From a virus, in IMG/VR virus record IMGVR_UViG_3300017951_002642, positions 1 to 35,594 of that record: a DNA stretch of 35,594 nt. The stretch is one strand, 5' to 3'. Of the stretch, positions 1-35,594 are shown one piece after another (the first letter of the stretch is position 1; each line of letters begins with the position of its first letter). Made by a program: the position numbers and the translations under genes. The notes under the pieces were generated by a model. The model did no database searches and was not told the DNA's origin. It saw only the letters and a program-made list of their open reading frames with translations.

Positions 1-13
1 AAGGAGAATACTT

Positions 14-211
14 ATGGATATGAGCATCTACAAGCAGGTTGGAGAGCGTGCCCTTATGACATTCGCCCAGACATTTCTGGCAATGTTTGTCGTGACTGAC
101 ATGGCTTCAGCCAAGGGTGCTGCGACGGCTGCTGTTGCCGCCGCCCTTTCAGTGGTGAAGTCATTCGCTGCTACTAAGGTTGGCGACAAATCAACGGCTT
201 CTCTCGTCTGA
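14..211 (+). CDS. Holin, r1t type
   Basis: Small (65 aa) membrane protein expected to make the inner-membrane lesion that lets endolysin reach the cell wall at lysis. The sequence has a short polar N-terminus, two hydrophobic stretches (about residues 13-30 and 34-52) and a C-terminal GDKSTASLV. A GDKxTASLV ending is typical of the r1t holin family in Gram-positive and actinobacterial phages. The start at 14 has an AAGGAGA ribosome site at bases 1-7; the ATG at 20 would also be possible. An endolysin would normally lie just upstream, outside the window. The gene is followed by an inverted repeat and a strong terminator, so it looks like the last gene of a lysis transcript. Confidence 0.85.
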   Translation: MDMSIYKQVGERALMTFAQTFLAMFVVTDMASAKGAATAAVAAALSVVKSFAATKVGDKSTASLV

Positions 212-222
212 GCGTAGTGCCC

Positions 223-251
223 GTATCGCTTGATTAACCACCTAGCGATAC
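223..251. repeat. Inverted repeat after the holin
   Basis: GTATCGCT at 223-230 is the exact reverse complement of AGCGATAC at 244-251, giving an 8-bp stem with a 13-nt loop 12 nt after the holin stop. No T-run follows, so it is not a classical intrinsic terminator. It could protect the 3' end of the holin mRNA or bind a protein. Nothing else is seen in the 212-315 gap. Confidence 0.5.
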
Positions 252-315
252 ATTAGTATATGGTTGTTAGCGGGATTGGCTTTTGCTCCTTTTGTGTCGT
301 TCCCTAACAGGGAAG

Positions 316-355
316 AAACCCCGGTCACTTCGGTGACTGGGGTTCTTTCTTTTTG
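316..355 (+). terminator. Intrinsic terminator with UUCG loop
   Basis: AACCCCGGTCAC (317-328) pairs with GTGACTGGGGTT (333-344) around a TTCG tetraloop, 12 bp with one G-U pair, followed by a T-rich run (345-354). It ends rightward transcription after the holin. The stop codon of the minus-strand gene at 325-633 lies inside the stem, so the hairpin also sits at the 3' end of that convergent mRNA. The same design (TTCG loop closed by C-G, with a G-U pair near the loop) recurs after the capsid gene at 35328-35359. Confidence 0.9.
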
Positions 356-633
356 CGGGCACGTTTTTGCGGAATATGCTTTAACCGATCAACCTGAATA
401 GAACGCCACTGTCCATGACCGTGCGAGCCTCCCCACAGGTCGATCCATTCACTCTGGGGGTCTAGGTTAGTGTTCACGACGTGGCGCATGAACTTGTACT
501 TACCTTGCTCTCCCTTGATACGGCATTCGTCCCCTTTAGTAAGGGTTACTTGCGGTGATATTTGATATGAGTCGGAGACAACCCATCCTTGTGGTGGGCC
601 GACAGGTTTAGTTGTTTTAAGTTTTCTAGCCAT
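325..633 (-). CDS. Small conserved phage protein, unknown function
   Basis: A 102-aa basic protein that I cannot assign a function. It starts with a Lys-rich segment, has a central part (about residues 32-75) that resembles short beta-rich phage proteins with an IKGEQGKYKFMRHVVNT stretch and a GGSHGHGQWRS motif, and ends in a Lys/Arg-rich tail (RARKKK). The basic ends suggest nucleic-acid contact, which is inference only. An AAGGAGG ribosome site lies 8 nt before the ATG. It has its own promoter overlapping the recA stop codon, so it can be expressed independently of recA as well as by read-through. Its stop codon is inside the terminator stem at 317-344. Confidence 0.75.
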   Translation of the reverse strand: MARKLKTTKPVGPPQGWVVSDSYQISPQVTLTKGDECRIKGEQGKYKFMRHVVNTNLDPQSEWIDLWGGSHGHGQWRSIQVDRLKHIPQKRARKKKEPQSPK

Positions 634-657
634 AGTAGTTTCCTCCTTAGATACGAA

Positions 658-686
658 AGGATACTACATATGATAACGTCTGTCAA
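658..686 (-). promoter_or_regulatory. Sigma70-type promoter for the 325-633 gene
   Basis: On the minus strand: -35 TTGACA (bases 681-686), 17-nt spacer, -10 TATCCT (658-663). The predicted start is near 651, leaving a short leader that contains the AAGGAGG ribosome site. The -35 overlaps the last bases of recA. Confidence 0.6.
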
Positions 687-1657
687 ATAGATGCGTAGAT
701 TGTATCGGCAATTGTCTCTCGGATTTCTTCGTTTTCATCCAAGAAAGCCTTTGTATTGGCACGGCCCTGTCCAATGTTCTCACCCTTGTAGGCGTACCAT
801 GCGCCCTTCTTATCAAGGATGCCCATTTCGGCGGCAATATCTACAATGTCTCCGGTGCGGCTAATTCCCTCACCGTAGGCAATTTCAAACTCTGCCTGAC
901 GGAAAGGTGGCGCACACTTGTTCTTTACAACCTTAACTCGTGTTTTGTTGCCAGATGCCTCGCCACCGTCCTTCAGTGTTTCGATACGGCGAATGTCCAT
1001 TCGGACTGAAGCATAGAACTTGAGTGCCTTACCACCAGTAGTTACTTCAGGTGAACCAAACATTACGCCAATCTTTTCACGCAACTGGTTGATCATGATC
1101 AGTGTGGTCTTGGAATGATTTAGATTAGCAACAATCTTGCGCATGGCTTGAGACATCAGTCTTGCGTGAAGCCCGACATGGCTATCGCCCATCTCGCCGT
1201 CGATTTCTGCACGAGGCGTAAGTGCCGCTACTGAGTCCACGACCACAACATCCAGAGCGCCCGACTCAATCAACTTGTTCGTGATAGTCAGAGCCTGTTC
1301 GCCAGTATCTGGTTGTGAAACGAGAAGATCATCAATATTGCATCCAATCGCCTTAGCGTACACGGGGTCTAGGGCGTGCTCTGCGTCGATGAACGCACAC
1401 TTGCCGCCGTTCTTTTGAGCCTCTGCAATAATGTGAAGTGCAATCGTGGTCTTACCAGAAGACTCGGGACCGTAAATTTCTGTAACTCTTCCACGAGGTA
1501 CACCCCCAACACCCAGAGCCAAGTCAAGGGCAATGGAGCCAGTTGAAATCGTTTCGATCTGCATTGAAGCGGCGTCACCAAGACGCATGATGCTTCCTGC
1601 GCCAAACTGCTTTTCAATTTGGCCTAGGGCATCTTCAAGAAGTTTATCTTTATCCAT
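683..1657 (-). CDS. recA: RecA recombinase
   Basis: ATP-dependent strand-exchange protein that forms filaments on single-stranded DNA. The 324-aa product aligns by eye with bacterial RecA from the start: N-terminal helix, Walker A GPESSGKT at residues 63-70, the DSVAAL Walker B strand, the [17 protein letters not shown] segment (L1 region) and the C-terminal domain. It stops shortly after the core C-terminal domain and lacks the long acidic tail usual in bacterial RecA (about 340-350 aa), so it is slightly short. No ribosome site precedes the ATG; instead a strong promoter ends 6 nt upstream, implying leaderless translation. I see no LexA-type box. Together with the Rad52-like protein and Fe-S nuclease at 3804-5238 it gives the phage its own recombination set. 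Confidence 0.97.
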
Positions 1658-1663
1658 AGTCGT

Positions 1664-1692
1664 ATTGTAGGCTGTCAGTGGCTTGCAGTCAA
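1664..1692 (-). promoter_or_regulatory. Leaderless promoter of recA
   Basis: Minus strand: -35 TTGACT (1687-1692), 17-nt spacer, -10 TACAAT (1664-1669). Exactly 6 nt separate the -10 from the ATG (1657-1655), so transcription should begin at or within a base of the start codon. No Shine-Dalgarno sequence is present. Confidence 0.85.
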
Positions 1693-1698
1693 GAGGGC

Positions 1699-1707
1699 TG
1701 GTACTAT
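1699..1707 (+). promoter_or_regulatory. Extended -10 leaderless promoter, divergent from recA
   Basis: TGG followed by TACTAT (1702-1707) forms an extended -10 element, and 6 nt later comes ATG at 1714. No good -35 is seen at the usual distance; the TG of the extended -10 can compensate. It lies back to back with the recA promoter. Confidence 0.65.
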
Positions 1708-1713
1708 ATCTTT

Positions 1714-2079
1714 ATGAGTAAACGAGGACCAAAACGTTTAGTCACTCAGGCAGTACGCTTGGGCGAGTATGGGCAAACTAAGTGGCACATTGAGTTGGAG
1801 TGTGGGCACGCTGTTGACAGCGCCCGCAAACCTAAGGTGGATGAAGACCGCTTGTGCTGTAAAACATGTATCGCTCCTCCTGCTCCCGTGCCTTTGATAG
1901 AGGTGCTTTCTGAAGATAGGGAAGATCGTGACTTCTTCGATACTTACGACCCCATGGAAGACATCCGGGTGCGTGCGGCGATTGCTTCTAAAGTTGGAGT
2001 CCCTATGGATCAGGTAGAACTTGTGAACGGAACCGCTACAGTGTTTCTAGATGCTCAGCAAGTTCGTCGGCTGGTCTGA
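1714..2079 (+). CDS. Small protein with Cys/His cluster, unknown function
   Basis: A 121-aa protein of unknown function. Residues about 30-53 contain CGH followed by a CCxxC cluster, arranged like a small zinc ribbon (C-x-H ... C-x2-C), after a basic N-terminus (SKRGPKR). The C-terminal half is acidic in the middle and ends in an alpha/beta-looking segment. An in-frame GTG at 1678 would add 12 residues, but it lies upstream of the -10 box; ATG 1714 placed 6 nt after TACTAT is preferred. It is divergent from recA and upstream of the structured non-coding stretch. DNA binding through the zinc ribbon is a guess. Confidence 0.75.
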   Translation: MSKRGPKRLVTQAVRLGEYGQTKWHIELECGHAVDSARKPKVDEDRLCCKTCIAPPAPVPLIEVLSEDREDRDFFDTYDPMEDIRVRAAIASKVGVPMDQVELVNGTATVFLDAQQVRRLV

Positions 2080-2092
2080 CTTTAGATATAGT

Positions 2093-2539
2093 GGTCCCTC
2101 CCTTTCGTGTGGTAGTTGACGCTAACGCACGAGAGGCTGGGACGAACCCGATTGGTTTATTCAAGGCTGTTCACTTCATGGACCCCAAACACCGCTTATT
2201 TTTTCAGCGATGCCCACTCTCCCTAGATATGGCTCTAGTAGCCCGTGTGCCGGAACCGCATGGGCGTTTGCTTGTTCCGAACCTGTTCCTCAAGGCTTGA
2301 TGTTCTCCGTGCAGTGACTGGCACCCCGTCAAGGATGTTGTTCCAGTGTATCGTGCGATTCAAATCGTTCCTCTGTGGGCAGGCGTGCCCTCTTAGTCTT
2401 CAAAGTACCAGTTGCGTAACGAGTGTAACCCTCCGGTCCTTCAGTGAACGTTTATGTCATCGGGATTTCCCGGTTGCAGTCTTTTGGCAGTTTGCTCCTT
2501 CTGTAGTTTGCTCATAGGGTAGCCGTATGTGGAGGGGCT
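2093..2539 (+). ncRNA. Candidate structured RNA of about 447 nt in a gene-free gap
   Basis: The 533-nt stretch 2080-2612 has no convincing gene: two plus-strand open frames (2091-2300, 2245-2517) lack ribosome sites and look random. It can fold extensively. GGTCCCTCC (2093-2101) pairs with GGAGGGGCT (2531-2539), closing the whole region. Directly stacked on it, CTTTCGTGT (2102-2110) pairs with GCACGAGAG (2127-2135). Further hairpins: 2144-2148/2154-2158, 2223-2227/2234-2238, 2251-2256/2274-2279, 2377-2381/2386-2390 (GGCG loop) and 2461-2464/2469-2472. A TATAGT (-10-like) at 2087-2092 lies at its 5' edge, without a clear -35. I do not recognise tmRNA, RNase P, 6S RNA, tRNA or a group I intron. 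It might be a distant member of the large phage RNAs (ROOL/GOLLD type) or new; this is inference from pairing alone. Confidence 0.45.
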
Positions 2540-2589
2540 GTCAAGTATGTGACTTTTCGGTTGATGGCTTGACACCTTTTAGGTACACT
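2539..2589 (+). promoter_or_regulatory. Promoter of whiB with overlapping inverted repeat
   Basis: TTGATG (2561-2566), 17-nt spacer, TACACT (2584-2589) gives a plausible promoter starting near 2596, followed by GGAGG and the whiB ATG. A 7-bp inverted repeat, TGTCAAG (2539-2545) and CTTGACA (2568-2574), overlaps the spacer and could be an operator or the terminator-like end of the upstream RNA. TTGACA in its right arm is an alternative -35, but no good -10 follows it at 16-18 nt. Confidence 0.5.
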
Positions 2590-2612
2590 ACGTTTATCAT
2601 GGAGGAATTTCA

Positions 2613-2855
2613 ATGTTTAATGTAAGCGCACCGTCTTGGTTTCAGGAGGCCCCTTGTGTCGGAGAGAACGAGTTGTTCTTTTCTGCGCATCCATCTAAGC
2701 GAAGGATGGCGGTGTCGATGTGTAATAATGTTTGCCAACACACGGAAGAGTGTTTAAAGTTTGCTTTAGACAGTGGGCAGACTGTTGGAGTTTGGGGTGG
2801 AAAGACTGGGCCAGATTTAGTCCGTCTTTCGGAAGTGTTGTCTGATGTTAACTGA
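2613..2855 (+). CDS. whiB: WhiB-family Fe-S transcription regulator
   Basis: Small (80 aa) WhiB-like protein, a family restricted to actinobacteria and their phages, whose members bind a [4Fe-4S] cluster and act with the primary sigma factor on transcription. All hallmarks are visible: W9, C15, then C37-x3-C41-x5-C47, and the GVWGG turn at 59-63. The basic C-terminal DNA-binding tail usual after the turn is short here (KTGPDLVRL) and acidic afterwards, so it may act mainly by binding sigma, like some phage WhiB proteins that repress the host gene. The start has GGAGG 7 nt upstream. It overlaps the next gene by 11 nt. It lies between the structured RNA and the recombination operon. Confidence 0.9.
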   Translation: MFNVSAPSWFQEAPCVGENELFFSAHPSKRRMAVSMCNNVCQHTEECLKFALDSGQTVGVWGGKTGPDLVRLSEVLSDVN

Positions 2856-3231
2856 GTATGAAGAGTTTGACCACGATGTTCTTGCCGTTTTAAAGCGTGG
2901 TGACGTTGAGATAACGTTTGTGTCATCACCATCTGCCAGTCTTGACGGTAAGAACTTTTCTGTCGTGTCGTGGACGATAGACAAAATCACTATTGCTGTT
3001 GCGGAAGAGTATTTAAATAAAGACATTGATGATTTTATCGTTAGTGGCATTTTGGACACGGTTGGAGATGATGCAACCGAAGAAGAAACAGTTAACGCAG
3101 TTAGAGAACACGCTATCCAGTTGTTCTCTGCTAAACTGACAGAAGTTTTTCGTGATGCAGTCACTGAGGTGGACGATCCGTTGAAGTATAGTTTGGACTA
3201 TGCGCTGGATCAACTTCTTGACGAGCAGTGA
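2845..3231 (+). CDS. Acidic protein, unknown function
   Basis: A 128-aa acidic protein with no family I recognise. The N-terminal half has alternating hydrophobic residues suggesting beta strands (VEITFVSSP, NFSVVSWTIDKITIAV); the C-terminal half is helical and acidic. It is translationally coupled to whiB, beginning inside the last codons of that gene. Possible partner or modulator of the WhiB protein, by context only. A promoter for the next operon begins 3 nt after its stop. Confidence 0.7.
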   Translation: MLTEYEEFDHDVLAVLKRGDVEITFVSSPSASLDGKNFSVVSWTIDKITIAVAEEYLNKDIDDFIVSGILDTVGDDATEEETVNAVREHAIQLFSAKLTEVFRDAVTEVDDPLKYSLDYALDQLLDEQ

Positions 3232-3234
3232 GTG

Positions 3235-3263
3235 TTGACTTGTTGCTGATTTTTCAGTAAAAT
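3235..3263 (+). promoter_or_regulatory. Strong promoter of the recombination operon
   Basis: TTGACT (3235-3240), 17-nt spacer, TAAAAT (3258-3263). The -35 is identical to that of the recA promoter. Unlike the leaderless genes it is followed by a roughly 25-nt leader with TAAGGAG before ATG 3295. Confidence 0.85.
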
Positions 3264-3294
3264 ACACGTAGTTACTATTTATTAAGGAGACTAT

Positions 3295-3807
3295 ATGTCT
3301 GATTTGTCTGGACCGACTTCGACGTTAAACGAGGTCCATTCTTTATTGCGTTCTCTTGAGGGACACATTATGCAACTTGGCGAGGACATTGATGCCGCCG
3401 AGCAAGAAGAGTTGTTGCAGTTCGCTAGCGATTTACATGCAGCGAAGGGACATATTTCAGAGTTGTTTAATGAAGTGCAGTCTGTGGTAACCGAACATTT
3501 GGGTCATTTGGCTGTACCTGTTACTGTTGAAGGCGCTACTGTAGAGATTAAGTCTGGTTCCCCACGTAAGACATGGGATCACCAGTCATTAATTGAAGAT
3601 ATCAGTAAACGTATTGTTGACAGCAGTATTGACTTGAACACTGGTGAAGTTATTAAGTCCCCGGTGGAGATGATCCGTGAGGCGTTACAGTTTGCAGGTA
3701 TTTCGTATTGGAAGGTTACTAAGTTGAAGGAACTTCACTTGGATGCAGATGAGTACTGTGAAGTTGGAGAGTCTAAGAAGAATCTAGTGATTAGGAGAAA
3801 CAAATGA
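3295..3807 (+). CDS. Helical protein of the recombination operon, unknown function
   Basis: A 170-aa protein with a mostly alpha-helical, probably coiled-coil N-terminal half (about residues 8-70) and a mixed C-terminal half containing the conserved-looking segments SPRKTWDHQSLIEDI and GISYWKVTKLKEL. Similar proteins commonly sit just before annealing proteins in actinobacterial phages, but I know no assigned function. TAAGGAG lies 7 nt before the ATG. It is the first gene of the operon and overlaps the annealing-protein gene by 4 nt (ATGA), implying translational coupling. An accessory role in recombination is inferred from position. Confidence 0.8.
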   Translation: MSDLSGPTSTLNEVHSLLRSLEGHIMQLGEDIDAAEQEELLQFASDLHAAKGHISELFNEVQSVVTEHLGHLAVPVTVEGATVEIKSGSPRKTWDHQSLIEDISKRIVDSSIDLNTGEVIKSPVEMIREALQFAGISYWKVTKLKELHLDADEYCEVGESKKNLVIRRNK

Positions 3808-4466
3808 GCCATATGTTAGTTGCATTGTCTGAACCGTTCGACTCTTCAGTTGAGCGTCAGTTAAAGAAAGGCGGGACAAGCCTTACTTATATTCCTGTTA
3901 GTGAGGTAATCAGTCGTCTGAATCGTGTCCTTGGAGTTGACATGTGGTCTTACGAAATTATTTCGTGTGCCCGTGATGCCCTTGATCCAGATTTTGTTGT
4001 AGCGCATGTTCGCTTGACTGCTACGTTCGTGCCTACTAATGAGGCTCCTGCTATCAAGATTGTCAAGGACGGTATTGGCGGTCAGAAGATCAAGCGTACC
4101 AAGAATGGCGATATCGTTGATCTTGGTGACGAAATGAAGGGCGCTGTTTCAGATGCTTTGAAGAAGGCAGCGCAGCATTTAGGTGTCGGCTTGTATCTTG
4201 CCCGTTCCGAAGAAGCAATGCACTTGGAGCGTGTTGAGGACGAAGCAGATTTGCCAATTAGTGCTGAGCATTTTGAGAAACTGCGAGGCGTTCTAAATAA
4301 TCAGCCACAGGATGTTATTGATGCTTGCCGTAGTCATTGGGATACGATTTCTGATGGCGCTGAGTTCATTAATGAGAATGTCACAGCAACTTATTTGAGA
4401 GCGATGCTTGACTTTGTTAAGACCCGTAACGCTGAAGCAGCGGAAGAAGAGACGGATGCAGGATAG
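3804..4466 (+). CDS. Rad52/22-like single-strand annealing protein
   Basis: A 220-aa protein resembling the Rad52/Rad22 family of DNA annealing proteins. Visible features: a basic start (RQLKKGGTSLTYIPVSEVISRLNRVLG), the WSYEI strand, a conserved DLGDEMKGAVSDALKKAAQHLGVGLYL helix region near residues 111-137 that is diagnostic of this family, and an acidic C-terminal tail. Such phage proteins bind single-stranded DNA, pair complementary strands and work with an exonuclease during replication and recombination. The partner is probably the Fe-S nuclease encoded next, whose start overlaps this gene's end. Co-occurrence with RecA means the phage carries both strand-invasion and annealing functions. 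Confidence 0.85.
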   Translation: MSHMLVALSEPFDSSVERQLKKGGTSLTYIPVSEVISRLNRVLGVDMWSYEIISCARDALDPDFVVAHVRLTATFVPTNEAPAIKIVKDGIGGQKIKRTKNGDIVDLGDEMKGAVSDALKKAAQHLGVGLYLARSEEAMHLERVEDEADLPISAEHFEKLRGVLNNQPQDVIDACRSHWDTISDGAEFINENVTATYLRAMLDFVKTRNAEAAEEETDAG

Positions 4467-5238
4467 TTTAGATTTGGGTCCCCTGTCTTATGAGTACCCA
4501 AAGTACATGTCGCCTAGTTCGATTGGAACGTTTCAGCAGTGTCCACTAAAGTTCAAGTTTTCTAGGCTAGATAGGTTGCCCACTGAATCTACGGAGGCGC
4601 AGCATTTAGGATCGTTCGTTCATGAAGTACTTGAAGAACTTTTCACTTATCCACGTGAAGAGCGTACCGAAGATACTGCTCGTAAGTTGGCTCGTGATTT
4701 GTGGAATAGCAAGTGGGAGGCTGAGTTTCGTGCACTTAAAGAAAAGTGTGACGAGAACGAATTTAGATGGAAGGCTTGGTGGTGTATTGAAAACTACTTC
4801 GGGATGGAAGACCCCACTTCTTTTGATGCTGCTGGTATTGAAGCAAAGATGGACGGTGACATTGACGGCGTACCTATCTTTGGCATCATCGACCGCTACA
4901 CCGTTGAAGATGGTAAGTTAGTTATCTCTGATTACAAGACTGGTAAAAAGCCTCGTCCACAGTATGAGTGGGAGAAGAAGATGCAGATAACCATTTACAG
5001 CATCCTTCTAAAAGAACAGACTGGTATGGATATTGAGCGTGCCGAGTTATTGTATGTAAAGTCAGGTCAGTTCGCAAAGTATACAGTAGATGACAAACTG
5101 GAGAATGCGGTTCGTGTGGAAGTACGGAACACGTGGGACGAAGTGAAGTCTATGTGTGACTCTGGTGAGTTTGAGACTAGGACTGGACCATTGTGTAACT
5201 GGTGCGATTTCAAAAGCCTGTGCCCGGAATGGAACTAA
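4456..5238 (+). CDS. Fe-S PD-(D/E)XK exonuclease, Cas4/RecB-like
   Basis: A 260-aa nuclease of the RecB/Cas4 type. With ATG 4456 as start, catalytic residues are visible as H56 in LGSFVHEVLE, D146 in GIIDRY and D159-x-K161 in SDYKTGK. Four cysteines, C29 in FQQCP and C247-x2-C250-x5-C256 near the end, match the [4Fe-4S] staple of Cas4 and AddB nucleases. It probably resects DNA ends for the annealing protein encoded just upstream. The frame is open 16 codons further left, but ATG 4456 overlaps the upstream stop by only 11 nt and is the natural coupled start. No cas1, cas2 or CRISPR repeats are nearby, so a CRISPR role is not supported. Confidence 0.88.
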   Translation: MQDSLDLGPLSYEYPKYMSPSSIGTFQQCPLKFKFSRLDRLPTESTEAQHLGSFVHEVLEELFTYPREERTEDTARKLARDLWNSKWEAEFRALKEKCDENEFRWKAWWCIENYFGMEDPTSFDAAGIEAKMDGDIDGVPIFGIIDRYTVEDGKLVISDYKTGKKPRPQYEWEKKMQITIYSILLKEQTGMDIERAELLYVKSGQFAKYTVDDKLENAVRVEVRNTWDEVKSMCDSGEFETRTGPLCNWCDFKSLCPEWN

Positions 5239-5241
5239 ATC

Positions 5242-5700
5242 ATGGCTGCTGTAAAAGATTTTGAGATAGTTGTTTCTGAAGATATCAAAAACAAGGCTTC
5301 ACAGCAAGATCGGGATTTATTGCGTTTACCCGAGAACCATGATCGTTGGAGAGAATGTCTTGTGAATATTATCGAAACTGTCTCTTTCAAGATTAGTGAA
5401 CTAGACGCAGAGATTTCCGCTATCCGTAGTTCTTACTCAGACTTCATTACTGACCCTGCTGCCGGTCTTGAAGATCAACGTGAAAAGTCGAAGCGGTTCA
5501 GGTTTTACGCCGAGAAGCGTCTTGCTGAAGTGGACAGGTTAATGGCACTTGGTCAGCCCGCCGATCCTTCTCTTTCGTTGGCCACGTTCTTGCGTGATGC
5601 AATCATTGCACATAAGCGCTGGCATGAAGATAATGGTTTAGTTAACTCTGAGGGCGACGATTGTTTGTACGCTGCTCTTGACGGAGTTTGGAAGTTCTGA
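5242..5700 (+). CDS. Helical protein, unknown function
   Basis: A 152-aa protein without a recognised family. It is mostly helical; residues about 45-105 read as an acidic/basic coiled coil, and the C-terminus contains FLRDAIIAHKRWHEDNGL. It starts 3 nt after the nuclease stop, and its own stop overlaps the next start (TGATG), so it is part of the same long operon that runs from recombination genes into the sugar cassette. Confidence 0.75.
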   Translation: MAAVKDFEIVVSEDIKNKASQQDRDLLRLPENHDRWRECLVNIIETVSFKISELDAEISAIRSSYSDFITDPAAGLEDQREKSKRFRFYAEKRLAEVDRLMALGQPADPSLSLATFLRDAIIAHKRWHEDNGLVNSEGDDCLYAALDGVWKF

Positions 5701-6818
5701 TGAAGATTGGTTTTGCGTCCAACGATTGGTCACGCTCTATGCACACTCATACTGGGTTGCCAGTTATGGGCGGTTCAGGTCATATCAGAATAGGTCAGTA
5801 TATTGCTCCTTTACGAAAAAGGGGCATTGATGTTGTCATAGGAATTTTAGCACACAATTCTATGACTGGCACTTTTGGTATTCATTCTTGGGATAACACG
5901 GGTGACCACTTTGATTGTGATGTTATTATTATGCAACGCTACATGCATCAGCAGGTTCTTCCCGATATGATACGTGCACAGAGAGTAGGGCAGATCATTC
6001 TTCAGGATGTTGATGATTGGTATTGGGGTTTAAGTAAAAAGAATGCTGCGTATTCGGCGTCTAACCCTAAACTCAATCCTGTGGAAAATATTGACTGGTA
6101 TCGTAAGATCATTGAACAGTCTGATGGAGTGATTACGTCTACACCTTTCCTACGGGACAAGATGCTTGAATGGAACGATAATGTTGGCTTACAAACAAAC
6201 TATGTCAATACGGCGCAGTTCAGAAATGTCTCTGAGTTTGTTTCTGATGATCCAATTAGGAAATTAGTTGTAGGGTGGATGGGTTCCACGGCTCACAGAA
6301 GCGGAGACTTAGAAATCTTAAAGCCTTTCGCTAACAAGGTTTCTAATTTTGCACGATTCCATCATACTGGTGATATTAAAGCACCAAATATTCCTAGGTT
6401 CCACAAAGAGATGGGACTGAGTGCGGGGATTGTGTCTACATCTCCCTTCTTACCTCCTCATTCTTTGCAGGAAGGTTTTCTTTTCAATGCTGGTATTGTG
6501 CCCCTGACTAATATTGCGTTCAATCATGCCAAGTCGTACATTAAGGGGTTGGAGTATGCTGCGGCGGGTATTCCTTTTGTAGCATCTTGGTCACCTCAAT
6601 ACGAGGAACTTGTGGAAACTCACGGTATTGGCCTGTTGGCTAGGGAGCCTTCAGAGTATGTATCGTTGTTGCATGATTTGGCAGATAACGATTACCGCAA
6701 AGAGCAGTCTGCATCGGTTCGCCAAAAAGTGAAAAAGTTTGACGTTAAGGTCGGTGCAGGTAATCTTTATACTTTAATTAAGAAGATGTACAAAGAGGCG
6801 TGGAATGAAAAGAGGTAA
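5700..6818 (+). CDS. Glycosyltransferase, GT-B fold, GT4-like
   Basis: A 372-aa glycosyltransferase of the GT-B type. The N-terminal half begins with MKIGFASNDW and a Gly-rich GGSGHIRIGQY loop; the linker carries the DVDDWYW motif seen in some phage and bacterial GT4 enzymes; the C-terminal half has VVGWMGSTAHR (nucleotide-sugar domain start) and KGLEYAAAGIPFVAS, equivalent to the GT4 donor-binding motif. It transfers a sugar from an activated nucleotide donor to an unknown acceptor. ATG 5700 overlaps the upstream stop; an in-frame start 12 nt earlier is less likely. It opens a run of overlapping sugar-metabolism genes. Confidence 0.82.
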   Translation: MKIGFASNDWSRSMHTHTGLPVMGGSGHIRIGQYIAPLRKRGIDVVIGILAHNSMTGTFGIHSWDNTGDHFDCDVIIMQRYMHQQVLPDMIRAQRVGQIILQDVDDWYWGLSKKNAAYSASNPKLNPVENIDWYRKIIEQSDGVITSTPFLRDKMLEWNDNVGLQTNYVNTAQFRNVSEFVSDDPIRKLVVGWMGSTAHRSGDLEILKPFANKVSNFARFHHTGDIKAPNIPRFHKEMGLSAGIVSTSPFLPPHSLQEGFLFNAGIVPLTNIAFNHAKSYIKGLEYAAAGIPFVASWSPQYEELVETHGIGLLAREPSEYVSLLHDLADNDYRKEQSASVRQKVKKFDVKVGAGNLYTLIKKMYKEAWNEKR

Positions 6819-7269
6819 GCCACTTCGCCGGACACCTCTTAACAGGGGTACTAGCCAATTAAAGAGAACTCCACTAAAGCATAGGTCTGAAAAGATGAAG
6901 GCCAAGTATGTTGAACGTCGTTCTATCGTAGAGGAAATGTTGGCGAAGAACCCCGAGTGCGAGGCATGTCTTATCTTTGCGGCATACGATGGCAAACAAG
7001 GCGCAGTGCCGGTAAACAGAACGAATGACATCCACGAGTTAGTTAACCGTTCGCAGGGCGGAAGCATTCTGGAGGATGAGAATCTTTTTGCTGTCTGCCG
7101 ACCTTGCCATACTAGAATAACGATCCGGCCCAAGCAGGCTGAGGGACTTGGTTTACACTTAGAAAGTTGGTGTAACTCCGAAGAGCATTTTCAGGAGGCT
7201 GCTAGGGTTAGATCAGAGTGGACAAAGGGTAGAGCAGCAAAACCGTATTGGATGGAAGAAGATGAGTAA
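6805..7269 (+). CDS. HNH endonuclease
   Basis: A 154-aa HNH nuclease. A Lys/Arg-rich N-terminus (PLRRTPLNR, LKRTPLKHR) precedes a zinc-binding CEAC pair, the catalytic HE of DIHELVNRSQGG near residues 72-73, an Asn in DENLF and a VCRPCH pair. It cuts DNA; in phages this type may be free-standing homing, recombination or packaging-associated. It is placed in the middle of the glycosyltransferase run, overlapping the upstream gene by 14 nt and the downstream one by 8 nt. Confidence 0.85.
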   Translation: MKRGKPLRRTPLNRGTSQLKRTPLKHRSEKMKAKYVERRSIVEEMLAKNPECEACLIFAAYDGKQGAVPVNRTNDIHELVNRSQGGSILEDENLFAVCRPCHTRITIRPKQAEGLGLHLESWCNSEEHFQEAARVRSEWTKGRAAKPYWMEEDE

Positions 7270-7921
7270 TAAAGATTGGTCGTTTTGTATCACTACTGGA
7301 TACGACGATGTTGATAAACTTCAAGAGGTCGTAGACTCTATTAGACGTTTAACTATTCCTAGTTATGAAATACTATTCATCGGTGATCAGACCAGCCTAC
7401 CGGATGGCTCACTCATAGGTGAAGATGTCACACACATCCATTTTGACGACTCGGTTAAGCCTAGATGGATTACCCGCAAGAAGAACATACTGGCACAGAC
7501 AGCACAGTACGAAAATCTAGCGATGATGCATGACTACCACGTATTTGATACTTGGTGGTATTCACACTTTCTTCAATTTGAACAAGCGTGGGATATTTGT
7601 TCATGTCAGCAGTTATTCATAAACGGACACAGAGTACCTATGGATTGGTCTTTGTGGGATAAACCCGGAGCAGGGCGTGCGTGGGCACTACCTTACGATA
7701 ACTGGGATGAAACACAATATATGTATCTCGCCGGTGCATTTTTTATAGTAAAGAAAGATGTTATGCTTGCTGAGCCTTTGAACGAAGATTTGCTTTGGAA
7801 CGAAGAAGAAGACGTTGAGTGGTCTTTGAGAGTGAGAGATAAGTACAGAATGATTTGTAACGGCAAAAGTATCGTAAGACATAATAAGTGGCATCGACAT
7901 TTAGGGCCTGAACCATCATGA
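7262..7921 (+). CDS. Glycosyltransferase, GT-A fold, GT2-like
   Basis: A 219-aa putative GT-A glycosyltransferase. It begins with a beta strand and loop (WSFCITTGYDD) typical of the nucleotide-binding edge, has ITRKKNILAQTAQYENLAMM in the donor region, a DYHVFD motif that may stand for the metal-binding DxD, and a C-terminal EDVEWSLRVRD acceptor-side motif. It is shorter than most GT2 enzymes. Its stop overlaps the next start by 4 nt. Confidence 0.75.
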   Translation: MSNKDWSFCITTGYDDVDKLQEVVDSIRRLTIPSYEILFIGDQTSLPDGSLIGEDVTHIHFDDSVKPRWITRKKNILAQTAQYENLAMMHDYHVFDTWWYSHFLQFEQAWDICSCQQLFINGHRVPMDWSLWDKPGAGRAWALPYDNWDETQYMYLAGAFFIVKKDVMLAEPLNEDLLWNEEEDVEWSLRVRDKYRMICNGKSIVRHNKWHRHLGPEPS

Positions 7922-9276
7922 TTAAATTAGTTATTTTTGATTTAGACGGTGTATTAGTAGATACGAAGGGACTGCATTTTGATGTGTTGAATCAGGCACT
8001 CGCTGAATGCAACCCTGAGTATGTGATATCGTGGACGGATCATTTGTCTAAGTTTGATGGATTGAGTACAAGCAAAAAGTTGGCAATGCTGTCCGAGGAA
8101 CGGGGACTTCCTGAAGAAGACCACCATGAGATTTGGGAGAGAAAGCAAAGACTTACGCAGAAGGCATTCTTGTCTGTCCCAGAAGACGAGAACGTTTCGG
8201 AGATTGTTGACTTGCTCCGGTCAGCAGGGATCAGGGTTGCTGTGGCAAGTAACAGCATTAGAAGTACAGTTGTTTCGGCGTTGTGCTCGTTGAACATCAT
8301 GCACAAGGTTGATTTCTTTGTAAGCAATCAGTGTGTCACAATGCCTAAGCCTCACCCGGAGATGTATTGGAAGGCGATGTCTAAGTTTGGGGTTTTACCT
8401 TCTGAAACGTTAATTATTGAAGACTCACATGTAGGTAGACTGGGCGCACACCGCTCTGGTGCAAATGTTATGGGTATTAAAGACTCATACGATCTAAACA
8501 AGGAAAGAATAATGAAAATGGTAACATCTGATAATGACAAGTCTTTTGCGTGGGAGGATGAAACACTTAACGTGCTTATCCCCATGGCAGGTGCTGGTTC
8601 TAGGTTTGCTTCTGCGGGCTACACATTTCCCAAGCCGTTGATTGAGGTCAAGGGAAAGCCTATGATTCAGGCGGTTGTGGAAAATCTTAATGTAAAGGCC
8701 AAGTTCACATACATCGTACAGCAAGAGCATTACGAAAAGTACAACTTGTTACACCTGTTGAACTTGATTACTCCCGAGTGCAATATTGTTACTGTGAATG
8801 GCATGACTGAAGGTGCGGCTTGCACAACTCTGCTAGCAAAAGAGTTTATTGACAATGAACAGCCGTTGATGATGGCTAACTCCGATCAGATTGTTGAGTG
8901 GGATGCCGGTGAAGCCTTGTATGCATTCACGACCGATCATAGCGATGGTAGTATCCTGACGTTTGAGGCCACGCACCCTAAATGGTCGTTTGCTAAACTT
9001 GGCGAGGACGGCTATGTTAGCGAGGTTGCTGAAAAGAATCCAATCTCAAATATTGCTACTGTGGGAATCTACTTCTGGAAGAAAGGTAGTGATTACGTCA
9101 AGTACGCTGAGCAGATGATTAACAAAGACATTCGTACTAACGGTGAGTTCTATGTATGCCCTGTCTTCAATGAGGCAATCCTTGACGGTAAAAAGATTCG
9201 CACTTACAATATCAGTAAGATGTGGGGAATCGGTACCCCTGAAGACCTAACCACATACTTGGAGGCGACGAGATGA
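7918..9276 (+). CDS. Fusion of HAD phosphatase and sugar nucleotidyltransferase
   Basis: A 452-aa two-domain protein. Residues 1-195 form a HAD-superfamily phosphatase/mutase: DLDG at 8-11 with nucleophile D8 and D10, VAVASNS (motif II), KPHP (motif III Lys) and IEDSHVG (motif IV). Residues about 218-452 form an NTP-transferase (GT-A-like nucleotidyltransferase): PMAGAGSRF, then PKPLIEVKGKPMI, ANSDQIVEW near the metal site and EFYVCPVFN. Together the domains could dephosphorylate or isomerise a sugar phosphate and then activate a sugar-1-phosphate with a nucleotide, feeding the glycosyltransferases around it. No stop or frame change separates the halves. The exact sugar cannot be told. Confidence 0.85.
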   Translation: MIKLVIFDLDGVLVDTKGLHFDVLNQALAECNPEYVISWTDHLSKFDGLSTSKKLAMLSEERGLPEEDHHEIWERKQRLTQKAFLSVPEDENVSEIVDLLRSAGIRVAVASNSIRSTVVSALCSLNIMHKVDFFVSNQCVTMPKPHPEMYWKAMSKFGVLPSETLIIEDSHVGRLGAHRSGANVMGIKDSYDLNKERIMKMVTSDNDKSFAWEDETLNVLIPMAGAGSRFASAGYTFPKPLIEVKGKPMIQAVVENLNVKAKFTYIVQQEHYEKYNLLHLLNLITPECNIVTVNGMTEGAACTTLLAKEFIDNEQPLMMANSDQIVEWDAGEALYAFTTDHSDGSILTFEATHPKWSFAKLGEDGYVSEVAEKNPISNIATVGIYFWKKGSDYVKYAEQMINKDIRTNGEFYVCPVFNEAILDGKKIRTYNISKMWGIGTPEDLTTYLEATR

Positions 9277-9875
9277 GAACAGTAGTTGAAGTTGGTGCTA
9301 ATTTCGGTAATGATACTGAGCATCTTTCAGGCGGCAACTCAGGCAATATTCGTGTGTACGCAATTGAACCGACCCCCGAGTTGGTGGTCCATCTGGAAAA
9401 CCGATTCGCCATGAACGATAATGTCACTGTTCATCCGGTTGCTATTGACTTGGAAGAGGGTAAAGCCCAATTCAACATTGCGGGCACCAGAGACTGGGGG
9501 TGCTCATCGCTTTATGAGTTCACCGAAGACATTCACGAGAAGTGGGAAGATCGGCCAGACTTTGCGTTTACTGACCACGTGATTGTTGACAAGGTTCGCT
9601 TGGATACGTTTATGGCAGATAATGCTATTGAATGGATTGACTACTTGTGGATCGACGCACAGGGTAATGACTTTCGGGCATTGAAGAGTTTAGGTGACCG
9701 TATTGAGCACGTTTCCGAGGGAAAGTGTGAGGGTGCTTACACCGTGGACTTGTACAGCAATACAGACAACCATGTTGATGATATTAAGGCATGGCTAGAA
9801 GAGCGAGGCTTTACCTGCACTATTGTCCCAGATAATGTAGGTAAAGAAGCAGACGTGCATTTTAAGAAACCATGA
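9273..9875 (+). CDS. FkbM-family methyltransferase
   Basis: A 200-aa SAM-dependent methyltransferase of the FkbM type, often O-methylating sugars in glycan loci. Motif I is VVEVGANFGNDT near the N-terminus, followed by an acidic strand end (AIEPTPE), VHPVAIDLEEG and IDYLWIDAQGNDFRALKSL, which matches the conserved core of the family (DYLKID.EG.D). It overlaps both neighbours by 4 nt, consistent with a joint role in making a methylated sugar chain. Confidence 0.85.
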   Translation: MRTVVEVGANFGNDTEHLSGGNSGNIRVYAIEPTPELVVHLENRFAMNDNVTVHPVAIDLEEGKAQFNIAGTRDWGCSSLYEFTEDIHEKWEDRPDFAFTDHVIVDKVRLDTFMADNAIEWIDYLWIDAQGNDFRALKSLGDRIEHVSEGKCEGAYTVDLYSNTDNHVDDIKAWLEERGFTCTIVPDNVGKEADVHFKKP

Positions 9876-10363
9876 TTTATATTTCGCATCGTGGCAATAT
9901 CAGTGGCCGCAATTCAGATTTAGAAAACAAACCGCATTACATTGATACCGCTATTGCCGAAGGCTACGATGTTGAGGTTGATGTCTGGCTGAATATGAGG
10001 TACGGTTTGTGCTTAGGTCACGATGATCCTTGTACTCCTGTTGGTTTAGATTGGCTTCTTAGCCGCAGAGACCACTTGTGGATTCATTGTAAAAATAGTG
10101 ATGCGTTTAATGCCTTATTATGTCAGAAAAGAAATGGCGTGCATTTACTGAATTGCTTCTTCCATACAGACGAAGCCTATGTTTTGACTTCAGCAGGACA
10201 AGTGTGGTGTTATCCGGGTATGCCTGCACTAGTCATGAATACATCTATTAATGTGTGCCCGGAGTGGAAAGAGGATACCTGTTACGACCCAGATACCTAT
10301 AATGGATTCGCTGGCGTGTGTTCTGATTATGTCAAGGAGATTAAAGAATGTTTAGAGAAGTAG
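9872..10363 (+). CDS. GDPD-like phosphodiesterase, short form
   Basis: A 163-aa protein related to glycerophosphodiester phosphodiesterases. It shows the catalytic set in order: H6-R7 in ISHRGN, E18-N19, E35 and D37 in DVEVDVW, and H50-D51 in LGHDDP. It is much shorter than typical GDPD barrels (about 240 aa or more), so the C-terminal half of the barrel is reduced. It may act on a phosphodiester in a glycan, lipid or wall polymer. This short form travels with sugar genes in some bacterial glycan loci, which fits the context. Confidence 0.75.
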   Translation: MIYISHRGNISGRNSDLENKPHYIDTAIAEGYDVEVDVWLNMRYGLCLGHDDPCTPVGLDWLLSRRDHLWIHCKNSDAFNALLCQKRNGVHLLNCFFHTDEAYVLTSAGQVWCYPGMPALVMNTSINVCPEWKEDTCYDPDTYNGFAGVCSDYVKEIKECLEK

Positions 10364-11130
10364 ATCACAATATGCCATTTGTCATTGGCTCTCCACTTGT
10401 TGGGTGGAAGTGCGAAAGAGGAGAAGGCTTAAGTTGGTTACGCAACGCCGTGGAGGTCAAGGAACTGTTCCCACGAGCGCAGTTCTTCGCTGCACTAGAG
10501 ATTGATGCCAAGGGCTTAGAGCCATATCAGGAGTTACTAGAATTACTTCAACAGGTTAATGGTGCGTGGTGGACGTATTCTTTGAACGACAACGAAAGTA
10601 AAGTTACAAGTTTTAATCGTTGGATTCGCATTGAGATTGGCCGCAACCTTGTTCGTGAATATGCTCAGCGTGGAAGGCTGATGTCAGGTAACCATTGGGG
10701 AGAAGAAACTCCGCAGGAAGATGCTGTCAACTTTGAGGCAATTTATTATATTGATTCTGACATGGTATTAGAAGCGGATCACATTAGCAAGTTGATGGAA
10801 GTTGATCATCCCATGGTGGGTCTTAATGTTCCGGCTTATTGCTTGACTGGTAAAGTTATCAACGAAGACCCTCTGATTGAAGAGCATTGGAACACGGCAG
10901 GAAGTTTATGGGTTAACTCTCCTGCTTACTATGAGTTGGTTTGGCAGCACAACTCGTATATGAATTTGAGTGACGACCCTGCCACACAATATGCTATGGA
11001 ACGTTTGAAGATGCATGAGAGTGATGAGACTTGGGGGCAGACTTGGGTTCGCAAGGATGTTTCTGTTGAGCACGAAGTTCCAAGTTTGGTTTCTATTGAA
11101 GATCGGGATGTTCCAGATCGTGAGTTGTGA
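10348..11130 (+). CDS. Glycosyltransferase with DxD motif
   Basis: A 260-aa GT-A-type glycosyltransferase. The IYYIDSDMVLEADH segment places the metal- and donor-binding DSD at residues 136-138, preceded by a long helix (RIEIGRNLVREYAQRG) typical of enzymes that read out a Golgi-mannosyltransferase-like fold. The C-terminal part has GSLWVNSPAYYELVW and a DETWGQTW acidic segment near the expected catalytic base. AGGAG lies 8 nt before the ATG, inside the upstream gene, with which it overlaps by 16 nt. It is the third glycosyltransferase in the cassette. Confidence 0.75.
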   Translation: MFREVDHNMPFVIGSPLVGWKCERGEGLSWLRNAVEVKELFPRAQFFAALEIDAKGLEPYQELLELLQQVNGAWWTYSLNDNESKVTSFNRWIRIEIGRNLVREYAQRGRLMSGNHWGEETPQEDAVNFEAIYYIDSDMVLEADHISKLMEVDHPMVGLNVPAYCLTGKVINEDPLIEEHWNTAGSLWVNSPAYYELVWQHNSYMNLSDDPATQYAMERLKMHESDETWGQTWVRKDVSVEHEVPSLVSIEDRDVPDREL

Positions 11131-11507
11131 TGGCAGCGAACTATGGCAAGAATGCCAAAGCAAAGGCCACTAAACTTCATAGCCTTTACGTCCGCACTAG
11201 AGACAATTTTACTTGTCGCTGGTGCGGTGCCACTAAAGCGCAGGGTAAACAAATCCAGTGCGCTCACATTATTTCTCGTAGCATTTCTGCCACTAGGACT
11301 GACGAGCGCAATGCGATTGCCTTGTGTGCGTCGTGCCATTGGGCGCAATCGAAAAATCCTTTAGTTTGGGCACGCTGGCTTGAGCAAGAACTAGGCCAAG
11401 CACATTTAGACGATCTTCTTGAACGAGGTGTTCCGGGTATCAAAGTGGACTGGCAGTCGGAATGCGACAGGCTTGAAATCGCCCTTGCTACTTTGGACAC
11501 AACGTGA
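11130..11507 (+). CDS. HNH endonuclease, second copy type
   Basis: A 125-aa HNH nuclease distinct from the one at 6805. It has a CRWCG zinc pair, CAHIISRS supplying the first catalytic His, an Asn in DERNAIALC, and CASCHWA with the second Cys pair and His. GTG 11127 is an alternative start one codon earlier; ATG 11130 overlaps the upstream stop by 1 nt. A leaderless promoter for the following gene is buried in its last codons. Confidence 0.85.
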   Translation: MAANYGKNAKAKATKLHSLYVRTRDNFTCRWCGATKAQGKQIQCAHIISRSISATRTDERNAIALCASCHWAQSKNPLVWARWLEQELGQAHLDDLLERGVPGIKVDWQSECDRLEIALATLDTT

Positions 11508-11513
11508 TAATAT
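11485..11513 (+). promoter_or_regulatory. Leaderless promoter inside the second HNH gene
   Basis: TTGCTA (11485-11490), 17-nt spacer, TAATAT (11508-11513), then 6 nt and ATG 11520. There is no ribosome site. This starts a new transcript for the ParB/PAPS-reductase section within the longer operon. Confidence 0.75.
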
Positions 11514-11519
11514 ATGTCT

Positions 11520-11870
11520 ATGAATTCGTATAGAACTGCGCCGATTAGTCCTGCTGAAGTAGAATCAGAGTTGATCAGGCTAACTTCCGAGATTGAGCGA
11601 GAGACAGAAGAATTTGAGGTATTGGCTAAAGACCATGCTGCAAAGGAAGCGGAATACAAGAAGCAATGGTTCAAGGAATACCTAGCGGCTGAAGGTGCAG
11701 TTAAGCAAAAAGAGAGTTGGGCAGGGTACAAGACCAGTGAGTTGCATTATGACTCCATGATTGCTGAAGCACTCGTTAAGGCGAAACGAGAAAAACTACA
11801 TTCTCTGCGCACCGCTTGTGACGCTCTTCGCACAATTGCTGCTAACGTCAGGTCGCAGACCAAGTTCTGA
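11520..11870 (+). CDS. Coiled-coil phage protein, unknown function
   Basis: A 116-aa protein made largely of helices. Heptad-like charged and hydrophobic spacing runs over about residues 12-60, and the C-terminus carries LRTACDALRTIAANVRSQTKF, an ending I associate with a widespread small phage family of unknown role. The frame also has an ATG at 11514, but that lies directly on the end of the -10 box; the promoter spacing favours 11520. It is placed directly before the first ParB-like gene. Confidence 0.75.
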   Translation: MNSYRTAPISPAEVESELIRLTSEIERETEEFEVLAKDHAAKEAEYKKQWFKEYLAAEGAVKQKESWAGYKTSELHYDSMIAEALVKAKREKLHSLRTACDALRTIAANVRSQTKF

Positions 11871-11878
11871 GGTAACTT

Positions 11879-12682
11879 ATGATTCACAACATTGCAGGAA
11901 ACATTGAAGGGCTAGCAGTAGATATTGACATGCTACAGCCGTTAGAAAACAACGCTAGGCGTGGCGATGTTGACGCCATCATGGCATCCTACTCTAAGTT
12001 TGGACAGGTCAAACCTATCGTCGCCGTAGAGAATGAGAGTGGGGCATTAACAGTTATTGCCGGTAACCACCAGTTAGAAGCAGCAAAGCGGTTGGGGTGG
12101 CAGCAGATTGCAGTGTCAATAGTTGACTTAGATCAAGAAAATGCACTGGCTTTTGCATTGGCAGATAACCGAATTTCTGAACTCGGTACTACTGATACTG
12201 ACTTGCTGTACGACATGCTGACAGAAACGATGGGATACGATGAAGACTTTTTTGAGGCTTTAGGCTGGGATGACTTTTCTGTCGCCGCCATCGAAAATAC
12301 TATCATCAGTGACTCACTAGGAAATGCTCCTGATCCCAATGCTGGATGGACTGCGCCGGAAATTGTAGTGAACGACATTTCTTCGACTCCAGCAGTGGAG
12401 AGTCAGCCTACTGTTCCTTCGCTACCTCCTTCGGAAGACAACGCTACTACTGCTACTCAGCCGGTTGCTGTTGAAAATATCGTGACTCAAGGAAGTACGG
12501 CGGCAGGCACATCGGGAACTAGAAATGCGGCTATCCAGTTCACTCTTGTTTTTGATAGTGCTGACCAGCAGTCTAAATGGTACTCTTTCCTAAAGTGGCT
12601 TAAGGAGAATCCCGTGTACGACGGTGATACCACTTCTGAGCGCTTACTAGATTTTATTGCCCAGCATTCCCCACGAGGTTAG
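11879..12682 (+). CDS. ParB-like nuclease-domain protein with C-terminal extension
   Basis: A 267-aa protein with an N-terminal ParB/sulfiredoxin-like domain (about residues 10-125): PLENNARRGD, YSKFGQVKPIVA, VIAGNHQLEAAKRLGW and ALADNRISELG are typical of the phage ParB families that accompany DNA-modifying enzymes. A Ser/Thr/Pro-rich linker (about 150-215) follows, then a compact C-terminal module (AIQFTLVFDS...WLKENP). It has no helix-turn-helix partition domain, so plasmid partition is unlikely. ParB-type domains bind nucleotide and some have nuclease or regulator roles. It is followed after 1 nt by the PAPS-reductase-like gene. Confidence 0.82.
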   Translation: MIHNIAGNIEGLAVDIDMLQPLENNARRGDVDAIMASYSKFGQVKPIVAVENESGALTVIAGNHQLEAAKRLGWQQIAVSIVDLDQENALAFALADNRISELGTTDTDLLYDMLTETMGYDEDFFEALGWDDFSVAAIENTIISDSLGNAPDPNAGWTAPEIVVNDISSTPAVESQPTVPSLPPSEDNATTATQPVAVENIVTQGSTAAGTSGTRNAAIQFTLVFDSADQQSKWYSFLKWLKENPVYDGDTTSERLLDFIAQHSPRG

Positions 12683-12683
12683 T

Positions 12684-13856
12684 ATGCCTAGACGGAGAAT
12701 GTTTTTGGACATGAACTGTGTCGATGCTGCCCGAGAGCGCATGAGGCATGTTTACGATACTTTTGATACTGTCTGCGTTCAGTTCAGCGGAGGCAAAGAT
12801 TCAACGGCCTGTTTGTATTTGGCAAAGGAAATTCACGAAGAGCGTGGCCTTGGCCCTGTCAAAGCCATTTTCCGTGATGAAGAAATGCTGTCCCCTGCGG
12901 TAGAGGATTATGTTACCCGAGTCAGTAACTATGATTGGGTTGACATGGAGTGGTATTGCCTTCCGCAAGGGCAAGAACTTTGGGTTTTAGGTAGACGCCA
13001 ATATGTGTTATTGTGGTCTAAGAATCGTGAGCGAAAAGGTCGGCTTTTCAGGCCGTTTCCAGAGAACGCTTTGCGGGCAGAGCACTTTGGTCTTGATCCC
13101 GAAAAAGCGATTCCTCGCAAGATTGACGAGTATACGATGCAGGGTAAGAAAGGACGCACTGCGTTTATTACGGGTGTTCGGGCCAACGAGTCTATGATTC
13201 GTTACAGGACGGTCACGCAGAAGTTACATGAAAACTATATCAACCGTCCATTTAAACTTTCAAAGGCAATTCCTTTAAGGTTTGCTAAAGTCATTTATGA
13301 CTGGACTTCTGACGACGTGCTTAAGTTTATCCATGAAGAGCACAACGGTGAGTACTGTGAGTACTACGACTATGCGGCCATGAGCGGGGCAAATCAAAGA
13401 GTCGGTATCCCTTTGCACTCTGTTGCGGCCCGACGCCTTTCAGATGTGCTACGAACCGAACCAGAGTTTTATGATGAACTGTATCGTTGTTTCCCCACAA
13501 TTGAGGCTCAGAGGCAGTTGTGGGCAGAGTTTGATATTGAAGCAGCAATTGATTTTTATGCAGAAGATGGTTGGAAAGGTGTGAAGAATTGCATTGATGA
13601 TAATGTTCTTACTCCCGGCTTACATAGAGCGGCGTTAGTTTATTCAAACGAGTTTAAAAAGAAGCACGCCAATGACCCGTATGGTTACCCTGTTGATCAT
13701 TTAATCCGAACACTTCTGCTAAACTCGTTTATGGGTTCTCCTAGTCCTGTAGGCCCAAAGACTAAAGCACACAATAAGCGTGTGGCTTTGTTAGAAGACG
13801 AAACCCAGCAGTTGATGGATGCCGACAGCCTTGACTGGCAAGACGATACACGGTAA
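12684..13856 (+). CDS. PAPS-reductase-like enzyme with DUF3440-type region, IbrA-like
   Basis: A 390-aa adenine-nucleotide alpha-hydrolase family protein. The PP-loop SGGKDST is at residues 35-41; ITGVRANESMIRYR and WTSDDVLKFI are further PAPS-reductase family motifs. The long C-terminal half (from about 235) matches the region called DUF3440 in IbrA-type proteins, which pair with ParB-like IbrB. Here a ParB-like gene lies on each side. The family activates sulfate or other groups through an adenylated intermediate, and relatives include DndC of phosphorothioate DNA modification; the substrate here is unknown. GAGG precedes ATG 12684; an in-frame TTG at 12657 is disfavoured. Confidence 0.85.
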   Translation: MPRRRMFLDMNCVDAARERMRHVYDTFDTVCVQFSGGKDSTACLYLAKEIHEERGLGPVKAIFRDEEMLSPAVEDYVTRVSNYDWVDMEWYCLPQGQELWVLGRRQYVLLWSKNRERKGRLFRPFPENALRAEHFGLDPEKAIPRKIDEYTMQGKKGRTAFITGVRANESMIRYRTVTQKLHENYINRPFKLSKAIPLRFAKVIYDWTSDDVLKFIHEEHNGEYCEYYDYAAMSGANQRVGIPLHSVAARRLSDVLRTEPEFYDELYRCFPTIEAQRQLWAEFDIEAAIDFYAEDGWKGVKNCIDDNVLTPGLHRAALVYSNEFKKKHANDPYGYPVDHLIRTLLLNSFMGSPSPVGPKTKAHNKRVALLEDETQQLMDADSLDWQDDTR

Positions 13857-13859
13857 AGT
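13831..13859 (+). promoter_or_regulatory. Leaderless promoter inside the PAPS-reductase-like gene
   Basis: TTGACT (13831-13836), 17-nt spacer, TAAAGT (13854-13859), then 6 nt and ATG 13866. The -35 matches the recA and recombination-operon promoters exactly. No ribosome site is present, so the second ParB gene can be expressed without its upstream partners. Confidence 0.85.
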
Positions 13860-13865
13860 AAATCC

Positions 13866-14387
13866 ATGGATTATTGTAAAACATCAGACTTGCGTCCTGC
13901 AAAGTGGTCGTCAGCGTCATATATTGTTGCGCCTGATTACAAACGACTTTCTGAGTCTATCAGAGACCGTGGCATGTTGCACCCTATCGTAATCCAAAAA
14001 GACGGTACGATTATTGACGGCTATCATCGTTGGACTATTGCTAATGAACAGAACATGAAGAAGGTCCCTGTCAATGTGGTTAAATGCGATGATGTTGAAG
14101 CCATGCTTTTACATATTGAGTTAAACAGGTACCGGGGAATGATGATCGCCAAGTATCTTTCTCGGCTTATGCAGGGAGTGATGCAGTCTAAGCGGTTCAC
14201 TGAAGAAGAACTTCGCAAGCGACTCGCAATGAGTTACGATGAGTTTGATGTCCTGTTAGATGGGTCGCTTATAAAGATGCGAAAAATCAAGCAGCACTCG
14301 TACTCGCCTGCTTGGGTTCCTATTGAGTCCAAGACTGGCGAAGATATTCATATCGAAAAGCCCACGGGGCATTCTGAACAAGCATAG
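13866..14387 (+). CDS. ParB-like protein, IbrB-like
   Basis: A 173-aa ParB-domain protein. LRPAKWSSA, RLSESIRDRGMLHPIVIQ and GTIIDGYHRWTIANE form the canonical ParB/Srx core, and HIELNRYRG is a variant of the family's later motif. A C-terminal helical part follows (RFTEEELRKRLAMSYDEFD). Its place directly after the IbrA-like gene matches the known IbrA-IbrB pairing. It is driven by its own leaderless promoter. Not closely similar to the ParB-like protein at 11879, so the two are not a recent duplication. Confidence 0.82.
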   Translation: MDYCKTSDLRPAKWSSASYIVAPDYKRLSESIRDRGMLHPIVIQKDGTIIDGYHRWTIANEQNMKKVPVNVVKCDDVEAMLLHIELNRYRGMMIAKYLSRLMQGVMQSKRFTEEELRKRLAMSYDEFDVLLDGSLIKMRKIKQHSYSPAWVPIESKTGEDIHIEKPTGHSEQA

Positions 14388-14396
14388 GAGAATAAC

Positions 14397-14723
14397 ATGG
14401 AAATGAACGCATATCAAGCCGCCGCAAAAGAAACTGCGGTGTTTCCTCCCGATCAGGGAATTGTGTACACAGCATTAGGTCTTGCAAGCGAGGCAGGCGA
14501 GGTGACCGATAAGGTTAAGAAGGTAATTCGTGATAACGAAGGAGTTTTTTCTCATGATGCACGAGAGGCAATCAAGAAAGAACTTGGAGATGTGTTGTGG
14601 TATGTATCTGGTCTTGCTTGGGAATTAGGGTTTACTCTGACCGAGGTAGCCGACGCAAATATCGAAAAGTTGTCTAGCCGTTTTGAGCGTGGTAAGATTG
14701 GCGGCTCTGGGGATGACAGGTAA
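14397..14723 (+). CDS. mazG: MazG-like nucleotide pyrophosphohydrolase
   Basis: A 108-aa all-alpha NTP pyrophosphatase. The metal-binding pattern is clear: E32-x2-E35 in ASEAGE and E62-x2-D65 in KELGDVLWY. Phage MazG proteins hydrolyse nucleoside triphosphates or alarmone-like nucleotides and are thought to tune host metabolism or remove non-standard nucleotides. AGGAG lies 6 nt before the ATG. The gene overlaps the next by 11 nt. Its place after the PAPS/ParB genes could mean nucleotide-pool cleansing linked to DNA modification, by inference. Confidence 0.88.
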   Translation: MEMNAYQAAAKETAVFPPDQGIVYTALGLASEAGEVTDKVKKVIRDNEGVFSHDAREAIKKELGDVLWYVSGLAWELGFTLTEVADANIEKLSSRFERGKIGGSGDDR

Positions 14724-15663
14724 TTCTTGGCTTTCTCTTGTAACTTCGACCGGCATTCTTGAATCGGCTAAGTCTTACGAATCGTTACTTAGTGCTGCTC
14801 ACGCTGACTATTCAGTAGTCACAAATCAGGTGTACGTCTATGACCGTTTTGTGGATACTTTTGTTCAGGTACCTAATAGGTTTGTCACCGGTCGTGAAAT
14901 TGACGAACGACTAGAGAACTGGGAAGTTGTCAAAGAGCGCTATGAGGTAGAGCAGAACCAAAAGATTTTAGAACGTGCCCACGCTTTAATTCGCAAGTAC
15001 AATGGTTCGGCAGATTTCACGGGATGTGGCGTACTTGATCATGGGCGTAAGTTCTTTGCTATAGTTCGTACTGGTTCGATAACTATCCCCACGTTAGATG
15101 AGGGCAATGACATCATTGACTCCTACGTAGTGGTCATGACCTCCCACGATGGTAGCATCCCTATTTGCTATTACAATTTGGATAGCAGGCGGTCGAATAA
15201 CACGACCTACAGGTTCGCAACCTCCCCGACATCAGAGTTTAGTATACGCAAACGTCACACACCTAGCGGTGCCAACCTAAACCAAGAGGCTACCGAAGCC
15301 TTAAACATGCGGACTAAGTGGTCTGACCATATGAGTTCTGCCATTGCAAAGTTGTTTGTTCCCACATCTGCTTCTGCTGTGGAAAAGACACTGGAAAAGT
15401 TTTGGCCGACCAAGTATGCTGCCACCGAGAAAAAGCGGGAGCACGCTGAAGGGGTTCACGAAACCATTAACGGACTGTACCGCAGTTCTCAAAACATTGG
15501 GTCTTTTGGGGAGTGCAGGTGGTCTTTACTTAATGCAATCAATGAGTATATTGACTTTCAACGAAATATATCTGACAAGGAAGCGGCTCAGCACTCTTTA
15601 GAGATTGACAATTATAGCCACCGGTTAAAGTTAAACGTGTTTGAATGGTTGAATACTGTTTAG
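14713..15663 (+). CDS. DUF932-like phage/plasmid protein
   Basis: A 316-aa protein of the DUF932 (phage/plasmid-like TIGR03299) type. Recognisable parts are the YDRFVDTFVQVPNRFVTGREID segment after the N-terminus and CGVLDHGRKFFAIVRTG in the centre, followed by a region of strands with RKRHTPSGAN and a helical C-terminus. Members are common in phages and plasmids; function is not settled. ATG 14713 overlaps mazG by 11 nt; an in-frame start 30 nt upstream is disfavoured. It converges on the ferredoxin gene with a 4-nt overlap of stop codons, so transcripts from the two strands collide here without an evident terminator. Confidence 0.75.
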   Translation: MTGNSWLSLVTSTGILESAKSYESLLSAAHADYSVVTNQVYVYDRFVDTFVQVPNRFVTGREIDERLENWEVVKERYEVEQNQKILERAHALIRKYNGSADFTGCGVLDHGRKFFAIVRTGSITIPTLDEGNDIIDSYVVVMTSHDGSIPICYYNLDSRRSNNTTYRFATSPTSEFSIRKRHTPSGANLNQEATEALNMRTKWSDHMSSAIAKLFVPTSASAVEKTLEKFWPTKYAATEKKREHAEGVHETINGLYRSSQNIGSFGECRWSLLNAINEYIDFQRNISDKEAAQHSLEIDNYSHRLKLNVFEWLNTV

Positions 15664-15926
15664 TCAACTTCGATGAAAATACATTCTCCGGGACACTCTT
15701 CTGCGGCATCAATTGTGTCAGCAAGCAAGTTTTCAGGAACTTCTGCCTGACCTTCCGCCATTTGATAAACAGGCCCATCTGCATTACCGTTTGGCCCCTT
15801 TACGTTCGGCCACTGCACTTCTTTAACATATGCTAAACCGTCATCGTGCATCTCAAAAATATCGGGGCAGATTTCTGCACACAGTCCATCCCCCGTACAC
15901 AAATCTTGGTCGATCCATACCTTCAT
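15660..15926 (-). CDS. Single-cluster ferredoxin
   Basis: An 88-aa electron carrier. C10-x2-D13-x2-C16-x3-C20-P replaces the usual second cluster Cys by Asp, as in Pyrococcus furiosus-type [4Fe-4S] ferredoxin; C78-P supplies the distal ligand, and C20 and C82 are extra cysteines. It may hold a [3Fe-4S] or a [4Fe-4S] cluster. Residues about 37-62 are a Pro/Gly/Asn-rich insertion. A strong GAGGAGG lies 5 nt before the ATG. It lies 9 nt downstream of the terminase gene on the same strand, so it is probably co-transcribed with it. No reductase or partner oxygenase is nearby; it may supply electrons to a host enzyme or the PAPS-reductase-like protein. Confidence 0.9.
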   Translation of the reverse strand: MKVWIDQDLCTGDGLCAEICPDIFEMHDDGLAYVKEVQWPNVKGPNGNADGPVYQMAEGQAEVPENLLADTIDAAEECPGECIFIEVD

Positions 15927-15935
15927 ATTTCCTCC

Positions 15936-17252
15936 TCAAATGATAATTTCTATTTTACGCCTGATACCCATACCTAATCCTGCACATAAGTTAAATGCGT
16001 GGGTAGCGGCATCAACTTGGTCGTCGTGGACTCTCGCTTCTGGGAATGATGATACTTCATCAATAAAGTCCGTGTTCCACGATGCTCTAATTAGTTTAAC
16101 ATTTCCGTTAGCCACTGCTGCGGCAAAAGGCTTTGCTCTAGTAACTTTATCACCTGTTGCTCTTTGTCCAGAAAAGTTGTAACCCGGAAGAACATATCTG
16201 GCGTACTGGTCAATCAAGTTCTTGCCTGCTGATCCCGGCTCTTGTTCCATCTGAATCATAATTTCAGGGCCATCTTCTTCAGCAGTTTCTCTAACGAACT
16301 TTTCAACCTTTTCCCCTTTGGCCCTGATGCGGCGAACATCCAGAATATAAAATATTCCGTTATCAAAGGCACCTAAACAACCGACTGTCCAGTCAGGGTC
16401 GGGGTTAGAGTTTGAGGGTTCTGTTCCTGCCAAGTCCCAGAATCGGACTACAGTTGTGTCTTTGCTGAGTTCTGGAACTTCACTAGGTTCGATAATTTCA
16501 AAGTTGTTTCTATCGAACATTGAACCGAGGGTTGTCGCCCACCAGTCACCAAACTCTAGCCGCTTACGTTCGATTGGGTCAAGTTCTGAAAGCATGGCAC
16601 GGTACGATGTTGGGTCGATTCCGGGGTTATCTGTAAGCATTGAAGGAATGAAGATGCGTCCGTTGTCCTTGCCTTCTACTAAGAACCGTTGGCGTACCCA
16701 GTTTGGTGCAGGGTTAGTGGCGCATCTCATCCGCAAAGGGACTGTGGATAATGGCCCTGTTGCCGGACGGCGTAGACGAGAGAACATGTACCTATAATCA
16801 GACTCTCTTATTTCTGTAACCTCATCCATCCCAATAAACTGAAACTCTGAACCCTTATATCGCAAGTAGTCATTTACGTTATTCAAATAACCGAACGTAA
16901 TGCGTGCTCCCGAAGGGAACGTTGCAGTGTATTGGTTGGCGTTCCAGTTAACATCATCGAATTGCATGATCCACTCTCGGAAACGGTCCATGAGGGCACC
17001 GGGAAGCGCAAGGTCTGCGTATGTACGACGGAACAGGATTGCTGAGTAGTTGGGAACGTCCACGTATTGCAAAGCAGCCATGATTAAAGCAGAAGATTTA
17101 CCACCGCCCGCCGCTCCGCCAAACATAACTTCTTGTCCTTCTGAACGAAGAAACACTTTTTGAGTTAACGACGGCTCCTCAACCCAGTATTCTGAACGAC
17201 GTGGCTCTAAGTATTCTTTGATTTTCTGCCAGTCTTGCGTTTGCGTTGACAT
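15936..17252 (-). CDS. terL: Terminase large subunit
   Basis: The DNA-packaging motor, 438 aa and apparently complete. ATPase domain: Walker A GGAAGGGKSS at 45-54, Walker B FIGMDE ending with D143-E144, and the CATNPAP coupling motif near 177-183. Nuclease domain (RNase H-like): FWDLAGTE with D273, and HDDQVDAATHAF with D410, D411 and D414. ATG 17252 is preceded by TAGGAG; an upstream TTG (17273) lacks a ribosome site. It is encoded on the strand opposite to portal and capsid, which is unusual for tailed phages. No small terminase subunit is recognisable in the window. The gene is followed by the ferredoxin. Confidence 0.95.
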   Translation of the reverse strand: MSTQTQDWQKIKEYLEPRRSEYWVEEPSLTQKVFLRSEGQEVMFGGAAGGGKSSALIMAALQYVDVPNYSAILFRRTYADLALPGALMDRFREWIMQFDDVNWNANQYTATFPSGARITFGYLNNVNDYLRYKGSEFQFIGMDEVTEIRESDYRYMFSRLRRPATGPLSTVPLRMRCATNPAPNWVRQRFLVEGKDNGRIFIPSMLTDNPGIDPTSYRAMLSELDPIERKRLEFGDWWATTLGSMFDRNNFEIIEPSEVPELSKDTTVVRFWDLAGTEPSNSNPDPDWTVGCLGAFDNGIFYILDVRRIRAKGEKVEKFVRETAEEDGPEIMIQMEQEPGSAGKNLIDQYARYVLPGYNFSGQRATGDKVTRAKPFAAAVANGNVKLIRASWNTDFIDEVSSFPEARVHDDQVDAATHAFNLCAGLGMGIRRKIEIII

Positions 17253-17258
17253 ATCTGC

Positions 17259-17290
17259 TTGTCTCCTAGACAAATAAAAGGTACAGTATA
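17259..17290. promoter_or_regulatory. Overlapping divergent promoters between terL and the head operon
   Basis: Plus strand: TTGTCT (17259-17264), 17-nt spacer, TACAGT (17282-17287), then 6 nt and ATG 17294, another leaderless arrangement. Minus strand: a -10-like TATACT (complement of 17285-17290) overlaps the plus -10 and would start terL mRNA near 17278 with a short leader carrying the TAGGAG site; its -35 is poor. Both -10 boxes share the palindrome GTATAC, so the two directions could compete for polymerase. Confidence 0.65.
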
Positions 17291-17293
17291 CCT

Positions 17294-17452
17294 ATGAGGA
17301 ATATTCTAAATCGTCAGGCCATCGCCCATTTACTCATGGGCGCTGGTATACTATTAGTAGGCTTTGGTATTAGTATACTGAGTTTGGGGTGGGGTCTGGC
17401 AAGTGCTGGCCTTGCTTGTGGAATTTACGGCTATCTGCTAGGGGCTGAATAA
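17294..17452 (+). CDS. 52-aa membrane protein at the head of the structural operon
   Basis: A small protein of 52 residues, below common gene-calling limits. After a short basic start (MRNILNRQ) almost the whole chain is hydrophobic and Gly-rich (about residues 9-50), consistent with two tightly packed membrane helices. Support for reality: an ATG exactly 6 nt after a -10 box with a matching -35, and a TAATG junction in which its stop overlaps the portal start. Function unknown; a membrane anchor, holin-like or superinfection-exclusion role are all possible. Confidence 0.7.
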   Translation: MRNILNRQAIAHLLMGAGILLVGFGISILSLGWGLASAGLACGIYGYLLGAE

Positions 17453-18912
17453 TGGCGTGGAACTCAGGTTCAAACAAATCCTTACAGAATATCAGTGATG
17501 GTCAAAAAGCGGCACCTATTTCTGTGGGTGCCCCCATCTCTTACAGTCCTTCTCTCGGGGAGAACCGAGGGTATCATGACGGCTGGGATATTACAAAGGC
17601 TTACCGAGACGGTGTTTCTAAGGTAACTTGGGTATTCAGATGCATTGATGTGATTGCATCTAATCAGGCCCGTCTGCCCATGATTTTCCGTAAGGACAAC
17701 AACCCATTTGGTGAAGTTGTTGCAAACAACCAGATGCTAAAACTTTTTAACAATACTGCTAATGACGGTGAGAATGCTTTCGCATTTCGGTATCGGCTTT
17801 CAGCACAGTTGCTTATGAGCAGCCGTGGTGCGTTTGTTGAAATTGTTCGTGGGCGTGGCGGGGCACCAATTGCTTTACACCTTCTCCCTCCACAAAACAC
17901 ATCCCCTATCCCAGATGTAACGAAGTTCGTTAAAGGTTTTGAGGTAAAGATTAACGCCACAGAGAAGCGTACCATTAAGCCAGAAAATGTTATTTGGATT
18001 CGCCGCCCCCATCCCCTTGACCCCTATCTGTCCATGACGCCTATGGAAGCAGCGGGGGTTGCTATCGAACTTGAAAATTTGGCTAAAGTTTACAACCGGA
18101 ACTTCCTGATTAACGATGGTCGCCCCGGTGGCTTGCTCGTTCTTCGTAGTGAAATTGCTGATGAAGACAAGGAAGAACTGCGATCACGGTTCCGTGGTAA
18201 TATTGGCCGAGCAGGGTCTGTCGGAGTTATTTCTTCTGACGACGGTGCAGATTTTGTTGATACCGCTGCTAGTCCACGTGATGCTGCTTATATCCAGATG
18301 CGCACAGTAACAAAAGAAGAGATTTTGGCCGCATTTGGCGTTCCTGAGTCTATCATTGGTAACTCCTCTAACCGAACATTCTCCAATGCCATGGAAGAGG
18401 GCAAGGTGTTTTGGATGGAAACAATGTCTCCTCACCTTGATTTGATCGCTCGCTCTTTCGACAAGATTGACGATACTTACTTCGTGGACTTTGATACTTC
18501 TAACGTACCGATTTTGGTGCTAGCAAAGCAGGAGCGGGAACGTCATTATTTGACTGAGTTCCAAACTGGTCTTATTAGTGCCAATGAGTATCGTGAAGCC
18601 TCTGGCCGCAAGCGGGTTGTGTCAGACATTGCTGATTCGTTGCTTTCCAACCCAAATCAGACTCCAATCGCTAATACCGAAAAGGCCATGAATGAGCAGA
18701 CCGGTGTAGAAAGTGGCGTCCCTCTAGACGTTCAAGCCCAAGAGGCACAGCAGTCCGTAGTGACCGAGTTTAGTCCTGAAGCGGGCGGTTTCGTAGAGGC
18801 TGGTACTGTAACCGGTACTCAAAATATTGAGGCTCCGGCTTCGGCTGTTCCGAGTGAACTTGAGGGAGATGAACCGGAGGGTAGGAAGAGCGCCCCTTTT
18901 CAACGAGCCTAA
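17452..18912 (+). CDS. Portal protein, HK97 type
   Basis: The dodecameric channel at the capsid vertex through which DNA enters and leaves. The 486-aa product has the phage portal (HK97-like) signature: WVFRCIDVIASNQARLP near residue 60, FRYRLSAQLLMSSRGAFVEI, a stem/crown region with KVYNRNFLINDGRPGGLL, and EEILAAFGVPESIIG near residue 300. After about residue 395 the chain becomes Ser/Glu/Pro-rich and low in structure. Its start overlaps the stop of the 52-aa membrane gene. Near its end lies a slippery CCCTTTT in frame-shifting phase, allowing some ribosomes to continue into the MuF frame and make a portal-MuF fusion. Confidence 0.95.
   Translation: MAWNSGSNKSLQNISDGQKAAPISVGAPISYSPSLGENRGYHDGWDITKAYRDGVSKVTWVFRCIDVIASNQARLPMIFRKDNNPFGEVVANNQMLKLFNNTANDGENAFAFRYRLSAQLLMSSRGAFVEIVRGRGGAPIALHLLPPQNTSPIPDVTKFVKGFEVKINATEKRTIKPENVIWIRRPHPLDPYLSMTPMEAAGVAIELENLAKVYNRNFLINDGRPGGLLVLRSEIADEDKEELRSRFRGNIGRAGSVGVISSDDGADFVDTAASPRDAAYIQMRTVTKEEILAAFGVPESIIGNSSNRTFSNAMEEGKVFWMETMSPHLDLIARSFDKIDDTYFVDFDTSNVPILVLAKQERERHYLTEFQTGLISANEYREASGRKRVVSDIADSLLSNPNQTPIANTEKAMNEQTGVESGVPLDVQAQEAQQSVVTEFSPEAGGFVEAGTVTGTQNIEAPASAVPSELEGDEPEGRKSAPFQRA
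18894..18900 (+). other. Slippery heptamer for -1 ribosomal frameshift
   Basis: In the portal frame the codons read GCC CCT TTT CAA, so the heptamer is C CCT TTT, the X XXY YYZ pattern in correct phase. Slipping back one base re-pairs CCT to CCC and TTT to TTT, giving the same Pro482-Phe483, after which reading goes on as Ser-Thr-Ser in the MuF frame. The portal stop is 9 nt further. A small stem CTAAA (18909-18913) / TTTAG (18923-18927) starts 8 nt downstream and could stimulate slipping, though it is weak. Confidence 0.7.
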
Positions 18913-19694
18913 AGTTTGGTGATTTAGCAAAGAATTCCCCGTGGGAGCAGAAAGCACTGTATCGGGTTGATTCTTTAGAGGCTCAGGTTTCTAAGCAGTT
19001 AGATGATATTATTGATTCTCAGGAAGAAGCAACTCTCGCTGCGATTGCGGCCCCCACAGCGACTGCTTTGTTAAATTTAGGAACGGATTCTAATTTTGCT
19101 TCTGTGGTTCCTATGACTGAGTTAGCCGTAAGCACTGCACCTTTACTCGCATCCATGCGTAGTATCTATGAGCAGGCGGTGTCCGACAACATTCAAGAAG
19201 GGTTTGGGGACACTGTAACAGAGCAACAGGCAGAAGCGGCAGTTTCAGAGCACATAGCCACGGTAAACGAATTCAATAGTACTACTCAAAATCAAGTTGC
19301 TCAGGCGTTGGGCGCTGCTTCTGTTGCGAAAGCAGAAGATGGCGGGGACATAGACGTTGCCTTTAAGGCTATTTTGGCGGCAACTTTAGTCAAAGCGGTT
19401 TTCAATAAATTACGCAGCAACCGCAAACGAATGATTGTAGATTCTGCTGTTTTAGGTCCTTACAATCAAGGGCTATTTGATTCTGCCAGCAATAGCGATG
19501 TTGCTTTGAATAAGCAGTGGATTTCATTAAAAGATGAGCGAGTTCGGATACCGCACAAGCAGTTGCATGGTGACATTGTGCCTGTAAGTAGCCCATTTTT
19601 TGTGAATGGCGTTCCAATTAGGTTCCCGAAAGACCCAGTTGCTCCGCCTTCATTAACTATCAACTGTCGTTGCGTGTTGAAGTTTACCAGATAA
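18900..19694 (+). CDS. MuF-like head morphogenesis domain, expressed by -1 frameshift from portal
   Basis: 264 residues after the slip site. The frame is open from 18885 but has no ATG, GTG or TTG until a TTG at 19068, which would discard a plausible 56-residue helical N-terminal part (WEQKALYRVDSLEAQVSKQL). The C-terminal part is a clear MuF/SPP1 gp7-type minor head domain: DERVRIPHKQLHGD, then FVNGVPIRFPKDP and the ending NCRC. Fused products would be 747 aa: portal residues 1-483 plus this domain. MuF proteins sit inside the capsid near the portal and are sometimes fused to portal in other phages. Alternative explanations are a CTG or ATT start, initiation at TTG 19068, or an error in the sequence. 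Confidence 0.8.
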   Translation, partial: STSLKFGDLAKNSPWEQKALYRVDSLEAQVSKQLDDIIDSQEEATLAAIAAPTATALLNLGTDSNFASVVPMTELAVSTAPLLASMRSIYEQAVSDNIQEGFGDTVTEQQAEAAVSEHIATVNEFNSTTQNQVAQALGAASVAKAEDGGDIDVAFKAILAATLVKAVFNKLRSNRKRMIVDSAVLGPYNQGLFDSASNSDVALNKQWISLKDERVRIPHKQLHGDIVPVSSPFFVNGVPIRFPKDPVAPPSLTINCRCVLKFTR

Positions 19695-19734
19695 ATATAT
19701 AAAATACCCCTGAGCACTTTTATATAAACCCTAC

Positions 19735-19762
19735 TTGACGTAAGTCACTGAGGGGATACTAT
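19735..19762 (+). promoter_or_regulatory. Promoter of the prohead protease gene
   Basis: TTGACG (19735-19740), 16-nt spacer, TACTAT (19757-19762), followed by a leader with AAGGAG before ATG 19793. CCCCT (19717-19721 region) and AGGGG (19751-19755) could pair across the -35, but no terminator is evident in this 98-nt gap. Confidence 0.65.
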
Positions 19763-19792
19763 ATTAATGTTGCAATGTCCTTAAGGAGAGTC

Positions 19793-21409
19793 ATGACTAC
19801 TTTAGTTGAGTACGCAGATGTCGTTGAAGACACTGATCCCGCATTTGATTTCAAAGCAATTTCCGGCCAGATCGGTATCGACAAGGCACAAGGCATTGTT
19901 GAAGCCTTTGTCTCAGGTATCGGCAATAAGGATTCAGTTGGCGATGTTGTCGTCTCTGGAGCGTTTAATGGCTCGTTGAAGCGCCGTAAGCCTCGTGTTG
20001 TTTGGGGTCACGACTGGAATCAGCCAATTGGTAAGGTTCTGGAAATTTACGAAGTTCCCAAGTCTGACCCTCGCCTTCCTGAAAAGATGAAGAGTGCCGG
20101 TATCGGCGGTCTTTTTGCAAAGGTCCAGTTCAATCTGAACACCGAGCGGGGACGTGAAGCGTTTGCGAACGTGGCATTCTACGGCATGGATCAGGAATGG
20201 TCAATCGGCTATAAGACGATTAATGCTGATTTTGACGCTTCTCGTCAGGCTAATATGCTTAAGGAAGTAGAACTGTACGAGATTTCTCCGGTTCTGCATG
20301 GGGCCAACCAGTTGACTGGCACAATCTCTGTAAAAGACGATAATGAAGGAACTTCTGAGAAGGGTGGAATGTACAACATGGATGACGACAAAGACGCTCC
20401 TTCCAATCGTGCAGATGCGATGTCTGCAATGATGGGGCGGATGCTTTCCCAAGCACTTCGTAAGCCGGTTCAAATTCTAGAGATTAATGACAATAGCGTT
20501 GTTTTCCAGACTGGCGAAAACATGATTTGGATGGCTACATTCAACCGTGAAGGTCAGCAGATCATGATTGGTAAGCCCACTCGTGTGAAGCCTATGACAA
20601 CTTATACTCCAATGGGAGATGCCGCACCTACGTCGATGATGGTGAAGGACCCAGATGAGAAGGATGCCGAAGAGCCTGAAGGTATTCGTGACGCTAATCC
20701 AGAGCAGGGAACTTGGGCTACGCCTGACATTGCTCTAGCATGGTCGAAGACTTTTGGCTGCTCAGGCTACCATTCACATGGTGGGGGCTATCTGCCCTGC
20801 GAGACACACGACGAGTACCTAGAGGCTCTTGAGAAGTTTGATGGAAACGCAAACATTAACTCCCACAACAACTATCTTGAAGGTGTTGAAGTGGAAGAAG
20901 CAAAGAGTGCTGGTTGTGGTTGCGAGTCTGAAAAAGATGCTTGTTCTTGCGAGACTGAGGAAAAGGGCCACATGATGCGTGGAGACCGTAAGCCTGATTA
21001 CCTTAAGGACCCGATGGCACTCTTGTTGATGGCCTATAACGAAATGCTCAAGATTCGTGGTGCTGGTGAAGTGCGTGAGGCCACCCTGTCTCTTATTAAC
21101 GAACTTGAAGATTTCTTGACTTCTGCTCCCATGTCTCGCCCGATGGAACAGGGTGAGAAGGTTACGTCAGGTTTTGTTGTGCACGTTAAGTGCTCTGACA
21201 ATGAAGCATTTGATGTAAGTGGTGCAGTTGCTGAGGTTCCTGTATTTACTTTCAAATCAGAGGATGGAGTTGACTTGCATTTCTCAACTAAGGTTGAGCA
21301 TGAAGAGTTGTTAGCCAAGGTTGCGACTGCTCTTGCCGGTTTGTCTTTTGATCCTGAGATTTCCGTTTCAAAGCCCGCCACCCTTGACACTGAAGACGGT
21401 GTTGAGTAA
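19793..21409 (+). CDS. HK97-type prohead protease with long C-terminal extension
   Basis: Serine protease (S78 family) that cleaves scaffold and capsid N-termini during head maturation. In the first ~185 residues, GIVEAFVSGIGNKDSVGDVV, H73 in VWGHDW and S137 in EWSIGYKT mark the catalytic core, and LYEISPVLHGAN ends it. The 538-aa product is far longer than the usual ~200 aa. The extension contains a strand-rich stretch (about 220-270), a Cys/His motif C323-x3-H327-x8-C336-x2-H339, an acidic Cys-rich patch (CGCESEKDACSC) and a C-terminal alpha/beta region. ATG 19793 follows AAGGAGAG; an ATG at 19775 is in frame but lies before this ribosome site. Confidence 0.9.
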   Translation: MTTLVEYADVVEDTDPAFDFKAISGQIGIDKAQGIVEAFVSGIGNKDSVGDVVVSGAFNGSLKRRKPRVVWGHDWNQPIGKVLEIYEVPKSDPRLPEKMKSAGIGGLFAKVQFNLNTERGREAFANVAFYGMDQEWSIGYKTINADFDASRQANMLKEVELYEISPVLHGANQLTGTISVKDDNEGTSEKGGMYNMDDDKDAPSNRADAMSAMMGRMLSQALRKPVQILEINDNSVVFQTGENMIWMATFNREGQQIMIGKPTRVKPMTTYTPMGDAAPTSMMVKDPDEKDAEEPEGIRDANPEQGTWATPDIALAWSKTFGCSGYHSHGGGYLPCETHDEYLEALEKFDGNANINSHNNYLEGVEVEEAKSAGCGCESEKDACSCETEEKGHMMRGDRKPDYLKDPMALLLMAYNEMLKIRGAGEVREATLSLINELEDFLTSAPMSRPMEQGEKVTSGFVVHVKCSDNEAFDVSGAVAEVPVFTFKSEDGVDLHFSTKVEHEELLAKVATALAGLSFDPEISVSKPATLDTEDGVE

Positions 21410-21435
21410 AATACTCACGAGCAATGGAGTTCAAA

Positions 21436-23436
21436 ATGAGTGAAAACATGAATGACGATCTTCAGAAGTTTGAGGATATTGAAGCGCTTATTTCCGTAGA
21501 GGAGAAGGGTGCTGACGAGGACGAGAAGGGTGCTCATGAAGATGAGAAGGGTGCGCCTTCTGTGTTCATGACTGACATCCGTTTCAAGGAAGCCGTTGAG
21601 GCTGGCGACCTTCTGGATGAGGCGGCGTTTGCTGCTCTTGATCCCGAAGACCAAAAGGGTTATGAGATGGTTAATGTTCTCAATGAAGAGACTAAGGAGC
21701 CGATGGGCTGGATGTTCCGCTTCAAGGCTGATGATGAAGATGAAGCCGAAGACGATGTTGACGAGGCTGAGGCTGAGGAAGCAGACGAAGATGAAGATGT
21801 CGATATGGTTGAAAAGGTTGCTCAAGCACTAGAGGCTGAGACCAAAGACGCTGATGACGACGCTGAGGTCGAAGAAGAGGCAGAAGAAGCCGATGCTGAA
21901 GAAGAGGCCGCTGAAGAAGAGGCCGCTGAAGAAGAGGTCGCTGAAGAAGAGGCCGCTGAAGAAGAGGTTGTTGCGGAAGAGGTTGTTGCGGAAGAGGAAG
22001 CAGACGCTGATGCTGAACTTCCTGATGATGCTGAAGACCCCGCTGAATCCGTTGATGTCAAAGCCGCATCAATCATGATGCGTATGGCAGGTCAGGAAGA
22101 AGAAAAGAAGCCTTCGATCTTTCTCACAGACGCTCGGTTCAAGGAAATGGAAGAGGACGAAGAACTCATTTCTGAAGAGAAGTACGGCGATCTAGATATG
22201 GACGCAAAAGAGTCTTACGAAGAAGTAGAAGTTTTTGAAGAGGGAACTGGCAAGGGATATGGCAAGCGCTACCGTCGCCGTAGTCCTCTGGAAGTAAACG
22301 CCATGCGTAAGGGCGGTCACATGGAAGACGAAGAAAAGTCTGAAGATGTCGAAGAAGTACAGGAAAAGGCTGAAGACATGGTTGACATGTTTGACACCGA
22401 AGAAGAAGCCCTTGAACGTGCTGCCGCACTTGGTTGCGAAGGCACGCATGGTGCCGGTGATAAGTTTATGCCTTGTGCTTCCCACGATGAATGGGAGAAG
22501 TTGACTGCTGCTAAGCCTGAAGATGGTGAAAAGTCTGAAGAGTTCTTGTGCGGTTTCCAGCGCAAGTCAGTTGCACAGCCGTGCGACTTCTGTCAGGGCG
22601 GTTGCGCTCCTGAAGATGGTCTTCCCGGTCTTGCAGATATTGAGACGGTTGTCAAGAGTGCTCACCCCGGTGAAGTTATCGGTTCGGGTTACTCATCGAC
22701 TGACGACATGTTCGTTGTTGATGTGAAGCGTGAAGACGGCACTTGCATTGAAGTGTTCTTGTCAGGTGAGGGCGACGAACTTGGTTGGTTGCGTGTTGAC
22801 GAGACAATCATTGATGGCAAGTCGGCTGAAGAGTTGACGATCATTTCTTCTTCAGACGCTGAAGCGGTTGCCGTGAAGGCATTTGACGACATGGAACTTG
22901 ATGCGAAGGGTGAAGTCATGGGTATCATGGTTGACATCTTCGCAGATGAAGATGTCTACGTTGTCGAAGTTGATTCTGAGCAGAAGAGTTTCGACTTCTA
23001 CGTTTCCGTGGAAGGCAAGGTGCTGGGCTACGACGAGTATGACATGCTTGACGACTTTGAGTACGACATGAGCGAAGAGGATGAAATCAAGGCTCTTGAG
23101 GCTGAACTTGAGATTAAGCGCATGTACTCTCGTGAGCAGCGTGAATCAATGGCTGAGTCTGGTGAGGCTATGGAAGATGGTTCATTCCCGATTGCGGATG
23201 AGGCTGACCTTAAGAACGCTATTCAGGCACATGGCCGTGCTAAGGATGTTGCCGCTGCAAAGGCACACATCGTGAAGCGTGCAAAGGAACTTGGTCTTGA
23301 AGAGATGATTCCTGAAGGCTTTATGGATGAGGCTGAAGCACCCGCTCCTGAGGCGGATGGTGAAAAGTCAGATGATGCCGAGTTGCTTTCAGCACTAGAT
23401 GAGTTCCGCACTCTTATGGAGGGTGAAGGCTCCTGA
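21436..23436 (+). CDS. Acidic scaffold-like head protein with repeats
   Basis: A 666-aa, strongly acidic protein between protease and capsid, probably a scaffold or internal head component. Order of parts: a module around residues 40-97 (PSVFMTDIRFKEA) duplicated at about 225-283 (PSIFLTDARFKEM), separated by a Glu/Ala low-complexity block made of 15-bp DNA repeats; a Cys/His motif C334-x3-H338-x8-C347-x2-H350; a Cys-rich LCGFQRKSVAQPCDFCQGGC segment; two PepSY-like alpha/beta stretches (about 400-530); and a C-terminal module DGSFPIADEADLKNAIQA with HIVKRAKELGL, seen in many actinophage head proteins. ATG 21436 with GGAG 6 nt upstream is preferred to ATG 21424. The role is inferred from position and composition. 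Confidence 0.75.
   Translation: MSENMNDDLQKFEDIEALISVEEKGADEDEKGAHEDEKGAPSVFMTDIRFKEAVEAGDLLDEAAFAALDPEDQKGYEMVNVLNEETKEPMGWMFRFKADDEDEAEDDVDEAEAEEADEDEDVDMVEKVAQALEAETKDADDDAEVEEEAEEADAEEEAAEEEAAEEEVAEEEAAEEEVVAEEVVAEEEADADAELPDDAEDPAESVDVKAASIMMRMAGQEEEKKPSIFLTDARFKEMEEDEELISEEKYGDLDMDAKESYEEVEVFEEGTGKGYGKRYRRRSPLEVNAMRKGGHMEDEEKSEDVEEVQEKAEDMVDMFDTEEEALERAAALGCEGTHGAGDKFMPCASHDEWEKLTAAKPEDGEKSEEFLCGFQRKSVAQPCDFCQGGCAPEDGLPGLADIETVVKSAHPGEVIGSGYSSTDDMFVVDVKREDGTCIEVFLSGEGDELGWLRVDETIIDGKSAEELTIISSSDAEAVAVKAFDDMELDAKGEVMGIMVDIFADEDVYVVEVDSEQKSFDFYVSVEGKVLGYDEYDMLDDFEYDMSEEDEIKALEAELEIKRMYSREQRESMAESGEAMEDGSFPIADEADLKNAIQAHGRAKDVAAAKAHIVKRAKELGLEEMIPEGFMDEAEAPAPEADGEKSDDAELLSALDEFRTLMEGEGS
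21895..21999 (+). repeat. Tandem 15-bp repeats coding for AEEEx
   Basis: Five near-identical units of GCTGAAGAAGAGGCC (last bases vary) from 21895 to 21969, followed by two diverged units starting GTTGCGGAAGAG up to 21999. They stay in frame and encode the Glu/Ala spacer of the scaffold-like protein. The antisense strand gives a long Ser/Ala open frame that is only a shadow of this repeat. Confidence 0.9.
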
Positions 23437-23453
23437 TTGAAGGGTAGGCTGCT

Positions 23454-23633
23454 ATGAAACCCTCAGAAGTAGGGAAAAGAATTAGCCTTGCCAATGAAGC
23501 CCTTTTCAACGTCGGTTCTAGCGTGGTTCTTGGCTCAACGTACAATACGGACGAGGTAGAATACTTAGAGATTGGCGACGAAGTTTACGAGTTTAGACCT
23601 TTAGAGAGGTGTGGGGATGTCGATGCTGACTGA
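23454..23633 (+). CDS. 59-aa protein between scaffold and giant gene
   Basis: A small open frame starting MKPSEVGKRI and ending 17 nt inside the next gene. AAGGGTAGG lies about 6 nt before the ATG. The sequence is balanced and reads like a small folded protein (ISLANEALFNVGSSVVLGS, then acidic strands), not a random frame, and it exactly fills the gap between two long genes. Function unknown. Confidence 0.6.
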   Translation: MKPSEVGKRISLANEALFNVGSSVVLGSTYNTDEVEYLEIGDEVYEFRPLERCGDVDAD

Positions 23634-26600
23634 AATCAAGAGACCAGAAGTCGGTCCCAACGCAGATGCCCTAACCAGTCTTACTCGTGGCCGTGGTCCT
23701 CGGCGTGGTAATCTTGAAGAACTTTTAAAGTACTGGCGTCCTATTATGAAGAAGCCGGGAGGCTTTAGACGCTGTGTAGTTATTTTGATGGACAAGCCGC
23801 AGTTTGGTGGTAAGCCTCAGCGTATTTGCGCTTGGCTGCATCACGAAATTACTGGCAAGTGGCCAAACGAGGGTAAGGGCAAGCGTGGCCGTGGCCGAGG
23901 CGGAAAGCGCCGTAGCCGTAGTGTTCGTCGTGTTAGGAGCGCCGCTCGTCGTGCCAAGGCAGCACAGTTACTTTCGCACAACGAAATTGTTGAGGTTTCG
24001 CCTTTACGTATTGCTGTCCGTGAGTCTAGGGACTTCGGAGGGGTTTTAGTACAACCTATTGCTGGCCGTCAATCTGCTGTCGATATGAAGGCGGCTATGT
24101 TCGCCATGTATACTGCGAAGGTTCCGGTTAATGGCGAAGTCAGCGAAAAGCGTGTTGGTGTTTTTGGTAGTTCTAGTCGTGCGGGTCAGGCGGCTCAGGC
24201 GGCTGGTACAATTATTCTTCCGGGCGACATTTCAGATATTCGTAGCCCTATCCGGTCGCAGATTTATGAGACTTTGACTCCGGGCGGCGGTCGTGGGTTG
24301 CCGAGTGGCCGTCGTTTGATTCGTGGCGCTGGCCGTACTGGTAGGGGCGCACGCAATAAGTTCCGTTGCCCTCCGGGTTTCCAGAAAGGCGGCACTTTCA
24401 CGAACGCACAGTTCAGTACTTGTGGTGCACAGATTTTGGGCATTCCCGGTAAGGGTGTAGGTTCTCCTTCTTCTGGTGCTCAGCGTGCTTTGGCTGCTTT
24501 GGCTAGGGATGCTTCGCTTGTTCGTGAGATTGGCGATCTTCGCAGCAACCGTAATCCTTATGATATTATTCGTGCGGCGCAGATTCCTGTAGCACCTAAG
24601 AAGGGTAGCCCAACTCGCCGCCAGATTTCAATTAATACTGTTCTTGCCCGAGCCGACGAGCAAGACTTTTCAGTTCGTGCTGTCCGTAGGGATGGGGTTA
24701 TCCTTGAACCTGTTGTTTCGTTGCAGGCTCTTGGTAAACTTGATGAGTTTGACGATTTGGCTGATGGTACACTGATTGATCGTTATGAGAGCGGTCAAAT
24801 TGGTAAGGATATTGTTCCTGCTTTCTCTACCGGTCTTCGTGATATCTATGTTGATATTCCTGAGTCTGGTGCTGTACGTGTGAGTAGAGTTGGTGGAGAG
24901 TTGTCTCCTACCGAGGTTGAAAGTTTGCGTCGTGTGTTCCCGACTTCTTTGCGGCGTGCCGCAGACTTACCTGATCCTAGTGCCGCTATTCGTAATTATG
25001 CGGACGGGACAGACGGTAGGTTGACTGTTGAGTTTGGTGAACTTAAAAACAACAAATTTGAAGTTAGTGTTAATAAGAACGAGTTGATTCGTGTTCAGAC
25101 TGCTGGTGGCAAGTCGCTTACAGTTCCTCGCTGGGTGTACGAGACATTCTTGTCTCGGTCTGCTCCTCGTCGTGCAAAAGATGCACCTGTTTACGAAATC
25201 ATGTCAGAGGAGAAGACTTCAAACCCTTTTTTCTTGTCCACCAAGACGATTACATCTCTCACACATCGAACCGCTAACTACCACGAGTTGATTGAGGTTC
25301 GTGCTGCTATTTTTGCGGCTAACCGTGAAAACATTCAGGTAAAGCGTATTGGTGGCGGTCGTCGTGGTGGACGTGCTCGTGCGTTGTTTGATCCGGGCTT
25401 GAATCGTTACAGGTGTCCTCCGGGAACCCGTTATGGTGGACGTATTACTGACCAGTTTGGTCGTAACTGTGGCTATTCTCTTCCACGTACTGTTGTCAAT
25501 AGTCTTGTCGATCTAGGTATCCGTATTGAGGATGCTATGGAGAGGCGTCGTCAGCGCAGGTTGGAGCGGGGTTCTCGTCGTGAGCGGCTTGGTGCAGCGA
25601 TCAAGGAAAAGTATGATAACGCTTTGAATGGTCTTGCTGATGTCATGGATAAACTTGCTAACGTTTTGGATAAGACTGAGGATAAGCGTCCGGGGCAGAT
25701 TGGTCCTAGTATTGCTGAGCGCCGAAATGCTGCTCAGTTGACTGATGAAGATCGTGATTTGCTTAGTGGCGAGCCGTTGGCAGATGCGTTGGATAATTTA
25801 AAAAATGTGTTGGACGATCAGGACTTCCAGAATCCTGATATTCCTGAGATTCAGAAGGCGTATAAGGCTGTTGAGAAGGCTGCTGGTTTGGAGGCTGGCC
25901 GTCTTACTGATAATCCTGCGAAGAACGAGAAGGATCGCAGTATTGGTCGTCGTATTCTTGATTCTATTGCTAGCATCATGGATAGGTTGGCTAACTTTGT
26001 CGATCCTGACACTTCTCGCCGTGATCGACGTGATCGTCGTCCGGCTGCTTCTGCTGCTCCTAAGCCTAGTGCACCTAAGAAGTTTGATGCTCCACGTAAG
26101 CCTGAGAAACTAGACAACTTTAGTCAACTTTCGATTGGCGGTCGCCGTAAGAGGGTAGACGTTCCTGAACTTCGTGATTTATCTGATGATGATAAAGGTA
26201 AGGTAGATAACGCTATCCAAGCAGAGTTTAACCAGTTGTCCTCATTCTGGGCAAACCGCTTGGGCAAGGGTATCAACGATTTCTCTGAAAAGGATATTAA
26301 GAAGTATCTGAAGGCTAACAAGAATAGCAAAGATGCTCGTATTGAGCGTCGTCGGTATAACGACTGGCTGGAACTTAACGAGTTGAAGCGTGCTCAAGAT
26401 GACGGGTCGTTTGACGGGGATTATGAAGATTTCGTGGGTCGGCTTGCGCCGAACCGTCGTGATTCTATTATAAGTTCGATCAAGCCTCCTGAAGACCCTC
26501 CGGGTGATGCTGGGGATGCGGCTGGTGCGGTAGATATTGAAACTCCTGCTGATGAGTTGCCTTCTCCCGGTGTAGATTATTCTTCACAGGGTTTCACAAA

Positions 26601-29600
26601 AGCACGTGGTAATACACCCACTAATGAATTTTTGATGGGTCTTTCTGACGAAGATTTGGCGAACTACAAACAAGCCCACGAGGCTGAGATTGCTGCGCAA
26701 GAGGCTGCGGGGAATCCACCTAGTAAAGTTATGAAAGATCGTGTTACTGCGATCACTATGATTCAGGGTATGCGTGAAAAGGATAAGGGTGTTTCTAATC
26801 CGCCTCCCTCTACTAAAGATTTGTCTACGGAAGGGTTCTTTGAGGAACGCAACAAATTTGGTGAGTCGGTTAATAAGTTTATCAAGTCTTTGACTGACGA
26901 GGAACTTGACGGATACATTGAATCTTTTGATAAGAAAAATAATGATCCTCTTGAACCCCCTGCCACTCCGGGAATGCAGAAAGCCCGAGAGTTACTGGTT
27001 GCAGAACGTGATGATCGTGATGAGAAGGGTGTTCAGGCTGCTTTAGTTGATACCGCTGATTTAGAGATGGGCGATCCTGATCCTGACGGGTTCCATCCTG
27101 TTAACAAAGTAGAAGACACTGTAAATAACCCGGACCTGAACGATACCACGAATACGCCAGATACTATCATTAATGAATCGGCTGATGGCTACACAGGTAT
27201 ACCTAACAAGCAGGCCGCTCATAAATATGCAGAAGCAAGTTATGACGATAAGCCGTATACGCCAGAGGCTGTTGCTGCGGCTAATCCGGCTGCGTTGTTT
27301 AATGACCCTGATTTTGACATTAATGATAAGAAGACTCGTGTAGGTGTACTTGTTATTGACGAATCGACTGGTAAGGTTCTGCTGCGCCATACCGACAATA
27401 ACTATAAAGGTTACGGCTGGACTGTCAGTAAGGGCGGTATTGGTAATGGTGAGAATGTTGCAGAAGCGGCTTTACGTGAGTTAACAGAAGAGACCGGTGT
27501 AAGCGACGCTAAAATTGTTGGCGCTTTGCAGGGGTCTTTTGAATCTAAGCCCGGAACTGGCAGTAAGAACTATTTCTTTGTTGCAACGACAAATGCAGAC
27601 AATGATAGTGGATTTCAGGATGCTTTTAATTCTGGTTTGACTGGCCTTCCTGAAACCGACAATCTTACTTTTGCGACTCCTAGTGATGTGGCCGGATTGC
27701 TTGACGAAGATACAGAAAACGTTTTAGGTAAGCAACGTGACTTAAAGATTTTTGATGCTTTGGATGAGTGGGTTGCTAGCGGAGGAGTTTCTGGAGATAA
27801 GAACGAGTTCTTCCAGACCGCCATTAACAATGCGTATGAGTCGGACGCTAGCCCTGTTATTAAAACTAATGCGGCTGGGCCTGCGGACGACCCTGAGGCG
27901 GGATTGAAGCATACGCCTTCTTTGGTTCCGAACCAAGCAATGCTTGCGAAGTCAGATCAAACTGGATTACCTCTCAAGAAAGTCGCTGCTTTCACAGATA
28001 CGAAAGAAGACGAGAAGCGTTCTGCGGCTGCTCAGTTAATTGCAGATGTTGGCGTTGTCGATGCTTTGAACGACCCAGAATTTGTAGTAACCGACTTTGA
28101 TGTCAATGATGAAATATTTGACGCTATCAGCAATGGAGAGGTTGACCGATTTGATCCCATAACTGAGGGCATTGACATAGGTATTAACGGTCAGGTGGGC
28201 TATCCAACCAAAGTGTTCCGTGATAAAGAGAATGGTAATGTTTATATTCTCAAGAAGCCCGCTCGTAACGACAACGAACATTTGTCTGAGATTTCAGCGG
28301 CTATGGTTGCACAAGACTTGGGTCTACCTGTACCGGATGTAACTTTCTCTGGTAAGGCGTATGTTGTTTCGGGTGATGAAGTTGGTCCAATGGGTCAGAA
28401 GGTCACAAAGTTTGGTGACACGACTAATCGTCCTATGATTATCCAGCATGTTGGTAACGTTTTAAACATGAATGAAGGTAAAGGCGACAGTTTAAATCAT
28501 GCGCAGTTGGGCGCTATGCTTGCCCAACAATACTTAATTTCTGAACCTGACAATCATGGAGATAATAGGGTGAACATGGTTGACGCAGATGGCTTTATGT
28601 CTGTGTTTGCTTTTGATGCTGGCAAGGCGTTTATGCCGTATAAGTCTTCGTCTGGTAAAGAAGAATTCTTCGGTGGTCGTTTTGGTAAGTACATTGATGG
28701 CTTACCTTCTAGTGATCGTCGGGCTGTTATAGAAGAAGCCCAAAAAACGTTGTCTCGCTACGATGTGAAGTCTTCTAGGGACCGCATCATTGCCTCCGAT
28801 ATGGCTGACGCTAACGATTTGTCTCCTGAAGAGCGTGGAAGGCTTTCGGAAATTTCCGACTTTATTGGTGGACGCCACGCTGGTTGGCAGGCTGCAATGA
28901 GTAAAGATTTTGCGGATGCTATGATGTCTGAGGTTGATCTTGAGGATTCGCTTTCGACTCCAAAAGTCGTTACACCTGATACTACCCCTAAGGGTGGTAA
29001 AATGGTAGATAAGAATGCTGATCCACTTGATGTGAATTCTTATGCTCCCGGTATTGGTAAGGTTGCTGTTGGCTTGCAATTAGATCAGGACACGATTAAG
29101 GGTATTCAAAGCGCTCCGTCTCAGACGGCTATTAAGGCTACTAATACTAAGCGGTCGGATGGAATGCTGGTAGATTTACAGACCACTTTAGACGGTCCTG
29201 ACATCGTTAGTAGCCAGATGACTATTACCGACGGTATGGAGATTAATGTAGGTGACTTCGATAATCCATCTTATGTGAAAGCCACGGAATTCCGTGCAAA
29301 TTTAGAAGATCACACTTATGATCAAGTTGTTGAATTACTTGAAGCAAATCCTGATAAGATTTACAAAATAAAAGGAAGGGCTAACGGAGATAACGGGTCT
29401 AAGGGACTCCAGACGGTAGGTAACAGCCGTTTAGTTCAGTTCGGAGACGGCACTCAGAGTCAACCAGTTGTTTCGATGAGAGTGGACGAAAAAAATCGTG
29501 CGGATGCCCAAAATATATTAGATATCAGCCAGTTCCACGGTGAAAATATTACTGCTGGTAGTGTCGGTGGGGGGTTGAACTCTTCTGTTCCGGTCAATGA

Positions 29601-30909
29601 GGTAAAAAGTACAGATATTTATGTTGCAGACTTTGGTGATGTGAAAGTGATGCTGATGCCAGATTCTTATGGCAAAGAGGGTAGAACTAAATCTAATATG
29701 CACCGCCAAGTTAGGGTCTTTGTTACTGGCGACTCTAGAGAAAAGTTAAAAGGTGACGGAGCACAAGAAGCGATAGAAGACGCTATGGGGCGGATTGGTA
29801 TTGACGCTACTCCTCCAACTGAAGCAGAGATTAGAGATTCGGCTGCTAGGCGCTTCTTACGTCATACTACTTTACCTTCTAAGGCTGGGGCACCCGATGG
29901 TACATATGGTACAGGATATGCATCTAATCCAATACAAAATAAGGTACTTAAGAACTTAGAGAAGTGGGGGATTAGTCCTGAGGATTTGACTGTGACAATG
30001 GCTTCCGGTAAACCGAATGTTAGCCTATCTCAAGCGAAAGCAGCAGAAATTATTAGAAAGTCTAGCGGTGGTACAGGCCCAGATGCGCTGGGTAAACGAC
30101 TTCCAGTTTTCCATCACTCACAAAGTTATGTTTCCTTAGAAGTCGGTGAGACTCAAACAAAAGGTAATCCGTTGGCGGGCATAGGTCGCAGCGCCGGTAT
30201 AGATAAAGGTAGAGCAGAAAGATTTGTTAGCGACTGGTATTTAGACGGTTCAAGTTCTGGAGGTTTAGACAGGACCTTAAGCCAGAAGTCAAATTTCGGT
30301 TCTGGGATGTCAGTGCGAGTAGACATTGCTAATGGTACTTCTGACAACTACTACTTCACAGTCAATATGTCTGACGACGCAAGCAACCTTCCATTAACTG
30401 AAAACAGTTTCTATTTGTTTTCCGACATTGGTGTTGCAGACATGGAGGCACACTATATAAAATCAGACAATTATGGCCTTGAGCATCCGGGAGGTACTGG
30501 CACACGTGCGTCTTGGACTGCTGACAGCAACACTCCATTCAATAAACTTTTAGGGGAAGGAACTACTTTTGGAGATTACACTTCAAAAGGTCAAACCGAG
30601 TGGAAAAACGGGTTTGGTGTTGTGGGTAACATGGTTACGCCGGAAACTGTCAAGTTATTAGAAGAGACGGTCCGGGAACGCAAACTTACTGCCAGCGTGT
30701 TGAACCAGCAAAACGTGGTTTCTAGAAACGGGAACTCTGCAAGAATGATGGTTTGGATTGACGGTGCTGACGGCCCTGAATTGAGATGGGGTCCTCAGGT
30801 ATCCACGAACGAGTTGCTAACTGCTAATATGACTGGTAGACTGCCAGAGATTAAAGAACCGTCGAAAGATATCGTCCCTTGGCAGATATCGACTTCGGGA
30901 ATATCATAA
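23617..30909 (+). CDS. Giant (2430-aa) putative internal virion protein with Nudix and atypical kinase domains
   Basis: Single open frame of 7.3 kb between scaffold and capsid. Residues 1-110: a GGFRRC...CAWLHHEITGKWPNEGK module and an Arg-rich basic run. Two Cys motifs (RCPPG, at C251 and C600) each followed by GG and a later CG. Helical, charged linkers to about 1220 with an internal repeat (LMGLSDEDLANY / IKSLTDEELDGY). Residues 1273-1295: a complete Nudix box (G-x5-E-x7-REL-x-EE-x-GV). About 1530-1700: an atypical kinase-like domain with K1546/K1547, D1645-x-H-x2-N1650 and D1667-A-G, as in PI3/4-kinase and HipA-like folds. The last ~700 residues are unrecognised. ATG 23617 has GAGAGG 7 nt upstream. 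Probably packaged in the head, possibly ejected into the host; this is inference. Confidence 0.75.
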   Translation: MSMLTEIKRPEVGPNADALTSLTRGRGPRRGNLEELLKYWRPIMKKPGGFRRCVVILMDKPQFGGKPQRICAWLHHEITGKWPNEGKGKRGRGRGGKRRSRSVRRVRSAARRAKAAQLLSHNEIVEVSPLRIAVRESRDFGGVLVQPIAGRQSAVDMKAAMFAMYTAKVPVNGEVSEKRVGVFGSSSRAGQAAQAAGTIILPGDISDIRSPIRSQIYETLTPGGGRGLPSGRRLIRGAGRTGRGARNKFRCPPGFQKGGTFTNAQFSTCGAQILGIPGKGVGSPSSGAQRALAALARDASLVREIGDLRSNRNPYDIIRAAQIPVAPKKGSPTRRQISINTVLARADEQDFSVRAVRRDGVILEPVVSLQALGKLDEFDDLADGTLIDRYESGQIGKDIVPAFSTGLRDIYVDIPESGAVRVSRVGGELSPTEVESLRRVFPTSLRRAADLPDPSAAIRNYADGTDGRLTVEFGELKNNKFEVSVNKNELIRVQTAGGKSLTVPRWVYETFLSRSAPRRAKDAPVYEIMSEEKTSNPFFLSTKTITSLTHRTANYHELIEVRAAIFAANRENIQVKRIGGGRRGGRARALFDPGLNRYRCPPGTRYGGRITDQFGRNCGYSLPRTVVNSLVDLGIRIEDAMERRRQRRLERGSRRERLGAAIKEKYDNALNGLADVMDKLANVLDKTEDKRPGQIGPSIAERRNAAQLTDEDRDLLSGEPLADALDNLKNVLDDQDFQNPDIPEIQKAYKAVEKAAGLEAGRLTDNPAKNEKDRSIGRRILDSIASIMDRLANFVDPDTSRRDRRDRRPAASAAPKPSAPKKFDAPRKPEKLDNFSQLSIGGRRKRVDVPELRDLSDDDKGKVDNAIQAEFNQLSSFWANRLGKGINDFSEKDIKKYLKANKNSKDARIERRRYNDWLELNELKRAQDDGSFDGDYEDFVGRLAPNRRDSIISSIKPPEDPPGDAGDAAGAVDIETPADELPSPGVDYSSQGFTKARGNTPTNEFLMGLSDEDLANYKQAHEAEIAAQEAAGNPPSKVMKDRVTAITMIQGMREKDKGVSNPPPSTKDLSTEGFFEERNKFGESVNKFIKSLTDEELDGYIESFDKKNNDPLEPPATPGMQKARELLVAERDDRDEKGVQAALVDTADLEMGDPDPDGFHPVNKVEDTVNNPDLNDTTNTPDTIINESADGYTGIPNKQAAHKYAEASYDDKPYTPEAVAAANPAALFNDPDFDINDKKTRVGVLVIDESTGKVLLRHTDNNYKGYGWTVSKGGIGNGENVAEAALRELTEETGVSDAKIVGALQGSFESKPGTGSKNYFFVATTNADNDSGFQDAFNSGLTGLPETDNLTFATPSDVAGLLDEDTENVLGKQRDLKIFDALDEWVASGGVSGDKNEFFQTAINNAYESDASPVIKTNAAGPADDPEAGLKHTPSLVPNQAMLAKSDQTGLPLKKVAAFTDTKEDEKRSAAAQLIADVGVVDALNDPEFVVTDFDVNDEIFDAISNGEVDRFDPITEGIDIGINGQVGYPTKVFRDKENGNVYILKKPARNDNEHLSEISAAMVAQDLGLPVPDVTFSGKAYVVSGDEVGPMGQKVTKFGDTTNRPMIIQHVGNVLNMNEGKGDSLNHAQLGAMLAQQYLISEPDNHGDNRVNMVDADGFMSVFAFDAGKAFMPYKSSSGKEEFFGGRFGKYIDGLPSSDRRAVIEEAQKTLSRYDVKSSRDRIIASDMADANDLSPEERGRLSEISDFIGGRHAGWQAAMSKDFADAMMSEVDLEDSLSTPKVVTPDTTPKGGKMVDKNADPLDVNSYAPGIGKVAVGLQLDQDTIKGIQSAPSQTAIKATNTKRSDGMLVDLQTTLDGPDIVSSQMTITDGMEINVGDFDNPSYVKATEFRANLEDHTYDQVVELLEANPDKIYKIKGRANGDNGSKGLQTVGNSRLVQFGDGTQSQPVVSMRVDEKNRADAQNILDISQFHGENITAGSVGGGLNSSVPVNEVKSTDIYVADFGDVKVMLMPDSYGKEGRTKSNMHRQVRVFVTGDSREKLKGDGAQEAIEDAMGRIGIDATPPTEAEIRDSAARRFLRHTTLPSKAGAPDGTYGTGYASNPIQNKVLKNLEKWGISPEDLTVTMASGKPNVSLSQAKAAEIIRKSSGGTGPDALGKRLPVFHHSQSYVSLEVGETQTKGNPLAGIGRSAGIDKGRAERFVSDWYLDGSSSGGLDRTLSQKSNFGSGMSVRVDIANGTSDNYYFTVNMSDDASNLPLTENSFYLFSDIGVADMEAHYIKSDNYGLEHPGGTGTRASWTADSNTPFNKLLGEGTTFGDYTSKGQTEWKNGFGVVGNMVTPETVKLLEETVRERKLTASVLNQQNVVSRNGNSARMMVWIDGADGPELRWGPQVSTNELLTANMTGRLPEIKEPSKDIVPWQISTSGIS

Positions 30910-30944
30910 ACACAAACCAGCGTCGTATGAGATAGAGAGTAAAT

Positions 30945-31523
30945 ATGTCTAATCTGAAAATTGTAGAAAAATATAAACTTCCGGCGTGGGTTGACCTTGG
31001 AGTAGAGTACGGTACGAACGGGGACGGGTTCGGTTTTCCTGAAACCGTAGCCTTTTCCGGTAAAGACGATAATGGCTTGTTTGCTCCTACTCCGTTGGGG
31101 TTCAATCCGTTTGACGAAAAGAGTTCTTTAAGCACAAGTGGAATTGTCCTGCTACCTGATGAGGGACCACCGGATACTATAGGTATTCTGCGAACACACC
31201 AAAGTTTTGAACAGATTTCTGGTATGCGGATGTATGATGTGACCGATTTGTCTTCAGACGGCGACTTACTAGTTGTCACTGTTCTTAAGCCAAAACGAGA
31301 CTCGGAAGATGAGTATCGTGATCCTACTACTGTAATATTTAGGGAAGCAACAGATCAGGAGAAAGCGTACAGTAAGTTTGTTGAAGACGGTTGGGTAATC
31401 CCGTATGGAGATCAGAGAGAAGCAATTGCTGAAGTTAAGAAAACTGAAGAATACAAGAAATCTGAAGACGGTATGAAAAGCGCTTTGGAACAGTTTGAGC
31501 AGTTTAAGAAAGGCTTATCATGA
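30945..31523 (+). CDS. Unknown protein downstream of the giant gene
   Basis: A 192-aa protein without a recognised family. The first two thirds alternate short strands and loops (GFGFPETVAFSGKDDNGLF, GIVLLPDEGPPDTIGIL); the C-terminal 50 residues are Lys/Glu-rich helix, likely coiled coil. A weak GAGAG ribosome site precedes the ATG. It overlaps the next gene by 4 nt. Position suggests a partner, chaperone or antidote of the giant protein, without direct evidence. Confidence 0.7.
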   Translation: MSNLKIVEKYKLPAWVDLGVEYGTNGDGFGFPETVAFSGKDDNGLFAPTPLGFNPFDEKSSLSTSGIVLLPDEGPPDTIGILRTHQSFEQISGMRMYDVTDLSSDGDLLVVTVLKPKRDSEDEYRDPTTVIFREATDQEKAYSKFVEDGWVIPYGDQREAIAEVKKTEEYKKSEDGMKSALEQFEQFKKGLS

Positions 31524-31858
31524 TTTTCGCATATGACCTTCCTATCACTCCCGTTCGTGCTATGGCTATGAAGCGAGTGAGGCCGTCCGAAAGAAGTAAG
31601 TTAGGGTTTAGTCCATTGGCCGCAGAACGAGTCTGGGCTTGGGACCCCAAGAACGAAACTCTCAAAGTATTCCTGAAACCTGATTCTTACGCTTCTAGGG
31701 ATCACGCTAATTTTAAAAAAGATTTTGGAGACAGGCCCCACGATGAGCAGTGGGAAATTGTTTCTAGAGGAGATATAAAACCAAAATATATTAGGCAGTT
31801 TGTGGACGATCCATCGCTTTTTAAAGAGTTGGGTTGGGTAAAGTTGACAGGCAAGTAG
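31520..31858 (+). CDS. Unknown protein coupled to 30945-31523
   Basis: A 112-aa basic protein beginning MIFAYDLPITPVRAM. The centre (FSPLAAERVWAWDPKNETLKVFLKPDSYASRDHANFKKDFGD) reads as a small alpha/beta fold. The start lies in an ATGA overlap with the upstream stop, so the two are probably made together. No family recognised. The promoter of the next gene is embedded in its last codons. Confidence 0.7.
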   Translation: MIFAYDLPITPVRAMAMKRVRPSERSKLGFSPLAAERVWAWDPKNETLKVFLKPDSYASRDHANFKKDFGDRPHDEQWEIVSRGDIKPKYIRQFVDDPSLFKELGWVKLTGK

Positions 31859-31873
31859 AGGCTGTGCTATAAT
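31844..31873 (+). promoter_or_regulatory. Consensus sigma70 promoter
   Basis: TTGACA (31844-31849), 18-nt spacer, TATAAT (31868-31873): both boxes match the full consensus. A leader of about 22 nt with AAAGGAG leads to ATG 31902. This is the closest match to consensus in the window and probably drives the 31902-33781 pair, perhaps through to the capsid gene. Confidence 0.9.
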
Positions 31874-31901
31874 TGTACGATTCACACGAAAGGAGAAAAT
31901 T

Positions 31902-32255
31902 ATGTGGATGTACACTAAACACGGCGCTTACTCGGTTGTTGAGCATCGCTCCGGCGAAGAAATGATGGTGCGAACCCGACATCGCCAGTATCTTGAAAAT
32001 TTGATGGAGGCAGCAGATGTTTCTCACGAAATTATTGTTACCCCAGAAGCAGACTACGAATTCCGCATTGTGGTAAGCAAGGCGGATTGGGAAGTCATCG
32101 GAAAGTATCTGATTACTTCGATTACATACCCAGACTTTAAGACTCATCTCGGCAAATCAGGCTTTTTCAATGATTCGGTAGAGGAGAGTTACGCAATCTA
32201 CACAGGCGCATATAATAGTTATGTGAAGAATTCTAATTCTATTTATGCTTACTAA
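31902..32255 (+). CDS. Conserved protein of unknown function
   Basis: A 117-aa protein. The start MWMYTKHGAYSVVEHR, the VRTRHRQYLENLM helix, the central TPEADYEFRIVVSKADW and the ITYPDFKTHL segment resemble a small family found in many bacteria and phages with no assigned function. AAAGGAG lies 6 nt before the ATG. It follows the strongest promoter in the window, so it is expected to be abundant. Confidence 0.8.
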   Translation: MWMYTKHGAYSVVEHRSGEEMMVRTRHRQYLENLMEAADVSHEIIVTPEADYEFRIVVSKADWEVIGKYLITSITYPDFKTHLGKSGFFNDSVEESYAIYTGAYNSYVKNSNSIYAY

Positions 32256-32269
32256 CATGGAGTAATAAA

Positions 32270-33781
32270 ATGGCTAAGGACCCCTTAGTTGGGCAGACGG
32301 TACCAACGAAGAAACTAGCGGAAGAACTGTCACGTATTTTAGGCTGTTCTGGTTCGCACCGAGTTGGTGACGATGCTTGGGGTCCCTGCGAGTCTCCACG
32401 TGACTTGATGAAACTCATTGAGTTAGGTAACCCTGCTTTCCGTGAATGGAAAAAGACCCAGACACGGCGGAAAGCAATTGAAGACATGATGTCCTTTAAG
32501 GCTGCTAAAACGAAGGGTGTTTTCAAGACTCGTGATGAAGCCGAGATGGCTGCTGTTCGCCTAGGTTGTACTGGCGCTCATCAAACCCGTCAGGGAGTTT
32601 GGGCACCGTGTGCTACACCTGAAGAACATAATGCGGCTCACGGTAATGCTGGCGCTGGTCGTTCTCGTATTTTGAGGGCACAGCGACCGGCACGCCGTGT
32701 GGTCGTTGATCGTCGTGTTTGGGAAAACTTGCGTGAACGTGGCCCTCGTGGTATTGAGACCTTGCCCGGAGGCGGATTGGTTTCTGGTAAGGCTGCTGCT
32801 AGTGATTCGTTCAAGCCCACGGCTGGTATGATTGCTGAAGCCAAAAAGGGTTTGAAGTGGCGTCGTGAGACTGGCCGTGGTGGCACGATGGTAGGTATTG
32901 CCCGTGCCCGTGATATTGCGAACGGTAAGAATCTTCCGTACCGAACGGTCAAGAGGGTTAAAGCGTATTTTGATCGCCATCAGAGTGATTCAAAAGCGGA
33001 GGGTTATCGTCCGGGTGAGAAGGGTTTCCCCTCTAATGGCCGGATTGCTTGGGCGCTTTGGGGTGGTGACGCTGGATATACGTGGGCGAAAGATATCGTT
33101 GAGCGGGTAGAGGGCACGCAGAAGTCTTTTGAGTCTATTGAAGAGAAACGGTTCTATACTCGTGCTCGTCGTATGGAGTATGCGAAGCGAGGTCTAGCCC
33201 TTCCTGATGGCTCGTACCCTATTCGTGATGTGGGTGATCTTCGTAATGCTATTCAGGCTTACGGTCTAGGTAAGGATCGTGCGGCGGCTAAACGGCATAT
33301 CATGAAGCGTGCACGTGCATTGGGGCGTACTGATTTGATTCCCGATAATTGGAAGACTCGGGAGAAGGCCGCTAGACGATATGGTCCCAATGATCCTAAG
33401 ACTCCGGCTAAGCCTTCGGAGCGTATTCGTGGTTCACGTCGCAATAAGCCGGGATCGGCTTCCGGTACTCGTGGTGGTATCAAATTGTCGGCGGCTGTTG
33501 AAGCGTCTTTAAAGAATAAAGTAAAAGAGCACAACGAGAAGATGGACAAGCGTAATAAGAAAGAACGTCGTGTCACTCTGGGAATGTTGAAGGCTGTGTG
33601 GCGACGAGGGGCTGGGGCTTTCTCTGCTACTCACCGTCCGGGCATGGGTCGTCAGCAATGGGCGATGGGCCGTGTCAACGCATTCCTTAAACTTGTGTCT
33701 AGCGGTAAACCGTCAAATCCTAAGTACACGACCGATAATGATTTGCTCCCTAAGAAGCATCCACGGTCCACTCGCAAGTAG
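32270..33781 (+). CDS. Multi-module head-associated protein
   Basis: A 503-aa basic protein assembled from modules found in actinophage head genes. Two N-terminal Cys/His motifs (C26-x3-H30...C40; C100-x3-H104...C114) relate to those in the protease and scaffold-like proteins. About 180-275: GLKWRRETGRGGTMVGIARA with ...FDRH and GRIAWALWGGDAGYTWA, a module common near phage capsid genes. About 300-360: DGSYPIRDVGDLRNAIQAYG and HIMKRARALG, the counterpart of the scaffold-like C-terminus. The end carries TLGMLKAVWRRGAGAF, QWAMGRVNAFL and NDLLPKKHPR, a further known but unassigned module. GGAG lies 7 nt before the ATG. It may bind DNA or capsid during assembly. Confidence 0.8.
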   Translation: MAKDPLVGQTVPTKKLAEELSRILGCSGSHRVGDDAWGPCESPRDLMKLIELGNPAFREWKKTQTRRKAIEDMMSFKAAKTKGVFKTRDEAEMAAVRLGCTGAHQTRQGVWAPCATPEEHNAAHGNAGAGRSRILRAQRPARRVVVDRRVWENLRERGPRGIETLPGGGLVSGKAAASDSFKPTAGMIAEAKKGLKWRRETGRGGTMVGIARARDIANGKNLPYRTVKRVKAYFDRHQSDSKAEGYRPGEKGFPSNGRIAWALWGGDAGYTWAKDIVERVEGTQKSFESIEEKRFYTRARRMEYAKRGLALPDGSYPIRDVGDLRNAIQAYGLGKDRAAAKRHIMKRARALGRTDLIPDNWKTREKAARRYGPNDPKTPAKPSERIRGSRRNKPGSASGTRGGIKLSAAVEASLKNKVKEHNEKMDKRNKKERRVTLGMLKAVWRRGAGAFSATHRPGMGRQQWAMGRVNAFLKLVSSGKPSNPKYTTDNDLLPKKHPRSTRK

Positions 33782-33786
33782 ACTGC

Positions 33787-33816
33787 TTGATCTAACTGAG
33801 TGATATACACTACACT
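33787..33816 (+). promoter_or_regulatory. Possible promoter upstream of the capsid gene
   Basis: TTGATC (33787-33792), 18-nt spacer, TACACT (33811-33816) in the 195-nt gap before the major capsid gene; TACAC is repeated directly, giving alternative -10 positions. The rest of the gap holds AT-rich sequence including a T8 run (33913-33920) but no open frame or hairpin with a clear role. The capsid start is served by TTAAGGAG. Confidence 0.4.
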
Positions 33817-33976
33817 AGTATTTAGTACCGCATAAACAGATTATTACAAAAGTTCCCGTGATTCTCTTTACGTTGGTGCTAGCATAATAAGTGACTGGTG
33901 CCGCCACCATATTTTTTTTATGTTGGGTCGCCTGTCATTAAACAGTATGTGAAACTCAAACATTAAGGAGAACAAC

Positions 33977-35278
33977 ATGAGTTTTGATGAAGGTCGGCTC
34001 AACGAACTGAAGAGCGCTCTAGACTCAAAGATGTCAGAGCAGCAGCAGATCGCTGATTCGATGCAGTTTGAGGGTAGCACCCTCGTCGCTGACGACGAGA
34101 AGAAGTCAGCATTCCAGAACAACATGACCCAGATTCGTGAAATCAAGGGTCTTATTGAAGATATGACCGCTCTTCGTGACGTGTCAGCATGGTCATCAGA
34201 GGCTGAGTACAAGTCAGTCGCTGCTGAGGTTGCTGCGGGCGTTGAGGCTGAGGTTGCTTCCCACCGTGGTTCGGTTGGCGAGCAGTTCCTTGCTTCAGCC
34301 GAGTTCAAGTCACTTCAGGGTGGTGCGGCTGGCGTGAACATGCACGCTCCTTTCCAAGCCAAGTCACTGCACACCAAGGACATCTACTCAGGTCTGCCCA
34401 CCGGCACCCCTGACGCCTTTGGTGCTGTTGAGCGTGACGGCATTGTCCCGATTGCACAGCGTCGTAGCCGTGTGCGTGACCTTTTCCCGGCACGTACCAC
34501 TAACTCTGCTGTCATTGAGTACTTCCGTCAGACCGGTTTTACGAACGCCGCTTCAGTTGTTCCTGAGTACTCCTCAGGCAACTTCGGTGCCAAGCCCCAG
34601 TCGTCAATGACTTTCGTTGGCGAGCAGGCTCCTGTTCGTACCATCGCTCACTGGGAAGCCGCTCACCGGAACGTTCTCGCTGACGAGCCGCAGTTGCGTT
34701 CGATCATCGACAACGAACTCCTTTACGGTCTTCGTCTGACCGAGGACAACCAGATTCTCTCAGGTGCTGGCACCGGTGAGGACCTTACTGGTATCCTTAA
34801 CACTTCAGGCATTCAGACCTACGCATGGTCAACAGGTGCAAACACACCTGTCGTTGACACCAAGGCTGACGCTCTTCGTCGTGCGGCTACGCTTGCGTAC
34901 CTCGCCTACTACGAGCCGACTGGTATCATCGTTCACCCATCAGACTGGGAAGACATCGAACTCACCAAGAACTCACAGGGCACGTACCTTCTTGCCATGT
35001 CAGTTGCTGGTGGTGCGGAGTCACGTGTCTGGCGTATTCCTGTCATCGACACTCCGGCCATCACTGAGGGTACTGCTCTCGTTGGTGCGTTCGGTACCGG
35101 TGCTCAGTTGTACGACCGTGAGGCTGCTTCAATCCGTATTTCGGAACAGCACTCAGACTTCTTCGTCCGCAACGCCATCGTGGTGCTTGCTGAAGAGCGT
35201 CTGGCTCTCGCTGTGAAGCGTCCAGAGGCATTCGTTAAGGTGTCATTCGACTCAGCACCCACCCCTCCCTCTCCCTGA
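33977..35278 (+). CDS. Major capsid protein, HK97 fold
   Basis: Shell-forming protein, 433 aa. Residues 1-110 are a helical, charged delta-domain-like region expected to be removed by the prohead protease. The rest shows the HK97 pattern: SRVRDLFPARTTNSAVIEYFRQTGF (start of the core), VRTIAHWEAAHRNVLAD (spine helix), LLYGLRLTEDNQILSGAGTGEDLTGILN, PTGIIVHPSDWEDIEL, and the C-terminal strand VRNAIVVLAEERLALAVKRPEAFVKV. TTAAGGAG lies 8 nt before the ATG. Codon use is biased compared with neighbours: Asn is AAC and Lys is AAG wherever I read them, as expected for a very highly translated gene. A terminator follows at 35328. Confidence 0.95.
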   Translation: MSFDEGRLNELKSALDSKMSEQQQIADSMQFEGSTLVADDEKKSAFQNNMTQIREIKGLIEDMTALRDVSAWSSEAEYKSVAAEVAAGVEAEVASHRGSVGEQFLASAEFKSLQGGAAGVNMHAPFQAKSLHTKDIYSGLPTGTPDAFGAVERDGIVPIAQRRSRVRDLFPARTTNSAVIEYFRQTGFTNAASVVPEYSSGNFGAKPQSSMTFVGEQAPVRTIAHWEAAHRNVLADEPQLRSIIDNELLYGLRLTEDNQILSGAGTGEDLTGILNTSGIQTYAWSTGANTPVVDTKADALRRAATLAYLAYYEPTGIIVHPSDWEDIELTKNSQGTYLLAMSVAGGAESRVWRIPVIDTPAITEGTALVGAFGTGAQLYDREAASIRISEQHSDFFVRNAIVVLAEERLALAVKRPEAFVKVSFDSAPTPPSP

Positions 35279-35281
35279 TCC

Positions 35282-35326
35282 TAGCGATTAGTTGAGTGAG
35301 TGGTCGCTGAAACTTAGCGACTAGTT
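35282..35326. repeat. Direct repeat and hairpin after the capsid gene
   Basis: TAGCGATTAGTT (35282-35293) recurs as TAGCGACTAGTT (35315-35326), 11 of 12 bases equal. The second copy also forms a hairpin with the bases before it: GTCGCT (35303-35308) and AGCGAC (35316-35321). Lying between the capsid stop and the terminator, it may be a 3' mRNA structure or a protein site. Confidence 0.5.
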
Positions 35327-35327
35327 C

Positions 35328-35359
35328 AAAGGCCCCCCGGCTTCGGCTGGGGGGCTTTT
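35328..35359 (+). terminator. Intrinsic terminator after the capsid gene
   Basis: GGCCCCCCGGC (35331-35341) pairs with GCTGGGGGGCT (35346-35356) around a TTCG loop, with flanking AAA/TTT pairs and a TTTT tail. Very stable; ends the capsid transcript. Same architecture as the terminator at 316-355. Confidence 0.92.
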
Positions 35360-35367
35360 GCTATACT
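35359..35367 (+). promoter_or_regulatory. Extended -10 promoter directly after the terminator
   Basis: TGC followed by TATACT (35362-35367) is an extended -10; the -35 position falls in the terminator stem and is poor. ATG 35373 follows after 5 nt, so this gene is probably also leaderless, one base shorter than the other examples. Confidence 0.6.
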
Positions 35368-35372
35368 AGGGT

Positions 35373-35594
35373 ATGCCCATTTTTGATAGCGACTCAAACT
35401 TTCCAGTGCCTACGTGGACGAAGGACGACGTTGTTGTTTTAGAAGCAATTGATGATTACTATGCTTTGGGCATCGTCAGGTTCTTAGGGTTCTTGATTAG
35501 CAATGAGGGCATTGTTGCTGACTCCACGCTGGATTTGATTTTAGTTGTCCAGTCTATAGTTAACGATTCGGATGAGAAGTACTCGTTTGATGAT
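35373..35594 (+). CDS. Partial gene at the right edge, probable head-tail region protein
   Basis: Open frame from ATG 35373 to the end of the window (74 residues seen, no stop). The sequence is acidic and helical (MPIFDSDSNFPVPTWTKDD, then IDDYYALGIVRFLGFL). The position right after the major capsid gene is where head-tail connector genes usually lie, but I do not recognise the fold. It is a new transcription unit starting just after the capsid terminator. Confidence 0.6.
   Translation, partial: MPIFDSDSNFPVPTWTKDDVVVLEAIDDYYALGIVRFLGFLISNEGIVADSTLDLILVVQSIVNDSDEKYSFDD

Follow-up and report, generated by a model that had tools for sequence, protein, structure and literature searches.

The portal-MuF junction

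The window analyzed here, i.e., the whole stretch of viral DNA under study, comprises 35,594 nucleotides (positions 1 to 35,594 of IMG/VR record IMGVR_UViG_3300017951_002642) and includes a phage head module, in which a portal gene is followed by an overlapping open frame for a MuF domain (Table 1). The Phage_portal profile matches residues 60–383 of the first product, which form the portal core (E = 1.4e-55, Pfam). The product of the second frame matches Phage_Mu_F with 40.3 bits against a curated cut-off of 29.6 (Pfam), as well as head morphogenesis proteins in PHROG (6.3e-25), and its CRC and DP motifs are invariant in the MuF alignment set A3. Directly 5′ of the open MuF frame lies a TAG (18882–18884), and the earliest ATG, GTG or TTG within the frame is a TTG at 19068. 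The heptamer CCCTTTT is located inside the overlap of the two reading frames and in phase with the 0 frame, where it is read as part of the portal codons CCT (18895) and TTT (18898), with the portal stop codon 9 nt past it. An initial annotation had proposed that a programmed −1 frameshift at this heptamer fuses the portal protein to MuF; all of its coordinates, the −1 direction of the shift and the lengths predicted for the two products (486 aa and 483 + 264 = 747 aa) agree with the window sequence. It overlooked the conserved internal Shine-Dalgarno sequence upstream of the heptamer.

Table 1. Features of the portal-MuF junction and the adjoining head gene (positions in the window).
Feature	Position	Strand	Evidence or remark
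Portal protein gene, 0 frame, 486 aa	17452–18912	+	Pfam Phage_portal, PHROG portal
Internal Shine-Dalgarno GGAGG, proposed stimulator, 13 nt upstream of the heptamer	18876–18880	+	Conservation, duplex energy
MuF frame (−1), open; post-slip translation from 18900, 264 codons plus stop	18885–19694	+	
Slippery heptamer C CCU UUU (X XXY YYZ of the portal frame)	18894–18900	+	CCCTTT in 44/44
Portal stop TAA, used by non-slipping ribosomes	18910–18912	+	
Start-less MuF coding segment, from portal stop to first possible start	18913–19067	+	pN/pS, conserved helix
Phage_Mu_F domain PF04233, with C-terminal CRC motif	19413–19679	+	5.8e-10
Prohead protease (S78) gene, downstream, head-module marker	19775–21409	+	PF04586, 6.8e-14

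The prohead protease could also cleave a portal-MuF fusion. Between it and a giant ORF, a very acidic protein of 670 aa without a PHROG match is encoded in a scaffold-like position (21424–23436, +). The giant ORF itself (2432 aa; 23611–30909, +), flanked by the gene for the acidic protein and that for the major capsid protein, contains a NUDIX domain and has a weak HipA-like match. Further upstream, auxiliary genes for a phosphoadenosine phosphosulfate reductase and a glycosyltransferase (12657–13856 and 5688–6818, both +) were noted, as well as a small ferredoxin-like ORF (15660–15926, −), which was judged by its cysteine pattern alone.

Relatives of the junction

Relatives were collected from IMG/VR as 80 portal relatives with 61–100% identity, complemented by sets from two divergent queries and by a pattern scan. 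They collapse to distinct junctions with MuF in the −1 frame (44), with a continuous portal-MuF ORF (10, including five cultured actinophages), without MuF (8), or with MuF in another frame and with its own ATG (4); the 44 junctions share kinship, i.e., their number does not equal a number of independent events. Another eleven contigs stop short of the end of the portal frame and were left out of this classification. Among annotated public phages only distant relatives were found, and the best-matching ones that were opened have a continuous portal-MuF ORF. A nucleotide search of cultured phages returned short matches only, and a host search in GTDB genomes gave only four matches, all of them to metagenome-assembled genomes of mixed taxonomy.

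In all 44 distinct −1-frame junctions the CCCTTT is invariant and in the same phase, while the surrounding codons vary, as the initial annotation had anticipated for a genuine slip site; no relative that reads MuF by a −1 shift lacks the heptamer. At the seventh position, 33 junctions have T, 10 have A and one has C. GAGG is found upstream at the exact spacing of 13 nt in 44/44 junctions, extended to the full GGAGG in 36, and the duplex of GGAGG with the anti-Shine-Dalgarno sequence is computed at −9.8 kcal/mol. The signal is retained in relatives with as little as 61% identity in the portal and about 33% in MuF. Apart from a single exception, contig L164, the combination of Shine-Dalgarno sequence and heptamer is missing at the 10 continuous, the 8 MuF-less and the 4 own-ATG junctions. 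A relative with a normal MuF start had been named beforehand as evidence that would speak against frameshifting. Such relatives do exist (the L039 group, in which the MuF ATG lies 14 nt upstream of the point where the portal stop codon ends), but they form a clade that has lost the heptamer, so that signal and frame covary.

The conserved Shine-Dalgarno sequence is the proposed stimulatory element of the signal and presumably promotes slippage. A downstream hairpin or pseudoknot was rejected as the stimulator: no conserved stem-loop or pseudoknot was found there among the relatives, and z-scores are near zero. Slippage efficiency may be modest because such a conserved structure is absent. A hairpin between GGAGG and CCTCC was likewise rejected, since the CCTCC half is not retained in the clade of the window (GCGCCC, GACCC). 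The most divergent frameshift member, L084 (5473–5500), has a weaker Shine-Dalgarno sequence (GAGGAT), lacking the full GGAGG. It is also the only one whose heptamer is closely followed by a strong hairpin (AGGCCCTTCCAAGGGCCT), and one stimulator may have been exchanged for the other.

Selection at the nucleotide level and in the start-less segment

The codon preceding the slip encodes any of seven amino acids (L, A, V, D, H, R or G), and its wobble base is always C, a base that accounts for 18% of wobble positions in the portal genes of the relatives. Over the ten portal codons that lead up to the slip, 22 sequence pairs show 5 synonymous differences vs. about 79 expected, and the windows of synonymous change at the slip site are the lowest across the entire portal alignment of 612 columns. 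Of the 20,821 other codon positions in these genes, 4 have an in-phase CCCTTT, and its presence at the junction is more than chance. The portal codons after the heptamer, on the other hand, vary in number (2–19) and content. By the evidence of these alignments, selection acts on the nucleotides and not on the peptide of the portal tail. Conservation at the junction thus goes beyond what the protein requires, a property by which programmed −1 frameshifting is recognized.

Between the portal stop codon and the first TTG, most differences among close relatives fall on third positions of MuF codons (pN/pS 0.03–0.28), a pattern that is absent from the other two frames; these substitutions indicate that the MuF segment preceding the first start codon is under purifying selection. 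The segment encodes a helix (model residues 17–52, mean pLDDT 85.5) with the conserved pattern W-K...SLE...LD..D.QE, which is partly common to the continuous fusions L080, L226 and L227. Initiation at 19068 would remove this modeled helix. The MuF model has matches among predicted structures of minor capsid and head-morphogenesis proteins, and neither sequence search nor Foldseek retrieved a solved structure of a relative. No MuF start codon near the portal stop is conserved among the −1-frame relatives, whose first standard starts are scattered over codons 17–77 past the slip.

A probable programmed −1 frameshift and its alternatives

Taken together, conservation, selection and the correlation of signal with gene layout strongly support the proposal of a programmed −1 frameshift in the 3′-terminal part of the portal gene, which would yield the portal protein and the portal-MuF fusion; we put its probability at about 0.94. 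The slip itself, its efficiency and its purpose are what we infer from comparing sequences. While the ribosome sits on CCU UUU, its 16S rRNA would pair with the GGAGG 13 nt upstream, and tRNA-Pro and tRNA-Phe would slip in tandem from CCU/UUU to CCC/UUU. Translation would then proceed in the MuF frame to the end of the fusion, and non-slipping ribosomes would terminate three codons later, releasing the shorter portal form. In Escherichia coli, the efficient heptamers include those of the type H_HH.U_UU.Y, to which C_CC.U_UU.U belongs (PMC4066793). In dnaX, slippage is likewise promoted by pairing of 16S rRNA with a Shine-Dalgarno sequence upstream of the heptamer (PMC5009743; PMC3711429).

GGAGG is also a strong Shine-Dalgarno match as such, and in the L039 group a MuF ATG adjoins the portal stop codon. 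MuF might accordingly be an independent product of internal initiation or termination-reinitiation, for which GGAGG would serve as ribosome binding site and the start codon would be non-standard or lie downstream. This is very improbable: the only codons of the MuF frame located 4–10 nt from GGAGG are GAA, GAG and CGC, the first standard starts of the relatives are scattered, use of the first start in the window would remove the conserved helix, and the fixed CCCTTT and its phase would be left unexplained. The same codon phase, together with the fixed Shine-Dalgarno spacing, is not accounted for by transcriptional slippage, in which RNA polymerase would insert or skip a base on the C/T run and thereby produce some mRNA with the fusion in one frame. 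The window does contain short homopolymer runs (CCCCTTTT); however, the runs differ between relatives, with CCCTTTA reducing them to runs of three. Homopolymer runs at the junction are shorter than transcriptional slippage usually requires, and we regard this explanation as slightly less probable still.

Cultured relatives as a rule have continuous fusions, which might suggest that the window merely holds a sequencing or assembly error, or a fusion gene that has decayed by frameshift. This explanation is the least probable of all, as the identical frame relation recurs in the 44 distinct junctions from many samples and purifying selection is seen on either side of the junction. A base error, which the initial annotation had considered, is excluded by independent contigs, among them the near-identical L001, whose junction sequence is the same as that of the window.

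Gene layouts across the group

Layouts cluster on the portal tree, with four changes vs. 18.7 in shuffles. The continuous fusion may be ancestral because it is present in outgroups, with the reservation that the root of the portal tree is uncertain. In one group of close relatives (L025–L038, L052, L054) MuF is missing; PSESAL forms the C-terminus of the portal protein, whose gene is immediately followed by the next one. Protein and Pfam searches of the MuF-less contigs of 35–66 kb, which may be fragments, found no MuF elsewhere, and a control contig was positive. The exceptional contig L164 (4787–4810) carries GGAGGGT and CCCTTTA in phase, yet has MuF in frame 0; its −1 frame ends seven codons past the slip, and slipping would yield the shorter product. 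The arrangement could be a two-product layout in inverted form or a relic, or it could stem from a one-base error in this single contig. In L229 (5001–6989), the MuF part of a continuous portal-MuF ORF ends early and lacks the C-terminal CRC motif.

Relation to known systems

Among actinophages, continuous portal-MuF fusions are known from Streptomyces phage Gilgamesh (gp46), from the Microbacterium phage clusters EA3, EA5, EA8 and EB, and as PHROG 2662 (PMC7302621). They share with the predicted fusion two domains in identical order on one polypeptide, and the portal domains are homologous. However, in the actinophages MuF is in frame and present on every portal subunit, whereas the window requires a frameshift and is predicted to give both forms. 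With the dnaX signal, the junction shares a tandem slippery heptamer and an upstream internal Shine-Dalgarno sequence (at 10 nt in dnaX vs. 13 nt in the window; PMC5009743). In contrast to dnaX, the heptamer is a different one, the group of the window has no conserved downstream stem-loop, and the slip gives the longer product instead of the shorter. The signal of the window would thus work like the Shine-Dalgarno part of dnaX, and it is not classed as dnaX-type since the stem-loop of that class is lacking.

Programmed frameshifts in phages are known for the tail chaperones G/GT, the major capsid proteins of T3 and A2, and the SPP1 tail tube protein gp17.1* (PMC5009743; PMC6316719). As predicted here, a slip near the stop codon of a structural gene generates a minority form with a C-terminal extension, but none of these cases involves a portal gene or a MuF extension. 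In SPP1, the portal protein gp6 brings a few copies of the MuF protein gp7 into the procapsid; gp7 is dispensable for assembly but required for infection to be efficient, and without it only about 25% of virions are infectious (PMC6316719). Unlike the covalent fusion predicted for the window, gp7 is a separate product that binds the portal non-covalently. The authors of PRFect make the general point that frameshifting may join, in certain phages, genes that exist as fusions in other phages; they also mention MuF with VIP2 (PMC10885494). No prior report of a portal-MuF frameshift was found in the open-access literature, to which the search was confined, and the frameshift route to a known portal-MuF fusion, predicted here for a family of uncultured tailed phages, appears to be undescribed.

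Implications for MuF delivery

The most likely purpose of the frameshift, considering the SPP1 case, would be to bring MuF covalently into the head on a minority of the 12 portal subunits. Synthesis of the fusion by a minority of ribosomes would result in a low MuF copy number as in SPP1, but with MuF covalently attached, and stoichiometry control by frameshifting is plausible. The absence of MuF in one group of relatives fits dispensability. The broader hypothesis is that the frameshift sets the MuF-bearing share of the 12 subunits and that, as layouts switch, MuF dosage at a single vertex becomes evolvable and readable from DNA; we consider the odds for and against it to be even. Switching refers here to delivery modes, namely continuous fusion at 100%, a minority made by frameshifting, a separate gene, none, and possibly the inverted arrangement of L164. 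The group offers natural comparisons for the function of MuF and the copy number that is needed, because relatives fuse it at 100%, encode it separately, or lack it. For annotation, simple gene calling would begin MuF at the wrong internal codon (19068) and miss the fusion. The proposed frameshift predicts a mixed portal ring with countable MuF domains. With it, the portal, i.e., the symmetry-breaking ring of the head, would join the phage genes that use programmed frameshifting.
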